In this document: piece after piece, positions 1 to 64,000 of the stretch | Layout of the letters: every line of letters starts with the position of its first letter | Numbering within the stretch: the first letter of the stretch is position 1 | Assembly: GCA_039944855.1 (NCBI GenBank) | Contig: JBDUXZ010000034.1 | Span: 62,001-126,000, forward strand | Length of the DNA stretch: 64,000 nucleotides | Direction of reading: 5' to 3' | Origin: Rhodothermales bacterium | Lineage (GTDB): Bacteria; Bacteroidota; Rhodothermia; Rhodothermales; JANQRZ01 | Program-made: the position numbers and the translations under genes | Notes under the pieces: generated by a model | Told to the model about the DNA's origin: nothing | Database searches by the model: none | What the model saw: only the letters and a program-made list of their open reading frames with translations

Positions 1-2
1 TG

Positions 3-1202
3 GCGGTCGCCGAACTCGGCGGCGACTTCTTCCCCGTCCGTGTGATCTCCGTGTTCAATGCCGACGGCACGCCGGCCAGCTTCTCGCCCGTCCGGTTCGT
101 CGACTACGCCGACGGCACGACGCCCCGCGACACGCTCGGTGGCTTCGTTACGCGGAACGCTGCCAACGAGCTGATCTGGGAGGGCCGCAGCGGTCGCGGT
201 CTCCGCGCCGACAGCGACGGCAACATCCTCGTGTCGCAGTTCACCACGCTGTTCAAGCTCGACTACGAGACCGGCCAGGGCCTCGCCCGCGTCGACGTGC
301 CCGAGACGCTCACCCAGGCCGGTGTCGACAACATGGGGAACGTGTACCTCGCCCCGGTGGTCCCCGGCACGCCGATCCGGATCTATGACACGGACCTCAA
401 CTTCCTCGGTAACGTCAGCGAGGCCTCGTCGAACTTCTCGCGCAGCATCACGGCGTCCCCGGACGGCCTCACGGTCTACGAGACGGCCTTCGAGAACACC
501 TTCACCATCATCCACCAGCGCGCCGACATCTTCTCCGAGTTCGACTCGGTCGGCGTGGCGTTCCGTGGGATGCGCACCGAGTCGGCCGCCTTCAACCCGG
601 CGACGGGCAACCTCTGGGTGAGCTCGGGCAACCCGCTCAACCTCCCGAACCAGGACGCGACGGTTGAGACCTCGTGGCTCTCGAACACGTGGTACGAGTT
701 CAGCCCCGACGACCTCGAGACGCCGCTCGACTCGATCCGCTGGGCCGGCTGCGAGAACTACATCGCCGGCGTCTGCCAAGACACACCGGCTCGCCCGCGC
801 GGCATCGCGTTCACCACGGACGGTACTGTCGCGTATGTGGCCGCCTTCAGCGCGGACGACATCAGCCCCGGCAGCAACGCCGAGAAGTTCATCCGCATGG
901 GCGTCGCCGTCGAGCCGACGGGCACGGCCGTGCCGGAGCAGGTCGCGCTCGGGCAGAACTACCCGAACCCGTTCCGCGGCTCGACGCAGATCGACTTCGA
1001 CCTGCCGGAGACCGGGCACGCCGCCCTCCGCGTCTACGACGTGCGGGGCCGCGAGGTCGCCGTGCTCGTGGACGAGGTGCTCTCCGCTCGGAGCTACTCG
1101 GCGCAGTTCAACGCCGAAGGCCTCGCCAGCGGCGTCTACGTCTACGTGCTGTCGCTCGACGGGCGTCAGCTCAGCACCAACCGGATGATGCTGATCGAGT
1201 GA
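3..1202 (+). CDS. T9SS-secreted beta-propeller-like protein (5' partial)
   Basis: The reading frame is open to the left edge, so the N-terminus and any signal peptide lie outside the window; the GTG at 42 is only an internal codon. The visible ~399 residues begin with NHL/YncE-like repeats (phrases such as DSDGNILVS, DNMGNVYLA, SPDGLTVYE, NPATGNLWVS), which suggests a beta-propeller. The last ~85 residues form a T9SS type A sorting domain: a YPNPF motif, a beta-rich RVYDVRGREV segment and a hydrophobic end finishing in MLIE. The protein should be exported across the outer membrane and anchored or released there. The substrate or ligand is not evident. A hairpin terminator follows the stop codon closely. 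Confidence 0.8.
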   Translation, partial: AVAELGGDFFPVRVISVFNADGTPASFSPVRFVDYADGTTPRDTLGGFVTRNAANELIWEGRSGRGLRADSDGNILVSQFTTLFKLDYETGQGLARVDVPETLTQAGVDNMGNVYLAPVVPGTPIRIYDTDLNFLGNVSEASSNFSRSITASPDGLTVYETAFENTFTIIHQRADIFSEFDSVGVAFRGMRTESAAFNPATGNLWVSSGNPLNLPNQDATVETSWLSNTWYEFSPDDLETPLDSIRWAGCENYIAGVCQDTPARPRGIAFTTDGTVAYVAAFSADDISPGSNAEKFIRMGVAVEPTGTAVPEQVALGQNYPNPFRGSTQIDFDLPETGHAALRVYDVRGREVAVLVDEVLSARSYSAQFNAEGLASGVYVYVLSLDGRQLSTNRMMLIE

Positions 1203-1224
1203 TCGCACGCCGCAGGTAGCACCG

Positions 1225-1255
1225 GGGGTGCCGGGCCGTCACGGCTCGGCACCCC
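1225..1255 (+). terminator. Hairpin terminator after the first gene
   Basis: A 9-bp perfect stem (GGGGTGCCG paired with CGGCACCCC) with a 13-base loop begins about 20 bases after the stop at 1202. It is followed by CTCGTTGT, only weakly T-rich. The next promoter box starts 7 bases further on. Confidence 0.7.
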
Positions 1256-1261
1256 TCGTTG

Positions 1262-1269
1262 TATGTTGG
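1262..1269 (+). promoter_or_regulatory. Candidate -7 box TATGTTGG
   Basis: Fits the TAnnTTnn pattern seen upstream of many genes here and lies 39 bases before the ATG at 1309. The expected -33 position falls inside the preceding terminator hairpin and shows no TTTG. Confidence 0.45.
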
Positions 1270-1308
1270 ACCTATGCGCTTCCTTCCGTTCCGCTCGACT
1301 CTCCCATC

Positions 1309-3156
1309 ATGAAACGCCTCCTCTTCGCCACGCTACTCGCGCTCGCGACCCTGCCCGCGCTCGCCCAAGACCCACCGAAGCACGAGTTCCGCGGGGCGTG
1401 GATCGCCACCGTCATCAACCTCGACTGGCCCACGTCGCCGAGCGCTACGACGGCCCAGCAGCAGGCCCAGCTAATCGGGATCCTCGACGCCCTGCAGGGC
1501 GCGGGGATCAACGCGGTGGTCTTCCAGGTCCGCACCGAATCCGACGCGTTCTACGCCTCGGAGACGGAGCCGTGGTCCTACTGGCTGACCGGCGAGCAGG
1601 GGACGGCGCCGGACCCGTTCTACGACCCGCTCGCCTTCGCGATCGAGGAGGCGCACAAGCGGGGGATGGAACTGCACGCGTGGTTCAACCCCTACCGCGC
1701 CGTGCGTGGCTCGGGGTACGCCAACTCCGCCGACCACGTCTCGATGGAACACCCCGAGTGGTTGCTCACGTTCGGAAACTTGCAGGTGCTCAACCCCGGC
1801 CTGCCCGAGGTCCGTGAGTACGTGACGGACGTCATCGCCGAGGTGGCCGAGCGCTACGACATCGACGGCGTCCACTTCGACGACTACTTCTATCCCTACC
1901 CCCCGAATCAGGTTACGGACGAGGACGCCGATGCGTTCGCCGCCGACCCGCGAGGGTTCACCAACATCGGCGACTGGCGACGCGACAACGTCAACTTGCT
2001 CGTCGCTTCTGTGAACGCGGCGATCCAGACTGCCAATCCCGACGTCGTCTTCGGGATCAGCCCCTTCGGCATCTGGAAGAACGGCGTGCCGGCAGGGACG
2101 TCGGGGCTCGACGCCTACAACGTTGTCTACGCCGATGCGTTGGCCTGGCTCGATGGGGGCACGATCGACTACCTCGCGCCGCAACTTTACTGGTCGTCGC
2201 AGCGCTCGTTCGACGCCGACGGGGATGGCGACCTCGACTTCAATCTGCAACGGTTCTCGACGTTGGCGCCGTGGTGGGCGCTACAGACGGCCGCGGCCGG
2301 GCGACATCTCTACCCCGGGCTCGCGGCCTACCGATCCGGCAACCCGGGGTACGCCCCGTCGGAGATCCCAACCCAGATTCGGTTCACGAGAGAGGCGGCC
2401 GACATGCAGGGGACGATCCTGTTCCGCGCGCGAGCCGGAATCCTCACGAGTCCCGGCAACCTCCGCGATTCATTGGAGACGGACCTCTACCGCCATCCGG
2501 CGCTGCCCCCGGTGATGCCGTGGCGAAGCCAGGCCGTCCCGGCCACGCCGGAGGAACTGGATTACGTGTTCGAGGGCGAGGACGTGACGCTCGCGTGGAC
2601 CCCGCCGGCTTCCAGTGCCGCCGACTCCGCCCGGTTCTTCGCCGTCTACCGCATCCAGTCGGCGACCGAGCCGGACTACGAGACGGCCCTCGCCGACGCC
2701 CGCAATCTCCTCGCCGTCACAGGCGAGACGACGTTCACCGACCGTCCCTTCAACGTCGGCGAGCCGTATTACTACGTCGTGACCGGCGTCAGCGCGAACT
2801 CAATCGAGAGCGCGCCGAGCAACGCCGTCGTGCTCGAAGGGGTCGCGATCGATACGGAGGACACGGCCGGGCCGCTCGCCTTCGAACTAGGCTCGAACTA
2901 CCCGAACCCGTTCGCTGCGCGGACGACGATCGGGTTCTCGCTGGACCGGCCGGCAGCGGTGACGCTCCGCGTGTACGACATGCTCGGGCGCACGGTGGCG
3001 ACGCTCGTGGACGATGCGCGGTACCCCGCCGGCTCGCACACCGTCGAGTGGGACGGCATCTCGGCGTCGGGCCGACGGCTAAGCAGCGGGACGTATTTCT
3101 ACCGGCTCGACGCCGACGGCCGGCGCGCGGCGAAGCCGATGACGCTGATCCGATAA
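1309..3156 (+). CDS. Secreted GHL10/DUF187 glycan hydrolase with T9SS domain
   Basis: This is a family 10-like glycosyl hydrolase (GHL10, formerly DUF187), the family of Bacillus YngK and E. coli DigH/YddW; DigH cleaves denuded peptidoglycan glycans. The ATG at 1309 is chosen because it opens a clean signal peptide ending in LPALAQ; an in-frame codon at 1228 would precede the promoter box. Residues ~27-395 are the barrel domain, with FRGAW, DGVHFDDYFYPYP and the paired acidic residues typical of the active site. Residues ~415-510 resemble a fibronectin III module, and ~525-615 form a T9SS sorting domain (YPNPF at 531). Its barrel is closely similar to that of the lipoprotein encoded at 7039. 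The substrate is inferred to be peptidoglycan from family and neighbours. Confidence 0.88.
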   Translation: MKRLLFATLLALATLPALAQDPPKHEFRGAWIATVINLDWPTSPSATTAQQQAQLIGILDALQGAGINAVVFQVRTESDAFYASETEPWSYWLTGEQGTAPDPFYDPLAFAIEEAHKRGMELHAWFNPYRAVRGSGYANSADHVSMEHPEWLLTFGNLQVLNPGLPEVREYVTDVIAEVAERYDIDGVHFDDYFYPYPPNQVTDEDADAFAADPRGFTNIGDWRRDNVNLLVASVNAAIQTANPDVVFGISPFGIWKNGVPAGTSGLDAYNVVYADALAWLDGGTIDYLAPQLYWSSQRSFDADGDGDLDFNLQRFSTLAPWWALQTAAAGRHLYPGLAAYRSGNPGYAPSEIPTQIRFTREAADMQGTILFRARAGILTSPGNLRDSLETDLYRHPALPPVMPWRSQAVPATPEELDYVFEGEDVTLAWTPPASSAADSARFFAVYRIQSATEPDYETALADARNLLAVTGETTFTDRPFNVGEPYYYVVTGVSANSIESAPSNAVVLEGVAIDTEDTAGPLAFELGSNYPNPFAARTTIGFSLDRPAAVTLRVYDMLGRTVATLVDDARYPAGSHTVEWDGISASGRRLSSGTYFYRLDADGRRAAKPMTLIR

Positions 3157-3214
3157 TGCCCAGCCTTCTACTCCACATCGAGCCCCTCATCTCGACTGAG
3201 CCGTCTCCATCGCC

Positions 3215-3242
3215 GTAGAGACGCAACATGTTGCGTCTCTAC
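3215..3242. repeat. 28-bp perfect palindrome, GTAG...CTAC type
   Basis: A perfect 28-bp palindrome whose left half is GTAGAGACGCAACA. It lies between convergent genes, 59 bases after one stop and before a separate terminator. A palindrome of the same length with the same GTAG/CTAC ends occurs at 38141. It looks like a mobile or REP-like intergenic repeat rather than a terminator, since no T-tract follows. Confidence 0.75.
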
Positions 3243-3310
3243 CAACGGTCGAATCAACGGCTATCGCGTCGGCAGCAGGACAAACCAGGAAGCGCTCCGC
3301 CACCAGCGGA

Positions 3311-3345
3311 AAGGGGGCGGCACCGAAGACCGGTGCCGCCCCCCT
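3311..3345. terminator. Bidirectional terminator between convergent genes
   Basis: A strong stem (AAGGGGGCGGCACCG paired with CGGTGCCGCCCCCCTT) with a short AAGAC loop lies between the stops of the GHL10 gene and the amidase gene. A-tract and T-tract flanks let it act in both directions. Confidence 0.85.
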
Positions 3346-3363
3346 TGCGTTGCGGCGGTCGTA

Positions 3364-5913
3364 TTACCGGACAAGCGTCAGCTTGATCGTCTCCGTCGAT
3401 TCGCCCGCGGTGAGGCGGCAGAAGTAGACGCCGCTCGCGAGGGCAGAGGCGTCCCACGTCAGCGCGTTCGTCCCGGCCGGGAAGCGGGCGCCGTCGGCGA
3501 GGCGGGCGACTTCGGCCCCGCGCACGTTGTAGACCACGGCCGTGACCTCGGCCGTAGCCGGGAGGTCGAAGGCAATTGTGGTTTCCGTACGGAAGGGGTT
3601 GGGGTAGCTGGCGTGGACGCGGAAGCGCTCGGGCGTGCCCGCCTCTGGCTCGCCGGCCACGGCCATCTGCTTCACGAGGCGGAGGTCGTCGATGTAATAC
3701 TGGCCGAACGGCTCGTTGCCGGGCACATACGTGAGCTGCATGCTGTCGAAGCGCAGCGTCCCGTCGAGCACGCCGTCGCCGATCCACGAGCCGACGCCGT
3801 CGCTCCCCATGTTCCACGAGACGAGCTGCCAGCCGACCCAGTCGATCGTGAACCACGGGCTGACTTCGGTGCCCGTCGTGCCGGTGTTCACCCGGTCATC
3901 GACGGCGAAGCGGAACTGGTTGCCGAGGCCGTCCCCGAAGACGTACGCCTGCAGGGTGTACGTGCTGTCGAATCGGACGTTGAACGGGGGGCCGCCGGCG
4001 AGGAACTCGCGGATGAGCCACGGCGAGGTGTCGACGTTCCACCCGTAGTCGAGCCGGAACGAGGCGACGCCGCCGTTGAGTAGGTTGTACACGTCGGTGT
4101 CGACGACGGCGCCGGTCGAGTCGGTGACGATGCCCGTCGTGGAGCCGCTCTGCTGCGGCACCCACCAGTTGACGTCCACATCGCTCTCGAAGTCGTCGAT
4201 CTCGGTGACGACGGTAGCGCGTGAGCCCGTCGTGAAGAGGGTCTGCTGGCGCGACGGCTGCGCGTTACGGAAGAGATCTTCGATCCCGGCTTCGAGCACG
4301 AGACGGTAGACCGTCTCCGCGGCGAGGTCGGCGGCGGGGAAGAACGTGACGACGCTCTGCTCGCCCACGTCGTACGGGACCACCTCGCCGGGCACGGCCG
4401 CGCCGCCGCCCGTCGGTTCGAGCCGGACGCGACCGTCGAGCGTGGCCGGGTTGATCCGCTCGCTGAACGTCGCGGTGACGAGGGGGCGGAACTCGACGCC
4501 TGTCGCCCCGAAGGCGGGGAACGCGCCGGCGAGCCGCGGCGGCACAGTGTCGGGGAAGCCGGTCGTGAACGTGAGCGTGAATGCGTCGCCGCCGGTCCCG
4601 TCGCCGTCGCCGTCGAGCGGATCTTCGAACGCACCCTCGGCAGTCCCGGCGATCGTGACCGTGTAATCCGTCTGGGGGAGGAGCGTGTCGGGTTCGAAGA
4701 CGAGCCGGGTGTCGGCCTCGTTCCATGCGAACGTGCCGTCCACGTCCGGCGCAATCGAGAACGCGGCCTCGACGCTGGCGCGGTCCATCGGCCGGCTGAA
4801 CTCGAAGACGAGCGGGTCGGTGATGCGGAAGTTGTCGTCGCCCTCGGCCGGCGTCGTCGAGGTCACGACCGGCGGGATCGTCGAGACGAGCTGGACGTCG
4901 GTGAACGTGAAGAAGGTGTCGACGGGCGTGATCTGGCTGGAGAACGGCGCGTAGCCCTCGGCCTCGACGGTGAACGCGAGCGTGCCGGCGGGGAGGCCGG
5001 GCAGGTAGTAGAACCCGTTGCGCAGCTCGTCCGGGTCGTCGGAGTACTGGTTGAAGAGGGATTCGTACGTATCGGTCGTGTACGACTGGCCGCCGATCGT
5101 GATGACGGCGCCGTTGATAGGCTGCTCGCTCTCGAGGTCGGAGACGATGCCCGTAGCGATGCGGGCGGGCGGGCGCTCGATGCCGTGGTAGTCGAGGATC
5201 GCCCAGAACATCGCGCGGGCTTCGAGCTGCTTCCACTCCGCGTTCATGTTGCGCTGGTTCTGCGTCGGGTTCGTGTGGAAGCCGGCCTCGCTCAGCGCGG
5301 AGGGCATGAGCGAGAAGCTCTGCACGAAGTTGCGCGAGCCCTTCGGCGTGACCGACACGTCGCGGCACGAGGACTCGCCGTAGAAGTCGCACTCGCCCCA
5401 CGCGCCGTCGTTCGAGAGGGGAATGCGCATGCCGCGGCCGAGGAGCGGCCCCATGATCTCGGCCCACGGCCGACCACCGTTGTACGGGGGCGCAGGCTCG
5501 CCGCCGGTCCGGAGCTGGGGCCAGAGCACGAAGAGGGAGTTGGCGCTCGGCGCCGCGGCGTTGCTGTGGATCGAGTGGAAGTGATCGGCGTTGAGCGCGT
5601 TCGCGTCGTCCACGCGCTGGCTCAGGCCGACGTTCTGCTGGTCGTTCGTCCGCGACAGGTAGACCGTGTCGATGTCGGTCTCGGTGAGGAGGATGTCGCG
5701 GAGTTCGAGGCCGACGCGGAGCACCTTCCGCGCTTCGGAGTAGCCGAAGACGCCGATGTTCTCGTTCTGGCTGTGGCCGGGGTCGAGGTAGAGGCTCCAG
5801 TCGGAGAGCCCGGTGACCTGCGCCGAGGCGGGCGCGGCGAGGCTCACGGCGAGGACGAGGAGGGGAAGCAAGCGAACCATGAGGGGCGAGGTCGGGAGGA
5901 GGCGGGGCATCAT
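3364..5913 (-). CDS. T9SS-secreted N-acetylmuramoyl-L-alanine amidase
   Basis: An 849-residue zinc amidase (Amidase_3) expected to cut the bond between MurNAc and the stem peptide outside the cytoplasm. The start chosen is the ATG whose ATGA overlaps the stop of the upstream TolB-like gene; a second ATG 33 bases downstream (MVRLLP) would also give a signal peptide. Visible catalytic residues are H47 (LDPGH), E60 (SEARK), H116 (SIHSN) and E209 (LSEAGFH). After ~250 come a carboxypeptidase-regulatory-like domain, two Ig-like Big_5 modules (~345-560), a region of unknown fold (~580-750) and a T9SS sorting domain (YPNPF near 766). The coupling to the TolB-like gene suggests a shared envelope role. 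Activity on peptidoglycan is a family-based inference. Confidence 0.88.
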   Translation of the reverse strand: MMPRLLPTSPLMVRLLPLLVLAVSLAAPASAQVTGLSDWSLYLDPGHSQNENIGVFGYSEARKVLRVGLELRDILLTETDIDTVYLSRTNDQQNVGLSQRVDDANALNADHFHSIHSNAAAPSANSLFVLWPQLRTGGEPAPPYNGGRPWAEIMGPLLGRGMRIPLSNDGAWGECDFYGESSCRDVSVTPKGSRNFVQSFSLMPSALSEAGFHTNPTQNQRNMNAEWKQLEARAMFWAILDYHGIERPPARIATGIVSDLESEQPINGAVITIGGQSYTTDTYESLFNQYSDDPDELRNGFYYLPGLPAGTLAFTVEAEGYAPFSSQITPVDTFFTFTDVQLVSTIPPVVTSTTPAEGDDNFRITDPLVFEFSRPMDRASVEAAFSIAPDVDGTFAWNEADTRLVFEPDTLLPQTDYTVTIAGTAEGAFEDPLDGDGDGTGGDAFTLTFTTGFPDTVPPRLAGAFPAFGATGVEFRPLVTATFSERINPATLDGRVRLEPTGGGAAVPGEVVPYDVGEQSVVTFFPAADLAAETVYRLVLEAGIEDLFRNAQPSRQQTLFTTGSRATVVTEIDDFESDVDVNWWVPQQSGSTTGIVTDSTGAVVDTDVYNLLNGGVASFRLDYGWNVDTSPWLIREFLAGGPPFNVRFDSTYTLQAYVFGDGLGNQFRFAVDDRVNTGTTGTEVSPWFTIDWVGWQLVSWNMGSDGVGSWIGDGVLDGTLRFDSMQLTYVPGNEPFGQYYIDDLRLVKQMAVAGEPEAGTPERFRVHASYPNPFRTETTIAFDLPATAEVTAVVYNVRGAEVARLADGARFPAGTNALTWDASALASGVYFCRLTAGESTETIKLTLVR

Positions 5914-6872
5914 CGGGCGAGGGGCAGGAGGTAGAGCGTGCCGTCGCCGAGGTCGTCGAAGGCAATCGTGCGGCCGTCGGGCGACCACGACGGGTTCATC
6001 TCGAGCCGATCGGCCGTCTGGGTGAGCGCGACGGTCTCGCCGCTGCCGTCGGTGCGGACGGCGAAAAGGTCGGAGGCGGTGAACGCCTCGCCATCGTCCT
6101 CGGTGCGCATGAACGCGATCCACTGGCCGTCGGGCGACCACGTCGGGCGGTGGCCGGGGCCGAGGCTCCGTAGCCCGCTCCCGTCGGCGTTCATCACGTG
6201 GAGGTCGCCGCCCATGATCTCGAACGCGACGCGCGCTCGGTCGGGCGAGGCGACGGCGTTGAGCACGCGCCGGTCGGTGAGCAGCGCCTCCGTCTGAGCC
6301 CCGCCGTCGCCGACTCGGACGGCGGCGAGCGTCGTGCCTTCGACCACGAACGCCGGGCCTGCGACGGCGCGCTGCGGCTCACCGGGCGACGCGAGGGCGA
6401 GGACTTCGAGCCCGTCGGGCGAGGGGAGGAGGACGGCGGTCCCGGTCGGGCTCCACTGCGGGAGAACGGGCATCCGCGCCCGGTAGTCGGTGAGCTGCTC
6501 GGCCGCGCCGCTCGCTAGGTCGAACACCTTGACGGCGCTCCGCCGCTGCGTGCCCTCGACTTGTGACACGCGAGCGAGGAGGGCCTGTCCGTCCGGCGAC
6601 CACGCAAAGCCGAAGCCTGCGGCGGACTCGGCCGTGATCTGCCGGAGCGCCTGCCCGTCGGGCTGGACGACCCACAGCCCGTCGTATCCGGGGCGTGTGA
6701 ATGCGAGCTGCGTGCCGTCCGGCGACCACGTCGGGTGGGCGAAGCCGGTGCCGTCGAGGTTGAGCGGGACTGGTGCCCCGGCGGCGCGGAGCGTGCTCTG
6801 CGCCACGGCGGGCGGCGCGACGGCGAGGGCGAGGAGGAGGCCGCCCAGCAGGGGCAGCGTGCGGAGTGGCAT
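5910..6872 (-). CDS. TolB-like beta-propeller protein (exported)
   Basis: About 320 residues with a signal peptide (MPLRTLPLLGG... ending PAVAQS) and at least five PD40/WD40-like repeats marked by the WSPDG signature (PTWSPDGTQLAF, FAWSPDGQAL, PTWSPDGQWIAF and others). This is the fold of the periplasmic TolB propeller. It lacks the TolB N-terminal domain, so it is not called tolB. The ATG at 6872 is preferred because it begins the signal peptide; an in-frame ATG at 6914 would add a hydrophilic stretch first. Its stop overlaps the start of the amidase gene by four bases, so the two are probably translated together. It may scaffold or sense envelope proteins; no enzyme activity is implied. Confidence 0.8.
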   Translation of the reverse strand: MPLRTLPLLGGLLLALAVAPPAVAQSTLRAAGAPVPLNLDGTGFAHPTWSPDGTQLAFTRPGYDGLWVVQPDGQALRQITAESAAGFGFAWSPDGQALLARVSQVEGTQRRSAVKVFDLASGAAEQLTDYRARMPVLPQWSPTGTAVLLPSPDGLEVLALASPGEPQRAVAGPAFVVEGTTLAAVRVGDGGAQTEALLTDRRVLNAVASPDRARVAFEIMGGDLHVMNADGSGLRSLGPGHRPTWSPDGQWIAFMRTEDDGEAFTASDLFAVRTDGSGETVALTQTADRLEMNPSWSPDGRTIAFDDLGDGTLYLLPLAR

Positions 6873-6947
6873 GAGCGCGGAGGTCAGGCGGTCGGGAAGC
6901 GGGGCAGAGGGCATATAATACCACATACCCTTTCGCGCTGCCCTCAT

Positions 6948-6955
6948 TAGCTTCG
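6948..6955 (+). promoter_or_regulatory. Candidate -7 box TAGCTTCG
   Basis: Matches the local TAnnTTnn pattern. It predicts a transcript start near 6962, which would make the ATG at 6964 almost leaderless and favours the GTG at 7039 as the true start of the lipoprotein gene. Confidence 0.45.
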
Positions 6956-7038
6956 GGGTTCGTATGCTCCACCCGTCGAGGGGCGCTCGCTCCAGCGACC
7001 CCGGCTCGCCGCACTTCCTTCACCCAGACGACCGCTTC

Positions 7039-8595
7039 GTGCGACACCTCCGCTCTCTTAGCCTCTCCGTTCTTTTACTCAGCCTCGCGGGACTCGCCGG
7101 GTGCTCCTCCACGCGCCCGCCCGCGCTCGACCTCGACGGGCCCGCCGTCGTGCCGCCGCTGCCGGACGTGCAGCGCGAGTTCCGTGGCGCGTGGGTCGCC
7201 ACGGTCGACAACATCGACTGGCCGACGCGGCCGGGGCTGTCCACGGCCGAGCAGCAGGCCGAACTCCGCGCGCTCCTCGACCGCGCCGTCCTCCTCAACC
7301 TCAACGCGATCGTCTTCCAGATTCGACCCACCGCCGACGCGTTCTACGCCTCGCCGCACGAGCCGTGGTCGGCGTACCTCACGGGGCAGCAGGGGCAGCC
7401 GCCGGAGCCGTACTACGACCCGCTCGCCTTCGCCGTCGAGGAGGCGCACCGGCGCGGGCTCGAACTCCACGCGTGGTTCAACCCGTACCGCGCCTACCAC
7501 CCGACGGCAAAGGGCGAGCTCGCCGCGAGCCACATCAGCCGGACGCACCCCGAGGTCGTGCATCAGTATGGTGATCTGCTGTGGATGGACCCCAGCGAGC
7601 CCGTCGTCGTCGACCACAGCCTCCGCGTGATCCTCGACGTCGTCGCGCGCTACGACATCGACGGCGTCCACCTCGACGACTACTTCTACCCGTACCCCGT
7701 CACCGACTCCCTCGACCAGACCGTGCCGTTTCCCGACAGCACGAGTTGGATGCGCGCCGTCGCAGAGGGCAACACGCTCAGCCGCGACGACTGGCGGCGG
7801 CAGAGCGTCGACCGCTTCGTCGAGCGGCTCTACGACGAGGTGAAGGCGGCGAAGCCGTGGGTGAAGGTCGGGATCAGCCCGTTCGGGATCTGGCGGCCCG
7901 GCTACCCCGCGTCGGTCACGGGCTTCGACGCCTACGCCGCGATCTACGCCGACGCGCGCAAGTGGCAGCAGGCCGGCTGGGTCGACTACTTCACGCCGCA
8001 GCTCTACTGGTCGATCGACAGCAAGGGGCAGAGCTATCCGGCCCTCCTCGACTGGTGGGTCGAGCAGAACACCCAGCGCCGTCACCTCTGGCCGGGCAAC
8101 TACATCAGCCGCGTCATGTTCGAGGGGCGGAGCGCGTGGGAGCCGGGCGAGATCGTCGAACAGGTCCGCGTGACGCGCGCACGGCCGGGCGCGACGGGCA
8201 ACGTCCACTTCAGCATCAAGGCGCTGCGCGACACCGTCAGCGTGCTTGGCGAACAACTCGCCGCCGAGGTCTACGGGGCGCCCGCGCTCGTCCCCGCCTC
8301 GCCGTGGCTCGACGCCGACGCGCCGGGGGCACCAACCCTCGCTATCGAGCGCGCCGCCGACCTCCTCGCCGTGGCGATGACGCCGGGCGACGACGAGCCC
8401 GTCTGGCTGTGGACCGTCCGCACGCGGCACGGCGCGACGTGGACCGTCGACGTGGTGCCGGGCTGGCAGCAGATGCATCCGCTCGCGCGAGGCACGAACG
8501 GGGAGGCGCCGGACGAAGTCGCCGTGTCGGCCGTGGACCGCGTCGGGAACGAGGGGCCGGTGGCGCGGCTGCGGCTGAACCCGACGATGCCGTAG
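7039..8595 (+). CDS. GHL10/DUF187 glycan hydrolase lipoprotein
   Basis: The second GHL10-family hydrolase of the window, 518 residues, anchored as a lipoprotein. The GTG start at 7039 gives a compact lipoprotein signal ending in LAGLAGC with Cys22 as the lipid site; the in-frame ATG at 6964 would add a poor 25-residue extension. The barrel (~50-420) shares FRGAW, NIDWPT, ELHAWFNPYR and DGVHLDDYFYPYP with the protein at 1309 but has no T9SS domain. The two enzymes are therefore near-duplicates sent to different places. A likely role is cleavage of denuded peptidoglycan strands, as for E. coli DigH. It precedes the AmpG-like permease by 87 bases in the same direction. Confidence 0.87.
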   Translation: MRHLRSLSLSVLLLSLAGLAGCSSTRPPALDLDGPAVVPPLPDVQREFRGAWVATVDNIDWPTRPGLSTAEQQAELRALLDRAVLLNLNAIVFQIRPTADAFYASPHEPWSAYLTGQQGQPPEPYYDPLAFAVEEAHRRGLELHAWFNPYRAYHPTAKGELAASHISRTHPEVVHQYGDLLWMDPSEPVVVDHSLRVILDVVARYDIDGVHLDDYFYPYPVTDSLDQTVPFPDSTSWMRAVAEGNTLSRDDWRRQSVDRFVERLYDEVKAAKPWVKVGISPFGIWRPGYPASVTGFDAYAAIYADARKWQQAGWVDYFTPQLYWSIDSKGQSYPALLDWWVEQNTQRRHLWPGNYISRVMFEGRSAWEPGEIVEQVRVTRARPGATGNVHFSIKALRDTVSVLGEQLAAEVYGAPALVPASPWLDADAPGAPTLAIERAADLLAVAMTPGDDEPVWLWTVRTRHGATWTVDVVPGWQQMHPLARGTNGEAPDEVAVSAVDRVGNEGPVARLRLNPTMP

Positions 8596-8647
8596 TCGAT
8601 ACCGTCGCGCCGCCGTCGCGCGTTGTTCTAACCTCCAGATCCGGCCG

Positions 8648-8655
8648 TAGCTTCA
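8648..8655 (+). promoter_or_regulatory. Candidate -7 box TAGCTTCA
   Basis: TAnnTTnn box 27 bases before the permease start. A TTG at 8623 lies 22 bases upstream as a possible -33 element. Confidence 0.4.
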
Positions 8656-8682
8656 GGCCCCCTCTCCCAACTCCCAAGTCTG

Positions 8683-10713
8683 ATGCAGCCTCCCGCCGCC
8701 TCGCCGAAGCCGCCCAAGCGGAGCCCGTGGTTCTGGGTCCCGAGCCTCTACTTCGCCGAGGGGATCCCCTACGTCGTCGTGATGATCGTCTCGGTGATCA
8801 TGTACAAGCGGCTCGGGATCTCGAACACCGACATCGCGCTCTACACGAGCTGGCTCTACCTGCCGTGGGTGATCAAGCCGTTCTGGAGCCCGGCCGTCGA
8901 TGTGCTCAAGACGAAGCGGTTCTGGACCGTCATCATGCAGCTCTTCATCGGCGCGGGCTTCGCGGGCGTCGCCCTCACGCTGCCGACGGAGCCGTTCTTC
9001 CAGTACACCCTCGCGTTCCTCTGGCTCCTCGCGTTCTCGTCCGCCACGCACGACATCGCCGCCGACGGGTTCTACATGCTCGCGCTCTCAGAGCACGACC
9101 AGGCGTGGTTCGTCGGGATTCGCAGCACGTTCTACCGGCTCGCGATGATCACGGGGCAGGGCCTGCTCATCATCCTCGCGGGCTTCCTGGAGAGCGCGAC
9201 GGGGATGCCGCCCGTCGAGGTCGACGTCCGCGCGGTGGCGGAGGCTCCGGCCGCTGCTGTCGCTCCGGTGCCGCCACCGCTCACGACCGATGCCGAAGAG
9301 CTCCGCCTCGTCCCGACGACGTCCGACCTCGCCGTCGAGATCACCCCGCGCGCGACCGACGAGGTCAACGCGCTCATCGCCGAGGCGAAGGCGGCGAACG
9401 TGGCCGCCGGGTTCTACGAGGCCGAGCAAACGATGGCCGAGGCCGAAGCGGAGGCGATGGAGGCCGGGTGGTGGCAGCGCGCGATTGTCGCCCCGCTTGA
9501 AGTGCTCCTCCGCGACTGGTTCGGGAAAGGCGAGGTCGCACCGTCGGCTACGGCGGGCAACGTAGCCGTTCTCGGGCTGCGGCTCTCGGGGCCCCTCCCG
9601 GCGGGCGAGACGGCCGTCGTCAACCTCCGGCAGTCGGGCGACAAGAGCATTCGCCTCGTCGAAGGCGCGCGGCTGGAGTTCACATCCGAGAACTGGGACA
9701 CGCCCGCGCAGGTCGTCGTCCAGCTCGACCCCAAGCTCGACGCGCCGACGACGGGGTCGCTGGAGGCGCTCTCGGGGAATCTCCCGCTCGCGTGGGCGAT
9801 CACGTTCTTCATCCTCGCTGGCGCGTTCATCCTCCTCATGCTGTGGCACCAGTATGCGCTGCCGCGCCCGGCGTCCGACCGGCCCGCCGTCGAGGGCGCG
9901 AGCGGAGCAGGGCTGATTCAGTACCTCGGCTTCCTCGTCCTCTTCATCCCACTCCTGTTCCTGTTGCTCGTCCCGATACTGATCTACGGGTTCGTCCGGC
10001 CGCGCGGCACCGGCCCGTGGGGCGACCTCTTCCGTCGCCTCCCATTCTCTGACTCGCCGTTCGCCGAGACGATCGTCTCGTTCTTCCTCAAGCCCGAGAT
10101 CAGCGTGGCGATCGCATTCCTCCTGTTCTACCGCTTCGCCGAGGCGCAGCTCGTAAAGCTCGCCAGCCCGTTCCTGCTCGACACGGCCGAGGTGGGCGGG
10201 CTCGCGCTCACGACGGGCGAGGTCGGCTTCGTCTACGGCACCGTCGGCGTGCTCTTCCTCACGCTCGGCGGGATCCTCGGCGGGATCGTCGCAGCGCGTG
10301 ACGGGCTCAAGAAGTGGCTCTGGCCGATGGTCATCGCGATCAACGTCCCGAACGCCGTGTACCTCTTCCTCGCCACCGTGCGGCCCGAGAGCTTCCTCGT
10401 CATCAACACGGCCGTCGCGGTGGAGCAGTTCGGGTATGGGTTCGGGTTCGCGGCCTTCCTGCTGTTTCTGATCTACGTCGCGGAGGGCGAGCACAAGACG
10501 GCGCACTACGCGATTGGCACCGGGCTGATGGCGCTCGGGATGATGATCCCGGGGATGTTCAGCGGCTGGCTCCAAGAGTTGATCGGCTACCAGGAGTTCT
10601 TCGTCTGGGTGCTCATCGCGACGATCCCGAGCTTCCTCGTCACCGCCCTCGTTCGCGTCGATCCCGAGTTCGGCAAGAAAGAAGACGAAGTCGAAACCGT
10701 CGAGACCGCATGA
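8683..10713 (+). CDS. AmpG-like MFS permease with inserted beta-domain
   Basis: A 676-residue major facilitator protein of the AmpG/PAT type, which in other bacteria imports GlcNAc-anhydroMurNAc muropeptides. The N-terminal SLYFAEGIPYVVV, the PWVIKPFWSP loop and DIAADGF are characteristic. The usual length is about 430-490 residues. The excess is a largely hydrophilic insert at ~171-365, ending in a Calx-beta or Ig-like stretch (SIRLVEG...LEFTSENWDTPAQVVV), plus an extra hydrophobic segment near 411-437. Transmembrane segments resume at ~368. The stop overlaps the start of the acetyltransferase gene (ATGA), so the two are coupled. Import of wall fragments is inferred from family and from the adjacent nagZ, hydrolase and kinase genes. 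Confidence 0.85.
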   Translation: MQPPAASPKPPKRSPWFWVPSLYFAEGIPYVVVMIVSVIMYKRLGISNTDIALYTSWLYLPWVIKPFWSPAVDVLKTKRFWTVIMQLFIGAGFAGVALTLPTEPFFQYTLAFLWLLAFSSATHDIAADGFYMLALSEHDQAWFVGIRSTFYRLAMITGQGLLIILAGFLESATGMPPVEVDVRAVAEAPAAAVAPVPPPLTTDAEELRLVPTTSDLAVEITPRATDEVNALIAEAKAANVAAGFYEAEQTMAEAEAEAMEAGWWQRAIVAPLEVLLRDWFGKGEVAPSATAGNVAVLGLRLSGPLPAGETAVVNLRQSGDKSIRLVEGARLEFTSENWDTPAQVVVQLDPKLDAPTTGSLEALSGNLPLAWAITFFILAGAFILLMLWHQYALPRPASDRPAVEGASGAGLIQYLGFLVLFIPLLFLLLVPILIYGFVRPRGTGPWGDLFRRLPFSDSPFAETIVSFFLKPEISVAIAFLLFYRFAEAQLVKLASPFLLDTAEVGGLALTTGEVGFVYGTVGVLFLTLGGILGGIVAARDGLKKWLWPMVIAINVPNAVYLFLATVRPESFLVINTAVAVEQFGYGFGFAAFLLFLIYVAEGEHKTAHYAIGTGLMALGMMIPGMFSGWLQELIGYQEFFVWVLIATIPSFLVTALVRVDPEFGKKEDEVETVETA

Positions 10714-11615
10714 CGCTCCGCCCGATCCGCCGCGCTGACACTGAGGCGCTCCGCGCGCTCTGGAATCGGGCCGCCGTGCACGATCCGCTCTCCGCGCCAC
10801 TCTTCGACGAGAAGGTGTGGGACGACCCCGGTTTCACGCCGGATCTCGCCCTCGCCGCCGACGCCGCCGGCGAGATCGCGGGCTTCGCGTTCGGCGTCGT
10901 CCGGCCGAGCGACGACGGGCCGCGCGGCGTGATCAAGCTCCTCGCCGTCGCGCCGGAGCGGCAGCGCGAAGGGATCGGTACGCGCCTCGTCGAGGCGCTC
11001 GAAACGGCGATGCAGGCGGCAGGCGCGACGGCGATCCGTCTCGGCGAGTCGCCGCCGAACTACCTCTCGCCAGGGCTCGATCCACGCTACACGCGGGCCC
11101 TCCTGCTGTTCGAGAAGCGCGGCTACACCCGGCTCCGGGAGGCCTACCACATGGCCGCTGACCTCGCCGGCCAGACCTTCGACACGGACGCGGACGAGCA
11201 GGCGCTCACCGCCGACGGCATCACCGTCCGCCGCGCGGCGGGCTCCGATCAGGAGACGGTGATGACGTTCCTCGACGAACACTGGCCGCCGTGGAAGGCC
11301 GAGATCGGCCGGACGTTCGCGAACGACCCGGTCAGCCTCCACCTCGCGTTCGAAGGCGGCGCGGTGCTCGGCTTCTCGGCCTACGACGCCAACAACGTCG
11401 GCACCGGCTGGTTCGGACCGATGGGGACCGCGCCCGCCGCGCGCGGCCGGGGCGTCGGCGCCGTCCTGCTCAAGCGCTGCCTCGCCGACATGAAGGCGCA
11501 GGGCCACGCGACCTCGACGATCCCGTGGGTCGCGCCGATCGCGTTCTACGCCCACCACGTCGGCGCCGAGATCAGCCGGCTGTTCTACCGCTACGAGAAG
11601 AAGCTAGGCGGCTGA
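10710..11615 (+). CDS. Tandem GNAT N-acetyltransferase
   Basis: A 301-residue protein with two GNAT folds. Each has an acetyl-CoA pyrophosphate loop: RQREGIGT at 84-91 and ARGRGVGA at 244-251. The first half also has RAL...EKRGYT typical of the domain's C-terminal beta-strands. The ATG at 10710 overlaps the permease stop, and upstream codons in this frame lie inside the permease gene. Acetyl acceptor unknown; coupling to an AmpG-like permease suggests an amino sugar or peptide derived from the wall. A GNAT gene (ybbJ) also sits near the muropeptide recycling genes of Bacillus, as I recall. Confidence 0.82.
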   Translation: MTLRPIRRADTEALRALWNRAAVHDPLSAPLFDEKVWDDPGFTPDLALAADAAGEIAGFAFGVVRPSDDGPRGVIKLLAVAPERQREGIGTRLVEALETAMQAAGATAIRLGESPPNYLSPGLDPRYTRALLLFEKRGYTRLREAYHMAADLAGQTFDTDADEQALTADGITVRRAAGSDQETVMTFLDEHWPPWKAEIGRTFANDPVSLHLAFEGGAVLGFSAYDANNVGTGWFGPMGTAPAARGRGVGAVLLKRCLADMKAQGHATSTIPWVAPIAFYAHHVGAEISRLFYRYEKKLGG

Positions 11616-11622
11616 CGTTCGC

Positions 11623-14600
11623 TCACGGCGACGGTGGCAGCGCGAGGGTGCGGAGCACGGCCTGCATTACGGCGTCGCGGTCGTCGCGCGTGCGGATGGT
11701 CTCGAAGGGGAAGCCGAAGATGACGCGCGGGCACGCGCCCCGGCTCGCGACGGCCGCGCTCATGTTGTTCTCGGCGTAGCGGAGCACCGTCGCGCCCGTG
11801 CTGTCAGCAGGTTCGATCGCGTCGGGCGCCTCGGCGGCGTACACGTCCGGGTCGAAGTCGGAGACGAAGTCGAGCGTGGTGCCGTCGGGCAGGAGTACAT
11901 CGTTCGGGCTGACGAGGCCGCCGGTCGTCACGGCGTGGTCCGTCCGCCACCGGATGCCGAGGGTTTCGCGGGCGAACGCGGAGCCGGGCGCGTCGTCGGG
12001 CTGCCCCTCGAACACATCGGTGCCGACGTACGAGCCGGAGACGAAGAGGCCGCCGCCGCCGTCGCAGAAGCGGCCGAGCGCGTCGCGCAGCGGTGCGGGC
12101 AGCGCTTCGAACTGCGGCGGGCGCGTCGGCTTCGGCCACGGCGTCGTCTTCTGCTCGCCGAGGATGAGGTCGAGCGCGCGGTACGGCGCGGCGTCGACCG
12201 TGCCCGCTGCGAACGCCGCCGCGCTCGTCGAGGCGAAGGCGACGCCCGCCGCGCGGAGCGACTCGCCGTGGAGGAGCGGGAAGTCGAACGTGTTGCCGGG
12301 GAGGACCGTCGTCTCCCTATCGCCGTAGCTCGACCCCCAGCCGGGGGCGTCGTCGTCGGTCCACGGATCGTTCCGGTCGAAGTTGAACTGGTTGCCGGTG
12401 AAGTTCAGGTCGTAGCGGTCGGGCACGCCCTGGTCCTGCCAGTGTGCGAACCCGGCGAGCGAATCGGTCTCGACGACGGCAGGGGGGGCGATGCGGTCGA
12501 ACCCGTTGACGACGAGCACGGGGCCGCCGCCGCTCGGGAGGTGGAGCACGGCGAGCGTCTCCGACGGCGCGCTCTCGCCCCCGGCGTTCGCGGCGGCCAC
12601 GCGGTACGAGTAGATCACGCCCGGCTCCAGCCCGCGCAACGTCACCGCCGTACCGTCCACGACGCGGCCGTTGTCCCAGCCGCCGCGCTCGACGCGCGTG
12701 TAGACGACGTAGGCCGTGGCGTCGGCCGTCGGTTCGAGCGGGTCGGGCGTGGGCTGCCAGCCCAGCGCGACGCCGTCGGTGCCCGCGAGCGTCGCCTGGA
12801 AGTGGGAGACAGGGAGGGGCTGGACGACGTACGCCGTCCCGTGCTGCGTCGCGAGGAAGCGGAGGACTGCTTTATAGATCGAGCGGCTGACGTCGAACCG
12901 GAAGCGCGGGTCGAGGGCGAACTTCATGTCGAGTAGGTTCTGCTGCGAGAGGAGTTCGAGGAGCGCCGCCGGGACGTTCGGGCGGACGGCCTCGCTGTAG
13001 TCGCGGTCCCACAGGCTCCGCCGGTTCCAGACCGGGTCGTAGAGCGCTTCGATGTCCTCGACGAGCTGGGTCTGGAGAAGGTCGGCGAAGTCGCGGTTGG
13101 CGAGGCGGGAGACGCCGTCGGGGAAGAACTTCGCGGGGTCGTCGCTCTGCCGCTCGGCGCGGGGCGGGATCGGGCGGACGGTGACGGGCGGCGCGTCAGC
13201 TGCGTCAGCGCCTTCCGTACTGTAGATCAGGAGCGTGCCGATCGTCGTGTCGGACCGGGTGATGCCGGCGTCGGTGTGGAAGGCGAGGGAGAGGTCGATG
13301 GGGATGCCGAGGCCAGGCGTCTGCCGGTCGCGGTTGGGGCCGAAGGGGGCGCCGCGGAGGTAGTTCACCCACTCGCCGCGCCCGCGGTAGTCGTCGGTGT
13401 AGTCGTTCTCGCCGCCGGAGAGGCTGTAGACGAGCGAGTCCGGCATCCCGTCGGTCTGCATCGCGTAGCGCGCCGCCTCGACCCACCGGGGCCGCCCGCT
13501 CGCGTGTCCGCCGCGCGCCACGATCCCCATCCCGCCGCCGAAGCGGACGGCGTCGGCCGAGACCGCGCGGCCCGGCGTGGCGCTCGCGTTCGTGAGGACG
13601 ACGCTGCCGGACGCCGGATTCCGCCCGGCCTCGAAGCGGAACGTGCCGAGGTAGACCCACGTCCCGCCGCCGATCTGCTGGTTGACCTCGAAGCGCGTCG
13701 CGCCGCCGGCGTGGTAGACCGTGTACGCGGCGTCGGTGACGTTCCCCGGATCGCGAGCGTAGGCGACGCGGACGGCGTAGTTGCCGGTCTCGGGGATGGC
13801 GGGCGTCCACCGGATGCCCGCCGTCGAATCGGCCGAGGCGCGGGCCGCGCGGTGCGTGCCGAGTTGGAAGGGATTGACGCCTTCGGTGTAGGGCGGCGCG
13901 CCGACGGCGAAGCCCGCGCCGTCCGCTGTACGCCACGGTCCGGCTTCCGCGTAGCTCGCATCCGGGCCGTCGTTGTCGACGATCACCTCGTGCGTCTGCA
14001 GGTCGCGCTCGCGGGGGAGGAAGACGGTCGAGCCCGCCCGCTCCAGCATCGGCACGAGGTAGGGCTGCGTGAACGAGAGCGGGATCAGGTCTTCTACGGT
14101 CCGAAAGAGTCGCGCGCGTTGCCACTCCCACCGGTCCAGCTTGGGCTCGTAGTACCAGCCGTGGCTCGGCCAGAGCGCGACGTAGCGCCCGTCGAGCCCG
14201 GCCGTCGGCGTCCACGCCCGGTCGAGCGCGCGGACGAGTGGGGCGGGGCGGGCCTCGTTCCGTGCGAGCCGGGCGCGGTCGAAGTCCGAGGCGTCGGCGC
14301 GGTAGTAGTTCGGGACGAGGGCTTCGACGGGCGTCTGCTTCGACCACAGCCGGAGGTCGTAGCCGGGGAAGAACGGGCCGAGGCGGTCGCGGACGAGGGC
14401 GTGGAGCGCGTCCACTGTGGCGGGCCGGAACGGGCGGTAGGCGAGGGCCTCGTTGAACCGAATGTCGACGCGCCGCGCGTCGGCGTCGATGGCGAGCGTG
14501 TCCACGTCCGTGCCCTGAGCGAAGTCGAACGCGCAGCCGTCGCGGGCGCAGGATGCGAGCAGGTTGGCGAGGGCGGCGCGGCTTTGCGCGCGGGCCTCCG

Positions 14601-14742
14601 CTTCGGAGAGCGCGGGTGCGGAGGCGGGAGGCGGAACGGCAGCCGGGCGCGGTCCGGCGCAGCCTGCGACGAGGAGGAGGCCGAGCAGGACGGGAGCGAG
14701 CGGCGTGCGAGCGACGGACGTGCGGAGGGGGGAGGGGCGCAT
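11623..14742 (-). CDS. Amidase-type lipoprotein with golvesin-like and FN3 modules
   Basis: A 1,039-residue lipoprotein (signal ending LLVAGC, Cys28) convergent with the acetyltransferase gene, only 7 bases apart. Fragments of an N-acetylmuramoyl-L-alanine amidase fold appear in order: LWPSHGWYYEP (first zinc His), then after a long insertion LSLAFHTDAG (second His), then PAALLELLSQQN (candidate catalytic Glu). The insertion (~270-430) resembles the golvesin C-terminal/xanthan-lyase carbohydrate-binding module (GNYAVRVAY, GGTWVYLGTFRFEAG). A fibronectin III module follows (~665-760), then a glutamine-amidotransferase-like domain at the C-terminus. Related Bacteroidota proteins are often labelled xanthan lyase. 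The context favours peptidoglycan. The start at 14742 is chosen for the lipoprotein signal. Confidence 0.75.
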   Translation of the reverse strand: MRPSPLRTSVARTPLAPVLLGLLLVAGCAGPRPAAVPPPASAPALSEAEARAQSRAALANLLASCARDGCAFDFAQGTDVDTLAIDADARRVDIRFNEALAYRPFRPATVDALHALVRDRLGPFFPGYDLRLWSKQTPVEALVPNYYRADASDFDRARLARNEARPAPLVRALDRAWTPTAGLDGRYVALWPSHGWYYEPKLDRWEWQRARLFRTVEDLIPLSFTQPYLVPMLERAGSTVFLPRERDLQTHEVIVDNDGPDASYAEAGPWRTADGAGFAVGAPPYTEGVNPFQLGTHRAARASADSTAGIRWTPAIPETGNYAVRVAYARDPGNVTDAAYTVYHAGGATRFEVNQQIGGGTWVYLGTFRFEAGRNPASGSVVLTNASATPGRAVSADAVRFGGGMGIVARGGHASGRPRWVEAARYAMQTDGMPDSLVYSLSGGENDYTDDYRGRGEWVNYLRGAPFGPNRDRQTPGLGIPIDLSLAFHTDAGITRSDTTIGTLLIYSTEGADAADAPPVTVRPIPPRAERQSDDPAKFFPDGVSRLANRDFADLLQTQLVEDIEALYDPVWNRRSLWDRDYSEAVRPNVPAALLELLSQQNLLDMKFALDPRFRFDVSRSIYKAVLRFLATQHGTAYVVQPLPVSHFQATLAGTDGVALGWQPTPDPLEPTADATAYVVYTRVERGGWDNGRVVDGTAVTLRGLEPGVIYSYRVAAANAGGESAPSETLAVLHLPSGGGPVLVVNGFDRIAPPAVVETDSLAGFAHWQDQGVPDRYDLNFTGNQFNFDRNDPWTDDDAPGWGSSYGDRETTVLPGNTFDFPLLHGESLRAAGVAFASTSAAAFAAGTVDAAPYRALDLILGEQKTTPWPKPTRPPQFEALPAPLRDALGRFCDGGGGLFVSGSYVGTDVFEGQPDDAPGSAFARETLGIRWRTDHAVTTGGLVSPNDVLLPDGTTLDFVSDFDPDVYAAEAPDAIEPADSTGATVLRYAENNMSAAVASRGACPRVIFGFPFETIRTRDDRDAVMQAVLRTLALPPSP

Positions 14743-14790
14743 CGGGAGGGGGATGCCGAAGGGGCGAAGTGAGGACGGCGGAAGGCACGT

Positions 14791-14798
14791 GGAAGGTA
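14791..14798 (-). promoter_or_regulatory. Candidate -7 box TACCTTCC
   Basis: TAnnTTnn box on the minus strand, 48 bases before the start of the amidase lipoprotein gene. The identical octamer precedes the M1 aminopeptidase gene. Confidence 0.45.
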
Positions 14799-14909
14799 CT
14801 CGCCGAGCGCGTACGAACGCCATCGGCAGGTCCAGGATCGCAAAGTGTCGGCCGGGTGATTTTGCGATGGAAGCCCTCGGAATCTCTCCCTCCGTTGGTC
14901 GTCGTTGGC

Positions 14910-14917
14910 TACTTTCT
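14910..14917 (+). promoter_or_regulatory. Candidate -7 box TACTTTCT
   Basis: TAnnTTnn box 17 bases before the preferred nagZ start. It lies downstream of an alternative ATG at 14905, arguing against that codon. Confidence 0.4.
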
Positions 14918-14934
14918 GTTGCCTGCCGCGTGCC

Positions 14935-16788
<1,854 letters not shown>

Positions 16789-16808
16789 CCCTCAACGCTG
16801 AGACCCTC

Positions 16809-18761
16809 ATGGCCCACAACTCCAGCTCGAACGCAACGGCGTGGCGCAGCCGCGAAGAGAAAGTGCCCGTCGTCATCGCCGAATACGACGAGATCGCGCA
16901 CATCGTCGCCCGCCGCATCGCCGAGGTCATCCGCGACAAGCAGGCCGCCGGGAAGCCACCCGTGCTCGGCCTCGCGACGGGGAGCACCCCCATCGGCATC
17001 TACCGCGAGCTGATCCGGATGCACCGCGAGGAGGGGCTCGACTTCTCCGACGTCGTGACGTTCAACCTCGACGAGTACTACCCGATGCGGCCGGAGAGCA
17101 TCCACAGCTACCACCGCTACATGTGGGAGAACCTCTTCGAGCACATCGACATCCGCCCCGAGAACGTCCACATCCCCGACGGCGCGCTCCCCCGCGAGGA
17201 GGTCGAGGCGTTCACGGCGGACTACGAGCGCAAGATCGAGGCGGTCGGCGGGATCGATTTCCAGCTCCTCGGCATCGGGAAGACGGGCCACATCGGGTTC
17301 AACGAGCCGGGCTCGGGGATGGAATCGCGCACCCGCCTCATCGCGCTCGACACGGTCACCCGCCGCGACGCCGCCGCCGACTTCTTCGGCGAGGACAACG
17401 TCCCCACGCAGGCGATCACGATGGGCGTCGCGACGATTATGGCGGCCCGCGAGGTCGCCCTCATCGCGACGGGTGAGCACAAAGCGCAGATCGTCCAGCG
17501 CGCCGTGGAAGGATCGATCAACCCCGATATCGCGGCGACTTACCTCCAGAAGCACGAGAACGCGACGTTCTACGTGGACCCGCCCGCCGCCGCCGAACTG
17601 ACGCGCATCCACACGCCGTGGATCGTCGGGGAGGTGACGTGGACGCGGGAGCTGGAGATCCAGGCCGTGATCTGGCTCAGCATGGAGGTTGGGAAGTCCG
17701 TGCTCAAGCTCGACAACCTCGACTACCGCGAGCACCACCTGTCGTCGCTGATCGCGCGCTACGGCGCGGCCGGTCCCATCAACGGCGAGGTATTCAACGC
17801 GCTCATCGCCAAGATCCGGGGCAAAAGCAAGCTGCCTGCCGGCAAGCGCATCGTCGTCTTCTCGCCGCACCCCGACGACGACGTGATCTCGATGGGCGGC
17901 ATCCTCAACAAGCTGCACCAGAACGGCAACGACATCACCGTTGCCTACCAGACCTCGGGCAACATCGCCGTGTTCGACCACGAGGTCCGGCGCTACCTCG
18001 ACTTCCTCCGCCGCTTCGGGAGCAGCAGCCCGGAAGGCGCCGCGCTCGTCGAGCAGATGGAGGAGTTCCTCGACACGAAGAGCCCGGGCCAGGTCGACAT
18101 CGAGGCGGTGCAGGAGATGAAGCGGGCGATCCGCGAGGCCGAGGCCGTCTCGGGCATCGAGACGTTCGGGATGACGCGGCACCAGGCCCGCTTCCTCAAC
18201 CTCCCGTTCTACCAGACGGGGAAGGTTCGCAAAGACCCCATCGGCCCGAAGGACGTGCAGATCACGCTCGACCTCCTCGACGAGACGCAGCCCGAACTCG
18301 TCTTCGTCGCGGGCGACCTCTCCGACCCGCACGGCACGCACCGGATGTGCCTCGAAGCCGTCCACCGCGCGCTCGATGCGTACACCGGCCCGGCCCCGCA
18401 GATCTGGTACTACCGCGGCGCGTGGCAGGAGTGGCGCATCGCGGAGTCGGACGTGCTCGTGCCACTCTCCGAGGACGAACTCCGGCTGAAGATCCTCGCC
18501 ATCTACAAGCACCAGTCGCAGAAGGACCGCGCGCCGTTCCCCGGCCAGGACGACCGCGAGTTCTGGCAGCGCGTCCAGGCTCGGAATACGAACACGGCGC
18601 GGATCGTGGACCAACTCGGCCTGCCGGAATACTTCGCGATGGAGAGCTACGTCGTGCGCCAGAACGGCGAGCCGATCGAAGAGGAGATGATCTCCACGAG
18701 CGCACTCGGCCGTCCCCGAGAGGAGGCCGCGGAGGCTGTCGCGCAGGCGGAGGAGGCGTGA
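16809..18761 (+). CDS. NagB-like deaminase fused to PIG-L deacetylase
   Basis: A 650-residue fusion. Residues ~18-285 are a glucosamine-6-phosphate deaminase-like domain (GLATGSTP at 54, FNLDEYY at 85, GIGKTGHIGFNEP at 155). Residues ~345-620 are a PIG-L/LmbE deacetylase domain with the zinc motif SPHPDDD at 352 and a later DPHGTHRMC. NagB normally converts GlcN-6-P to fructose-6-P plus ammonia; PIG-L enzymes deacetylate GlcNAc groups. The E. coli NagB residue Asp141 corresponds to Thr159 here, while His161 and Glu166 are kept. The fusion could do deacetylation and deamination in one chain, in place of the NagA absent from this window; this is inference. The start is the first ATG after nagZ. 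Similar fusions exist in Bacteroides. Confidence 0.85.
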   Translation: MAHNSSSNATAWRSREEKVPVVIAEYDEIAHIVARRIAEVIRDKQAAGKPPVLGLATGSTPIGIYRELIRMHREEGLDFSDVVTFNLDEYYPMRPESIHSYHRYMWENLFEHIDIRPENVHIPDGALPREEVEAFTADYERKIEAVGGIDFQLLGIGKTGHIGFNEPGSGMESRTRLIALDTVTRRDAAADFFGEDNVPTQAITMGVATIMAAREVALIATGEHKAQIVQRAVEGSINPDIAATYLQKHENATFYVDPPAAAELTRIHTPWIVGEVTWTRELEIQAVIWLSMEVGKSVLKLDNLDYREHHLSSLIARYGAAGPINGEVFNALIAKIRGKSKLPAGKRIVVFSPHPDDDVISMGGILNKLHQNGNDITVAYQTSGNIAVFDHEVRRYLDFLRRFGSSSPEGAALVEQMEEFLDTKSPGQVDIEAVQEMKRAIREAEAVSGIETFGMTRHQARFLNLPFYQTGKVRKDPIGPKDVQITLDLLDETQPELVFVAGDLSDPHGTHRMCLEAVHRALDAYTGPAPQIWYYRGAWQEWRIAESDVLVPLSEDELRLKILAIYKHQSQKDRAPFPGQDDREFWQRVQARNTNTARIVDQLGLPEYFAMESYVVRQNGEPIEEEMISTSALGRPREEAAEAVAQAEEA

Positions 18762-19696
18762 CCGAGCCCTACGTCATCGGGATCGACGGCGGTGGGACGC
18801 GCACGACGGTGGCCCTCGCTGACGCACATGGCGAGCTTCTCCGCCGCACGGGCCCGCCGGGGCTCGTCGACCCGCGCAACCCGGCGGCCAGCGCCGACGT
18901 GCTCGTCGCGCTGATACGCGAGGCGAGGGCGGAGGCTGGCGTGGACGGTCCGGCCGCCGCGCTCTGCGCCGGCCTCGCGGGCGTGGGGAATGCCGCCGAG
19001 CGGGAGGTCGTCCGCGCCTCACTCGCCGCGCAGGACGTCGCCCGGCGCGTCGTCGTGGTAGGCGACGGGGAGACAGCGTTGGAGGGAGCGTTCGCGGGCG
19101 GCGCGGGCATCCTCGTCATCGCCGGCACGGGCTCGATCGCGTACGGCCGCAGTGAGGACGGCCACGTGGAGCGGTGCGGCGGGTGGGGCATGATCGTCGG
19201 CGACGAGGGGAGCGCGTACGGGACGGGTCGGGCGGCGCTCGTCGCCGCGCTCCGCGCCCACGACGGGCGCGACCCCGACTCGCGCCTGCTGCCCGCCGTG
19301 CTCGACGAACTCGGGCTGCGCTCGCCCGACGAGATCCCGCCGTGGGCCGGGCGGGCGGAGAAGACGGAGATCGCCGCGCTCGCCCCACTCGTCGCCCGCG
19401 TCGCCGCCGAGGGTGACGACCGCGCCGAGCAACTCGTGGCGACGACCGCGCAGGAACTCGCCCGGCTCGTAGCCGCGCTCGTCGAGCGGCTCGGGCCGTG
19501 GACGAACGCGCCGACGGTCGTCTACTTCGGCGGGATGTTTCGGACGCCGGGCTTCGCGCGCCGCGTGGATGACGCCATCGCGCAGGCGGTCCCCGGTGGC
19601 GTGCGGCGGCGGGAAGCGGCCGAGGACGCCGTCGGTGGGGCGCTGCGGATGGCGTGGGCGCTCGCCGAAGGCGTCACCCCTTCGCCGGGCGCGTAG
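18758..19696 (+). CDS. Amino-sugar kinase, BadF/BadG/NagK-MurK type
   Basis: A 312-residue ASKHA-fold kinase of the BadF/BadG/BcrA/BcrD ATPase family that includes N-acetylglucosamine and N-acetylmuramate kinases. The phosphate loop IGIDGGGTRTT is at 7-17; AGTGSIAYG and a GDEGSAYG segment match sugar-binding and phosphate-2 regions of GlcNAc kinases. The GTG start overlaps the stop of the fusion gene (GTGA) and has a good upstream AGGAGG, one of few clear ribosome sites here. It likely phosphorylates GlcNAc released by NagZ, feeding the preceding fusion enzyme; MurNAc is the alternative substrate. Its 3' end overlaps the convergent reductase gene by 23 bases. Confidence 0.85.
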   Translation: MTEPYVIGIDGGGTRTTVALADAHGELLRRTGPPGLVDPRNPAASADVLVALIREARAEAGVDGPAAALCAGLAGVGNAAEREVVRASLAAQDVARRVVVVGDGETALEGAFAGGAGILVIAGTGSIAYGRSEDGHVERCGGWGMIVGDEGSAYGTGRAALVAALRAHDGRDPDSRLLPAVLDELGLRSPDEIPPWAGRAEKTEIAALAPLVARVAAEGDDRAEQLVATTAQELARLVAALVERLGPWTNAPTVVYFGGMFRTPGFARRVDDAIAQAVPGGVRRREAAEDAVGGALRMAWALAEGVTPSPGA

Positions 19697-20708
19697 CGAA
19701 CGCGCGGGGTACGGGCAATTCGGCCATCGTCCGAAGCCCCGGCCGCGCCTCGCCGACGAGCGCGGCCGTGTTTACGAGCGTCGCCACCGTCGCCGTGTCG
19801 CCGAAGATGCCGCCCGGCACGACGAGCTCCACCGGCGGATCGCCCTCGACCCGGACGCGGTCGCGCGGGTCCTCGGCGCCGACGTACATCCGCAGATCGA
19901 GGGAGATCACCACCTCGCCCCCGACGGCCCCGGTGATCGAGTGCCGGATGCCCGTCACCGCGCCCTCTTCGACGGTGACGTGCGGCGTCCGGTGCGCCCG
20001 GTCGGCGATCATCGGCCGCAGCGATTCGTTGATCGCGTCGAGCGGCCAGCCGAGCCCGTCCGCGATCATCAGCAGGGATTCGCGGAGTCCGATGTGGCCG
20101 AATTTCCCCGTCGCCTTCTTCTCCTCGAAGTCGGCCTCGCTGATGCCCGCGCCGACCTTTCGCTGGAGCGGCCCGCGCCGCAGCCCCGCGTCCACGATCC
20201 GCTCGACGTGCACGCGCGACACGCCGACGCAGACGCCTGTGGCGGTGAGCGCGAGCGTATCCATCGCGTAGCCAGGGTTCACGCCCGTCCCGACGAGCAC
20301 GACGCCCGCGTCCTCCGCCGCTTCATCGAGCTCGGCAGCGAGCGCGGGGTGGCGGTCGAAGGGGAACGACAGCTCTTCCGTCGAGGAGACGACATGGACG
20401 CCGGCGCGGACACAGCCGAGGAGTTGGTCGCGCACGCCCGGCAGGAACGACGAGGTCGTGTGCAGCACCACGTCCGGCCGGGCCTCGTCGAGCGTCCGCG
20501 CCGCGTCGTCGGAGACCACGATCCCCGTCGTTTCGCCGCTCCCGAGGAGGTCGCCCACGTCGCGCCCGACCTTCTGCGGGTCCACGTCGATGGCGCCGAC
20601 GAGTTCGATCTGCCCGGTGTCGGCTTTCGAGAGGACGGTGCGGACACAAGCGAGCCCGATGGGGCCGAGGCCGTACTGAATGACGCGGAGCGGGGAGGAC
20701 GTGAGCAT
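19674..20708 (-). CDS. DapB-like NAD(P)-dependent reductase
   Basis: About 344 residues with an N-terminal Rossmann segment (VIQYGLGPIGLACVR) and a DapB-like dinucleotide domain. The C-terminal half resembles 2,4-diaminopentanoate dehydrogenase and other uncharacterised dihydrodipicolinate-reductase-like proteins rather than canonical DapB, which is ~250-270 residues. TGVNPGYAMD near 145 is typical of this longer family. The ATG at 20708 is preferred over one at 20723 because the Rossmann strand follows directly. The substrate is unknown; neighbouring wall-salvage genes make a diamino acid from the stem peptide worth considering, but that is speculative. It ends convergently within the kinase gene. 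Confidence 0.72.
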   Translation of the reverse strand: MLTSSPLRVIQYGLGPIGLACVRTVLSKADTGQIELVGAIDVDPQKVGRDVGDLLGSGETTGIVVSDDAARTLDEARPDVVLHTTSSFLPGVRDQLLGCVRAGVHVVSSTEELSFPFDRHPALAAELDEAAEDAGVVLVGTGVNPGYAMDTLALTATGVCVGVSRVHVERIVDAGLRRGPLQRKVGAGISEADFEEKKATGKFGHIGLRESLLMIADGLGWPLDAINESLRPMIADRAHRTPHVTVEEGAVTGIRHSITGAVGGEVVISLDLRMYVGAEDPRDRVRVEGDPPVELVVPGGIFGDTATVATLVNTAALVGEARPGLRTMAELPVPRAFATRPAKG

Positions 20709-20746
20709 GGGGAGCGGGTGCAAAAGTGGAAGGAAGAGCGGGGGAT

Positions 20747-21658
20747 TCAGTCGTCGGAAAGAGGCGCGGGGCCTCGCAGCGTCGTGTGGACGACGCGTGC
20801 GAGCGCGGCTCCGAGTCGCGCCGAGCGGTCGTGGTCGTCGACGCCTTCGGTGAGGACGACGAGGACGTACGGCGGCGCATCGTCGGGATAGACGATCGCG
20901 GCGTCGTGGTGAATGCGCGTAATCTCGCCCGTCTTGTGGGCCACGCGGACGTCGGTCGGTAGCCCGGCCGGGATCATCGCGTCGAAGGATTGGTCGAGCA
21001 GGATGGCGACCATCGCGGAGTCGGCCGAAGGAGAGACGGCACGGCCCTCCATGAGGGCGAGGAGGAGCGTGGCGAGGTCGGCGGCCGTGGCCGTGTTGCT
21101 CAATCCCTGATCGAAGGCCTTGAGGTCTTCCACGCCGCGGAGCACGCGCATCCGCTCGGTGCCGAGACGCTCGATGGTCTGCTGGACGGAGTCGGCCGTG
21201 GCGTGCTCGATGAGGAGGTTCGTCGCGAGGTTCGACGAGTGCGTGATCATCCGGCGGAGGAGAGCCTGCACCGGCACGCGCTCGCCGATCCGTTCGTAGA
21301 GTGTGTCGTCGGAATCGTCTGTGATGGCGAAGGGCGAGCCGTCGACGATGGACCGGAATTCGTTGCGCACCGTAAGCGAATCGCCGAGCTGTTCGGTCCC
21401 GGCGCGGCGGAAGGCCTCGATCATCACCGGCACTTTCATCGTGCTGGCCGCGTGGAAAACACGCTCCGTGTTGATGTCGAACCGCGTGTCCGTCGCCGGG
21501 TCGCGGACGGCGACGGCGACGGTCGCCTCCGGGTAGTCCGCGAGGACGGCTTCGACCGCCGCGCGCAATGTCCGGTCGGTCTCGGCCGAGGGCGAGGCGG
21601 TGCAGCCGGTCAGCAGGGAGACCCCGAGCAGGAGCGCGAGGCGGGGGCGGCGGAGCAT
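20747..21658 (-). CDS. Class A beta-lactamase-like serine hydrolase lipoprotein
   Basis: A 303-residue lipoprotein (signal ending SLLTGC, Cys19) with the penicillin-recognising serine fold. S72-T-M-K75 gives the SxxK motif, S141-S-N143 replaces SDN and K242-T-G244 is intact. The omega-loop equivalent of ExxLN reads VEDLK (176-180), so the deacylating Glu166 and Asn170 of true class A enzymes seem to be Val and Lys. It may therefore be a penicillin-binding or D-Ala-peptide enzyme rather than a resistance lactamase. The start is set by the lipoprotein signal; upstream codons in the frame are antisense to another gene. It is transcribed toward the DapB-like gene, 38 bases away. Confidence 0.8.
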   Translation of the reverse strand: MLRRPRLALLLGVSLLTGCTASPSAETDRTLRAAVEAVLADYPEATVAVAVRDPATDTRFDINTERVFHAASTMKVPVMIEAFRRAGTEQLGDSLTVRNEFRSIVDGSPFAITDDSDDTLYERIGERVPVQALLRRMITHSSNLATNLLIEHATADSVQQTIERLGTERMRVLRGVEDLKAFDQGLSNTATAADLATLLLALMEGRAVSPSADSAMVAILLDQSFDAMIPAGLPTDVRVAHKTGEITRIHHDAAIVYPDDAPPYVLVVLTEGVDDHDRSARLGAALARVVHTTLRGPAPLSDD

Positions 21659-21712
21659 GGGTGGGCGGCGGCGAGCGGCGGGACGGGCTGGGGCGATGCG
21701 GGATGCCGCCGA

Positions 21713-21720
21713 CGAATATA
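21713..21720 (-). promoter_or_regulatory. Candidate -7 box TATATTCG
   Basis: TAnnTTnn box on the minus strand, 54 bases before the beta-lactamase-like gene start. No TTTG at the -33 position. Confidence 0.4.
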
Positions 21721-21859
21721 GCCGCCGCAGCGATCCGGTGGATGCCCGCCGCGCACGAACGGGACGACTCCCATCGCTCGCGGAGTCCGAAGAACCTCGC
21801 GGGCCAGCCGACGTTCTTTCCCCTCCTTCTCCCCTTTCGCAGCTCACCCTCGCCTTCCT

Positions 21860-22192
21860 ATGGCCAAGCCTTCGTCCGACCCCCAAGCCATCGCCGACCG
21901 CATCGTCGATCGCCTGCAAGATTTCTTCCACATCGCCTCCGGCCCCAACGAGGACGGCACCCACTCCGGCTTCATCGTCGTCGATTTCGAGACCGGCGAC
22001 ATGGGCGACGGCGTCAGCGCGTCGAACTCGGTCGCGTTCCTCCCGTTCGACCTCTCCGACGAGGACGAGCCGACCGAGATCACGACCTCCGACGACTCCG
22101 ACACCGCGGCCGACGCCGCTGAGGATATGCTGCAAGCGCTCCTCGATCTCATCGGCTCCGTCGTGGCCGACGAACTCGACAGCGAAGAGTAG
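21860..22192 (+). CDS. Small acidic protein of unknown function
   Basis: A 110-residue acidic protein with no signal peptide or membrane segment. An N-terminal amphipathic stretch (IADRIVDRLQDFFHIA) is followed by a beta-type segment (SGFIVVDFETGDMG), a Ser/Asp/Glu-rich middle and a C-terminal helix ending DELDSEE. I do not recognise the family. Codon use matches neighbouring genes and no longer overlapping gene competes on either strand, so I judge it real. It is divergent from the beta-lactamase-like gene; nothing around it suggests a function. Confidence 0.6.
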   Translation: MAKPSSDPQAIADRIVDRLQDFFHIASGPNEDGTHSGFIVVDFETGDMGDGVSASNSVAFLPFDLSDEDEPTEITTSDDSDTAADAAEDMLQALLDLIGSVVADELDSEE

Positions 22193-22247
22193 GCGTTCGA
22201 CTTCGCGGGCGGCGATCCCGTCGTCGACGCGCTCCACTTATCGCCCC

Positions 22248-22459
22248 TTGCTCTGTTGAGAAGCTCGAATGGATGTCATCCTGAGCGGAGGCCGCAGGCT
22301 GCAGACGAAGAACCCGTAGGGACTCGTCCCGAAGGCTCGGCGAAGCCCATCTTTCCGGGGAAGCCCGCAGCAGACTGTCGAAACTGTCTCCGCAGAGACC
22401 CCTCGGCTCCACTCCGTTCCGCTCGGGATGACAACGTAGAGAGCTCCTCAACAGAGCAA
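22248..22459. repeat. 212-bp inverted-repeat intergenic element
   Basis: The outer arms TTGCTCTGTTGAGAAGCTC and GAGCTCCTCAACAGAGCAA pair with one mismatch. A second pair of inner arms begins with TGTCATCCTGAGCGGA (22274) and its mirror ending at 22433, with one mismatch before an indel. The centre is unrelated to any gene. The TGTCATCC(T/C)GAGCGGA core resembles intergenic repeats I recall from many bacterial genomes. It fills most of the 422-base gap between genes and has no credible coding frame. It may be a MITE-like or REP-like element or a long structured RNA. Confidence 0.75.
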
Positions 22460-22524
22460 TCTCCCCTCTGTCATCCCTGCTTGCGCGGCGGCGGCGGAGG
22501 GGTGATTGGTTTCGTAGCGGTGCG

Positions 22525-22532
22525 TACTTTGG
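22525..22532 (+). promoter_or_regulatory. Candidate -7 box TACTTTGG
   Basis: TAnnTTnn box 82 bases before the ATG at 22615, just after the inverted-repeat element. Confidence 0.4.
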
Positions 22533-22614
22533 GCGACCAGTCGAGCGCGTCGCCGGCGGCTCCGAGGGAGCGGGTGCCGGCCGTCGCCGTCCCGCCCCTC
22601 TCGTCGCTACCGCC

Positions 22615-25284
22615 ATGCGCGTCACCGCCGCCTCGCCCGTTCGTTCGTCCTCGCCCCGCCCGCTGCCGATGCCTGCCCGCCGCGTAGCCTGGGCCGTCCT
22701 GCTGGTAGCCGTGCTGCTCGCGGCCTCGCCTGCGTTCGCGCAGTGGTCCGAAGACCCGGCGCAGAACCTCACGGTAGCGGATCGTTCCGAGGGACAAACG
22801 CAGCCCAAGATCGCCCCGACCGACGACGGCGGGTTCTACGTGAGCTGGTTCGGCGGCGGGGGTGACGGCTACGACGTGTACCTCCAGCGGCTCGACGCGG
22901 ACGGCGTCGCGCAGTGGGCGGACGACGGCATCCGCGTCGCCGACCGCAGCTTCAGCTCGACGGAGGACTACGGGCTGGCGGTCGACGCGGACGGCAATGC
23001 GCTGCTGGCCTTCCGCGTGGCCGACGGCGACGGGCGGGCGCAGGCCGTCGCCAGCCTCGTCTCGCCCTCGGGCGACTTCCTCTGGGGCGAGCCCGGCGTG
23101 TTCGTCTCCGACGACCCGAGCGCGGCGGCATCGCCCCGCGTCGCAGGCATTCCGGGCGGCGGTGCCGTCGTCGCGTGGACGTCGTTCTCAAACGGCGGGA
23201 TCGTCGTGCAGAAGCTCGACGCGGCGGGCGCTCCGCAGTGGGGGGCGGACGGCGTCAGCCTCAGCACGCCGACGGGGTTCTTCTTCCTCGCCGACCTCCA
23301 CGCCGACGACGCGGGGAACGCGATCGTCTCCGGCTCGGCCCAGCTCTCGAACTTCGACCGGCGGCTGTGGGCGCAGAAGCTGGCCTCGGCCGACGGCGCC
23401 CCGCTGTGGGGCAGCGATCCGGTCGAGGTGTTCGACGGCAGCGACGGCGCGCTCCAGTTCGGCTACTTCCCGCCGTTCGTGCCCGACGGCAGCGGCGGGG
23501 CCGTCTTCGCGTGGTACCAGGTCGGCGGCATCGGCGAGGGGCGCGTCCGCGTCCAGCGCGTGCTCGCTGACGGCAGCGCGGCGTTTCCGCAGAACGGCGT
23601 CGAGGCCACCGCCGAGGCCGACCGGCAGCGTACGGCGCCGTCGGCCGCGTTCAATGAAGCCACGGGTGACGTGTTCGTGGTCTGGCCCGAGGAACTGCAG
23701 GTCGGGCAGACGCGCACGTTCGGGGTTTCGGCGCAGCGGATCGACGCGGCGGGCGCGCGGCAGTGGGGCGACGACGGGCAGCCGCTCGTCCCCCTCGGCG
23801 ATGCGCAGGCGAGCCAGGTGAGCGCGCTCGCGCTCGGTGCCGGCGCCGTCTTCGCGTGGTCGCTCGGCTCCGCTCCCGCCCCGATGCAGATCGAGTCCGC
23901 CCGGCTCGACGCGGACGGCGGTTTCGTGTGGCCCGACGAGATCGTGCCGCTCAAGACAGCTGCCACCTCGAACACGCGGATGCGGGGCGCGCTCAGCAGC
24001 CTCGGTTTCGCCGCGTATGTGTGGGCCGACGACAGCGGCGACGGGTCGAACCCCGACGCGATCAAAGCGCAGAACGTCAGCGCCGACGGCGCACTCGGCC
24101 CCATCGAAACCTCCAGCCTGACGTACCTCTACGACGACGGCGACGGCGACACCAACCAGGGGCCGCCCTCGACCTTCGACCCGGACATGCTGTGGGGCAA
24201 CTACTACCTCACGCAGCCCGGCGGCGAGATCCTCACCGAGATTTCCGTCGCCTTCGGCCCGACGTTCCCCTCGCTGGCTAATGGACCCGTTACGTTCTGG
24301 TTGCTCGACGATCCCGATGCCGACTTCGACCCGCGCAACGCGACGGCGCTCACGAGCGTCGAGGCCACGCCCGACGTGTTCAACGACAACTTCTTCACCG
24401 TCGGGATCCCGCCGACGCAGGTCAGCGGGGCCTTCTTCGTCGGCGTCAGCGCGCAGCTTCTCGGAGGGCAGGACCGCCCCGCCCGCGTCGACACCGATGC
24501 GGACGGCGATCGCTCGTGGTTCTTCTACGCGCCCGACATCGCTGCCGTGATCGACGACCTCGCGTCGGCGCCGTTCGGCACGCGGATGGACAACCCGGAG
24601 TTCGTCATCTTCCCCGGCGCGTTCATGATCCGCGCGACGGGGCAACTCGGCGAGGCCGTCGGTTCCGTCGCCTCCCTCGATGCGACAGAGGTGACACTCA
24701 CGCTCGCGCCCGGCGAGACGGCGAGCGCCGGCATTTCGCTCTCGAACCTCGGCAACAGCCCGCTCGTCTACGCCGTCACCGTCGCCCAGCAGGAACCGGC
24801 CGGAGACGACAGCGCGCTCACGGTCGAGCCGGATTCCGGCAGCGTTGCGGCGGGCGTTAGCGAGAGCCTGACGCTCCTAGCGGACGCGGCGACGCTCACC
24901 GAGGGGACGTACACGTTCGACGTGCTCATCGAGACCAACGACCCGCAGCAGCCGGCGTTGAACGTCGCGGTCACGCTCGTGGTGACGGGCGGGGTCGCGA
25001 CGGAGGACGGAGCGACGCCGGGCGCGTTCGCGCTCCGCCCGAGCTATCCGAACCCGTTCGAGCACACCTCGACGGTCGAGTTCGACCTACCGCAGCGGGC
25101 GCACGTCACGCTCGCCGTCTACGACGTGACCGGCCGCCGCGTCGCCACGCTCGTAGACCGCGAGCTGGAGGCAGGGACGCACCGCGCGACGTGGGACGCG
25201 GCCGGGATGGCCGCCGGGACGTACCTCTACCGGATGCAGGCGCGCGCGTTCGCGCAGACGCACCGGACGCTCCTCGTGCGGTAG
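22615..25284 (+). CDS. Large T9SS-secreted repeat protein
   Basis: An 889-residue exported protein. Two starts are possible: 22615, or the ATG at 22669 that gives a tighter signal peptide (MPARRVAWAVLLVAVLL...AFAQ). Residues ~45-500 contain several propeller-like repeats of the form RLDADG-x-QWxDDG, common in secreted Bacteroidota proteins. A region at ~690-800 resembles ASH/choice-of-anchor domains (SLSNLGNSPLVY, VLIETNDPQQP). The last ~80 residues are a T9SS type A sorting domain (YPNPFEHTST, VYDVTGRRVATL). No catalytic motif is visible. It ends 10 bases from the convergent small membrane-protein gene with no obvious terminator between. Confidence 0.82.
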   Translation: MRVTAASPVRSSSPRPLPMPARRVAWAVLLVAVLLAASPAFAQWSEDPAQNLTVADRSEGQTQPKIAPTDDGGFYVSWFGGGGDGYDVYLQRLDADGVAQWADDGIRVADRSFSSTEDYGLAVDADGNALLAFRVADGDGRAQAVASLVSPSGDFLWGEPGVFVSDDPSAAASPRVAGIPGGGAVVAWTSFSNGGIVVQKLDAAGAPQWGADGVSLSTPTGFFFLADLHADDAGNAIVSGSAQLSNFDRRLWAQKLASADGAPLWGSDPVEVFDGSDGALQFGYFPPFVPDGSGGAVFAWYQVGGIGEGRVRVQRVLADGSAAFPQNGVEATAEADRQRTAPSAAFNEATGDVFVVWPEELQVGQTRTFGVSAQRIDAAGARQWGDDGQPLVPLGDAQASQVSALALGAGAVFAWSLGSAPAPMQIESARLDADGGFVWPDEIVPLKTAATSNTRMRGALSSLGFAAYVWADDSGDGSNPDAIKAQNVSADGALGPIETSSLTYLYDDGDGDTNQGPPSTFDPDMLWGNYYLTQPGGEILTEISVAFGPTFPSLANGPVTFWLLDDPDADFDPRNATALTSVEATPDVFNDNFFTVGIPPTQVSGAFFVGVSAQLLGGQDRPARVDTDADGDRSWFFYAPDIAAVIDDLASAPFGTRMDNPEFVIFPGAFMIRATGQLGEAVGSVASLDATEVTLTLAPGETASAGISLSNLGNSPLVYAVTVAQQEPAGDDSALTVEPDSGSVAAGVSESLTLLADAATLTEGTYTFDVLIETNDPQQPALNVAVTLVVTGGVATEDGATPGAFALRPSYPNPFEHTSTVEFDLPQRAHVTLAVYDVTGRRVATLVDRELEAGTHRATWDAAGMAAGTYLYRMQARAFAQTHRTLLVR

Positions 25285-25294
25285 CCAAGCCTCG

Positions 25295-25612
25295 TCAGCG
25301 GGGCCCCATGAGCTTTACGACCTTGTTGTAGACGCCCATCGTCAGCAGCGTCGGCGCCCACATCCCGACGAAGCGGCTGACGTCGCGGCGGCCGGCGAGT
25401 TCGAGCACGAGCGAGAGCCCCATCGAGCTGAGCGCCGCGAAGAGGAAGACGTCGGACGGGATCTTCGCGGCCTGTTGCTCGATCACGCTCGTGAGCGTGC
25501 TCTCGGCGTGCTCGTCCCGCACGATGGGGGTCGGCTCGTAGGCGCGTTCGGATTTCTCGCGGGCGGGGTTCACGTCCTGCTGCGGCGAGGCAGCGTTCTC
25601 CTGGATCGGCAT
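25295..25612 (-). CDS. Small membrane protein, unknown function
   Basis: A 105-residue protein. The ATG at 25612 (MPIQENAASP) is chosen because upstream codons encode an arginine-rich stretch typical of an unused frame. The N-terminal half is hydrophilic and disordered; the C-terminal half has two hydrophobic segments (~57-72 and ~80-96, separated by RRDVSRF). It resembles short hypothetical membrane proteins of this lineage, but I cannot name a family. It is divergent from the first DUF1990 gene, sharing an upstream region of about 137 bases. Confidence 0.6.
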   Translation of the reverse strand: MPIQENAASPQQDVNPAREKSERAYEPTPIVRDEHAESTLTSVIEQQAAKIPSDVFLFAALSSMGLSLVLELAGRRDVSRFVGMWAPTLLTMGVYNKVVKLMGPR

Positions 25613-25748
25613 GGCGCGATAGGTTGGGGCTCGGCGAGAGGGCGGGCAGCGGCCGTCGGGAACGATTCGGAAAGCGGGCCTGTTCCTCCTCCCACGTCGC
25701 ATCGGCGGCAGAGATACGATACCACTCACCGTACGATAGAGGGCAACC

Positions 25749-26354
25749 GTGGGCACAACGAAGGCACGCATCCGCGCGCTGTGGGCTGATGTAGTGCCCG
25801 CCGCTGAGGGCGTCGGGCCCCTTTTGCAGCGGGACTACTGGGCTGTCCTCGACGCGTGCCCGCTCTCTCCGTCGGAGGTGGCCGGCACCGTCCGCGAGCG
25901 GTTCCTCGACTTCCCTCCTGAGGACCTCGTCGTCTTCCGGCGTGCGAGCGGCGACGGCCCTTTAAACGTCGGGGACACGCTGGAAGTGGAGATTCGGATG
26001 GCGGGTACGACGGCGGTCCGCGTGCTCCACGTCGACGAGCAGAGCATCACGCTCGCGACAGCGGAGGGGCACCCCGAGGCGGGGCGGATCACGTTCGGCG
26101 CGTACCGGAACGGCCGCGCCGACGTCATCTTCCACATCCGTAGCCGCGCGCGGTCGAGCACGTCGGCGCACTACGCCGGCTTCCTCGCCCTCGGTGAAGC
26201 GATGCAGACCAAGACGTGGACCGACTTCATCGACCGCCTCGCGCACAGCCTCGCTGACGGCGTGATCGGCTCGATCTACGTCGAGACCTCCGAGGTCGAG
26301 GACGACGAGACCGATGCAGCGGACGCGCCCACGTTCACGGCGACGGGGGACTGA
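25749..26354 (+). CDS. DUF1990-like protein 1
   Basis: 201 residues starting with GTG, no signal peptide. The central region (RVLHVDEQSITLATAEGHPEAGRITFGAY...VIFHIRSRARSST) fits the DUF1990 pattern of a TLxGHPExG core followed by a beta-strand and Ser/Arg-rich stretch, although the match is weaker than in the next gene. The fold is believed to be SRPBCC-like. Function is unknown. It forms an operon with the following DUF1990 gene, which starts one base after its stop. Confidence 0.65.
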   Translation: MGTTKARIRALWADVVPAAEGVGPLLQRDYWAVLDACPLSPSEVAGTVRERFLDFPPEDLVVFRRASGDGPLNVGDTLEVEIRMAGTTAVRVLHVDEQSITLATAEGHPEAGRITFGAYRNGRADVIFHIRSRARSSTSAHYAGFLALGEAMQTKTWTDFIDRLAHSLADGVIGSIYVETSEVEDDETDAADAPTFTATGD

Positions 26355-26355
26355 G

Positions 26356-27060
26356 ATGGCGGAGTGGCGGATCGGGCGGGGTTGGACCGAGGCGGAGATC
26401 GCCGAGCGGCTCGTGCGCCTCCATGCGCTCGGGCGGAACTTCCCCGATCCGGTCGACGAGATCGGGCCAGAGCACGGGTGGCACGGCTACTACTCGGAGT
26501 CCGTCATCGCCCGCGTCGCGCCGGGGCCGCCCGAGGAGGACGGGCCGTTTCGCCGGGGCTCCGCCGCCATTACCGACTACGCCTTCTCCGACCCCCGCAT
26601 CGTCATCGCGCACTTCGACCCGGACGCGGCATTGGAAGGGCGACGGATGCTGCTGGAGATGCGGGCGCTCCGCGCGTTGCACTACCTCGGCGGCGTCGTG
26701 GTCGGCGCCGTGCGTTCGGAGGTGGGGGAGGGTGAGAGCGTCTTCGGCTTCCGGTACGATACGCTCGAAGGCCACATCGAAGAGGGGGCGGAGTGGTTCC
26801 TCCTCACGAAGGACCACGCGAGCGGCGAACTCCGCTTCCGCATCGAGGCGTCGTGGCGGCCGGGCCAGTTCCCGAACTGGTGGAGCCGCCTCGGCTTCGC
26901 CGTCCTCGGCCAATATTACCAACGGGTGTGGCACCACCGCGCCCACGCGTTCATGGCCGAGTGGGTGCGCGTGCAGCCCGACGAGGGGGCGGAGGGCGAG
27001 CCGCTAGCCCACGCCGCCCCGGAGGTCGTGTTCGAGCGGTACGAGGCGCGCTACGAATAA
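26356..27060 (+). CDS. DUF1990 family protein 2
   Basis: A 234-residue soluble protein starting at the ATG one base after the previous stop; upstream codons overlap the preceding gene. The core VFGFRYDTLEGHIEEGAEWFLLTKD and the downstream FRIEASWRPGQFPNWWSRLGF...YYQRVWHHRAHAFM are typical of DUF1990 proteins, which occur in many bacteria and plants without a known reaction. Pairing of two family members in an operon suggests they act together or form a heteromer. Confidence 0.7.
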   Translation: MAEWRIGRGWTEAEIAERLVRLHALGRNFPDPVDEIGPEHGWHGYYSESVIARVAPGPPEEDGPFRRGSAAITDYAFSDPRIVIAHFDPDAALEGRRMLLEMRALRALHYLGGVVVGAVRSEVGEGESVFGFRYDTLEGHIEEGAEWFLLTKDHASGELRFRIEASWRPGQFPNWWSRLGFAVLGQYYQRVWHHRAHAFMAEWVRVQPDEGAEGEPLAHAAPEVVFERYEARYE

Positions 27061-27383
27061 CCGCGTGCGGAATAACACCACGAGGCGCCGCCGGGACGCG
27101 CCGACCTGTCTAGTGTCGGGTGCCACAAAGACACGAGGCTCGGTAAATAGGGGGTGAAGCCCCTCGCGTGCGCTAAGGGTACCGGAGGCCGGACCGATAA
27201 CGAACGAAGATTGCGCGCCCTTTGCCCGGGGCTGTGGTGGATCGGGGCCACGACCCATACCTTTTGCACATTGAACGCGGGCAAACCTCTTTGCTATTTG
27301 CGCGCTATACCTATCTTGTGCTTGTCTCTTAATATTACTGCACTTTGAAGACGCAACGCTCCCAGTATTCCCTGTTCCCAGCG
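27061..27383. other. Intergenic region, 323 bases
   Basis: The first ~220 bases are GC-rich with a small GGGGTGAAGCCCC hairpin at about 27150-27163 but no recognisable RNA gene. The last ~100 bases are markedly AT-richer than the surroundings and hold the candidate promoter of the dehydratase gene. I see no tRNA, riboswitch or short gene I can support. Confidence 0.5.
27312..27319 (+). promoter_or_regulatory. Candidate promoter TTTG-N18-TATCTTGT
   Basis: The -7 box TATCTTGT is preceded by TTTG at 27290-27293 with an 18-base spacer, close to the Bacteroidota consensus. It lies in an AT-rich stretch 64 bases before the start. The same octamer precedes the HU gene. Confidence 0.5.
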
Positions 27384-29312
27384 ATGGGAAATCGCCGCCG
27401 CGTGTGGATTAAGTACGGGGTCGACCTCGTCCTCTGGGTGCTCGCGACGCCGCTCGCCTTCCTCCTGCGGCTGGAGGCCGACGCAGTCGCTTATGTGGAC
27501 GGAATGGTCGTCCTCCTCCTCATCGGGCTCCCGGTGAAGGCGCTGGCGGTGTACGCGATGCACCTGCCATGGCGGTCGTGGTACAAGGTGGGCCTTCGTG
27601 ACCTCTCTACGTTGCTGCAAGGGGTAGCCGTGGTCACCGTGTTCCTCATGGGCGTGGCCGTCTTCCTCTCGCCCGTGGTCACGATCCCGCGTAGCGTCCC
27701 GCTCCTCGAAGCGATGCTCGCCGTGCTCTTCCTGAGCTTCGCGCGGATGGCGACGCGGATGCTCAGCGAGACCCAGCGCCGCCACGTGGCGGGCAAGCGG
27801 AAGGACGTACGGCAGGTGCTGATCGTCGGGGCCGGCGAGTCCGGGACGATGATCGCCCGCGAGATGCTGCGCCACCCGGAATCCGGGCTCCGCCCCGTCG
27901 GCTTCGCCGACGACGACCCGGGCAAGCAGAAGAAGCGGTTCCTCGGGCTCCCCGTGCTCGGCAAACTGGACGACCTCCCGCGGGTCCTCGACACGTACCG
28001 CATCAATGAGGTCATCATCGCCATGCCGTCCGAGGCCGGCAGCGTCATCCGCCGCGTCGTCGAGCACACGCGCCACGCCGACATCGACCACCGCATCATC
28101 CCGGGCGTGTACGAGTTCCTCAGCGGGCAGGTGGCGATCTCACAGATCCGCAAGGTCAACCTCGAAGACCTCCTCCGCCGCGAGCCCGTCCGGCTCGACG
28201 TGAGCGACATCCGCGGCTACGTCGAGGGCCGCGTCGTCCTCGTGACGGGGGCGGGCGGGTCGATTGGCTCCGAGATCGTCCGGCAGGTCGCCCGCTTCGG
28301 GGCGCGCCGCGTGCTCCTGCTCGGGCGCGGCGAGAACAGCATCTACCAGATCCTCGGGGAGTGCCGGCGGAAGTGGCCCGACCTCGACGTCCGCCCGCTC
28401 ATCTGCGACGTCCGCGACCGCGAGCGGCTCAGCCACCTCTTCGAGCAGCACCACCCCGAGGTGGTCTTCCACGCCGCCGCGCACAAGCACGTCCCGCTGA
28501 TGGAGGGGAACCCCGACGAGGCCGTGCTCAACAACGTCGGTGGCACGCTGAACCTCGCCGACCTCGCCCTCGCCCACGGCGTCGAGCGCTTCGTCAATAT
28601 CTCGACCGATAAGGCCGTCAACCCTACGTCCGTGATGGGCGCGACGAAGCGCGTGGCCGAGTACGTCGTCGGCCGGGCGGCGAACTACGCCGAGCCGGGG
28701 CACAGCTTCGTCTCGGTCCGGTTCGGGAACGTGCTCGGGAGCCGCGGCAGCGTCGTCCCCCTCTTCAAGCAGCAGATCGCCGACGGCGGCCCGGTGACGG
28801 TCACGGACCCCGAGATGAAGCGGTACTTCATGACGATCCCGGAGGCCGCGCAACTCGTGCTGCAGGCGGGCGGGCTCGGGACGAACGGCCGCGTCTACGT
28901 GCTCGACATGGGCGAGCCGGTGAAGATCGTCGACCTCGCGCGCGACCTCATCCACCTCTCCGGCTTCGAACCGGACGTCGACATCCCGATCGTCTTCAAC
29001 GGCATCCGGCCGGGCGAGAAGCTCTTTGAAGAGCTGCTCACGGCCGAGGAGGGGACGGACTCGTCGCGGCACGAGAAGATCTTCGTCGCGCGCAAACAGG
29101 CCGTCGAGGGGGGCGCGCTCGACGAACACCTGACCGTGCTCTTCGACGCTGCGCACAGCCGGGACCCGCTCGCGATCATGGAAGCCCTCGCCGCCATCGT
29201 CCCGACCCACATGCTCCCGATTCCGAACCGCTCCACCAACTCCGGCGACGGCGCCTCCGGCGACGGCGCGGCGGAGCCGGAACTGCTCGCATCCCCGACC
29301 CTAAGGGCCTGA
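27384..29312 (+). CDS. Membrane NDP-sugar 4,6-dehydratase/epimerase (CapD/FlaA1 family)
   Basis: A 642-residue polysaccharide biosynthesis enzyme of the WbpM/PglF/CapD type. Four hydrophobic segments occupy ~7-120. A first nucleotide-binding domain follows (VLIVGAGESGTMIARE near 145), then a short-chain dehydrogenase domain from ~285 with VTGAGGSIGSE, and STDKAVNPTSVMGATKR, where the usual tyrosine of the YxxxK motif is Met, as in this family. It probably converts UDP-GlcNAc to a 4-keto-6-deoxy sugar for surface glycans. The ATG at 27384 is preferred to a TTG at 27345 because the membrane segment follows directly. It is monocistronic, with an AT-rich promoter and a strong terminator. Confidence 0.88.
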   Translation: MGNRRRVWIKYGVDLVLWVLATPLAFLLRLEADAVAYVDGMVVLLLIGLPVKALAVYAMHLPWRSWYKVGLRDLSTLLQGVAVVTVFLMGVAVFLSPVVTIPRSVPLLEAMLAVLFLSFARMATRMLSETQRRHVAGKRKDVRQVLIVGAGESGTMIAREMLRHPESGLRPVGFADDDPGKQKKRFLGLPVLGKLDDLPRVLDTYRINEVIIAMPSEAGSVIRRVVEHTRHADIDHRIIPGVYEFLSGQVAISQIRKVNLEDLLRREPVRLDVSDIRGYVEGRVVLVTGAGGSIGSEIVRQVARFGARRVLLLGRGENSIYQILGECRRKWPDLDVRPLICDVRDRERLSHLFEQHHPEVVFHAAAHKHVPLMEGNPDEAVLNNVGGTLNLADLALAHGVERFVNISTDKAVNPTSVMGATKRVAEYVVGRAANYAEPGHSFVSVRFGNVLGSRGSVVPLFKQQIADGGPVTVTDPEMKRYFMTIPEAAQLVLQAGGLGTNGRVYVLDMGEPVKIVDLARDLIHLSGFEPDVDIPIVFNGIRPGEKLFEELLTAEEGTDSSRHEKIFVARKQAVEGGALDEHLTVLFDAAHSRDPLAIMEALAAIVPTHMLPIPNRSTNSGDGASGDGAAEPELLASPTLRA

Positions 29313-29336
29313 GCCCGACCGAGCACGCCTAGGAAC

Positions 29337-29369
29337 GACGGGCCCGCCTTCCACCGAGGCGGGCCCGTC
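29337..29369 (+). terminator. Terminator after the dehydratase gene
   Basis: A 13-bp perfect stem (GACGGGCCCGCCT with AGGCGGGCCCGTC) with a 7-base loop, followed by TTCGTCTGTTC, 24 bases after the stop. Confidence 0.85.
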
Positions 29370-29542
29370 TTCGTCTGTTCGAGTGCGATGCGGTGCGGTG
29401 CGTGAGAATATGGGCGGATCCGCCCATGCGGCGGGGGCAGCGGCCAGGATAACATGGCTCCGACCCTGAACGTGCGGGTCGGGTGTCCCCTTGCGCGAGG
29501 CCCCGCCCGCTCTCTTTCCACCGCGCATCACGCTGAAATCGA

Positions 29543-30100
29543 ATGAACATCCTCAAGCTGTTCCCCCTCCTGCCGGCCCTGTTCCTGGGCGGCACCCTGT
29601 TCCTCGCCGCTTGCGACGCTAGCGACGACGCGGATGACGAACTCGCCCTCGGCCGTTTCGAGGCGGAGGTCCGTGGCGACCTCGAAATGAACCTCTCCGG
29701 CATCGCCGGCTTCACCACCGAGACCGATTCCATCGAAGGCATCGTGTTCTCGATTGGCCTGATCGACCCGGACGGCGAAGACTCCGTAATCTTCGTCGGG
29801 AGCGGGCAGCCGGCGAAGCGGACCTACGCGCTATCGCCGCCCGACGATGAAGAAGCCGAGTCCGGCGCGCTGTTCTTCGTGAGCACCTCGGACGACGAAG
29901 GCGCGTTCTACGCCTCGAATGGTGGCTCGCTCACGCTTACCGCCGTCAGCAGCAGCGGCCTCCAGGGGCGGTTCTCGTTCACGGCCGTCAATGCCTTCGA
30001 CGAGGACGACACGCTCACGCTGCGGGGCACGTTCAACGCCCGCGCCGGCGAGGTCGATGACGCGACGGGAAGCCAGGCGGAGGTGTGGCTGACACGGTAA
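29543..30100 (+). CDS. Small lipoprotein, paralogue family A
   Basis: A 185-residue lipoprotein (signal ending LFLAAC) followed by a DDADDE linker. The rest is a predicted beta-sandwich. GGSLTLTAVSSSGLQGRFSFTA and LTLRGTFNA correspond to similar segments in the two lipoproteins at 48764 and 49391, so the three look paralogous though divergent. No catalytic residues are evident. A surface or periplasmic binding role is possible. Flanked by terminators on both sides, it is a single-gene unit. Confidence 0.75.
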   Translation: MNILKLFPLLPALFLGGTLFLAACDASDDADDELALGRFEAEVRGDLEMNLSGIAGFTTETDSIEGIVFSIGLIDPDGEDSVIFVGSGQPAKRTYALSPPDDEEAESGALFFVSTSDDEGAFYASNGGSLTLTAVSSSGLQGRFSFTAVNAFDEDDTLTLRGTFNARAGEVDDATGSQAEVWLTR

Positions 30101-30122
30101 CGCGCACGGCAAACGTCCCACG

Positions 30123-30157
30123 CCCGGCGCTCCGCGGTGACTTCGTGGAGCGCCGGG
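30123..30157. terminator. Hairpin terminator
   Basis: An 11-bp perfect stem (CCCGGCGCTCC with GGAGCGCCGGG) lies between the convergent lipoprotein and LuxR-type genes and may serve both. There is no long T-tract. Confidence 0.65.
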
Positions 30158-30188
30158 TCCGTGTCTCGACCTCGGCCGAGCCGCCCCG

Positions 30189-31301
30189 TCAGGCTGCTCC
30201 CATCAGGCGGGCGGCGACGGCGGCCCGGCTCGTGAGCCCGAGCTTCGAAAGCACGCTCTCGACGTGGTGCCGCGCGGTGTGAGGCGAGACGAACAGCCGC
30301 TCGGCGAGGTCGGCGTTCGAGCGGCCCTCGGCGAGGAGGACCGCCACCTCGGCCTCCCGCTTCGTCAGCCCGTGGCGGGTGCGGACAACCTCGGGGTTGG
30401 GCAGCGCGGGCGGTGCGTCGAGGGCCACGGAGATGAGGACGGCTTCGCCGAAGCCGCTGCCCGTTGCGGGGAGGAGGAGGCCGCGCAGCGCGTAGCATCC
30501 CCGGCTCGTCGTGGCCTCGCGTTCGGCCGTAGGCGGGGCGGCCGGCTCGTGGCGGAGGGGGAAGGCGAGGGCCCGGAGACGACGGGCGAGCACGCGGAGT
30601 TCGACCTCGACCCGATCTCGCTCGGGGTCAGCGTCGAGGAGCCGGGTGAGAGCGGGGTTGCGGTGGAGGAGGCGGCCGTCGGCGTCGAAGGCGGCGAGGG
30701 GCTCGGAGACGGCGTCGAGCGTGTGGCGGTGGGCGCCGAAGCGGAGGAGCGCGTCGAGCCCAGCGCGGAACGAGGGGAGGAGCGTGCTGAGAGCGGCCGT
30801 CGTCTGCTCACCGAAGGCAAAGCCGCCGTGGGTGCCGTGGAGCGCCCAGATCATCGCATCGCCGACGGCCGTGGAGCGGACGAGCACGGCGAAGTCGTTG
30901 TAGCGTTGGCCCTGGAGCACGTCCGCCACGATCGGCGAGTCGAGCATCCGGTGACCGTTGGTCTCGACGAGGTGGCGGCTCTGGTCCCACGAGAGCACCT
31001 CTTGGCCGGTCTGCTGCCGGAGCCGGTACCACGTAACGATAACGGGGTCGGTGAAGAGGATGCCCTCCGACGTGACCCCGGCGATGTAATCGTCCACGCC
31101 GTCGGCCACTTCGGGGGCGTCCTCGCTCTGGTAGCGGCCCGGCTCGGAGGGCGAGATGACGACGACGCGCTCGCCGCCGATGAAGTCGCGCACGAGGCGG
31201 CCGGCCTCCTGGATCCACGCCGTCGCGTCGGGTGCGGCGAGGGGGTTGAGGAGCGCGCGGCTGGCGGATTCGAGCCGGTGGAGGTGGGTGGAGGAGAGCA
31301 C
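30189..31301 (-). CDS. LuxR-type transcriptional regulator
   Basis: About 370 residues. The C-terminus is a LuxR/FixJ helix-turn-helix (LTKREAEVAVLLAEGRSNADLAERLFVSPHTARHHVESVLSKLG split around 315-360), which binds DNA. The N-terminal ~300 residues have no receiver domain; FDADGRLLHRNPALTRLL near 225 looks PAS-like. The start is uncertain: GTG at 31301 is chosen because the AT-rich presumed promoter lies at ~31320-31340, while an ATG at 31388 would be upstream of it. Target genes are unknown; its neighbours encode surface and secreted proteins. Confidence 0.78.
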   Translation of the reverse strand: MLSSTHLHRLESASRALLNPLAAPDATAWIQEAGRLVRDFIGGERVVVISPSEPGRYQSEDAPEVADGVDDYIAGVTSEGILFTDPVIVTWYRLRQQTGQEVLSWDQSRHLVETNGHRMLDSPIVADVLQGQRYNDFAVLVRSTAVGDAMIWALHGTHGGFAFGEQTTAALSTLLPSFRAGLDALLRFGAHRHTLDAVSEPLAAFDADGRLLHRNPALTRLLDADPERDRVEVELRVLARRLRALAFPLRHEPAAPPTAEREATTSRGCYALRGLLLPATGSGFGEAVLISVALDAPPALPNPEVVRTRHGLTKREAEVAVLLAEGRSNADLAERLFVSPHTARHHVESVLSKLGLTSRAAVAARLMGAA

Positions 31302-31600
31302 GGCGCAGGCATGAGGACGGCGGAGTACTATGTTAAAAAGAACCCCGTCGGTCTTCGCTTCCTCGGCCGTGCCTCTGTCGAATTTCATCGATGCCGGTCC
31401 CGCGAGCGGACACGACCTGCTCGGCGTCGATTCAACCTTTCGGCGGCGCCGTCCCGGTAGCAGGCCCGGTAGCAGGACGCTGGATAACGCGAGCCCGATG
31501 CGAACAATGTCGCTTCGAGCTTGGGGCGGGAGAGGACGTGGCGTTGCCACCGCAAACGGCGAGGGCGGCCCACCACCGGCCGCCCCCGCGGCAGCGCAGG
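31302..31600. other. Intergenic region with AT-rich patch
   Basis: An AT-rich patch (TTCTTTTTAACATAGTA on the minus strand, about 31325-31343) is the likely promoter zone of the LuxR-type gene. A hairpin terminator for the upstream T9SS gene lies at 31563-31585. Repeated GGTAGCAGG units occur near 31459-31475. I support no gene here. Confidence 0.5.
31563..31585 (-). terminator. Hairpin terminator of the T9SS pair
   Basis: An 8-bp stem (GGGCGGCC with GGCCGCCC) and 7-base loop lie 16 bases beyond the stop of the minus-strand T9SS gene. Confidence 0.6.
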
Positions 31601-32686
31601 TCATTCCACGATCGTAACGCGGCGCGTCTCGGTGCGGTCGCCCGCCACGATACGGACGAGGTAGAGTCCGGCAGGCAAGCCGTCAGGCCGCCACGGCGCC
31701 TGCTGCGGGCCCGCCGCCCGCGTCTCATCGAGCACGGTGGCGACGATGCGGCCCAGCACGTCGAATACCTCGATGCGAACGGTCCCCGCCGTGGCCGGTG
31801 CGAAGCCGAGCGTCACGGTCTGCCCACGTCGGAGCGGGTTCGGATAGGCGGAGAGGAGCGCCTGCCCCGGCGCCGCGTCGGGCTCCGACGCCGTCGTCGG
31901 CGTCTGAACGACGTAGCCGCCGCTCTCGACGTTGCCCTCACCGTCGAGGTCGATGCTGGCGCCGAGCCCGGTGCGCGTCACGAACGAGATCGAGTACGAC
32001 GAATCCTGGCCGACGACGAACGAGGTGTCAGGGTCCGTGCTGACGACGCGAACGGTCTGGAACGTCCGCGACGAGAGCATGAGCGCCTCGGCCGAGCCGG
32101 CCGGCGTGACGAGCGTGCCCCACCCGACGACCTCGTTCTCGACGGTCTCCTCGATCCGAATCTGCTCGACGAAGGGGACGAATTGTAGCTCGTACGTGTC
32201 GGTCCACGCGGTCCCGAACGCCAGCGGGAACGCGAAGAGCCGATTGGGCGGTGCGAACCTCAGCAGGACGACGCCAGGCTCGCCGTCCACCTCGCCCTCG
32301 GCAGCGAAACCACGGATCGCGAGGGCGTCGGCGGTAGTGTCGTAGAACCCGAAGGCGACGGAGTCCGACTCGGGAATGGCCGTGCGGACGATGAGGTCGG
32401 CCTCGGCGAGGTGGGGGTCGTCGGAGCCGAGGACGGGCGGGGCGACGACCTCGGAGACGGCCGTGATGCCCACGTCGAACGAGAGGCCGGAGAAGTCCCA
32501 CGTCCGGTTCGCCCCGCCCGTCGCCGCGATCACGGCGAGGGCGGACGACGGCCCGGTCTCGAACGAGGTCGCCGTCGTGGGGCGGCTGAGCTGGCCGAGG
32601 ATGTCGGAGCGCGTGAGGGTGAGCTGCGCGTGCGCGGCCGGAGCGGCAGCGAGGAGCAGGAAAAGGAGTAGCGGTTTCAGGGTCAT
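31601..32686 (-). CDS. T9SS-secreted protein, unknown function
   Basis: 361 residues with signal peptide (MTLKPLLLFLLLAAAPAAHAQ) chosen as start; longer in-frame codons run antisense to real sequence. The body is beta-rich (~25-275) with no motif I recognise; phrases such as TWDFSGLSF and FGTAWTDTYELQF are common in secreted Bacteroidota proteins of unknown role. The last ~80 residues are a T9SS sorting domain with YPNPLRRGQTV, a Leu in place of the usual Phe. It lies 98 bases after the next T9SS gene and could share its transcript. Confidence 0.8.
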   Translation of the reverse strand: MTLKPLLLFLLLAAAPAAHAQLTLTRSDILGQLSRPTTATSFETGPSSALAVIAATGGANRTWDFSGLSFDVGITAVSEVVAPPVLGSDDPHLAEADLIVRTAIPESDSVAFGFYDTTADALAIRGFAAEGEVDGEPGVVLLRFAPPNRLFAFPLAFGTAWTDTYELQFVPFVEQIRIEETVENEVVGWGTLVTPAGSAEALMLSSRTFQTVRVVSTDPDTSFVVGQDSSYSISFVTRTGLGASIDLDGEGNVESGGYVVQTPTTASEPDAAPGQALLSAYPNPLRRGQTVTLGFAPATAGTVRIEVFDVLGRIVATVLDETRAAGPQQAPWRPDGLPAGLYLVRIVAGDRTETRRVTIVE

Positions 32687-32784
32687 GGTCGTGCATGCGC
32701 CGGAGGACGCGGGTGGAGGGGAGAAGGAGCCGGGCGGAACGGGCTCCGCCCAGCAGGGAACCAGCAGGGGAACCAGCGGAGGAG

Positions 32785-34158
32785 CTAGCGGAGGAGCGTG
32801 ACGCGACGCGTGAGCGTGAACCCCTCGCCACGGGCGCGGACGACGTAGAGCCCGCTCGGGAGTGCGACCGCCTCCAGCGCCAGCGTGCGCACCTCCCCCC
32901 CCGCGACGGCCCCGTCGAAGAGCGTCGCCACGTTCCGGCCGAGCGCGTCGAAGAGCTCGACGGTGACGCGTTGCGCGGCTGGCGCGGTGAGCACGAGCGC
33001 CGTGCTCGTGCGGAACGGGTTGGGATAAGCCGCCGAAAGCGCGAGCGCGTCGGGGGCCGCACCCGGATCGCCCGCCGTCACGGCGACGACCTGCGCCACG
33101 ATGCCCTCGTCCGTGCAGACGACCGCGACCTCGTAGGCTTCGGGGCTGACGACGATGTCTTCTGACTCGTAGCACCCCGAGACGCTGCCGTTGCCGGTGT
33201 GCGTGAGGACAGCGAAGGTCTGGCCCACCGTAGGCACGAACCCGTCGGCGAAGGTGAGGAAGAGCCGGCCGTTAACCGTCACGTCGCCGTTCTCGACGTC
33301 GAGTTGGTCGTACCCAGTGCCGGGCGCGGTGCCCGCGAGGTCGATCTGGAGGTCGTGCTCGTTCGTCGTCATCGGGAAGTCGCCCCGGACGGACAGGACG
33401 GCGGGCACGCCAGCCCCGTTGCCGGGTTGCGTGCTCCCCGCATTCGTGAACGCGATCCCGCTGTCCACGTCCAGCACGGACGTCCCGCGGAGCGTGGCGG
33501 TGTTGCCCTGCGTGAGCTGGCCGGGGCTGACGAACTCGAGCCCGCCGCCGTTGACGACGAGGGCGCCGGCGTTGTTGAACTGGACGTTCATCGCCGTGCC
33601 ACCGACACCCTCGGTGACCCACGTCCCCCCGTTCGTAACGACGGGCTCGGTCGATGTGACGCTGACGCGGGCGATGGAGTGCGAGCCGACGGCGCTGTCG
33701 GTGAAGGTCCGGCCGGTGCGGTTGAGCAGGACAGCGCCGTCCGTCATGTTGATGTTGCCGTTGGACCACGTGGCGCCGCCCGCGAGGTCGAGCGTGCCGG
33801 AGATCCGCATCGAGACCTGGCTGCTGAACGTGCTCTCGCCGAAGACGGTGACGGCGGCGCCCAGCGTCCCGCCATCGATCCAGGCGAAGGCGCCGTTGAC
33901 GGTGAGGGCACCGCTGCCGGTGAGCGTGCCCCGGCTGAAGGTGAGGGCACCGATCGTGGCGGCGGTGTTGAGCGTGACGACGGCGTCGAACGTGTTGACG
34001 GTGACGTCGTCGTCGGCGCCGGGGACGGTGCCGCAGGACCAGTTCGTGGCGACGTTCCAGTCGCCCGTGCCGCCCGTCCACGCGCAGTCGGTGGCGAGGG
34101 CGGGGCGGAAGAGCGGGAAGCTCGCGAGGAGGAGCAGGAGGGTTGTAGTCGTGCGCAT
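32785..34158 (-). CDS. T9SS-secreted beta-helix-like protein
   Basis: 457 residues. The start at 34158 gives a signal peptide (MRTTTTLLLLLASFPLF...LAT). CAWTGGTGDWNVATNWSCGTVPGADDDV is the opening seen in parallel beta-helix and autotransporter-adhesin-like proteins. It is followed by short G/T/N-rich repeats and a DLQIDLAG...YDQLDVENGDVTVNGRL segment like those that close such helices. The C-terminus is a T9SS sorting domain (YPNPFRTSTA). It may be an adhesin or surface fibre. A weak promoter-like GAGCTTCG lies at 34198-34191 on the minus strand. Confidence 0.8.
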   Translation of the reverse strand: MRTTTTLLLLLASFPLFRPALATDCAWTGGTGDWNVATNWSCGTVPGADDDVTVNTFDAVVTLNTAATIGALTFSRGTLTGSGALTVNGAFAWIDGGTLGAAVTVFGESTFSSQVSMRISGTLDLAGGATWSNGNINMTDGAVLLNRTGRTFTDSAVGSHSIARVSVTSTEPVVTNGGTWVTEGVGGTAMNVQFNNAGALVVNGGGLEFVSPGQLTQGNTATLRGTSVLDVDSGIAFTNAGSTQPGNGAGVPAVLSVRGDFPMTTNEHDLQIDLAGTAPGTGYDQLDVENGDVTVNGRLFLTFADGFVPTVGQTFAVLTHTGNGSVSGCYESEDIVVSPEAYEVAVVCTDEGIVAQVVAVTAGDPGAAPDALALSAAYPNPFRTSTALVLTAPAAQRVTVELFDALGRNVATLFDGAVAGGEVRTLALEAVALPSGLYVVRARGEGFTLTRRVTLLR

Positions 34159-34335
34159 GGCGGTCGGGTCAGGGGAGAGAGAGGTGGAGCCGAAGCTCAC
34201 GGATCTCAACTTCCCCCTGTCACGCCGCCCTCCACATGGGCAGACCTGCCTATTTATCGGGCGCGTCGCACGCCCGCTCCAGCCTCGGCGTCACCGGTTC
34301 GACCTCCGCGGGAGGCCTCGCCCCACGCCGGTGGG

Positions 34336-34584
34336 CTACGGCGCGTCGTGCCAGTGCTGGTGCTCCTCGGACCACACGCGACCCGGCACCGCCGAGCCGT
34401 CGGAGTCGTCATCCCCAGCATCCGTGAAGGCGATGCCGGCGAGGAACAGGCCACCGAGAAGGACGAGCGCGACGAGCGCCCCGGTCCACTTCGCTTCCTT
34501 GTACCACGGCGTTTTTCCGGCGCAGCAGTGCTTGTGTTTCTTGCCGCTGCCGCAGGGGCAGGGCTCGTTTCTTCCGGCGTTCAT
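34336..34584 (-). CDS. SEC-C zinc-motif mini membrane protein
   Basis: 82 residues. The N-terminus is a SEC-C metal-binding motif, NEPCPCGSGKKHKHCC (6-21), as at the C-terminus of SecA, where it binds zinc and SecB or ribosomes. A single hydrophobic segment follows (~35-51), then an acidic tail ending in EEHQHWHDAP. The arrangement puts the zinc motif at the cytoplasmic face of the membrane. Partner unknown; a link to secretion or translation is conceivable. It has its own candidate promoter. Confidence 0.78.
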   Translation of the reverse strand: MNAGRNEPCPCGSGKKHKHCCAGKTPWYKEAKWTGALVALVLLGGLFLAGIAFTDAGDDDSDGSAVPGRVWSEEHQHWHDAP

Positions 34585-34610
34585 AACGTGCGGGGTTGTG
34601 GGACGGAGAG

Positions 34611-34618
34611 GGAAGATA
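34611..34618 (-). promoter_or_regulatory. Candidate -7 box TATCTTCC
   Basis: TAnnTTnn box on the minus strand, 26 bases before the SEC-C gene start. No clear -33 element. Confidence 0.4.
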
Positions 34619-34651
34619 GCACGCGGCCGGGCTCAGGGGTTCGTGCCGGGC

Positions 34652-36604
34652 TCAGGCGTAGGTCGTGAGCACGACGAGGTCGTCGCTCGGCCCGAGCGCC
34701 CACTCGGTCTTCTTCGGCGGGTTGAGCCGGACGGTGCTGCCGGTCTCGCCGTCGCGAGGCGCGAGGCGCACGCCGAGGGCGATCTCGCCCCGCTGCGTCG
34801 CGCGCTGCTGGATCGCGGGGAACGTGACCGGCTCGGTGCCGAGTCCATACCGCGGCGCTGGCACGAAGGCGATCTCAGCCCCGCCGGGGCCGAACAGCTC
34901 GTCGAACACGGCGCGCAATTCCGGGCGCAGGGCGACCTGGGCGAGCATGTGGCTCAGGATCATCGGGCTGATCAGGACCTCGCTTGGGCGGCGGCGGAAA
35001 AGCGAGAGGTTCTCGGGGTCGAGGAGTTCGAGGAGGATCTCGGGGCCGTCATCCGGCAGGAGGTCGCGCAGGAGGAGGTGACCGAGGATGGTCCGCGCGT
35101 CGGACTCCGCGCCCGACTCCAGCCAGTCGCTCCCGATGAGGACGACGTTCGTGTAGGCATCCGGATTCGCGCGCCGCAGGTCGGCGGGCGCGTTGTAGTC
35201 GCCCTCGATGTGGGTGAGGGCGATCCGGCTCGGGCGGACGTCGTAGCGCTCCATGTAACGCTCCCGCTCGGCGGCCGGGACGAGCGAGAGGATGTCGATC
35301 TGGAAGGCCTCCTCGTGGTAGCTGTCGAACTCCTGCAGGAGCGCGGGGACGCGGTGGCTCCAGCCGAGGAGGAGGATCTGCCGTTCTTCCACGGGACGAC
35401 CCGTTCGCGGAGCCGATTCTCCGGTTGCTATGGCGGCAGGGGTGAAGCGGGGGTCGGGCGCCGCGTCGTCGTAGTCTCGGGCGAGGAGGACGAAGCGGTC
35501 GCCGGGCGCGGCGGTGAAGTCCGAGCGCGGGTTGAGGAACGGCGAGAAGCTCTCGCCGTGCTGGCGGACGATGCCGAGGAGTACGGCGGTGGGGAACGCA
35601 CCGTGCAGCGCGTGCAGCGGGAGGCCGTCGAAGGCGGGGTGCTCGCGGATGTAGAGTTCGTTGCCGCGCCCGTGGGAAAGCAACTCGCCGTAAACGTGGG
35701 AGAGGCCCCGGTGCCGCACGTTCTGTGCGATGAGCCGGCTGATGATCGAGTCGCTGGCGAGGAGCTCGACCCGGCCGCCGTAGGCCCCGCGCGCGATCGG
35801 GATCTTCTGCGCGTCGAAGATCTCGGCGACGACGGGGGGGAGCGGGCGCGCCGTGCCGGCTCCTGTGCGCACGGCGGGGTGGTTCGTCATCGAGAGCAGC
35901 GTCTTGATGACCTGGGTGTCGGCGCTCGCGTCCTTGTCGCTGAAGTCGGCGGCGGGGAGGAGAATCGTCGCGGCGTTGAGGAAGTCGACGCGGCGGAGGT
36001 GGTCGAGGCGGAGCGGGGTCCCGGAGCGGAGGATGACCTGCCGCTCGTTCCAGAGTGCGCCGAGCCGTTCGCGCAGCTCGAGGAGGAGCGGGGCCGGCTC
36101 CTCTTCGGCGAGGATCGCGATGCGGAGCCCGCGCGTGCCGTGGCGCCGGAGGAACCGCCGCATCCGCCCCTCCGACAGGATCAGCTCGCGGACGACGGCC
36201 GCCGTCCGGTTCGTCCACCCGAGGATCACGATGTGGTTGCGCAGCGCGACCGGCGTGTGTCCCCCTTCGAGCTCCTCGATCGTCTGGTTCAGCCACTGCG
36301 TGAGGATCGCGATGAGCGCGCCGAGGAAGAGGACGATGCCGGCGACCGTCAAGAACGTCGACACCGTGCGCAGGAAGGCACCCTCGTCGTCGCCGAGGTA
36401 GCCGGAGTCCGTCATGCGGAGGAAGGCCCACCAGATCGCCTCGCCGGGCTGCGCGAATCCGCCCGTGAAGAGGTAAACGAGCAGGCCCGCGACGAGCGCG
36501 ATCGCCCCCATCACGAGCGCAATCACGAGGAGGCGGAACAGCGCGCCGCGTAGGATGAATCGTTCGAGCCGGAACTTGAAGCGGTTGGCGAGGCGGCGCG
36601 GCAT
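34652..36604 (-). CDS. CASTOR/POLLUX-like ion channel with RCK-type domains
   Basis: A 650-residue membrane protein. Hydrophobic segments at ~22-47 and ~82-103 flank a pore helix and filter-like stretch (WWAFLRMTDSGYLGDDEG, 58-75). The large cytoplasmic part has two nucleotide-binding-like domains, starting with HIVILGWTNRTAAVVREL (~124) and QILLLGWSHRVPALL (~405). This matches the CASTOR/POLLUX/DMI1 channel family, tetrameric cation channels gated by cytoplasmic RCK domains. The start at 36604 is the ATG nearest the first membrane segment. Ion selectivity and ligand cannot be read from the sequence. It stands alone with no obvious operon partner. Confidence 0.82.
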   Translation of the reverse strand: MPRRLANRFKFRLERFILRGALFRLLVIALVMGAIALVAGLLVYLFTGGFAQPGEAIWWAFLRMTDSGYLGDDEGAFLRTVSTFLTVAGIVLFLGALIAILTQWLNQTIEELEGGHTPVALRNHIVILGWTNRTAAVVRELILSEGRMRRFLRRHGTRGLRIAILAEEEPAPLLLELRERLGALWNERQVILRSGTPLRLDHLRRVDFLNAATILLPAADFSDKDASADTQVIKTLLSMTNHPAVRTGAGTARPLPPVVAEIFDAQKIPIARGAYGGRVELLASDSIISRLIAQNVRHRGLSHVYGELLSHGRGNELYIREHPAFDGLPLHALHGAFPTAVLLGIVRQHGESFSPFLNPRSDFTAAPGDRFVLLARDYDDAAPDPRFTPAAIATGESAPRTGRPVEERQILLLGWSHRVPALLQEFDSYHEEAFQIDILSLVPAAERERYMERYDVRPSRIALTHIEGDYNAPADLRRANPDAYTNVVLIGSDWLESGAESDARTILGHLLLRDLLPDDGPEILLELLDPENLSLFRRRPSEVLISPMILSHMLAQVALRPELRAVFDELFGPGGAEIAFVPAPRYGLGTEPVTFPAIQQRATQRGEIALGVRLAPRDGETGSTVRLNPPKKTEWALGPSDDLVVLTTYA

Positions 36605-37053
36605 GGGAGTGGGTGGTGGGGCGGACGGTGAATATCGGCCTCGCAGCGCTGGCACGCTACCCCTCCTCCGGTGGACGCGCGATCGCTCCGAGCCACGGCC
36701 ATCCCGTCGGTTGGTCCGAGTGCGCGCTGCGTGCGCGGCACCCGGAACTGCGCATCGGATACGGGGAAGGATTAAAGAGGGGAGGATTGGGGCATCGCTC
36801 TTGGAGCGACAGCGATCTGCACGTAGGTTCCGGCGACTTCCGGCAAGGGCCCGCTGATCCTCCCGTTTTCGTTACCGACCGTGCGGCGCCGCGTAGTTGC
36901 CCGCAGGTCGCCGCGAATACGGGCAGCGGTGAGCACCATTCCCGACCCTCTCCCCGTAGCGTGAACGGCTTCGGCAACGTATTTGCATGATCTGAGGCGA
37001 CCTTCGTAGTCGCACGTGTCTCCACCCCTTTTCCCAGACCAGCACCCCCATCG
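36605..37053. other. Intergenic region, 449 bases, divergent promoters
   Basis: This separates the divergent channel and epimerase genes. A weak promoter candidate for the epimerase is TTTG at 36982 followed after 21 bases by TAGTCGCA at 37007. On the other strand GATATTCA near 36628-36635 could serve the channel. A stretch at about 36775-36790 is AG-rich. No gene, tRNA or riboswitch that I can support. Confidence 0.45.
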
Positions 37054-38118
37054 ATGACTGATCAGAAACGCGTCCTCGTCACCGGAGCCGGTGGCTTCAT
37101 CGGCCACCACCTCGTCAACTATCTCAAGGACAAGGGCTACTGGGTCCGCGGCGTCGACATCAAGCGCCCTGAGTTCGAGGCCACGCGCGCCGACGAGTTC
37201 GACCTCCTCGACCTCCGCCGGTGGGACGCCTGCCTCGAAGCCGTGCGTCCGACCCCGGACGGCCGGAAGATCGATCACGTGTACGCCCTCGCGGCCGACA
37301 TGGGCGGGATGGGCTTCATCTCGGCCAACCACAGCCTGATCCTGCACAACAACGTCCTCATCAACACGCACACGATCGAGGCGGCGCGCAAGGCCGGCGT
37401 CGAGCGCTACTTCTACACGTCGAGCGCGTGCGTCTACCCCGAGCACCTCCAGACCTCGGCCGACGCCGCGGCGCTGAAGGAGGACGACGCCTACCCGGCG
37501 GCCCCGCAGGACGCCTACGGATGGGAGAAGCTCTTCACCGAGTTGCTGTGCCACTACTACTCCGGCGACTACGGCATGGAGACGCGGACCGTCCGCTTCC
37601 ACAACGTCTACGGCGAACTCGGCACGTGGGAAGGCGGACGCGAGAAAGCGCCCGCCGCGATGTGCCGGAAGACGGCCTACGCCAAGCTTCTCGGCGGCAA
37701 GGAGGGCAGCCCCGGCGGCTCGCCGCAGATCGAGATCTGGGGCGACGGCGAGCAGACCCGCTCGTTCATGCACGTCGACGACTGCGTCGAGGGCGTCTAC
37801 CGCCTGATGATGAGCGACTACAGCGAGCCGCTCAACCTCGGCCGCGACCGGATGGTGACGATCAACAAGCTCGCCGACATCGCCGCCGACGCCGCCGGCA
37901 TCGAGATCGAGCACGTCCACATCGACGGCCCGATGGGCGTGCGCGGGCGGAACTCGGATAACTCGAAGCTCCGCGAGGTCCTCGGCTGGGAGCCGAAGAT
38001 CGCGCTCGAAGAAGGCCTCGCCCGGACGTACAACTGGATCGAGGCGCAGCTCCGCGACAAGCTCGCCCGCCAAGAGCGTGATGCCGAGCGCGACGCCGAG
38101 TTGGCCGAAGTCGCCTGA
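37054..38118 (+). CDS. GDP-mannose 3,5-epimerase-like NAD-dependent epimerase
   Basis: A 354-residue extended short-chain dehydrogenase. VTGAGGFIGHHLV (9-21) binds NAD, ALAADMGGMGFIS (~78) and SSACVYP (~127) are characteristic of GDP-mannose 3,5-epimerases, and the catalytic YxxxK is YGWEK (~154). GTWEGGREKAPAAMCRK (~190-206) and the C-terminal FMHVDD...MGVRGRNSDNS also match that family. It would supply GDP-L-galactose or a related sugar for exopolysaccharide. WecB follows after 70 bases that include a promoter box and a palindrome, so joint transcription is uncertain. Confidence 0.85.
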   Translation: MTDQKRVLVTGAGGFIGHHLVNYLKDKGYWVRGVDIKRPEFEATRADEFDLLDLRRWDACLEAVRPTPDGRKIDHVYALAADMGGMGFISANHSLILHNNVLINTHTIEAARKAGVERYFYTSSACVYPEHLQTSADAAALKEDDAYPAAPQDAYGWEKLFTELLCHYYSGDYGMETRTVRFHNVYGELGTWEGGREKAPAAMCRKTAYAKLLGGKEGSPGGSPQIEIWGDGEQTRSFMHVDDCVEGVYRLMMSDYSEPLNLGRDRMVTINKLADIAADAAGIEIEHVHIDGPMGVRGRNSDNSKLREVLGWEPKIALEEGLARTYNWIEAQLRDKLARQERDAERDAELAEVA

Positions 38119-38134
38119 TTCACCCTCCCCGCGA

Positions 38135-38142
38135 TACCTTGT
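38135..38142 (+). promoter_or_regulatory. Candidate -7 box TACCTTGT
   Basis: TAnnTTnn box 46 bases before wecB. Its last two bases are the first two of the adjacent palindrome, so the predicted transcript would start inside that repeat. Confidence 0.4.
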
Positions 38143-38168
38143 AGGGGCGGCCACGCGGTCGCCCCTAC
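38141..38168. repeat. 28-bp palindrome, GTAG...CTAC type
   Basis: Arms GTAGGGGCG and CGCCCCTAC are perfect, with one internal mismatch (left half GTAGGGGCGGCCAC). It has the same length and ends as the palindrome at 3215 and related sequence to the degenerate copies near 45349. Followed by CTCTTTTTATCC, it could also act as a terminator or attenuator ahead of wecB. Confidence 0.7.
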
Positions 38169-38188
38169 CTCTTTTTATCCCCTCCGCC

Positions 38189-39274
38189 ATGCACATCCTC
38201 AGCGTCGTCGGCGCCCGTCCCAACTTCATGAAGGTCGGCCCCCTCCACCGGGCCCTCGCCCACGTCGACGGCGTCCGCTCGCGCATCGTCCACACCGGGC
38301 AGCACTACGACGAGCGGATGAGCGACGTCTTCTTCCGTCAGCTCGAACTCCCCGAGCCCGACGTGTACCTCGGCGTCGGCAGCGGCTCGCACGCCGAGCA
38401 GACGGGCCGCGTGATGATGGCCTTCGAGACCGTGGTGATGGAGGAGAAGCCGGACCTCGTCATCGTCGTCGGTGACGTGAACTCGACGCTCGCGGCGGCG
38501 CTCGTGGCGACGAAGCTGCACGTGCCCGTCGCCCACGTCGAGGCCGGGTTGCGGAGCGGGGACCGGCGGATGCCGGAGGAGATCAACCGGCTCGCCACCG
38601 ACGCGATTGCCGACTACCTCTTCGTCACGGAGCAGAGCGGACGCGATCACCTCCGTCGAGAAGGCGTGCCCGACGAGCGTGTCCACTTCGTCGGGAATGT
38701 GATGATCGACTCGCTCGTGCACTTCCGCGCGAAGGCTGCCGATTCCACGGTCTTGGAGGACGTGGGCGTCGAGCCGAAGGGCTACGCGCTCGTCACGATG
38801 CACCGGCCGTCGAACGTGGACGACCCGGCGCGGCTCGCCGAACTCGTCCGCATGCTCGAAGCCGTCGCCGAGCGCTATCCCGTGGTCTTCCCCATCCACC
38901 CGCGCACCCGAAAGAACCTCACCACGGCCGGGCTCATGGACCGGCTCGACGCGCTCAACGCCGTGCATCTGCTCGATCCCGTGGGCTACCTCGAATTCCT
39001 CAAGCTCATGGAGCACGCGGCGGTCGTCGTCACCGATTCCGGCGGGATTCAGGAGGAGACGACGTACCTCGGCGTCCCGTGCCTCACGCTACGCTCCAGC
39101 ACCGAGCGTCCGGTGACGGTGGACGTCGGGACGAACGTGTTGCTTCCGCTGGATGCAGATCGGGTGGCGGAGCGTGTGCGCGACGTGGCGGCGGGCCGGT
39201 TCAAGCAGGGCTCGGTGCCGCCGCTGTGGGACGGGCGAGCCGCGGAGCGCATCGCCGCCGTGCTCGTGCGGTAG
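38189..39274 (+). CDS. wecB: UDP-GlcNAc 2-epimerase (non-hydrolysing)
   Basis: 361 residues, the usual length of WecB/MnaA, which interconverts UDP-GlcNAc and UDP-ManNAc for surface polysaccharide synthesis. Typical motifs: VGARPNFMKVGPLHRAL at the N-terminus, HTGQHYDERMS, GDVNSTLAAALVA, HVEAGLRSGDRRMPEEINR, TMHRPSNVDD and DSGGIQEETTYLGVPCLTLR. The ATG at 38189 starts exactly at the conserved MHILSVVGARPN. Upstream codons in the frame overlap the preceding gene. It ends 20 bases from the convergent Wzi-like gene, whose product may handle the resulting polymer. Confidence 0.93.
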   Translation: MHILSVVGARPNFMKVGPLHRALAHVDGVRSRIVHTGQHYDERMSDVFFRQLELPEPDVYLGVGSGSHAEQTGRVMMAFETVVMEEKPDLVIVVGDVNSTLAAALVATKLHVPVAHVEAGLRSGDRRMPEEINRLATDAIADYLFVTEQSGRDHLRREGVPDERVHFVGNVMIDSLVHFRAKAADSTVLEDVGVEPKGYALVTMHRPSNVDDPARLAELVRMLEAVAERYPVVFPIHPRTRKNLTTAGLMDRLDALNAVHLLDPVGYLEFLKLMEHAAVVVTDSGGIQEETTYLGVPCLTLRSSTERPVTVDVGTNVLLPLDADRVAERVRDVAAGRFKQGSVPPLWDGRAAERIAAVLVR

Positions 39275-39294
39275 CGACGCCGTGACCCCCGACA

Positions 39295-40983
39295 CTAGTA
39301 GCGCGTGCTCTGGAAGGGGAGGCCCCAGCGAAGCGCGGCGGACGGGGCGACGTAGCGGTCGAGCCCGCGCTCGGCGTCGTCCACCGACTCGGCGCGGAGG
39401 GTGCCTTCGACGAAGAGGGACGGGAGCAGCTCGTAGCCGATGCGAGCTTCGGCGAGCACGAGGTTCTGGCGGATCCCGCGCAACGTCTCTGCCGAGCGGT
39501 CGAGGCTCCGGTCGCGTTCGCTGTACGGCCGGGTCGGGTCGGCGCCGAAGATCTCGCCCTCGGGGTCCCGGCCCCGCGTCGTGAACGCGAGGTTGACGGC
39601 GGCCAGCAGGCGCGCCCACGGGCGGTACGTGGCGAAGACGGCGAGGTCCGACGAGTTCGGCCCGGCCGGGTGGCCGAGGTAGTCGCCGTAGTGGACGTAG
39701 GCCGTCGCCTCGGTCCGGTGCCCATAGAGGAACGGCCGCTGCCGCGCGTACTCGACACGGAGGTCGAAGTCGCGTAGCCGCGTCTCGCCGATGCCCGGAT
39801 CGACGAGGTAGAGCCCGACGAGGTAGCCCCACTTGTTGCCCCACCAGTCGTTCCCGAACTCGCTCACGGTCAACTCGTCGAGGATGCCCTGCGCGTAGAG
39901 TTCGACGCCCGGCGTGGCGACCCACGAGACGCCGGCACCGAGGAGCGCGTTGTCGGGGCTGCCGAGGTCGTGCTCGACGGCGCGGTAGAAGATGATGGGG
40001 TTGAGGTAGGCGAGGTCGAAGCCCGGGCGGCGGCCGGCGCCGGTGGAGTCCGAGGCGAAGATGACGGACTCGAACAGCTCGACCTGGACGCGCGCGGGGA
40101 GGTCGATGGCGAGCCGGTGGAACACGCCGTACTTGCGGGGAACGATGGAGTCTTGCGGCTCGTCGGCCGGGCGGAACGCGGCGAACTGGGCGAACAGGTT
40201 CGTGTAATGGAGCCGCCAGAACTGCGTCCGAATCTGGAGTTGGTCGTAGACCGTGGCGTAGTCGGAGAGGTGGAGGCTGGTGCGGCCGTAGCCCCACTCG
40301 TTCCGGTCGCGCCCGAAGCGCGCTTCGAAGTACTTGCTCCTAAAGCCCACGACGCCGGTCGCGACGAAGTAGTCGTAGGTCGTGCCGTCCTGAATCTTGC
40401 TATTCCCGAGCCGGGGGGCGGTGAGCACCCTTTGGTCGTACGCTGTCGCTACGGGCCGCCGCTGGTTCTCTTCGAGCCGTGCCTCGAAGAAGATGTGGTC
40501 CCCGACGTGGCCGGCGGCGCGGACTCCGCGCGTGTTCTGCCAGAGCGGGACCGTCGCCTCGCGGTCCTCCCGCGCCGACTGCCGGGCCCGTCCATACGAG
40601 AGGTTCGCGAGGGGCTCGACTTCAAGGGCGTAGTCGTCAGCGCGGACGGAGTAGAAGCTGTTGCCGTCGCCGTAGAGGAACGGGGTGAGGCGGCGGACGG
40701 TGGCGACGCCGGGGCCGGCGGTCCGCCCGGTGAGGCGCCGGAGCAGGGCGCGGTCGGCGCTGCCGAGCGGGCCCCCGACGGCGAGCGCCGAGTCCGCATA
40801 GGCGCGGGCGGTGTAGGCCGAGAGCGGGCGGGCGCCGAGGTGGGCACCGGGGAGCCGGCCGAGCACGCGCTGGCGTTGGAGCACGCGGCTGAACTCGTCG
40901 TCGGGTTGCAGCAGCCCTTCCTGCTGGGCATGCACGGCCGGGGCCGCGAGGAGCAGGGCGAAGAAGAGAGCGACGGTCCGCAT
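39295..40983 (-). CDS. Wzi-like capsule assembly outer-membrane protein
   Basis: 562 residues with signal peptide (MRTVALFFALLLAAPAVHAQ). The body alternates polar and aromatic residues in strands, as in an outer-membrane beta-barrel, and ends in the aromatic STRY. Features such as YDYFVATGVVGFRSKYFEARFGRDRNEWGYG and FDLAYLNPIIFYRAVEHDLGSPDNALLG are typical of the capsule assembly Wzi family in Bacteroidota. Wzi proteins anchor capsule at the outer membrane. Convergent wecB supports a surface-polysaccharide context. Confidence 0.8.
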   Translation of the reverse strand: MRTVALFFALLLAAPAVHAQQEGLLQPDDEFSRVLQRQRVLGRLPGAHLGARPLSAYTARAYADSALAVGGPLGSADRALLRRLTGRTAGPGVATVRRLTPFLYGDGNSFYSVRADDYALEVEPLANLSYGRARQSAREDREATVPLWQNTRGVRAAGHVGDHIFFEARLEENQRRPVATAYDQRVLTAPRLGNSKIQDGTTYDYFVATGVVGFRSKYFEARFGRDRNEWGYGRTSLHLSDYATVYDQLQIRTQFWRLHYTNLFAQFAAFRPADEPQDSIVPRKYGVFHRLAIDLPARVQVELFESVIFASDSTGAGRRPGFDLAYLNPIIFYRAVEHDLGSPDNALLGAGVSWVATPGVELYAQGILDELTVSEFGNDWWGNKWGYLVGLYLVDPGIGETRLRDFDLRVEYARQRPFLYGHRTEATAYVHYGDYLGHPAGPNSSDLAVFATYRPWARLLAAVNLAFTTRGRDPEGEIFGADPTRPYSERDRSLDRSAETLRGIRQNLVLAEARIGYELLPSLFVEGTLRAESVDDAERGLDRYVAPSAALRWGLPFQSTRY

Positions 40984-41013
40984 CGGGAAGGGGCAGGCAG
41001 TAGAGGGAGCGGC

Positions 41014-41021
41014 AGAAAATA
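41014..41021 (-). promoter_or_regulatory. Candidate -7 box TATTTTCT
   Basis: TAnnTTnn box on the minus strand 30 bases before the Wzi-like gene start. Confidence 0.4.
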
Positions 41022-41095
41022 GCCGAAGGAGACGCCGTGTGGCACCGTCCTCCCGATCCGTTCACCGCTTCTTGTCGGAAGCGGCTAAAGACAAA

Positions 41096-41125
41096 GACCG
41101 GCGGCCCTGTAGAGAGCCGCCGGTC
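41096..41125 (-). terminator. Terminator after the TPR gene
   Basis: A 10-bp perfect stem (GACCGGCGGC with GCCGCCGGTC) and 10-base loop start 21 bases beyond the stop; read on the minus strand it is followed by TTTGTCTTT. Confidence 0.85.
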
Positions 41126-41146
41126 GTGGGTCAGACGAGGCGCCGG

Positions 41147-42466
41147 TTACCGTACGGTCGTCGAGCAGCTTCCCCACCCGTAGGACGCGCTGACGGACTG
41201 GCCGGGCTTCCACCCGAGGAAGAAGTACTCCTCCTGCGAGGGCGCGGCGCGGCTGTAGGTGCCGGCGGCGTTGCGGGCCGCGCTCGACACCTGCGGATCG
41301 CTGGCGGCGCGGTTGAAGTAGTCGACGGCGCACCAGTAGGCGGCGCGGGAGGGCACGTCGCCGCCCCGGACCGACGAGGCAATCGCGCTGCCGAGGATGT
41401 AGAGCGACGGGCCGTGGTTCGAGTCGATCTCCAGCGCCTTGCGCGCGAAGTTTGACGCCGTGGCAAGCTGGCCCTGCTGCTGCTTCATCACCGCGATGTT
41501 GTAGTAGATGTCGCGCTGCTCCGTGGGGTCCTCAGCGAGTTCGAGGGCGCGCTCGTAGAGGCGCTGCGCCTCGTCGAAGTCGCCGTCGTCGGTGGCGCCG
41601 CGGGCGAGGGTCCGCAGGAGCGAGGGCGTCGGGTCCATCTCCACGAGGACGTCGATGAGCTGGGCCTGCAGCGCGTCATCCTTCAACTCCGGGTTCTGGT
41701 TGAGCGAGAACAGCGTCTTGACGTCCTCCTCGCCGAGGGCAGTGGGGTCGGCGAGGAATTTCTCCTTGAGGAAGGCGTACTGCTCACGCGGGGTCGTGAT
41801 GAGGCTGTCCATCAGGCCCTGGATGTAGGCGGGGTCGTCGGCCTTCGGCATGAGCGTGCCGGTGAGGTAATCGCGCGTAGCGGCCTTCTCCTCGGGCGTG
41901 TCAGCCTGAACCGCGCGGCGCGTCCGCTCACCGGCGATGAAGTTGATGAAGTAGTCGCCGAGGGAGTCCGGCTGGAGCTCGAAGGCGCGGAGGTAGAGGT
42001 CGTAGACCTGGCCCTGTTGGTCGCTGAGCATCTCGTTGCGGGACTGGATGAAGCGGCCCTGGCGGAGGACGTAGTCGTATTCACTCACCTCCACACCGTC
42101 GTCCTGTAACATGGACGGTCCCTCTTCGAAAAGGGCGAGGGCTTTGCCGATGAATTCCTGCTGCTGAGCGGGATCTTCGGCCCGCACGGCGAGGCTGTCG
42201 TAGACCTCGATGCCGCGGCGGATGTTGCGGTCGTCGGGCGTGGGGCCGCCGAAGCCGGGCGCGCACTCCAGGATCCAGAGGAGCTCCGGGAGGGCCGCTT
42301 CGTAGTCGCCGGCCTTATACGACTCGTAATAGAGGCTGTAATGGATGCGCCGCTCGTTCTCGTCGTCGGTGCACTCCACGGCCGTGTCCGCCTGCGCGGA
42401 GGCTGTGGGGGCGAGGCCTGCGAGGAGCAGGGCGAGGAAGGCGAGCGCGGAGAGGGTGCGGTTCAT
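41147..42466 (-). CDS. Exported TPR protein
   Basis: 439 residues with signal peptide (MNRTLSALAFLALLLAGLAPTASAQ). Tetratricopeptide repeats are evident in the N-terminal part (YESYKAGDYEAALPELLWIL) and C-terminal part (ARGATDDGDFDEAQRLYERALELAED, MKQQQGQLATASNFARKALEID). It ends with a short Ser/Gly-rich tail containing a Cys. Such proteins act as periplasmic scaffolds in Bacteroidota. It lies 39 bases after the barrel gene on the same strand and ends at a strong terminator, so it is probably the last gene of that transcript. Confidence 0.8.
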   Translation of the reverse strand: MNRTLSALAFLALLLAGLAPTASAQADTAVECTDDENERRIHYSLYYESYKAGDYEAALPELLWILECAPGFGGPTPDDRNIRRGIEVYDSLAVRAEDPAQQQEFIGKALALFEEGPSMLQDDGVEVSEYDYVLRQGRFIQSRNEMLSDQQGQVYDLYLRAFELQPDSLGDYFINFIAGERTRRAVQADTPEEKAATRDYLTGTLMPKADDPAYIQGLMDSLITTPREQYAFLKEKFLADPTALGEEDVKTLFSLNQNPELKDDALQAQLIDVLVEMDPTPSLLRTLARGATDDGDFDEAQRLYERALELAEDPTEQRDIYYNIAVMKQQQGQLATASNFARKALEIDSNHGPSLYILGSAIASSVRGGDVPSRAAYWCAVDYFNRAASDPQVSSAARNAAGTYSRAAPSQEEYFFLGWKPGQSVSASYGWGSCSTTVR

Positions 42467-42505
42467 CGGTCGGTCGGTTGCTGGCGGATGGCGGTGGGGG
42501 CGGCG

Positions 42506-43819
42506 TCAGCCCAGTCGGCGCTGGCGGAACCAGCGCTCGCCGAAGTTGATCGTGGCCGAGCCCTTAATAAACAAATCGCGGACCAAACCCTGCTCCGTCG
42601 TCCCCCGCGTTCCGATCTCGAAACCGAGGTCGAAGCGGGCGGTGGGAAGCACAGCCGGGAGGCTCACCCCGCCGGTGAGGGCGAGCGTGGTGATGGATTC
42701 GCTTGCGCCGTCGTCGAGGCCGGAGGCGTCGAAGTAGGCGCGGTCGTAGTAGCCGCCGAGGCGGTACGCAGTCCGGGCAAAATACGGACGCAGCCGGTTG
42801 TTGCCCGCCGGGAGGAACTGAAAACCTCCGCCCACGCGGAGCCGGTCGCGGAGCTGGTCGATGCCGGCGTCGGCGTCGAACCCGCCGAAGGCGAAGTCGC
42901 TCTCGAAGCCGCTCCACGGCTCGTAGCGGACGTCGGCGGCGAGCGTCCAACGAGCGTCGGGCACGTACGAGAACCCGGCCGCGAGCTGGAGGGGGACGGT
43001 GACGTCGCCGGAGCGCTCCACCCCGAGCGTGTCCTGGTCGAGGGAGAACCCGAGCGTCCGCACGCGCTTCCCGCTGAGCGTCGTCGGGAGCGAGAGCGAG
43101 GCGCCGATGGAGAGGGCGTCCTCTTCCCCGAGCAGGCCGACGGTGGAGACGAGTGCGCCGACGGTGGCGCTGACGCCGCTCAGCTTCGTCGACTCCACGG
43201 CGCGCGTTTCGGCGATGCTGGTGTTCGTGAATTCCGTCCGCTGGAGGTAGTCGATCGTGCCGAAGAGCACGTCGACACTCGCGCCGACGGAGACGCCCGG
43301 GCCGATCCGGTAGCCGAGGCCGAGCTGGGCCTGCTGGAGCCCGCCGTCGCCCTCGAAGTTGACGCGGTAGCCGAGGGAGTCGTCGGGGAAGTCGGGGTCG
43401 CGCACGAAGCCGTCGCGCACGGCGAGGTAGTTGACGCGCGTGAACGGGCGGAAGCCGAGCGTGAGCCCGAGCCGGTTCGAGAGGAGCGGCACGCCGAACT
43501 GGAGCCCCGCGAGCGAGCCGCTCGAGAGTTGGGCCTGGTCGCCGAGCGCGTTCTCCGTCTCGACGCCCTCGATCTGCGCCGCGATGCTGAATTGCGTGAG
43601 GGCCATGTCGCTCCAGAGCGCCGGGTTGTCGAGCCCGTTGTACGTCGCCGAGCGGAGGGCGACGGCTGCCCCGCCCATCATCTGCGACTGCGACGACGAG
43701 AACGACAGCCGCTCGCCGAGCCCGAACCGGGAGTAGGTCGTCCCGTAGTTGCGGTTGCTTTGAGCGTCGGCCGCCGTCGTGCCGGCGATCAACAGGAGGG
43801 AGAGGAACAGAATGCGCAT
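42506..43819 (-). CDS. FadL/OmpP1-like outer-membrane barrel
   Basis: 437 residues with signal peptide (MRILFLSLLLIAGTTAADAQ). YSRFGLGERLSFSSSQSQMMGGAAVALRS...NGLDNPALWSDM is the N-terminal hatch-like pattern (shared with FadL/OMPP1 proteins), followed by alternating strands. FadL proteins pass hydrophobic compounds across the outer membrane. It ends RQRRLG rather than in an aromatic residue. It sits between the DUF4270-like lipoprotein (61-base gap) and the TPR gene, forming a likely three-gene envelope operon. Confidence 0.75.
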   Translation of the reverse strand: MRILFLSLLLIAGTTAADAQSNRNYGTTYSRFGLGERLSFSSSQSQMMGGAAVALRSATYNGLDNPALWSDMALTQFSIAAQIEGVETENALGDQAQLSSGSLAGLQFGVPLLSNRLGLTLGFRPFTRVNYLAVRDGFVRDPDFPDDSLGYRVNFEGDGGLQQAQLGLGYRIGPGVSVGASVDVLFGTIDYLQRTEFTNTSIAETRAVESTKLSGVSATVGALVSTVGLLGEEDALSIGASLSLPTTLSGKRVRTLGFSLDQDTLGVERSGDVTVPLQLAAGFSYVPDARWTLAADVRYEPWSGFESDFAFGGFDADAGIDQLRDRLRVGGGFQFLPAGNNRLRPYFARTAYRLGGYYDRAYFDASGLDDGASESITTLALTGGVSLPAVLPTARFDLGFEIGTRGTTEQGLVRDLFIKGSATINFGERWFRQRRLG

Positions 43820-43880
43820 GAGCTATTGACGTTGGCGGAGCGGCAGCAGAAGAAAGACACGCGGGCGGCGGAAACGTCGC

Positions 43881-45143
43881 CTACCCGTCGGCCGGGATCA
43901 GGAAGATGGTAGCTCGCGGGCCCTCGCACGGCATGCCGCTCTCCGTGCCGCATCCCGCCGACGCCTGGACGAGTGGCGCCACATCGAGGCTGGATGTCGC
44001 GCGGGAGAAGCCGATCAGAAAGCCGTCTACCTCGGCGCGGGACAGGACCTGATCTTGGAAGATCTCGTTGATCCGGGACGAGGCGAAGGTGTAGGTTTGC
44101 GTCTCTTCGTTAAGCGTCGCCTCGGCGAACGGGACCGGGCTCCCGTTGCTATCCGTGATGATCACGTCCACAGCTGGGGTTTGTGTCGTATCAGTCACGA
44201 AGCCGTAGAGCGCGAGCTGGCGGGCGAAGGGGCGGGCGAAGCCAGCGGGCAGGTTCGTCGCCGCTGCTGCCGTGTCCGCGTTGACGCGCAGGAACACCGC
44301 GTTGATCGCCGACTGCCCGAGCGGGTCGAGGTCGAAGAGCAGTTCGAGGCCGCGGCTGGTGCCGTCTTGCAGGAGGAGGAGGTCGTCGGCCGTTGGGGCA
44401 GTCTCCGGGCCTTCGATGCCGGAGAACAGCTCGGAGACGCCATAGCGCACGGTGTCCTCAGCGGAGATGAGTTCGAGCGTGGATGCCCCGGTGAAGCCGT
44501 ATACGGCGCTTGCCCCTTCGCCTGGGCTGAGCTGGAAGCCGTGGAACAGCGTCGAGAAGCTCGTGCTGCGGAGCGTCGTGTCATTCGCCGCGATCCACGC
44601 GGCCGGTAACGCGACCTCGACGAGGGAGTCACCGGCGGCCACGTCGAAGGAGGTGATGAGCTCGTCCATCACGGGGAAGAGCGTGTCCGCCTCGGCCCCT
44701 ACGGCGTTCCACTCCTCCGAGATCTGCCGGAGGTCGAGCCGCGTCGGCATCGTCGTGTCGCCATAGACGTAGGTGCGGTTGAGGCGGAGGATGGCCTGCT
44801 CGATGGGGCGGTCGCGGAAGCCCTCCGGGAGGTTCTGCGGCGGGAGGAGGTCGAGGTACGCGCGGGCCGAGGTCGTCCCGAAGAGCGGGTCGTCCACGCG
44901 GCCGGCGAGAGTGCGGAAGGCGCTGAAGCCCTGCGCGGTCAGGAAGGCCCCGGTGACGTCGGTGAGGGGCGCGAACGCGGTCTCGGCGGGGAGGCTGCGG
45001 GCGCGCGGGTCGTTCTCCCCAGGATCGAGCACGGTCAGGCCGACGCCGGAGGGGTCTTCGCACGCCGCGAGGAGGAGCAGGCACAGGGCGGCTGCGCCGA
45101 ACGTGCTGGCGAGGCGGATACGAGCGGGCCGAAGTCGGCGCAT
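43881..45143 (-). CDS. DUF4270-like lipoprotein
   Basis: A 420-residue lipoprotein (signal ending LLLLAACEDPSG). The start CEDPSGVGLTVLDP after the lipid site and later YLDLLPPQNLP, EQAILRLNRTYVYGDTT and a predicted all-beta body resemble DUF4270 proteins of Bacteroidota. In Flavobacteriia these typically sit beside a half-length glycogen-synthase gene, as I recall; such a gene lies 400 bases upstream here. Function is unknown; the fold hints at a surface adhesin. Family assignment is moderate because I judged it by the N-terminal pattern and context. Confidence 0.62.
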   Translation of the reverse strand: MRRLRPARIRLASTFGAAALCLLLLAACEDPSGVGLTVLDPGENDPRARSLPAETAFAPLTDVTGAFLTAQGFSAFRTLAGRVDDPLFGTTSARAYLDLLPPQNLPEGFRDRPIEQAILRLNRTYVYGDTTMPTRLDLRQISEEWNAVGAEADTLFPVMDELITSFDVAAGDSLVEVALPAAWIAANDTTLRSTSFSTLFHGFQLSPGEGASAVYGFTGASTLELISAEDTVRYGVSELFSGIEGPETAPTADDLLLLQDGTSRGLELLFDLDPLGQSAINAVFLRVNADTAAAATNLPAGFARPFARQLALYGFVTDTTQTPAVDVIITDSNGSPVPFAEATLNEETQTYTFASSRINEIFQDQVLSRAEVDGFLIGFSRATSSLDVAPLVQASAGCGTESGMPCEGPRATIFLIPADG

Positions 45144-45191
45144 AAGAGACGAGCGTGGGTGAGGCAGGGCGGATAGGGAGGTCTAACGCGG

Positions 45192-45220
45192 ACGCGCCGG
45201 TCCTAGTATGGCCGGCGCGT
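45192..45220. repeat. Inverted repeat between DUF4270-like and GT5-like genes
   Basis: A perfect 9-bp stem (ACGCGCCGG with CCGGCGCGT) and 11-base loop, 48 bases upstream of the DUF4270-like start. It has no T-tract; it could be an operator or an RNA hairpin in the leader. Confidence 0.5.
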
Positions 45221-45348
45221 GCAATTCAAAGGAACGGCCGGGGGCGGGGGGCAGGAGGGAAGAGTTGGAGAAAAGAGGGGTGGGAGTGTGGAGGTGTGGA
45301 GGTGTGGGCGGAAGCTTGGAAAACTACCGAGGCCGTCGCGCCGAGATC

Positions 45349-45422
45349 GTAGGGGCGATCCCATGTGGTCGCCCTCGTGAGGCCGAGCGCTCCGTGCCGT
45401 AGGGGCGAGGCTCGCCTCGGTC
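45349..45422. repeat. Degenerate GTAGGGGCG palindromes (two units)
   Basis: Unit one (45349-45378) begins GTAGGGGCGA and ends TCGCCCTCGT; unit two (45399-45422) begins GTAGGGGCGAGG and continues CTCGCCTCGG. Both share the GTAGGGGCG arm of the intact palindrome at 38141 but have decayed or mismatched right arms. Confidence 0.55.
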
Positions 45423-45473
45423 GGGAATGGCACGTTGCCAGATAAGGCGATTCGGGGTCGCCCGTACACAGAG

Positions 45474-45503
45474 ACGCCCCGGCGGTAATGCCCGCCGGGG
45501 CGT
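45474..45503 (-). terminator. Terminator after the GT5-like gene
   Basis: A 12-bp perfect stem (ACGCCCCGGCGG with CCGCCGGGGCGT) with a TAATGC loop, about 40 bases beyond the stop. It separates this gene's transcript from the DUF4270-like gene. Confidence 0.75.
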
Positions 45504-45543
45504 TCGGAGCGGTTGTCCACCACCCGCTGTCCACGGTAACTGA

Positions 45544-46299
45544 TCAGGCGGCGACCTCGTCGCCGATCTCGCGGTAGAGCGCGGCGGCCTTCTCGGCGAT
45601 CTCTTTGGGCTCGCCGGTGAGGTCGGTGCCGCCCTCGCCGGGGCGGCCCGCGCCGAAGGCGACGGCGTCGGCGTAGGCCATGCCGAGGTCACGCAACTCC
45701 TGATCGGCCGCATCGGCCGGGAGGCCGAATGCCTCGGCTTCGTCCGCCGTGAAGCGCACGTCGACGTCGGCGGCGTCGGGGGTGTAGACGGACTTCGTGC
45801 GCTCGAACAGCTCGTGATCGGCGAACTCGTTTTTGAGGAGGAGCGGCACGGCGCCGGTGATCCACCCGGTGGCGTGGACGATGTCGGGCGACCACCCGAG
45901 GTTCTCGACCGTCGTGAGCGCGGCGCGGGCGAAGTAGAGGGCGCGCTCGGCGTTGTCCTCGAAGAGCTTCTCCGTCTTCCGGTCCTGGAACAGCCCCTTC
46001 CGCTTGAAGAAGTGGACGTTGTCCATGAAGTAGACCTGGAGCCGGATGCCTGGGATGGACGCCACCTTCACCTTCAGCGTCTCGGTGCGGTCGCCCGTCT
46101 CGATCTCGCTGCCCGAGAGGCGGATGACTTCGTGGAGGCGGTTCCGCCGCTCAGAGACGGTCCCGTAGCGCGGCATGATGATGCGGGTTTCGAAATCGCC
46201 CAGTTCCTGGAGGTGCTCCGGCAGCTCGCGGGCGAGGCGAGCGGTCTGCGTCGATTTAGAGAAGGGGGCGACTTCGCCTGCTACGAACAGTACTTTCAT
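45544..46299 (-). CDS. Half-length glycogen/starch synthase-like protein (GT5 N-domain)
   Basis: 251 residues matching only the N-terminal ADP-glucose-synthase domain of GlgA (usually ~480 residues in total). VLFVAGEVAPFSKSTQTARLARELPEHLQE (split here) is the GT5 opening, with Ser in place of the Lys-x-Gly-Gly loop residues. PDIVHATGWITGAVPLLLKNEF replaces the usual DWHTAL. The C-terminal GT domain is absent, so normal glucan synthesis is unlikely. Similar short proteins occur beside DUF4270 genes in Flavobacteriia, so this looks like a conserved family rather than a broken gene. Function unknown. Confidence 0.75.
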   Translation of the reverse strand: MKVLFVAGEVAPFSKSTQTARLARELPEHLQELGDFETRIIMPRYGTVSERRNRLHEVIRLSGSEIETGDRTETLKVKVASIPGIRLQVYFMDNVHFFKRKGLFQDRKTEKLFEDNAERALYFARAALTTVENLGWSPDIVHATGWITGAVPLLLKNEFADHELFERTKSVYTPDAADVDVRFTADEAEAFGLPADAADQELRDLGMAYADAVAFGAGRPGEGGTDLTGEPKEIAEKAAALYREIGDEVAA

Positions 46300-46394
46300 G
46301 CGCTCTCTCAGTTCAGGATGGTCGGCTCAGACAGGGAAGCCGTGGGGGCCGAAGGGGGCCGTGCCGCCACGGCGGGCAGCAACTAAAACGGCAC

Positions 46395-46402
46395 AAAAGG
46401 TA
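46395..46402 (-). promoter_or_regulatory. Candidate promoter TTTG-N21-TACCTTTT
   Basis: One of the best two-part matches: TTTG on the minus strand at 46427-46424, a 21-base spacer, then TACCTTTT, 95 bases before the GT5-like gene start. Confidence 0.5.
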
Positions 46403-46527
46403 CGGAATCGGACCGCCGCAGGGCAAACCCGCAGCGCCCTCCGCGTCCAAATGGGGGAAACAGCCCCGGTGCTCCGTGGTTCACCCGCCGCCCCGCCGCT
46501 GCACCCGCCCCACTGCTTCTCGTTTCG

Positions 46528-47454
46528 ATGGAATCGCGCCCTCCCATCCCAGCTCTTCCCGACCTCGGCATCGCCTTTGGCGGCGGTGGGGTGCGCGGCT
46601 GGGCGCACGTCGGCGTGCTCTCGGTGCTGGAACGGTACGGGCTCCGCGCCGACCTCGTCTCGGGGTGCAGCGCCGGCGCCATCACGGCGTCGTACTACGC
46701 CGCCGGGTTCTCCGTCGAGCACATGACGGAGCTGATGCGGAGCCAGAACACCCGCGCCCTCTTCTCGCTCCGCTTCGACCGCTACGGACTCGTCTCCACC
46801 GACGACTTCGCCGCCTACCTCCGCAGCCACCTCGGCGACCGCCGGGTCGAAGACCTCGAACGCCCGCTCTACATCGTCTGCACCGACCTCGAAACGGGGA
46901 AGGAGGTGGTGCTCGACCGGGGGCCGCTCGTCGAAGCCATCCTCGCGTCGTGCGCTCTCCCCGGCATCTTCGCGCCCGTCCGCCTCGGCGGCCGGTTGCT
47001 CATCGACGGTGGCGTGAGCAACAACGTGCCGGTCTCGGCGCTCGTCAACCGCGGCGCGGCGTACACCATCGGCGTCCAGCTCTACAAGCGGATCGGCGCG
47101 CTCACGGCATGGGGTGACGGCACGCTCGACGAGCCCGACGACGAGGTGGAGCAGAAGGTCGGCCTCGGGCTGTGGGCCGATCGCGTGCGGCAGCGCTTCG
47201 GGCGCGAGCCCGACGACCGCCCGAACGGGCTCGAGGTCGTGCAGCGCGCGCTCGACATCATGATGGCGCAGCTCGAAGGGTTCCGGCTCCAGACGTACCG
47301 GCCGGACGTGCTCGTCGTTCCCCGCGTGGGCTCGCTCGGGCTCTTCTCGTTCAGCCAGGAGAAGGAGGCCATCTTCCAGGCGGGCGTGACCGCCGCCGAG
47401 GAGAAGGCCGATGAGCTCGCCCTCCTGGCCCGCCGTCTCTCTACGACGGCGTGA
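46528..47454 (+). CDS. Patatin-like phospholipase (RssA type)
   Basis: 308 residues, no signal peptide. The patatin catalytic elements are complete: oxyanion loop GGGGVRGWAH (18-27), nucleophile elbow GCSAG with Ser48, and the DGG motif with Asp160 (LIDGGVSNNVP). Length and pattern match bacterial NTE/RssA-like patatins, which hydrolyse phospholipids or lysophospholipids at the cytoplasmic membrane. A proline stretch precedes the domain. It ends four bases from the stop of the convergent metzincin-like gene; no terminator separates them. Confidence 0.9.
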   Translation: MESRPPIPALPDLGIAFGGGGVRGWAHVGVLSVLERYGLRADLVSGCSAGAITASYYAAGFSVEHMTELMRSQNTRALFSLRFDRYGLVSTDDFAAYLRSHLGDRRVEDLERPLYIVCTDLETGKEVVLDRGPLVEAILASCALPGIFAPVRLGGRLLIDGGVSNNVPVSALVNRGAAYTIGVQLYKRIGALTAWGDGTLDEPDDEVEQKVGLGLWADRVRQRFGREPDDRPNGLEVVQRALDIMMAQLEGFRLQTYRPDVLVVPRVGSLGLFSFSQEKEAIFQAGVTAAEEKADELALLARRLSTTA

Positions 47455-47458
47455 GCCG

Positions 47459-48691
47459 TTACACCTCCTCGTCGACGTAGGTGACGTGGCGGAAGTAGGC
47501 CTCGTCCTCGAACGACGCTCCGAGCGCGCCGATGAGCAGGCCGAGCGTAGCCGAGAACCCGGCGAGCGTCGCGTAGAGCTCGAGCGTCGCCGGTCGGCCC
47601 GTCCACCGCTCCACGAGTGGGTCGGGGAAGAGGAGCATGCTGAAGCCGAGCGTCAGCCCGAAGAGCACGACGAACATCGTCGCCATGCCGAGGACGATCG
47701 CGAGGCTGACGGTGACGTTCGCCACCGCGACCTGCTCGGTGAGCCGCCCGCGCTCGCGCCGGATGAGGAGGTGCTGCCGCTTCACGATGTAGAGGCTCGT
47801 GAGCCCGAGCGCGACGGTCGCGAACGTCGCGATCCACGCGGGCGACTGGCTCGTCCCGATCGTCCACGCCTCCTCGGTGATGAGGAGGACGACGAGCGTG
47901 GAGGCCGCGGCGAGCGTGAGCTTGCTAAACTGGAGCGGGAAGAGCCACGGCCGGATCTGCCGCAGCGAGCCGAGCACGTCGCGCCCGTTGATCAGCACGG
48001 TTCGCAGGTAGAACAGGGCCGGGCCGATCCGCGAGTGCGTCGTCGTTTCTTCGAGCCGGACGTCGGCGACGTCGGCGAGCTCTTCCTGCAGCGCCTCGTG
48101 GTCGTCGTCAGTATAGGCCCTCATGTCGTCGAGGTCGGCCGTCGCGCTCGGGATCCACATGAAGCTCTCGGGCTCGTCGGCGTGGGGGATGCCGCAGAGG
48201 TCGCCGAAAACGTGCATCGCGAGGGCGAAGAGGCGGCCGGCGAGGAGTGCGGTCTGCGCACGGGCGTCGTCCTCGTCGTCGTCGTCGGACGCGCCGAGGT
48301 CGAGGCGGGCCGTCGAGAGGCAGGCGACGGCCGTGGCCTTCGACGGGGTGGCGAGCGCGAACGGCTTGTAGTAGCTCTCCAGCTCCGCCCCGGTCACGAC
48401 GAGGGCGAAGTCCCAACTCCGCACCTCGCGCTCCGCTACGCCGAGGTCGAGGAGGTCGACGGGCTCGACACGGCGGCGGATGGGGAAGTCGGAGCGGTGG
48501 GCGACGGGGAAGTGCCACCGGAAGCCGGGGAAGCCGGCGCGGAGCACCTTCGCCATGCGGAGCCGCGCCGTCCGGCACGCCGCCAACTCGTCCTCGTCGA
48601 GCCCCCCCGCGAGCACCCACCCGACTTCGATGAGGGCCGGAGCGATGGGGGCGGGCGTGGTAGGGGAGGAGGCGGCAGCGGCGTCGGGCAT
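47459..48691 (-). CDS. Membrane protein with degenerate metzincin-like domain
   Basis: 410 residues. The N-terminal half resembles archaemetzincin-type proteins: DFALVVTGAELESYY and a following AVACLSTARL strand, then H160-VFGDLCGIP-H170 and ESFMW. The zincin pattern HExxHxxGxxH keeps H1, G8 and H11, but Glu is Val161 and the second His is Asp164, so peptidase activity is doubtful. The C-terminal half (~250-395) has four hydrophobic segments (~256-272, ~285-303, ~323-353, ~372-392). No signal peptide. I know no described family with this exact fusion. A TATTTTCG box lies only five bases before the start, so a leaderless transcript or a later start is possible. Confidence 0.7.
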   Translation of the reverse strand: MPDAAAASSPTTPAPIAPALIEVGWVLAGGLDEDELAACRTARLRMAKVLRAGFPGFRWHFPVAHRSDFPIRRRVEPVDLLDLGVAEREVRSWDFALVVTGAELESYYKPFALATPSKATAVACLSTARLDLGASDDDDEDDARAQTALLAGRLFALAMHVFGDLCGIPHADEPESFMWIPSATADLDDMRAYTDDDHEALQEELADVADVRLEETTTHSRIGPALFYLRTVLINGRDVLGSLRQIRPWLFPLQFSKLTLAAASTLVVLLITEEAWTIGTSQSPAWIATFATVALGLTSLYIVKRQHLLIRRERGRLTEQVAVANVTVSLAIVLGMATMFVVLFGLTLGFSMLLFPDPLVERWTGRPATLELYATLAGFSATLGLLIGALGASFEDEAYFRHVTYVDEEV

Positions 48692-48707
48692 GGCCCCGAA
48701 AATAAAG

Positions 48708-48737
48708 CGCGCCGCGCTACCGAGGCAGCGCGGCGCG
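48708..48737 (-). terminator. Strong terminator with T-tract, overlapping the next gene's upstream region
   Basis: An 11-bp perfect stem (CGCGCCGCGCT with AGCGCGGCGCG) with an 8-base loop; on the minus strand it is followed by CTTTATTTT. It lies 26 bases beyond the lipoprotein stop at 48764. The T-tract also contains TATTTTCG (48704-48697), a match to the local -7 box for the following gene. Confidence 0.85.
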
Positions 48738-48763
48738 TCAGCCGACAGTGCGAAGGGTCTGGG

Positions 48764-49324
48764 CTAGAATCCGGTCGAAGGGACGTTCGTTGCGAACTCA
48801 GCCGAGAACGTGCCGGCAACTGTCACGGCCCCCACAGGGCCGCCGCCGCTGATGGCCTGGCCGGTAAACGTGAAGGACCCCGCCACGCGGTCGCTCGACG
48901 ACGAGGTGATCGTGAGCGTGCCGCTGCTCGACCCGAGGAACGTGCCGCTCGTGGTGTTAGCGAAGTCGCTGACGTACGCGGCTGTGAAGTCCATGTCGCT
49001 GGGGTCGAACGAGTACGTGCCGGGGCTTGGCCGGTCACCATTCCGGCCGAATGCGACCAACTCGCCGTTGAGGTTGCCGGAGGTGGGGAGCGCTCCTTCG
49101 AAAATGCCGATCGAGAAGCTGCTTCCGTCTTCGGCCACGCCGAACACGGCGCTGCCGTCGAACGATGAGCTGAATCCGCCGCTGACCGTGACGCTGGAAC
49201 TGCCGATGTTGGTACCGTTGCCGTTGCCGTCGCCGTCTCCATCACCGTCGCCGTCGGAGTCGCAGGCGGCGAGGGGGAGGACGAGGAGCAGCGTGAAGAG
49301 GAGGCGGAAGGAGAGACGTAGCAT
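48764..49324 (-). CDS. Small lipoprotein, paralogue family B
   Basis: 186 residues: lipoprotein signal ending VLPLAAC, then a (DG)n/(GN)n repeat linker (DSDGDGDGDGDGNGNG), then a beta-sandwich-like domain. Segments PSPGTYSFDP, SSGTLTITSSSSDRVAGSFTFTG and VTVAGTFSAEF match equivalents in the lipoprotein at 49391 and, more loosely, the one at 29543. The Asp-Gly linker is encoded by a CCGTCG-type hexamer array that could vary in length. Function unknown; probably a surface or periplasmic lipoprotein. Its product ends at a strong terminator. Confidence 0.78.
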   Translation of the reverse strand: MLRLSFRLLFTLLLVLPLAACDSDGDGDGDGDGNGNGTNIGSSSVTVSGGFSSSFDGSAVFGVAEDGSSFSIGIFEGALPTSGNLNGELVAFGRNGDRPSPGTYSFDPSDMDFTAAYVSDFANTTSGTFLGSSSGTLTITSSSSDRVAGSFTFTGQAISGGGPVGAVTVAGTFSAEFATNVPSTGF

Positions 49325-49390
49325 GAGGTTGCAAAGATTAGTGTTAGGGGTGCGTATCTCTCATGGTACGAATCCTGCGCGCCCCGCGGG

Positions 49391-50011
49391 TCAGCCCCCG
49401 CTCGTCCCGCGCGGGAATCCGTCGGGGAAAGCCCGAATCTGGGCGTCAAATGCCCCCCGAACCGTCGCCGCCTGCTCGGCCTCATCGTCCTCGCCGAACC
49501 CGATGCTGCGTGCGCGGAACTCGAACCGGCCGGCGATGCGCTCATCGCTCGACGCCTCGACGGTGAGCGTGCCGGACTCGGCGACGAGCGTCGTTCCGAC
49601 GCCTGGGAAGCCCGTGCGGTCGAAGGAACTGAAAAAGGCCGAGAACTCGGTGGGGTCGAATAGGCCCCCGAGCGTGTACGTGCCGGGCTCGGGCCGCTCG
49701 CCGTCGCGCATGAGCGAGATGAAATGGCCCGGCCCCGTTCCCTGGAACGCACCAAGCGTGATCATAAAGCTCGTGCGGAGCGAGTCGATAGTGAACAGGC
49801 TGTCCTCCCCGACAAAGACGGAGTCGAGGACGATGAGTTGGCCGGGACTCGCGCTGGCGAGGCCGTCGAACGAGAGCCGGTCGCCGCCGTCGATGGTCAC
49901 GGTGGCGCTGAAGCGGCCGGGTTGGGCGATAAGCCGCCCGTCGTCATCATTGGAATCACAGGCCGCGAGGAAGAGCACGGCCGTCAGGAGGAGAAGCGAA
50001 TTCGCGCGCAT
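49391..50011 (-). CDS. Small lipoprotein, paralogue family C
   Basis: 206 residues. The ATG at 50011 opens a lipoprotein signal ending LFLAACDSNDDDG; upstream codons are excluded by the candidate promoter at 50057. The domain has PEPGTYTLGG, ESGTLTVEASSDERIAGRFEFRA and ATVRGAFDAQ, aligning with the next gene downstream (48764). The two are adjacent, 66 bases apart, and probably arose by tandem duplication. No enzymatic motif. Confidence 0.78.
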   Translation of the reverse strand: MRANSLLLLTAVLFLAACDSNDDDGRLIAQPGRFSATVTIDGGDRLSFDGLASASPGQLIVLDSVFVGEDSLFTIDSLRTSFMITLGAFQGTGPGHFISLMRDGERPEPGTYTLGGLFDPTEFSAFFSSFDRTGFPGVGTTLVAESGTLTVEASSDERIAGRFEFRARSIGFGEDDEAEQAATVRGAFDAQIRAFPDGFPRGTSGG

Positions 50012-50049
50012 CGTAGGCTCGGGAATCAGAGGAAAAAGGATAACGGGAG

Positions 50050-50057
50050 CGAAGGTA
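50050..50057 (-). promoter_or_regulatory. Candidate promoter TTG-N21-TACCTTCG
   Basis: TTG at 50081-50079 on the minus strand, a 21-base spacer, then TACCTTCG, 38 bases before the lipoprotein start. Confidence 0.45.
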
Positions 50058-50097
50058 GAAAAACCGCAACGCATTCTGCAATGGCGACGAGCTATCG

Positions 50098-53000
50098 CTA
50101 CAGCCCCGTCTCGACGCCGATGAGCCAGCGGAAGCCGAACGCCTCTTCGCCTGGTCCGATGCGTTCGGGGTCACTGGCCCAGATCGGGAACTTCGCCGCG
50201 AGGCGGAGCCCTCCCAGCACGTCGGATTGGGCGATGACGCCGCGGAGGAGCGTGAACGCCGGGAGGTCGTAGCGGACGCCGAACCCGGCGTCGGCGACGG
50301 GGTCGAGGAACAGACCATCGGGCCGTTGGAGCGAGCCGAAGCCGCTGAAGACCTCGAATTGCAGCGGGGCGAGCAGGGCCCGCCACTCGGGATCGAGTCC
50401 CGGAATGCTCGGTGGGCCGAAGCGGAGCGCGAGCGTCCCGGCGAGCACCGACGCGCCGGTCGTGGGGTAGGGGGAAGGGTCGTTCCGGTGGTAATCGAAC
50501 TCGGAGACCGGGTACGGCTCGGCGGCGAGGTACGCGACGGGGCCGACGCCGGAGAGCGCGAAGAGGTGCGCGTCGCGCTGCGGGTCGTCCGGCGCGGTGG
50601 CGAGCACGCGGTACGCGTCGGAGCGCCACCGCGTCTCGACGGAGGCCGAGCCGAGCCCGAACTGCTTCTGCGGGCTCAGCCGGTCAGACCCGACGCCGAA
50701 CGCGAGTCGGGCGAGGCCGGTGAACGGCCCGATGCCGCCGGCCTTCGTCGCCGTCACGAAGAGCCGGTTGGCGGTCTCGTTGTCGGGGACGAAGCGGCCA
50801 TCTTCCGTCCCGAGGCTGCCGCCGACTTCGAGGAATGCGGCGATCTCGCTGTCATCGTCACCGATCCGGTAGTCGAGCCGCGACGAGAGCACGGGGCGTT
50901 CGCTGAACCCGGTGTCGAAGCCAAAGGTGTCCTCCAAAAAGAGAGGCGGATCGATCGGGTCGTAGTCCTCGAAGGCCCGGTCGGAGGTGCGGTCCTGGTG
51001 GCTGAGCGTGAGGGTGAGCGTGTGGCCCCAGTCGCGGAGCGTCGGGTAGCGGCCGAGCACTTTCGTCAGCGCCATCTGGTTTTCCACGATGCCGAGGTGC
51101 TTCCGCGCGCTGAACCTCAACTCGTCGTGCGGGCCGAGGGCGCGGAGGCGGCGGCTGTAGACGGCGGTGTAGTCGACCCCGTCGAGCGAGGAGGCGTTCT
51201 GCGCGGGAGGGGGGAAGGGGAGGTCGCCGGGCAGATCGGGTGTGGGGCTGTAGTCCGGCAGCACCGGGTCGAAGCCGCGCGCCTCGTCGCCGAGGACGGC
51301 GGGCCAGAGCGTCACGCCGAGCTGGACCGAGCCGCGGTCGTTCGGGAGGGCGACGCGGAGTTGGGCGCCGCCGCCGCCGCCGTAGTCGTGGCTGTAGACC
51401 GCGATGGGGCTGAGTGCATACGTGATGGCGCCGCGTGCGGAGGGCGGGTCGGCGAGGAATCCGGCGAAGGCGAGCGGCACGTCTGGCCCGTTCCGCACGG
51501 CGCGGTTGTTCGCCACGTCGAGGTCGATCATCCGCCCCTCCGGGTCCACGGCGGCCTCGACGACGCGGCTCGGCCGCTCGACGACGAGGTCATAGTTCGG
51601 GTCGGTCCACGCCCACGCCGGGGCGACGGTCCAGTCGGCGGGGACGGGCTTGTGGCCCTGCATCGCCGTGAGCGGCACCGTCACCCACTCCTCGGCCCCG
51701 TCGGCGAAGCGGAGCCGCACGTCGACGGGCAGTACGCCGGGTTCGTTGCGCCGGAGCGGGATCGTCGAGCGGACGCCGCCCGGCGCGTCCTCCACCGTGA
51801 TGTCGTCGACGCTGTAATCGTAGCGCTCGCCGTGGAGGAATTGCTCGAAGAGCCAGTCGAGCTGGAGCCCGCTCAGGTCCTTCGCCACGGCGAGCACGTC
51901 GGCGGGGTAGGGGTGGCGGAAGGCGAAGCGCTCGACGTATGCGCGAAGGAAGGCGTCGCGCGTCGCATCGCCCATGACGTAGCCGAGAAGGTCGGCGAGG
52001 GCTTCGCCGGCGGAGTACGAGGCGGCGCTGTAGGCCCGGTTCGTCTCGAACCAGTCGGCGGGCTTGCTCGGCCGCTCGTAGAGGTCGAGGAGTTGGAGGC
52101 GGACGATGGCTTCGCGGGCGCTCGCGTGGCTCACGGGCTCGGCGGCATCGGCGTTGCGGAGGTGGGCGAGGGCTTCGCGGGAGATGTAGCTCGTGAACCC
52201 CTCGTCCATCCACGCGAAGTCGGCCTCGTTCGTGGCGACCATCCCGTAAAACCACATGTGGGCCAGTTCGTGCGAGGTCGTGCCTAGGAGCGAGCGCGGC
52301 GGGCGGTCGCCGGTGATGAGCGTGATCATCGGGTATTCCATCCCGCCGTCGCCGCCCTGCGCCACCGTGAACTGCGGGTACGGATACGCGCCGTAGTGCG
52401 CGCTGAAGAAGCGGATCAGCTCCGCCGTCTGCTCGCCGATCGCTTCCCAGTTTTCCGCCACGTCGGGCTGAAAGAGGAAGTGGAGTTCGACGGGTTCGGT
52501 GCGGCCGGGCACGTCGTCTACACGGAGACGGGTATGCAGGTAGTCGGGGTCGGCGGTCCACGCGAAGTCGTGGACGCGCTCGGCGCGGAAGTGCCACGTG
52601 AGCGAGTCGGCGAGCGGGCGGGCCGTCGTGGGAGAGATGGCAGGGTCACCGTAACCGTGACCGATGGCATCGGGGTTCTGCAGCACGCCCGTCGCGCCGA
52701 GCGTGTACGTGGCGGGAAGCGTGATGCGGACGTCGAACGTGCCGAACGGGGCGTAGAACTCGCGGCCGACGTAGGGGTCGGCGTGCCAGCCGAGCGCGTC
52801 GTAGGCGGCCATCTTCGGGTACCACTGCGTCATCGAGTAGTCGATGCCCTCGCGGCTGTCGCGCCCGCTGCGGCGCGTCTGCAGCGGCACCTGTGCCTCG
52901 AATTCCATCTCGAACGTCGACGACGCGCCGGGCAGGATCGGCCGGGCGAGGTCGACCTGCATCACCGTGTCGTCCACGCGATACGTGACGGGGATGCCGT

Positions 53001-53352
53001 CCTGCGTGAGCGATTCGACGCGCTGAACCCCGATCTCGTCAGGGCCGAGCTCGAAGATGCGCGGGGCGACGCGGCGGTCGGGGTCGGGGAGGTGGCGGTT
53101 CCGCTCCGCCATCATCGAGGTCGGCTGGAAGGCGTTGAAGTAGAGGTGGTAGAACACGTGCCGCAGCGTGTCCGGGCTGTTGTTGGCGTAGACGAGGCGC
53201 TGCCGCCCGGCGAGCCGGTGCCGGTCGGTGTCGAGCCGGACGTCCATCTCATACGCCACGGACTGCTGCCACGAGGCGGCCTGCTGCGCGTGCACGGGGG
53301 GCGACGAGAGGAGAAATGCGAGGGCCGAAATGAGGCAGGGCAGCCGGAGCAT
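50098..53352 (-). CDS. M1-family metallopeptidase with C-terminal barrel-like region
   Basis: 1,084 residues with signal peptide (MLRLPCLISALAFLLSSPPVHAQ), which sets the start at 53352. The gluzincin site is HELAH (361-365) with the third zinc ligand Glu384, 18 residues on (WMDEGF). GGMEYP (336-341) is the substrate-binding GxMEN equivalent. M1 enzymes remove N-terminal residues from peptides. After ~560 the sequence becomes beta-rich with alternating patterns, ending in FRWLIGVETGL, suggesting an outer-membrane beta-barrel or large beta-domain; many Bacteroidota M1 enzymes share this layout. It may therefore be a surface-anchored peptidase. A candidate promoter precedes it. Confidence 0.87.
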   Translation of the reverse strand: MLRLPCLISALAFLLSSPPVHAQQAASWQQSVAYEMDVRLDTDRHRLAGRQRLVYANNSPDTLRHVFYHLYFNAFQPTSMMAERNRHLPDPDRRVAPRIFELGPDEIGVQRVESLTQDGIPVTYRVDDTVMQVDLARPILPGASSTFEMEFEAQVPLQTRRSGRDSREGIDYSMTQWYPKMAAYDALGWHADPYVGREFYAPFGTFDVRITLPATYTLGATGVLQNPDAIGHGYGDPAISPTTARPLADSLTWHFRAERVHDFAWTADPDYLHTRLRVDDVPGRTEPVELHFLFQPDVAENWEAIGEQTAELIRFFSAHYGAYPYPQFTVAQGGDGGMEYPMITLITGDRPPRSLLGTTSHELAHMWFYGMVATNEADFAWMDEGFTSYISREALAHLRNADAAEPVSHASAREAIVRLQLLDLYERPSKPADWFETNRAYSAASYSAGEALADLLGYVMGDATRDAFLRAYVERFAFRHPYPADVLAVAKDLSGLQLDWLFEQFLHGERYDYSVDDITVEDAPGGVRSTIPLRRNEPGVLPVDVRLRFADGAEEWVTVPLTAMQGHKPVPADWTVAPAWAWTDPNYDLVVERPSRVVEAAVDPEGRMIDLDVANNRAVRNGPDVPLAFAGFLADPPSARGAITYALSPIAVYSHDYGGGGGAQLRVALPNDRGSVQLGVTLWPAVLGDEARGFDPVLPDYSPTPDLPGDLPFPPPAQNASSLDGVDYTAVYSRRLRALGPHDELRFSARKHLGIVENQMALTKVLGRYPTLRDWGHTLTLTLSHQDRTSDRAFEDYDPIDPPLFLEDTFGFDTGFSERPVLSSRLDYRIGDDDSEIAAFLEVGGSLGTEDGRFVPDNETANRLFVTATKAGGIGPFTGLARLAFGVGSDRLSPQKQFGLGSASVETRWRSDAYRVLATAPDDPQRDAHLFALSGVGPVAYLAAEPYPVSEFDYHRNDPSPYPTTGASVLAGTLALRFGPPSIPGLDPEWRALLAPLQFEVFSGFGSLQRPDGLFLDPVADAGFGVRYDLPAFTLLRGVIAQSDVLGGLRLAAKFPIWASDPERIGPGEEAFGFRWLIGVETGL

Positions 53353-53380
53353 AAGCGAGGTCGGTGGGTAAAATGTCGGC

Positions 53381-53388
53381 GGAAGGTA
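53381..53388 (-). promoter_or_regulatory. Candidate promoter TTG-N20-TACCTTCC
   Basis: TTG at 53411-53409 on the minus strand, a 20-base spacer, then TACCTTCC, 28 bases before the M1 gene. Confidence 0.45.
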
Positions 53389-53533
53389 GCCGATGAAGCG
53401 TACGGCCGCAATGCACGAACGACGGGACGGTGCGAAGGGGAGCGGGGCTAGGGCCGGGGCGGGCTTAGCGGATCTCTGTGAACGGATTGGCAAAGTCAAC
53501 GCACTTGAGGTTTCGTAGAACGGTCCGATACTC

Positions 53534-53541
53534 TATCTTGT
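53534..53541 (+). promoter_or_regulatory. Candidate promoter TTTC-N19-TATCTTGT
   Basis: TTTC at 53511-53514, a 19-base spacer, then TATCTTGT, within an AT-rich patch. It implies a leader of about 85 bases before HU. Confidence 0.5.
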
Positions 53542-53633
53542 TAAAGAAGAACATGAGGTCGCGTCACTCGGTCGCATGACTGCCCCTCAGATGTGCTCCT
53601 GCCCCCTCCTCTCGCTTCAACCTTCCTCCTGCC

Positions 53634-53954
53634 GTGACGAAAGCTGATATCGTAGACCGCATCGCGGACGGAACGGGGCTGACGAAGTTGGAGACGGAGG
53701 CCGTCGTGGACGGCTTCGTCATCACCGTGATGGCAGCGCTGGAGGCCGGCGGCTCGGTCGAGTTGCGGGGGTTCGGGTCGTTCCGCGTGCGGGAGCGGGC
53801 GGCGCGGATGGCGCGCAACCCGCAGACGGACGAGCCCGTGGAGGTGCCGCGCCAGTTCGTCCCGGCGTTTAAGCCGTCGCGGGAGTTTCGGCGGGTCGTG
53901 AACGAAGCGCACGCGGCGGCGGAGGCCGAGGCCGAAGCTTCCGAGAAACGGTAA
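53634..53954 (+). CDS. HU/IHF-type DNA-binding protein
   Basis: 106 residues starting with GTG. TKADIVDRIADGTGLTKLE is the HU N-terminal helix pair; GGSVELRGFGSFRVRERAARMARNPQTDEPV is the core and DNA-binding arm base, ending with FKPSREFRRVVN. This is the histone-like dimeric protein that bends DNA and compacts the nucleoid. A 14-residue Ala/Glu tail after the usual ~90 residues is an addition of unknown meaning. The leader contains a C/T-rich run instead of a ribosome-binding site. An internal ATG-rich leader frame gives nothing convincing. Confidence 0.93.
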   Translation: MTKADIVDRIADGTGLTKLETEAVVDGFVITVMAALEAGGSVELRGFGSFRVRERAARMARNPQTDEPVEVPRQFVPAFKPSREFRRVVNEAHAAAEAEAEASEKR

Positions 53955-53984
53955 CGCAGGTTGGGGATGGACCCCGTTCCCTCG

Positions 53985-53992
53985 TAAGTTTG
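53985..53992 (+). promoter_or_regulatory. Candidate promoter TTG-N21-TAAGTTTG
   Basis: A perfect match to the Bacteroidota -7 consensus TAnnTTTG, with TTG at 53961-53963 and a 21-base spacer. It predicts a leader of about 90 bases before the ATG at 54092. Confidence 0.6.
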
Positions 53993-54091
53993 CCGTCTCG
54001 GACCGTGGGGGACCGTAGAGCGCTAGGACCCACGGCGCTCCGTGCTTCGCCGTCCCTCTTTCAGCTTCACGCGGCCAGCCCGCGCCTCCGT

Positions 54092-55270
54092 ATGAATCCT
54101 CCCGTCTGCCCCGCGTGTGGTGCCCGTCTCGCCCCCGGCGCCACCCAGTGTGACCTCTGCGGCCACGTCCTCGGCGACGAACAGGTAGCCGAACGGGACC
54201 GGGTCGTGCCCGAGTCCGTGGCCGCCGTGCCAGACGCTCCGGTTGAGGCATCGGAAGAACCCGCTCCCGCGACGCCGACGCCCGCCGCGCCCGTAGCGCC
54301 CGGTGCGGAGGACGCGAGCGGGTCGTTCTGCATCCACTGCGGCGCGAAGAATCCGGGGTACGCCCGCTTCTGCTACAATTGCGGCCAAGCCCTCCACGGT
54401 GCCGAAGCCGCGCCCGTGAGCGGGAGGCCCGACGCCGTGCCCGTCGTGGCGACGACGCCCGTTGTGCCGGCCCCGACGCCTACGGTCCCGGCTGATGCCG
54501 TCGCGGCCACGGGCGAGCGACCGGACTCCGACGCGGGCAAGCGGGCGCTGACGTTGGTGGGGGCCGGTGTGCTCGCCGTGCTCGTGCTGTTCTTCATCAC
54601 CCGGATGAGCCAGAACGATCCGCCGCCGCCGGCTGCGAACCCGGGCGCGGCGCAGACTGCCCCGCAAGCCGTGCCCGACCAACTCTCCGACGACGCCCTC
54701 GCCCGCGCCGCCTCCCTGGAGGAAGAGATCGAAGCGGCGACGAGCGATGAGGAACGGCTCGCAAAGCAGGAAGCCCTCGCGGGGCTCTACACGCAGGAGG
54801 GCGCCTTCTCCCGCGCCGCCGTCGTGCAGGAGGAGATCGCGGAGTCGCTGAAGACCGCCCTCGCGTGGGCCGACGCGGGCTCGCTCTACCTCGCCCACAT
54901 GCTCCGCACGAGCGGGGCCGACCGCGCGACCTACGCCCAACTCGCCGCCGAGGCCTACGAGCAGTCGCTCGCCATCGACTCCACCGACCTCGACGTGAAG
55001 ACGGACCTCGCGACGGCCTACCTCAACGACCAGCAGAACCCCATGCAGGCCGTGGCGACGGTGAAGGAGGTGCTCACGACGGACCCGAACCACGTCCGCG
55101 CCAACTTCAACTACGGGCTGATGCTCGCGCAGATCAACCGGGTCGATCAGGCCATCGAGCAGTTCCAGAAGGTCATCGGGCTGACGGAGCACGACGATCC
55201 GGTGCACCAGCGCGCGGAGCAGGAACTGACGCGGATGCAGTCGGGGCAGGGCGGCACGGCGAGCGGGTAA
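54092..55270 (+). CDS. Double zinc-ribbon membrane protein with TPR domain
   Basis: 392 residues. Two zinc ribbons lie at the N-terminus: CPACGARLAPGATQCDLCG (5-23) and CIHCGAKNPGYARFCYNCG (~80-98), joined by a Pro/Ala-rich linker. After another linker comes one transmembrane segment (ALTLVGAGVLAVLVLFFIT, ~151-170), then an outside Pro-rich linker and TPR-like helices (~215-385; EAYEQSLAIDSTDLDVKTDLATAYLND). The N-terminus would face the cytoplasm. The ATG at 54092 starts right at the first ribbon. It is followed after three bases by modA, so the two may be co-translated. Role unknown; a scaffold or sensor is possible. Confidence 0.82.
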   Translation: MNPPVCPACGARLAPGATQCDLCGHVLGDEQVAERDRVVPESVAAVPDAPVEASEEPAPATPTPAAPVAPGAEDASGSFCIHCGAKNPGYARFCYNCGQALHGAEAAPVSGRPDAVPVVATTPVVPAPTPTVPADAVAATGERPDSDAGKRALTLVGAGVLAVLVLFFITRMSQNDPPPPAANPGAAQTAPQAVPDQLSDDALARAASLEEEIEAATSDEERLAKQEALAGLYTQEGAFSRAAVVQEEIAESLKTALAWADAGSLYLAHMLRTSGADRATYAQLAAEAYEQSLAIDSTDLDVKTDLATAYLNDQQNPMQAVATVKEVLTTDPNHVRANFNYGLMLAQINRVDQAIEQFQKVIGLTEHDDPVHQRAEQELTRMQSGQGGTASG

Positions 55271-55273
55271 GCG

Positions 55274-56092
55274 GTGGCGCGCACCCGGTCCGTCGCCGCC
55301 CGGCAGATTCGCCGCCGGCTCCTCATCTTGGGGTCGCTGCTGCTCGCGCTCTTCGCCCTCCTCTACGCCTCGACGCTGTTCCCGAGCGAGGGGTCGGAAG
55401 AGCTGACGGTCTTCGCCGCCGCCTCGCTCACGGACGTGATGGGCGCGCTCGAAGCCGAGTTCGAAGCGGCCTACCCCGACGTGGACCTCGTCGTCAGCAC
55501 GGGCGCGTCGTCGGTGCTGGCTCGGCAGATCGAGCAGGACGCTCCGGCCGACGTGTTCTTCTCGGCGAGCCCGGTGTGGATGACCTACCTCGCCGAGCGG
55601 GGCCTGCTCCGCTACCCGGCGCGTGACATCGTCAGCAACGGGCTCGTCGTGATCGGGGCGGCGAGCGAGCCGTCACTCGGCGGCCTCGGCGGCCTGCTGC
55701 GGTTCGAGCGGATCGCCCTCGCCGATCCCGAGAGCGTGCCGGCAGGCGAATACGCCCGCGAGGGGCTGGAGCGGGCCGGGCTGTGGGACGCCGTCGCGGA
55801 CCGCGTCGTGCCGACGCTCGACGTGCGCGCGGCCGTGGCGGCGGTGCAGACGGGCGCCGTCCCAGTGGCGATCGTGTACGCCACGGACGTGCGCGGCGCG
55901 GCCGACGTCCGCGTGCTGCTGTCGTGGCCGGAGTCGATCCAGCCTCGGATCCGCTACCTCGTGGCCGTCCCGCGCCGGACGCAGCATGCGAACCGAGCCC
56001 TCGAATTCGTCGAGTTCGTCCAGCAGTCGGAGCGGATCGCGGTGTGGCGGCGGTACGGGTTCGTGCCGCTCGCCGAGCCGGTCCTGCCGTGA
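55274..56092 (+). CDS. modA: Molybdate ABC transporter substrate-binding protein
   Basis: 272 residues with GTG start three bases after the previous stop. A single N-terminal hydrophobic segment (~17-33, RLLILGSLLLALFALLYAS) acts as signal or anchor; no lipobox Cys. The mature part has the ModA pattern: LTVFAAASLTDVMGAL, VSTGASSVLARQIEQDAPADVFFSA, and a late VPVAIVYATDV. ModA captures molybdate or tungstate in the periplasm for the ModB channel. The stop overlaps the modB GTG (GTGA). Confidence 0.9.
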   Translation: MARTRSVAARQIRRRLLILGSLLLALFALLYASTLFPSEGSEELTVFAAASLTDVMGALEAEFEAAYPDVDLVVSTGASSVLARQIEQDAPADVFFSASPVWMTYLAERGLLRYPARDIVSNGLVVIGAASEPSLGGLGGLLRFERIALADPESVPAGEYAREGLERAGLWDAVADRVVPTLDVRAAVAAVQTGAVPVAIVYATDVRGAADVRVLLSWPESIQPRIRYLVAVPRRTQHANRALEFVEFVQQSERIAVWRRYGFVPLAEPVLP

Positions 56093-56733
56093 GCGGAGCG
56101 GAGTGGGAGGCCGTCCTGCTCTCGCTGCGCGTCGCAGCCGTGGCGACGGCCGTGAGCCTGCCCGTCGGCGTGGCGGTGGCGTACGGGCTGGCCCGGCGGC
56201 TCGTGCCCGCGCCGCTCGTCGTCGAAAACCTCGTCCAGCTTCCCCTCGTGCTGCCGCCGGTCGTGACGGGCTACGCCCTCCTCGTGCTGTTCTCCGGAAA
56301 TGTCGCGTTCTCGTGGATCGCGGCTGCGAGCGCGGCGGGCGTGATGGGCTTCCCGCTCCTCGTGCAAACGGCGCGCGTCGCGATCGAAGCCGTGGACCCG
56401 GAGTGGGAAGAGGCGGCGGCCGTCGACGGCGCGACGCGGTGGGGCGCGTTTCTCGGGGTGACGCTGCCGCTCGCGGCGCGGGGCGTTGCCGCCGGGGCCG
56501 CGCTCGCCTTCGCCCGCGCCCTCGGCGAGTTCGGCGCGACGATCGTCGTGGCGGGCAACATTCCGGGGCGGACGCAGACGATCCCGCTCGCGATCTTCTC
56601 CCGGCTGAACCAGGCTGGCGGCGAGGCGGCGGCACTGCGGCTCATCGCCGTCTCCGTCGCGCTCTCGGTGGGGAGCCTGCTCGTGCACGCCGTCCTCACG
56701 CGGCGGCTGCACGGATCAACACGGGGGACATGA
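56089..56733 (+). CDS. modB: Molybdate ABC transporter permease
   Basis: 214 residues with five or six transmembrane segments and the EAA loop of ABC permeases (EEAAAVDGATRWGAFLGVTLPLA, ~104-126). ARALGEFGATIVVAGNIPGRTQTIPLAIF is diagnostic for ModB. The GTG start overlaps the modA stop. No modC ATPase follows: the next gene is a protease with its own promoter, so the energising subunit must be encoded elsewhere. Confidence 0.9.
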   Translation: MSGAEWEAVLLSLRVAAVATAVSLPVGVAVAYGLARRLVPAPLVVENLVQLPLVLPPVVTGYALLVLFSGNVAFSWIAAASAAGVMGFPLLVQTARVAIEAVDPEWEEAAAVDGATRWGAFLGVTLPLAARGVAAGAALAFARALGEFGATIVVAGNIPGRTQTIPLAIFSRLNQAGGEAAALRLIAVSVALSVGSLLVHAVLTRRLHGSTRGT

Positions 56734-56753
56734 TTGCGGCCGTCACGTCGTTG

Positions 56754-56761
56754 TAGTTTGG
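56754..56761 (+). promoter_or_regulatory. Candidate -7 box TAGTTTGG
   Basis: TAnnTTnn box 37 bases before the M16 gene; a TTG at 56734 gives a 17-base spacer, shorter than usual. Confidence 0.45.
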
Positions 56762-56798
56762 GCCTTCTGCTCGCCTCTCTCGTCCGCCACCACTCCCG

Positions 56799-59738
56799 AT
56801 GAATCGACGCCTGCTCGTCCTGCTCGTCTGCACCCTCAGCCTCGCCGCCTGCTCGTCGTCCGAGCGCGCCACGCAGCCCGCCGCGCCCGAACCCGCTGTC
56901 CCCGCGCTCGATCCGGCGTTCCTCGCCGAGCCGCTCGGCCTCGACGCCGACGTGAGGACGGGGACGCTGCCGAACGGACTGACGTATTACGTCCGCCGCA
57001 ACGCCGAGCCGCAGCGCCGCGCCGAACTCCGGCTCGCCATCAATGCGGGCTCGGTGCTCGAAGACGAGGACCAGCGCGGCCTCGCCCACTTCGTCGAGCA
57101 CATGGCCTTCAATGGGACCGAGCGGTTCGAGAAGCAGGAACTCGTGGACTACCTCGAAGGCATCGGGATGCGCTTCGGGCCGGACCTCAACGCGTACACC
57201 TCGTTCGACGAGACGGTCTACCTCCTCCAAGTGCCGACCGACAGCGCCGGCCTGCTCGACACGGGCTTCGACGTGCTGAAGGAGTGGGCGTCGGCGATCA
57301 CGTTCGAGGACGAGGAGATCGACAAAGAGCGCGGCGTCGTGCTCGAGGAGTGGCGGCTCGGGCGCGGCGCTCAGGCACGCATCAACGACGAGCAGCTCCC
57401 GGTCCTCCTCGGCGGCTCGCGCTACGCCGAGCGCCTCCCGATTGGCGATCCCGACGTGCTCCGCAACGCGCCGTACGAGACGCTGCGGCGGTTTTACGAG
57501 ACGTGGTACCGCCCCGACCTCATGGCCGTCGTCGCCGTCGGTGACTTCGACCCCGACGCCGTCGAGCAGACGATCCGCGCGACGTTCGGTGGGCTCACGA
57601 ACCCGCCGGCCCCAACGCCGCGTCCGGCGTTCGACGTGCCCGGCCACGACGAGACCCGCTTCGTGATCTCCACCGACCCGGAGCTTTCGACGACGAGCGC
57701 GGCGGTGTATTACAAAGAACCCGCCGACCGGAGCGGCGACGTGGCGTCGTTCCGCCGCCGGCTCATGGACCGGCTCTACAACCGGATGCTCAACAGCCGG
57801 CTCTACGAGCTGACGCAGCGGCCCGACGCTCCGTATCTCGGCGCGTTCACGGGGAAATTCGGCTTCGCCCGACCGAGCGAGTTCTACGTGATGCAGGCTG
57901 TCGTGAGCGATGGCGGCGTGCCGGCCGGGCTCGAAGCCCTGCTGACGGAGGCGGCGCGCGTCGAGCGCCACGGCTTCACCGCGTCGGAGCTCGCGCGGAC
58001 GAAGGCCGACGTGCTGCGCGAGTACGAAGTCGCGTTCAACGAGCGGACGACGACGGAGTCGCGCGCGTTCGCGGGGGAGTACGTCGACCTCTTCCTCGAA
58101 GGCGTGCCCGCGCCGGGCATCGCCCGCGAGTACGCCCTCGTCCAAGCCCTCCTCCCGTCGATCTCGCTGGCGGACCTCGACACGCTCGCCGATGAGGTGG
58201 TGGGGGAGGAGAACCGCGTGGTGACCGTCAGCGCGCCGGACAAAGAGGGCGTCGCCGTGCCGACGGAGGCCGACCTTCGGGCCGTGTTCGCGGCGGTCGG
58301 AACCAAAGATATCGAGCCATACGAAGACGCCGTCTCGGCCGAGCCGCTCGTGGCGAGCCCGCCGGCGCCCGGCGTCATCGAGTCCGTGTCTCGCTACGAA
58401 GACGAGACGGGCGTGACGGAATGGACACTCGAAAACGGCGTCCGCGTCGTGCTCAAACCGACGGACTTCAAGAACGACGAGGTGCTGTTTTCCGCGTTCA
58501 GCCCTGGCGGCACGTCGCTCGCGGCAGACGGCGCGTTCCGTTCGGCGCAGCAGGCGTCGGCCGTCGTGAGCCTCGGCGGCGTCGGTGCCTTCAGCGCGGT
58601 CGACCTCGACAAGAAGCTCGCCGGGCAGGCCGTTCGCGTGCAGCCGTACGTCGACGAGCGCGAGGAGGGGCTCGTCGGCAGCGCATCGCCGGAGGATCTG
58701 GAGACGCTGTTCCAACTCGTCCACCTCTACTTCACCGCGCCGCGCGAGGATGCCGATGCGTTCGACGCCTTTCGGCAGCGGATCGCGGGCGTGCTCCAGA
58801 ACCGGAGCGCCCGGCCCGAGGCCGCGTTCTCGGACACGTTGCAGGTGACGCTCGCGCAGTACCACCCGCGCCGCGCGCCGTTCACGCTCGCCACGATCCC
58901 CGAACTCGAACTCGACGAAGCCCTCGCCTTCTACCGCGATCGTTTCCGCGACGCGAGCGACTTCACGTTCGTCTTCGTCGGCGCGTTCGAGCCCGATTCG
59001 CTCGAACCGCTCGTGCGGCAGTACCTCGCCACGCTCCCGGCGACGGGGCGCGTGGAGGCCCCGCGCGACCTCGGCGTGCGCGCGCCGGAGGGCGTCGTTA
59101 CGAAGACGGTCCGCCGAGGGATCGAGCCGAAGGCCCGCGTCCAACTCGTGTTCAGCGGCACGCTCGACGCCCGCGTTGACACGCTCGCCTACGCCGACAG
59201 CGTGCTCATCAACGATGCGTGGGTGCCCGTGGCGGACTCGATCTACGCCGCCCGCCACGCCGCCGCGCGGGGCGAGCGCTACCTCCTCGGCGCGCTCGCC
59301 GACGCCCTCGCGATCCGTCTCCGGGAGAGCCTGCGCGAAGACCTCGGCGGCGTCTACGGCGTCGGCGTGAACGCGAACGTGGACCGAATGCAGGGCACGT
59401 ACACGATCTCCATCGGCTTCGGCAGCGACCCCGGTCGTGTCGACGAGCTGACGGCGGCCGTCTTCGAGGAGATCGAGCGGTTCAAGCAGGACGGGCCGGA
59501 CGACGCGCTGCAGAAGGTGAAAGAGGGCGACCGCCGCGCGCAGGAGCTCGCGCTCCGCGAGAACGGCACGTGGCTCGGCGCGCTCGGTGCCGCCTACCGC
59601 TACGACGAAGCCCCGACGGACTACCTCGACAAGTCGGACCTCATCGACGCGCTGAGCTACGGTGCCCTCCGCGGGGCCGCGCAGTTCTACCTCGACGAGA
59701 GTCGCTACGTGCAGGTCGTGCTGCTGCCGGAGGAGTAG
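56799..59738 (+). CDS. M16-family zinc protease lipoprotein
   Basis: 979 residues, lipoprotein signal ending LSLAAC (Cys18). Two M16 repeats: the first has the inverted zinc motif H97-FVE-H101 (HFVEHMAFNGT) with a downstream EERG-type Glu in DKERGVVLEEW (~170-180); the second, from ~540 (TLENGVRVVLKPTDFKNDEVLF), lacks HxxEH, as expected for the structural half. Full-length two-halved enzymes such as pitrilysin degrade peptides in the periplasm. The arrangement LPNGLTYYVRRN near the start is the family hallmark. It follows modB without overlap and has its own candidate promoter. Confidence 0.9.
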   Translation: MNRRLLVLLVCTLSLAACSSSERATQPAAPEPAVPALDPAFLAEPLGLDADVRTGTLPNGLTYYVRRNAEPQRRAELRLAINAGSVLEDEDQRGLAHFVEHMAFNGTERFEKQELVDYLEGIGMRFGPDLNAYTSFDETVYLLQVPTDSAGLLDTGFDVLKEWASAITFEDEEIDKERGVVLEEWRLGRGAQARINDEQLPVLLGGSRYAERLPIGDPDVLRNAPYETLRRFYETWYRPDLMAVVAVGDFDPDAVEQTIRATFGGLTNPPAPTPRPAFDVPGHDETRFVISTDPELSTTSAAVYYKEPADRSGDVASFRRRLMDRLYNRMLNSRLYELTQRPDAPYLGAFTGKFGFARPSEFYVMQAVVSDGGVPAGLEALLTEAARVERHGFTASELARTKADVLREYEVAFNERTTTESRAFAGEYVDLFLEGVPAPGIAREYALVQALLPSISLADLDTLADEVVGEENRVVTVSAPDKEGVAVPTEADLRAVFAAVGTKDIEPYEDAVSAEPLVASPPAPGVIESVSRYEDETGVTEWTLENGVRVVLKPTDFKNDEVLFSAFSPGGTSLAADGAFRSAQQASAVVSLGGVGAFSAVDLDKKLAGQAVRVQPYVDEREEGLVGSASPEDLETLFQLVHLYFTAPREDADAFDAFRQRIAGVLQNRSARPEAAFSDTLQVTLAQYHPRRAPFTLATIPELELDEALAFYRDRFRDASDFTFVFVGAFEPDSLEPLVRQYLATLPATGRVEAPRDLGVRAPEGVVTKTVRRGIEPKARVQLVFSGTLDARVDTLAYADSVLINDAWVPVADSIYAARHAAARGERYLLGALADALAIRLRESLREDLGGVYGVGVNANVDRMQGTYTISIGFGSDPGRVDELTAAVFEEIERFKQDGPDDALQKVKEGDRRAQELALRENGTWLGALGAAYRYDEAPTDYLDKSDLIDALSYGALRGAAQFYLDESRYVQVVLLPEE

Positions 59739-59760
59739 GGAGGATGTGAGCCGACCGGCG

Positions 59761-59768
59761 TAGCTTTC
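59761..59768 (+). promoter_or_regulatory. Candidate -7 box TAGCTTTC
   Basis: TAnnTTnn box 28 bases before the first TPM gene, just after the M16 stop. Confidence 0.4.
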
Positions 59769-59796
59769 TATTCCTCGTCTTCAACCGCTCGATCCC

Positions 59797-60456
59797 ATGT
59801 CTGCCATCCTCAGCGAGTCCGACCTCGAACGCATCCGCCTCGCCGTGGGCGAGGCCGAGCAGCGCACGGCGGGTGAGATCGTCCCGTACATCGTCGAGCA
59901 GAGCGGGAGCTACGAGGTGGCCGTGTGGCGCGGGGCGTCGTGCGCGGCCCTCCTCACGATGGCCGTGGCCGTGCTGACGCTCCAGTTCTACGCCGGCTGG
60001 GGCTTCGGCTGGCTCTTCACGAGCTGGGGGATGGCGCTGCTCGTCTCCGTCGCCGGCGTCGCCGGGGCACTGGGGGCGGCGTTCATCACGCCGCTCAAGC
60101 GGCTGCTCATCGGGCCGGAGCTGATGGCGCGGAAGGTCCACCGCCGCGCCTCGCTCGCGTTCCTCGAAGAGGAGGTGTTCCACACCCGCGACCGGACCGG
60201 CATCCTCCTGTTCGTGTCCCTCTTCGAGCACCGGATCGAGGTCCTCGGCGATACGGGCATCAGCGAGCAGGTGACGGAGGACGAGTGGATCGACATCGTC
60301 GACACGGTTCGGCGCGGCATCCGGCAGGACCACTTCGCCGACGGGCTCGTCGAGGCCATCGGGATGTGCGGCGCCCTGCTCGAACGGAAAGGCGTCGCTG
60401 TTCGGCCGGACGACACGGACGAACTCCCCGACAACGTCCGGCTGCGGAAGGAGTAG
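59797..60456 (+). CDS. TPM-domain membrane protein 1
   Basis: 219 residues without signal peptide. SESDLERIRLAVGEAEQRTAGEIVPYIVE is the opening of the TPM (TLP18.3/Psb32/MOLO-1) phosphatase-like domain; the fold resumes in HTRDRTGILLFVSLFEHRIEVLGDTGI (~128-155) and continues to ~210. Two hydrophobic segments (~48-66, ~72-96) are inserted in the domain. TPM proteins are found in membranes and are often beside LemA; LemA is not present here. A second TPM gene follows. Precise role unknown. Confidence 0.8.
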   Translation: MSAILSESDLERIRLAVGEAEQRTAGEIVPYIVEQSGSYEVAVWRGASCAALLTMAVAVLTLQFYAGWGFGWLFTSWGMALLVSVAGVAGALGAAFITPLKRLLIGPELMARKVHRRASLAFLEEEVFHTRDRTGILLFVSLFEHRIEVLGDTGISEQVTEDEWIDIVDTVRRGIRQDHFADGLVEAIGMCGALLERKGVAVRPDDTDELPDNVRLRKE

Positions 60457-60500
60457 GCCGGAGATTGCGGTGTTGGGGGCGTAAATACGCTACGTTCCAA

Positions 60501-60508
60501 TATCTTGG
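60501..60508 (+). promoter_or_regulatory. Candidate -7 box TATCTTGG
   Basis: TAnnTTnn box 30 bases before the second TPM gene, so that gene probably has its own promoter. Confidence 0.45.
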
Positions 60509-60538
60509 CGGCTCCTCCTCCGCCCTCCAACTTCTTCG

Positions 60539-61495
60539 ATGCTGCGCCGCTGCCTCCCCATCCTGCTCGCCGGATTGCTCGCGCTCACCGCGCACGCGCA
60601 GCCAGCGGTGCCCGCGCTGACCGGCCGCGTCGTGGACCGCGCCGACGTGCTCTCGCCCGGCACCGAGCGAGCGCTCACGGACCTTTTCGCCGAGCACGAG
60701 CGGGCGACGAGCAACCAGGTCGTCGTGCTGACGGTGCCGTCGCTGGAGGGCGACACCGTGGAGGGCTTCGCGGTGCGCGTGTTCGCTGACTGGGGGCTCG
60801 GACAGGCCGACCGCGACAACGGCGTCCTCCTCCTCATCGCCCGTGACGACCGCGAGATGCGGATCGAGGTGGGCTTCGGGCTCGAGGGCGCGCTGACCGA
60901 CGCGCAGGCGGGCCGCATCATCCGCAGCGAGTTCCTACCCGCCTTCCGCAACGGCGACTACGATGGCGGCACGCTCGCCGGGGCGTCGGCCGTCGTTGGG
61001 ACGATCGAGGGGACCTACGAGCCGGCCGACACGGACATCGGCGACGAGGTGCCCTGGCCGGTCCGCTGGGGCTTCGGCCTGTTCTTCGGCGGGATGCCGC
61101 TGCTCGCCTTCGCACCGACCTTCTTCCTCGCCGGGCGGTGGGGCGGCCTCGTCTTTATCGGCGTGTTCGTCGTGGTCGGCGGCGGCTTCCTGCTCTTCTC
61201 GCTGTGGGGCGCGCTGTACGTGCTCGTCGGCTACGTTAGCGCGATCCTCGTCGGCGAGTGGCGGTTCCGGCAGCTCGCCGACTGGAAGAAGACCCGCGCG
61301 AAGGTGCGTAAGGCCCTCGATGAGAATAAGGGGCGACGGGTGAAGGTCGACCTCGGCGGGTTCACCTACACGGCGGGCGGCATCACGCAGGGCGGCGGCT
61401 CGTCGGGTAGTGGGGGCGGCTTCAGCAGCGGGGGAAGCAGCTTCAGCGGCGGCGGTGGCTCGTCCGGCGGCGGCGGCGCGTCGGGGAGCTGGTAA
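60539..61495 (+). CDS. TPM-domain protein 2 (YgcG family)
   Basis: 318 residues: signal peptide (MLRRCLPILLAGLLALTAHAQ), periplasmic TPM domain (~27-160; LTGRVVDRADVLSPGTERALTDLF, DRDNGVLLLIARDDREMRIEVGFGLEGALTD split by strands). Three hydrophobic segments follow (~178-198, ~203-222, ~224-241), then a Gly/Ser-rich tail ending GGGGASGSW typical of YgcG proteins. The family is linked to membrane protein quality control and often partners with LemA. Together with the preceding TPM gene it may form a membrane complex. It ends 16 bases from the convergent VOC gene. Confidence 0.85.
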   Translation: MLRRCLPILLAGLLALTAHAQPAVPALTGRVVDRADVLSPGTERALTDLFAEHERATSNQVVVLTVPSLEGDTVEGFAVRVFADWGLGQADRDNGVLLLIARDDREMRIEVGFGLEGALTDAQAGRIIRSEFLPAFRNGDYDGGTLAGASAVVGTIEGTYEPADTDIGDEVPWPVRWGFGLFFGGMPLLAFAPTFFLAGRWGGLVFIGVFVVVGGGFLLFSLWGALYVLVGYVSAILVGEWRFRQLADWKKTRAKVRKALDENKGRRVKVDLGGFTYTAGGITQGGGSSGSGGGFSSGGSSFSGGGGSSGGGGASGSW

Positions 61496-61511
61496 GCCGA
61501 GCGGCTTCGCC

Positions 61512-61961
61512 TCAGCAGGTGCCGAGCGGTTCGACGCGGAGCCGGATCCCGTCGGGATCGTCGAGCGAGAGGGAGCCGTCGGCGAGGTCGTAGGGGACGT
61601 CGTGGGCGTCGAGGCGGCTGCGGAGCGCCTGCCACGAGCGGCGCGGGAGGCGGAAGCCGAGCCGGTTGACCCCGCTCTGCGGCACGGTCCCGGTCACGGC
61701 CGGAGCCTCGACGAGCTCGATCACGTCGAGCCCTTCGGCGTCGATGAGCACGGCGCGGAGCCGGTCGAAGTGGAGCGGGTGCCGCTCGACGGTCCGCAGC
61801 GAGAGGCCGAGGAGGCCGGAGTAGAACCCGAGCGCTTCTTCGAACCGCGCCGTCGTGACACAGACGTGGCCGAGCCAGATCGTCGACGACGGGTTTTTGA
61901 GGGCCCGTTCGAGGACGCGGTGGGGTGTGGACGGCGACGGTTCGGTGGCGAGATGAGCCAT
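61512..61961 (-). CDS. VOC-superfamily (glyoxalase-like) protein
   Basis: 149 residues with one vicinal-oxygen-chelate domain: WLGHVCVTTARFEEALGFYSGLLGLSL (~30-55) is the first beta-alpha-beta half, and a second half ends in SLDDPDGIRLRVEP. Candidate metal ligands are His32 and a C-terminal Glu. The reaction (glyoxalase, dioxygenase or other) cannot be assigned. The ATG at 61961 is used because the longer frame is Arg-rich. A ~36-residue N-terminal extension remains upstream of the domain. Confidence 0.75.
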   Translation of the reverse strand: MAHLATEPSPSTPHRVLERALKNPSSTIWLGHVCVTTARFEEALGFYSGLLGLSLRTVERHPLHFDRLRAVLIDAEGLDVIELVEAPAVTGTVPQSGVNRLGFRLPRRSWQALRSRLDAHDVPYDLADGSLSLDDPDGIRLRVEPLGTC

Positions 61962-62129
61962 GAGGCGTAGTGCGGCTGCGGATGGTCGGGGGGAGTCGGA
62001 CACCCGATGGCAGAGTCTATGCCACGGCAGCGAGGCCCCTTTCATCTCCGTGCGGCGTAACGGCCGCACCCCGCCGATATCCGCAAAACGACGGCTAGGC
62101 CGAGCGCCGCCCGCTCGAACGGCGCTCCC

Positions 62130-63416
62130 TCACTCCACTGAGACGCGCTGCCGCTTCGTGAGCGCGGCGTGCGCGAACCGGAGCGCATCAGCGAGCCGGT
62201 CGGCGTCGGCGAGCGGGTTGTAGACGTAGGCGCTCGCTCGCAGCGACGTCTCGGGAAATACGCCGCCGGTGGAGAGGTGGGCGTGGAGCGGCATCGTGCA
62301 GTGGTGGCCGGCGCGGCACATCACGCCCTGCGCGTCGAGCAGCACCGCGAGGTCGTGCGGGTGGACGCCGTCCATCTGCAGCGCGACGATCCCGCCCTCG
62401 GTCTCGCGGTCGCCCGGCGGCCCGACGAGCCGGACGCCGGGGATCGACCGGACGTGGTCGACGGCGTACGCGCCCCACGCGCGTTCGTACGCAGCAACGG
62501 CTGCCATCCCCGTCTCGCCGTCGAACGTCATCCGGCCGAGGTAGTCGCAGGCCGCCGCGAGCCCGACCGCGCCCGCTGCGTGCGGCGTCCCTGCCTCGAA
62601 CCGGTGGTAGCCGTCGAGGAAGTCCGTGCCCTCGACGGCGACGGTGCGGATCATCCCGCCGCCGGTCTGATACGTGCCCATCTGATCCAGCACGTCGGGC
62701 CGGACGACGAGCGCGCCGATGCCCGTCGGCCCGAGCATCTTGTGGCCGCTAAACGCGAGCGCGTCACACCCGAGGTCGCCCACGTCGACGGGCCGCGTCG
62801 GGACGCTCTGCGCGCCGTCGAGCACAGTCAGCGCACCGACATCCTTCGCTGCCGCAAAAATCTCCCGCACGGGGTTCTCGACGCCGAGCACGTTCGAGAC
62901 GTGAGCGAGCGCGACGAGCTTGGTCCGCCGCCCGATGAGGTCGAGTGATCCGGCGAGATCCACGGTCGCATCGGCGTGGAGCGGGAGGTAGCGGAGCGTC
63001 GCGCCCGTCCGCTTCGCGAGCTCCTGCCACGGGACGAAGTTGGAGTGGTGCTCCTGCGGCGAGACGAGGAGTTCGTCGCCCGGCCCGAGGTGCGCCTCGC
63101 CCCACGAGCGGGCGATGAGGTTGAGCCCTTCCGTCGTCCCCCGCGTGAAGATCACGGACGCCGCTTCGGCTCCGACGAACGCCGCCACGGTCTGCCGCGC
63201 CTGCTCGTACGCGTCCGTCACCCGCGCGCTCAGCTCGTAGACGCCGCGATGCACCGGCGCATTCTCGTACGCATAGAAATGCGCGATCCGGTCCACGACC
63301 GCCTTCGGCTTCAGCGATGTCGCCGCCGAGTCGAGGTAGCACGGCCGCTCGTCCTCCGCCACGTCCAGGAGCGGGACTTCGGAGGGGGCGAGGGGAAGAG
63401 GGAGGGCGTCAGGCAT
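62130..63416 (-). CDS. sufS: Cysteine desulfurase of the SUF system
   Basis: 428 residues, a PLP enzyme that takes sulfur from cysteine for Fe-S cluster assembly. The Schiff-base lysine is K226 (FSGHKMLGPTG); the active cysteine is C373 in RAGHHCTMPL, the group II (SufS) form. LDSAATSLKP at the start and RGTTEGLNLIA are typical. The ATG at 63416 is preferred over 63458 because it directly precedes the conserved region. It lies 64 bases after the SufT-like gene and ends the SUF operon seen here. No SufE is adjacent in the window. Confidence 0.92.
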   Translation of the reverse strand: MPDALPLPLAPSEVPLLDVAEDERPCYLDSAATSLKPKAVVDRIAHFYAYENAPVHRGVYELSARVTDAYEQARQTVAAFVGAEAASVIFTRGTTEGLNLIARSWGEAHLGPGDELLVSPQEHHSNFVPWQELAKRTGATLRYLPLHADATVDLAGSLDLIGRRTKLVALAHVSNVLGVENPVREIFAAAKDVGALTVLDGAQSVPTRPVDVGDLGCDALAFSGHKMLGPTGIGALVVRPDVLDQMGTYQTGGGMIRTVAVEGTDFLDGYHRFEAGTPHAAGAVGLAAACDYLGRMTFDGETGMAAVAAYERAWGAYAVDHVRSIPGVRLVGPPGDRETEGGIVALQMDGVHPHDLAVLLDAQGVMCRAGHHCTMPLHAHLSTGGVFPETSLRASAYVYNPLADADRLADALRFAHAALTKRQRVSVE

Positions 63417-63480
63417 AGCAGGGGGATAAAGCGAAGGGCGGCAACGGCCGCCCTTCAACGTACAACGATGTCTGTCACGG

Positions 63481-63843
63481 TCACATAAAACCGAGCGTCA
63501 GCTTGGCCTCTTCGCTCATGTAATCGGGGTGGTACGGCGGGTCGAACGTGATGTCCACCTTGCAGGCGCGGACATCGGGGATCATCGACACCTTCTCCTC
63601 GACCTCGGCCGGCATCGACTCGGCGGCGGGGCAGTTCGGGGCCGTGAGCGTCATCTTGACGTAGACCTCGTTCTTGTCGTCCACGTCGATGAGGTAGATC
63701 AGGCCGAGGTCCCAGATCGGCACGGGGATCTCCGGGTCGTAGATGCCCTTGAGGACTTCGACGACTTGGGCGCCGATCGGACCGAAGTCCTGCTCGCGGT
63801 CGAGCGGGGCGTCGAGGGGTTCGAAGGGATCGCGTTCCGGCAT
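63481..63843 (-). CDS. DUF59 / SufT-like Fe-S assembly factor
   Basis: 120 residues of the MIP18/DUF59 family: VLKGIYDPEIPVPIWDLGLIY, KMTLTAPNCPAAESMP with the conserved Cys, and VDITFDPPY. Proteins of this type (SufT, PaaD-like) help mature Fe-S proteins. It starts four bases after the sufD stop and is followed by sufS, so translation is probably coupled. Bacterial SUF operons commonly include such a gene. Confidence 0.88.
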   Translation of the reverse strand: MPERDPFEPLDAPLDREQDFGPIGAQVVEVLKGIYDPEIPVPIWDLGLIYLIDVDDKNEVYVKMTLTAPNCPAAESMPAEVEEKVSMIPDVRACKVDITFDPPYHPDYMSEEAKLTLGFM

Positions 63844-63847
63844 CGGA

Positions 63848-64000
63848 TTAGACGCTGAGCTGCTGGTCGATGAGGCCGTCGAGGTAGGTGCGGAGCGCCG
63901 CGTGCGGGAGCTCCTCGACGATGTCGTGGGCGAAGGCGTAGAGCAGGAGGGCTTTGGCCTGCCGCTCGCTGAGGCCGCGGCTGCGGAGGTAGAACACGTG
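63848..64000 (-). CDS. sufD: SufD C-terminus (partial, runs off right edge)
   Basis: The last 50 residues of a minus-strand gene, in frame to the edge of the window. FYLRSRGLSERQAKALLLYAFAHDIVEELP and TYLDGLIDQQL match the C-terminal helices of SufD/SufB, the Fe-S scaffold proteins; its position before DUF59 and sufS favours SufD. The start lies beyond base 64000. Confidence 0.8.
   Translation of the reverse strand, partial: HVFYLRSRGLSERQAKALLLYAFAHDIVEELPHAALRTYLDGLIDQQLSV

Follow-up and report, generated by a model that had tools for sequence, protein, structure and literature searches.

The BAM complex of the Bacteroidota was described in October 2025 to carry two canopy subunits, BamG and BamH (PMC12611786, PMC12578637). 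Structures of the complex are available (PDB 9n2d, 9hiv/9his/9hj3 and 9hjm), and the BamG/BamH arrangement has been solved in Flavobacterium, Bacteroides and Porphyromonas (PMC12611786, PMC12578637). Both subunits are essential in Flavobacterium johnsoniae (PMC12611786), and BT_4306 of Bacteroides thetaiotaomicron is BamH (PMC12578637).

Here we analysed a four-gene block within a 64,000-nucleotide stretch of Rhodothermales DNA, referred to as the window. The block comprises genes for the N-terminal half of a GT5 glycogen synthase (half-GT5), a lipoprotein, an outer-membrane barrel and a TPR protein. A preliminary description had suggested that the set may be an undescribed envelope or surface-assembly system. 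Our findings indicate that it is very probably a Rhodothermales-type BAM canopy module joined by two conserved partners, the half-GT5, a once-truncated dead synthase, and the TPR protein.

Results

Layout of the block

An ORF check of the window confirmed the four genes, all on the minus strand as first described (Table 1). The half-GT5 gene had been proposed to be followed by a terminator and to be transcribed separately. The hairpin behind it is indeed strong (folded stretch z -4.4), but it has no T run and was not among the results of the terminator scan. Due to its T-poor tail, we consider it a doubtful terminator. The gap between half-GT5 and bamH is 400 nt in the window genome and -155 to 191 nt in 37 other loci, and the two genes lie near each other or overlap in most relatives. 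The 400-nt gap is thus a peculiarity of the window genome. Separate transcription could apply there at most; as a general rule it is ruled out by the gaps at the 37 loci.

Table 1 Features of the block in the window
Feature	Position	Strand	Description
half-GT5	45544..46299	-	251 aa; GlgA-type N-terminal domain; KSTQ in place of KxGG; C-terminal domain absent
hairpin, 12-bp	45474..45503	-	in 400-nt gap after half-GT5; T-poor tail; doubtful terminator
bamH	43881..45143	-	420 aa; DUF4270-like surface lipoprotein; lipobox Cys28, then E29, D30
bamG	42506..43819	-	437 aa; FadL-fold outer-membrane barrel of BAM complex
TPR gene	41147..42466	-	439 aa; TPR protein, exported; by inspection with signal peptide and without lipobox
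terminator-like hairpin	41096..41125	-	after TPR gene, block end; folded stretch z -4.2

The barrel and the lipoprotein match BamG and BamH

The window barrel aligned to the solved BamG chains over its entire length (E 3e-28 for 9hiv_F, 5e-20 for 9n2d_B and 8e-18 for 9hjm_F). The mature N-terminus is included as well as the C-terminal tail, the best stretch covering residues 8-436 of 437. The NCBIfam model for BamG, NF053685, was matched with an E-value of 1e-73 and 248.6 bits, 1.4 bits short of the curated cut-off of 250, which a genome of the same class (G073) passes with 260.9 bits. As judged from the full-length alignments, the barrel is BamG of the Bacteroidota BAM complex, and it was the one BamG-family match in the whole genome. 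The earlier label 'FadL-like' holds for the fold; the specific family is BamG. The weak, sub-threshold FadL/Toluene_X match in Pfam would also fit an ordinary hydrophobic transporter of the FadL type that comes with a lipoprotein of its own, and BamG itself belongs to the FadL-family barrels (PMC12611786). The full-length alignment to the BamG chains, mature start and tail included, speaks against a plain FadL transporter; bamH, in addition, adjoins the barrel gene, and we give this explanation hardly any weight.

The lipoprotein had been called DUF4270-like. Alone, it matched the Pfam DUF4270 model weakly (16 bits, cut-off 27). Of the 38 proteins aligned as its family, however, 25 matched the model at E 1e-3 or better. 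A PDB search with the single sequence gave chance-level matches only. The family profile (A1) matched 9n2d_C, 'Bam H', at 3e-68, a value that is partly circular because Bacteroidia-like BamH rows had entered the profile by iteration. Cleaner tests are the fold and a profile built solely from nine sequences of the same order (A4), which matched 9hjm_G at 3.6e-7. An AlphaFold2 model of the window protein (pLDDT 88.7) retrieved the solved BamH chains as its top three Foldseek matches (E 1.5e-14 to 7.5e-13; next 4e-3). Against the three solved structures it scored Z 22.3, 20.6 and 19.9 over 332-340 residues, with the next match at 9.2. Cys28 is invariant across the 38 aligned sequences, and the window reads C-E-D at this position, in agreement with the rule that a surface lipoprotein carries at least two acidic residues within the six positions after the Cys (PMC12578637). 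The modelled fold thus marks the lipoprotein as BamH of the Bacteroidota BAM complex.

With barrel and lipoprotein being the known BamG and BamH by profile and fold, the core of the block is not an undescribed system. A system distinct from BAM would be in line with the weak, generic names that Pfam gives both proteins. However, both were identified from sequence and fold, and the genome holds one BamH match and no second match to either subunit that could serve its BAM complex. The matches to the solved subunits and the BamH fold contradict the non-BAM reading, to which we assign a negligible probability. BamA and BamD are encoded elsewhere in the window genome, BamD above its family cut-off. 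By homology and fold, BamG would sit in the outer membrane behind BamA, and BamH would be anchored at the BamA-BamG interface, arching over the folding site of client barrels; we infer that this placement around BamA applies to Rhodothermales as well.

A TPR protein recurs behind bamG

The 439-aa protein shows clear TPR repeats in Pfam and is, as first proposed, predicted to be exported and periplasmic. Its gene follows bamG in 17 of 20 loci of the window's own class. The same order occurs in 8 of the 22 bamG regions from Bacteroidia-like genomes, where an annotated example of this second block (L106) reads coaX-bamG-TPR-lptC-CNNM gene-SurA-like gene. Profile matches occurred in 13 of 24 genomes, some of them plainly other TPR proteins, and in 5 of 16 in another search; the protein is thus no universal subunit. 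The fold search returned generic TPR superhelices only, from which no function can be derived. As the genome has its own BamD, a role as BamD replacement is ruled out. Most likely it serves BAM or the client proteins of BAM in the periplasm, either as a scaffold or as a chaperone, a role to which we give about an even chance.

The half-GT5 is predicted to be inactive

Active GlgA (GT5) enzymes carry a KxGG motif in the N-terminal domain and an EPCG motif with the catalytic Glu in the C-terminal GT-B domain. In the half-GT5, PF08323 was matched at E 8e-42 over profile positions 1-208 of 239, covering the N-terminal domain alone, and of the 489 positions of a starch synthase model, 1-173 were matched. 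Residues 2-218 align to residues 7-231 of a full-length relative of 494 aa. The profile alignment stops at 218, and the last helix (234-247) bears only a weak resemblance to the C-terminal helix of the full-length form (E 0.056). By pattern, KxGG was absent from all 40 halves, the window reading KSTQ, and EPCG likewise (0/40). Among 20 full-length relatives, KxGG was found in 13 by pattern, was visible in three more (L128, L134, L135) and was lost in four; EPCG occurred in 13. Missing both the C-terminal domain and KxGG, the half-GT5 should not be an ordinary synthase, as the preliminary description had held. No signal peptide was seen. We regard it as a predicted cytoplasmic pseudoenzyme and are confident that it is catalytically dead.

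The acceptor-side domain is highly conserved. Pairs of halves showed strong purifying selection in dN/dS, calculated for 12 hand-picked pairs with saturated pairs (dS -1) giving no omega; the two pairs that include the window, both distant, gave 0.19 and 0.36. The conserved acceptor-side domain would fit a split glycosyltransferase, in which a GT-B C-terminal domain encoded by another gene joins the half-GT5 in trans to give an active enzyme. Against this stand the loss of KxGG in every half and the lack of a partner half-domain gene among the annotated recurrent neighbours of the 40 loci, and we consider a split enzyme improbable.

The half-GT5 has stayed beside bamH

Among 48 genomes with a best match in a frame of less than 400 aa, gene context was obtained from 40, in addition to the window and G073 (L108); six were left out. 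The gene immediately downstream of half-GT5 is bamH in 37 of these 40 loci, the other three having no BamH neighbour (L042, L056, L061). The same arrangement is present in 69 of the 80 named loci; 10 of the 80 have room for bamH at the half-GT5 and lack it. The pairing with a DUF4270-like lipoprotein thus recurs widely in Bacteroidota, as anticipated. From the 51 genomes with a best match in a frame of at least 488 aa, 20 were examined. In other classes, full-length GlgA occupies the place of the half-GT5. Outside group f16, which is probably Chlorobium-like by gene content, 17 of 18 such loci have bamH. As a control, no BamH or BamG match was found at any of six loci of second, distant GlgA genes. 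In the tree, the halves group in a single clade (100/99), which branches from within the full-length forms. Tree and sequences together show what appears to be a single truncation, after linkage to bamH.

By gene content, the distant half-GT5 genomes are probably Bacteroidia-like. In these, panC/panD are divergent, glmS lies downstream of the pair (following bamH in many of them) and bamG is encoded elsewhere; the half-GT5–bamH pair is kept.

Discussion

These findings suggest that the half-GT5 descended from a full-length glycogen synthase already linked to bamH. The donor-binding C-terminal domain was apparently lost a single time, before Rhodothermia-like and Bacteroidia-like lineages parted from their common ancestor. 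The truncated protein was then kept under strong selection, in all likelihood cytoplasmic and catalytically dead. Its neighbourhood may be a matter of operon history: the half-GT5 would have a separate conserved job, for example in glycogen metabolism or as a binding protein, and lie beside bamH through an unbroken ancestral operon or because bamH uses its promoter. Full-length GlgA of the ancestral type, with intact motifs, already lies beside bamH; one family of the window's own class has 4-alpha-glucanotransferase and GlgB among the upstream neighbours; and the half-GT5 evolves much more slowly than BamH, so that their constraints differ. The persistence of the pair in Bacteroidia-like genomes, while nearly all its surroundings changed, speaks against this scenario, which we hold to be plausible at somewhat below an even chance.

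As BamG and BamH are essential in F. johnsoniae, a gene that has kept its place next to bamH in different classes is an obvious candidate for a role in outer-membrane assembly, be it in control or in support of the process, and we infer a link of the half-GT5 to BAM. Tentatively, its likeliest job would be to regulate or to bind a ligand, so that the envelope genes next to it are expressed or supplied according to carbohydrate state. A more specific version appears rather unlikely: a dedicated envelope pseudoenzyme that senses a glucan or sugar nucleotide and adjusts production of BAM canopy subunits or envelope precursors. In this version, the TPR protein would be a periplasmic BAM factor that has so far escaped recognition.

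Both partners of bamH/bamG look new, and their roles are undescribed in the open-access literature searched. Glycogen is absent from the main texts of PMC12611786 and PMC12578637; neither TPR nor tetratricopeptide is mentioned in the main text of the former, and 'TPR' is absent from that of the latter. Searches of one open-access library found nothing linking glycogen synthase with DUF4270, a pseudoenzyme with glycogen or BamG with tetratricopeptide, nothing on Tn-seq of glycogen synthase, and an N-terminal half only in one unrelated paper. A truncated, apparently inactive glycogen synthase has stayed beside BAM genes across much of the phylum. As a candidate in outer-membrane assembly it is relevant to gut, oral and environmental Bacteroidota, and if a periplasmic factor of BAM is still missing, the TPR gene is a concrete candidate. 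Many Bacteroidota genes to which the name 'glycogen synthase' would be given code for half an enzyme only, and glycogen storage should not be concluded from them. One paper names BT_4307 of B. thetaiotaomicron a potential glycogen synthase and infers glycogen storage from it (PMC10797578). Judged by its number, adjacent to BT_4306, this gene may belong to the same kind of pair with bamH.

Compared with GlgA/GT5 starch synthases of the PRK14098 type (NF010698), the half-GT5 has the N-terminal domain in common but is without the C-terminal domain and KxGG. Compared with the described Bacteroidota BAM, the window BamH is strongly diverged, with 12-14% identity to the solved structures in structural alignments, and half-GT5, bamH, bamG and the TPR gene form a single block. 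Nevertheless, the window BamG is homologous over its full length and BamH matches in fold (Z 20-22), and a putative operon has been reported for the paralogue pair BamG2/BamH2 (PMC12578637), similar to the adjacency of bamG and bamH in the window.

BAM subunits in the four-gene block

The preliminary description had assigned four genes on one strand to this region, and the open reading frames in the window bear out their positions and place all four on the minus strand. In gene order, they are separated by gaps of 400, 61 and 39 nt, and a terminator-like hairpin follows the TPR gene. The Wzi-like gene beyond it has no homologue among the 40 half-GT5 loci examined and is left out of the block.

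Features of the window and of compared loci
Feature	Position	Strand	Remark
Half-GT5	45544-46299	minus	first gene in order
Lipoprotein (predicted BamH)	43881-45143	minus	second gene
Barrel (predicted BamG)	42506-43819	minus	third gene
TPR protein	41147-42466	minus	fourth gene
Wzi-like gene	39295-40983		after TPR gene and hairpin; PF14052, E 3.6e-14
Genes next to the block	37054-40983		sugar-nucleotide epimerase, UDP-GlcNAc 2-epimerase, Wzi-like outer-membrane protein
Small lipoprotein	48764-49324	minus	tandem with next
Small lipoprotein	49391-50074	minus	weak DUF6252 match
PF18962-ending proteins	3364-6141, 22615-25284, 31601-33175		type IX secretion sorting domain
GHL10 glycosyl-hydrolase-like proteins	1228-3156, 6964-8595		same neighbourhood
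HAD phosphatases, outgroup loci	L121:9922-10494, L126:6953-7528, L127:6671-7243		about 190 aa; GmhB-like by guess
Half-GT5 beside glycogen genes	L043:9398-14017		one own-class family
Two divergent bamH genes, adjoining	G101:C78:58968-61922		Arcticibacter svalbardensis, genome of L160
BAM blocks beside pantothenate/CoA genes	L106:3414-10001, L054:5251-11740		Bacteroidia-like genomes

The barrel is predicted to be BamG. It matches the NCBIfam BamG model over residues 23-434 (E 1e-73; 248.6 bits, cut-off 250) as the sole match in its genome, and three distinct solved BamG sequences align with it over its whole length. The lipoprotein alone was too diverged to be identified by sequence searches of Pfam or the PDB. 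A profile built from 38 relatives matched solved BamH at 3e-68, 5e-37 and 1e-19, and a profile of nine same-order sequences only matched the P. gingivalis subunit at 3.6e-7. Foldseek with the predicted structure (pLDDT 88.7) ranked three solved BamH chains first; against these the model scored Z values of 22.3, 20.6 and 19.9, compared to 9.2 for the next fold. By profile and model, the lipoprotein is BamH. Its Cys28, invariant across the alignment of relatives, is followed in the window by Glu and Asp, which fits the surface-lipoprotein rule set out in PMC12578637. As BamA and BamD are encoded elsewhere in the genome, all four core subunits named in PMC12611786 (BamA, BamD, BamG, BamH) are present.

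Three window proteins end in PF18962, and the genome is accordingly expected to encode T9SS cargo. One of the tandem small lipoproteins has an Asp-Gly repeat immediately behind its lipobox.

Linkage of the half-GT5 to bamH

A GT5 match was present in all 99 phylum genomes searched, the best match by frame length being shorter than 400 aa in 48 and at least 488 aa in 51. In 37 of the 40 short-frame genomes whose gene surroundings were read, bamH is the next same-strand gene to the half-GT5; in two of the remaining three (G007, G096) it lies directly before bamG elsewhere (L099, L109). In a second, named set of 80 loci, spanning by title Rhodothermales, Balneolales, Cytophagales, Sphingobacteriaceae, Saprospiraceae and a Flavobacteriales bacterium, BamH adjoins the half-GT5 in 69; in ten it is not a neighbour despite room, and one further locus lies at a contig end. 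As a control, a second, distant GlgA had no BamH or BamG at any of six loci. No full-length GT5 match was found in the window's genome (97.9% complete). L043 was the only place seen where the half-GT5 still neighbours glycogen genes, following a ComA-like phosphosulfolactate synthase, 4-alpha-glucanotransferase and GlgB.

The terms "glycogen", "GlgA" and "glycosyltransferase" are absent from the main text of PMC12611786 and PMC12578637. PMC12611786 gives bamH as fjoh_0823 and describes gene depletion using the promoter upstream of fjoh_0824; judging by the numbering, the half-GT5 may be encoded by fjoh_0824, and this may be the native promoter of bamH.

Origin and selection of the half-GT5

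Gene context was examined in 20 of the 51 full-length genomes. Outside group f16, 17 of 18 loci have bamH downstream of glgA in the same orientation and 15 of 18 have bamG there, several with an intervening HAD phosphatase gene before bamH. Neither gene follows glgA in either of the two f16 loci; this group would be Chlorobium-like, consistent with Chlorobiota missing BamG and BamH according to PMC12611786. In a tree built from the N-terminal domain (67 rows by 171 columns), 41 halves form a single clade (support 100/99) nested inside the full-length group. Together with the bamH linkage of full-length glgA, this indicates that glgA was linked to bamH before it was truncated, and that the truncation happened once.

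The KxGG motif is kept in 16 of 20 full-length proteins (13 detected by pattern, a further three by eye) and EPCG in 13; neither occurs in any of 40 halves. Two f21 and two f16 members (L129, L133, L131, L132) have lost KxGG though still full length, and possibly represent intermediate stages of inactivation. Profile alignment pairs half residues 2-218 with full-length residues 7-231. A weak likeness between the last helices of both forms (E 0.056) is only a hint that an internal segment was deleted, as opposed to the gene simply being cut short.

Omega for the half-GT5 is 0.026-0.088 in seven close pairs with usable dS, and in three pairs with BamH at 32-48% identity (L043/L044, L046/L049, L045/L047) it is still 88-95% identical. 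That a dead enzyme changes so slowly argues that it has a job. Since by inspection it begins straight at the first Rossmann strand and lacks a signal peptide, it is predicted to be cytoplasmic and is not expected within the BAM complex itself. Its mechanism we can only infer.

A recurrent bamG-TPR pair

Within the window's own class, the TPR gene comes after bamG in 17 of 20 loci; among the loci with full-length GlgA it does so in 6 of 18, f16 excluded. In the far half-GT5 genomes labeled Bacteroidia-like from gene content, bamG usually lies away from the half-GT5 and is directly followed by a TPR homologue in 8 of 22 bamG regions; in many others an LptC-like lipoprotein comes next (annotated in L086, elsewhere recognised from its length and sequence). 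In L106, an annotated example, the gene order is coaX-bamG-TPR-lptC-CNNM gene-SurA-like gene. All 16 named genomes contain BamG and BamH, with the TPR gene adjoining bamG in four. Hence, bamG-TPR is a recurrent pair of its own, joined in the window's class with half-GT5-bamH as one block. In Bacteroidia-like genomes, panC and panD are divergent from half-GT5-bamH, and coaX lies just upstream of bamG.

The single truncation, strong selection and long linkage of the half-GT5 are the part that would surprise a specialist. The core of the block is ordinary, consisting of the subunits BamG and BamH from a machine already known; its two partners, the half-GT5 and the TPR protein, are undescribed in the sources searched and are testable.
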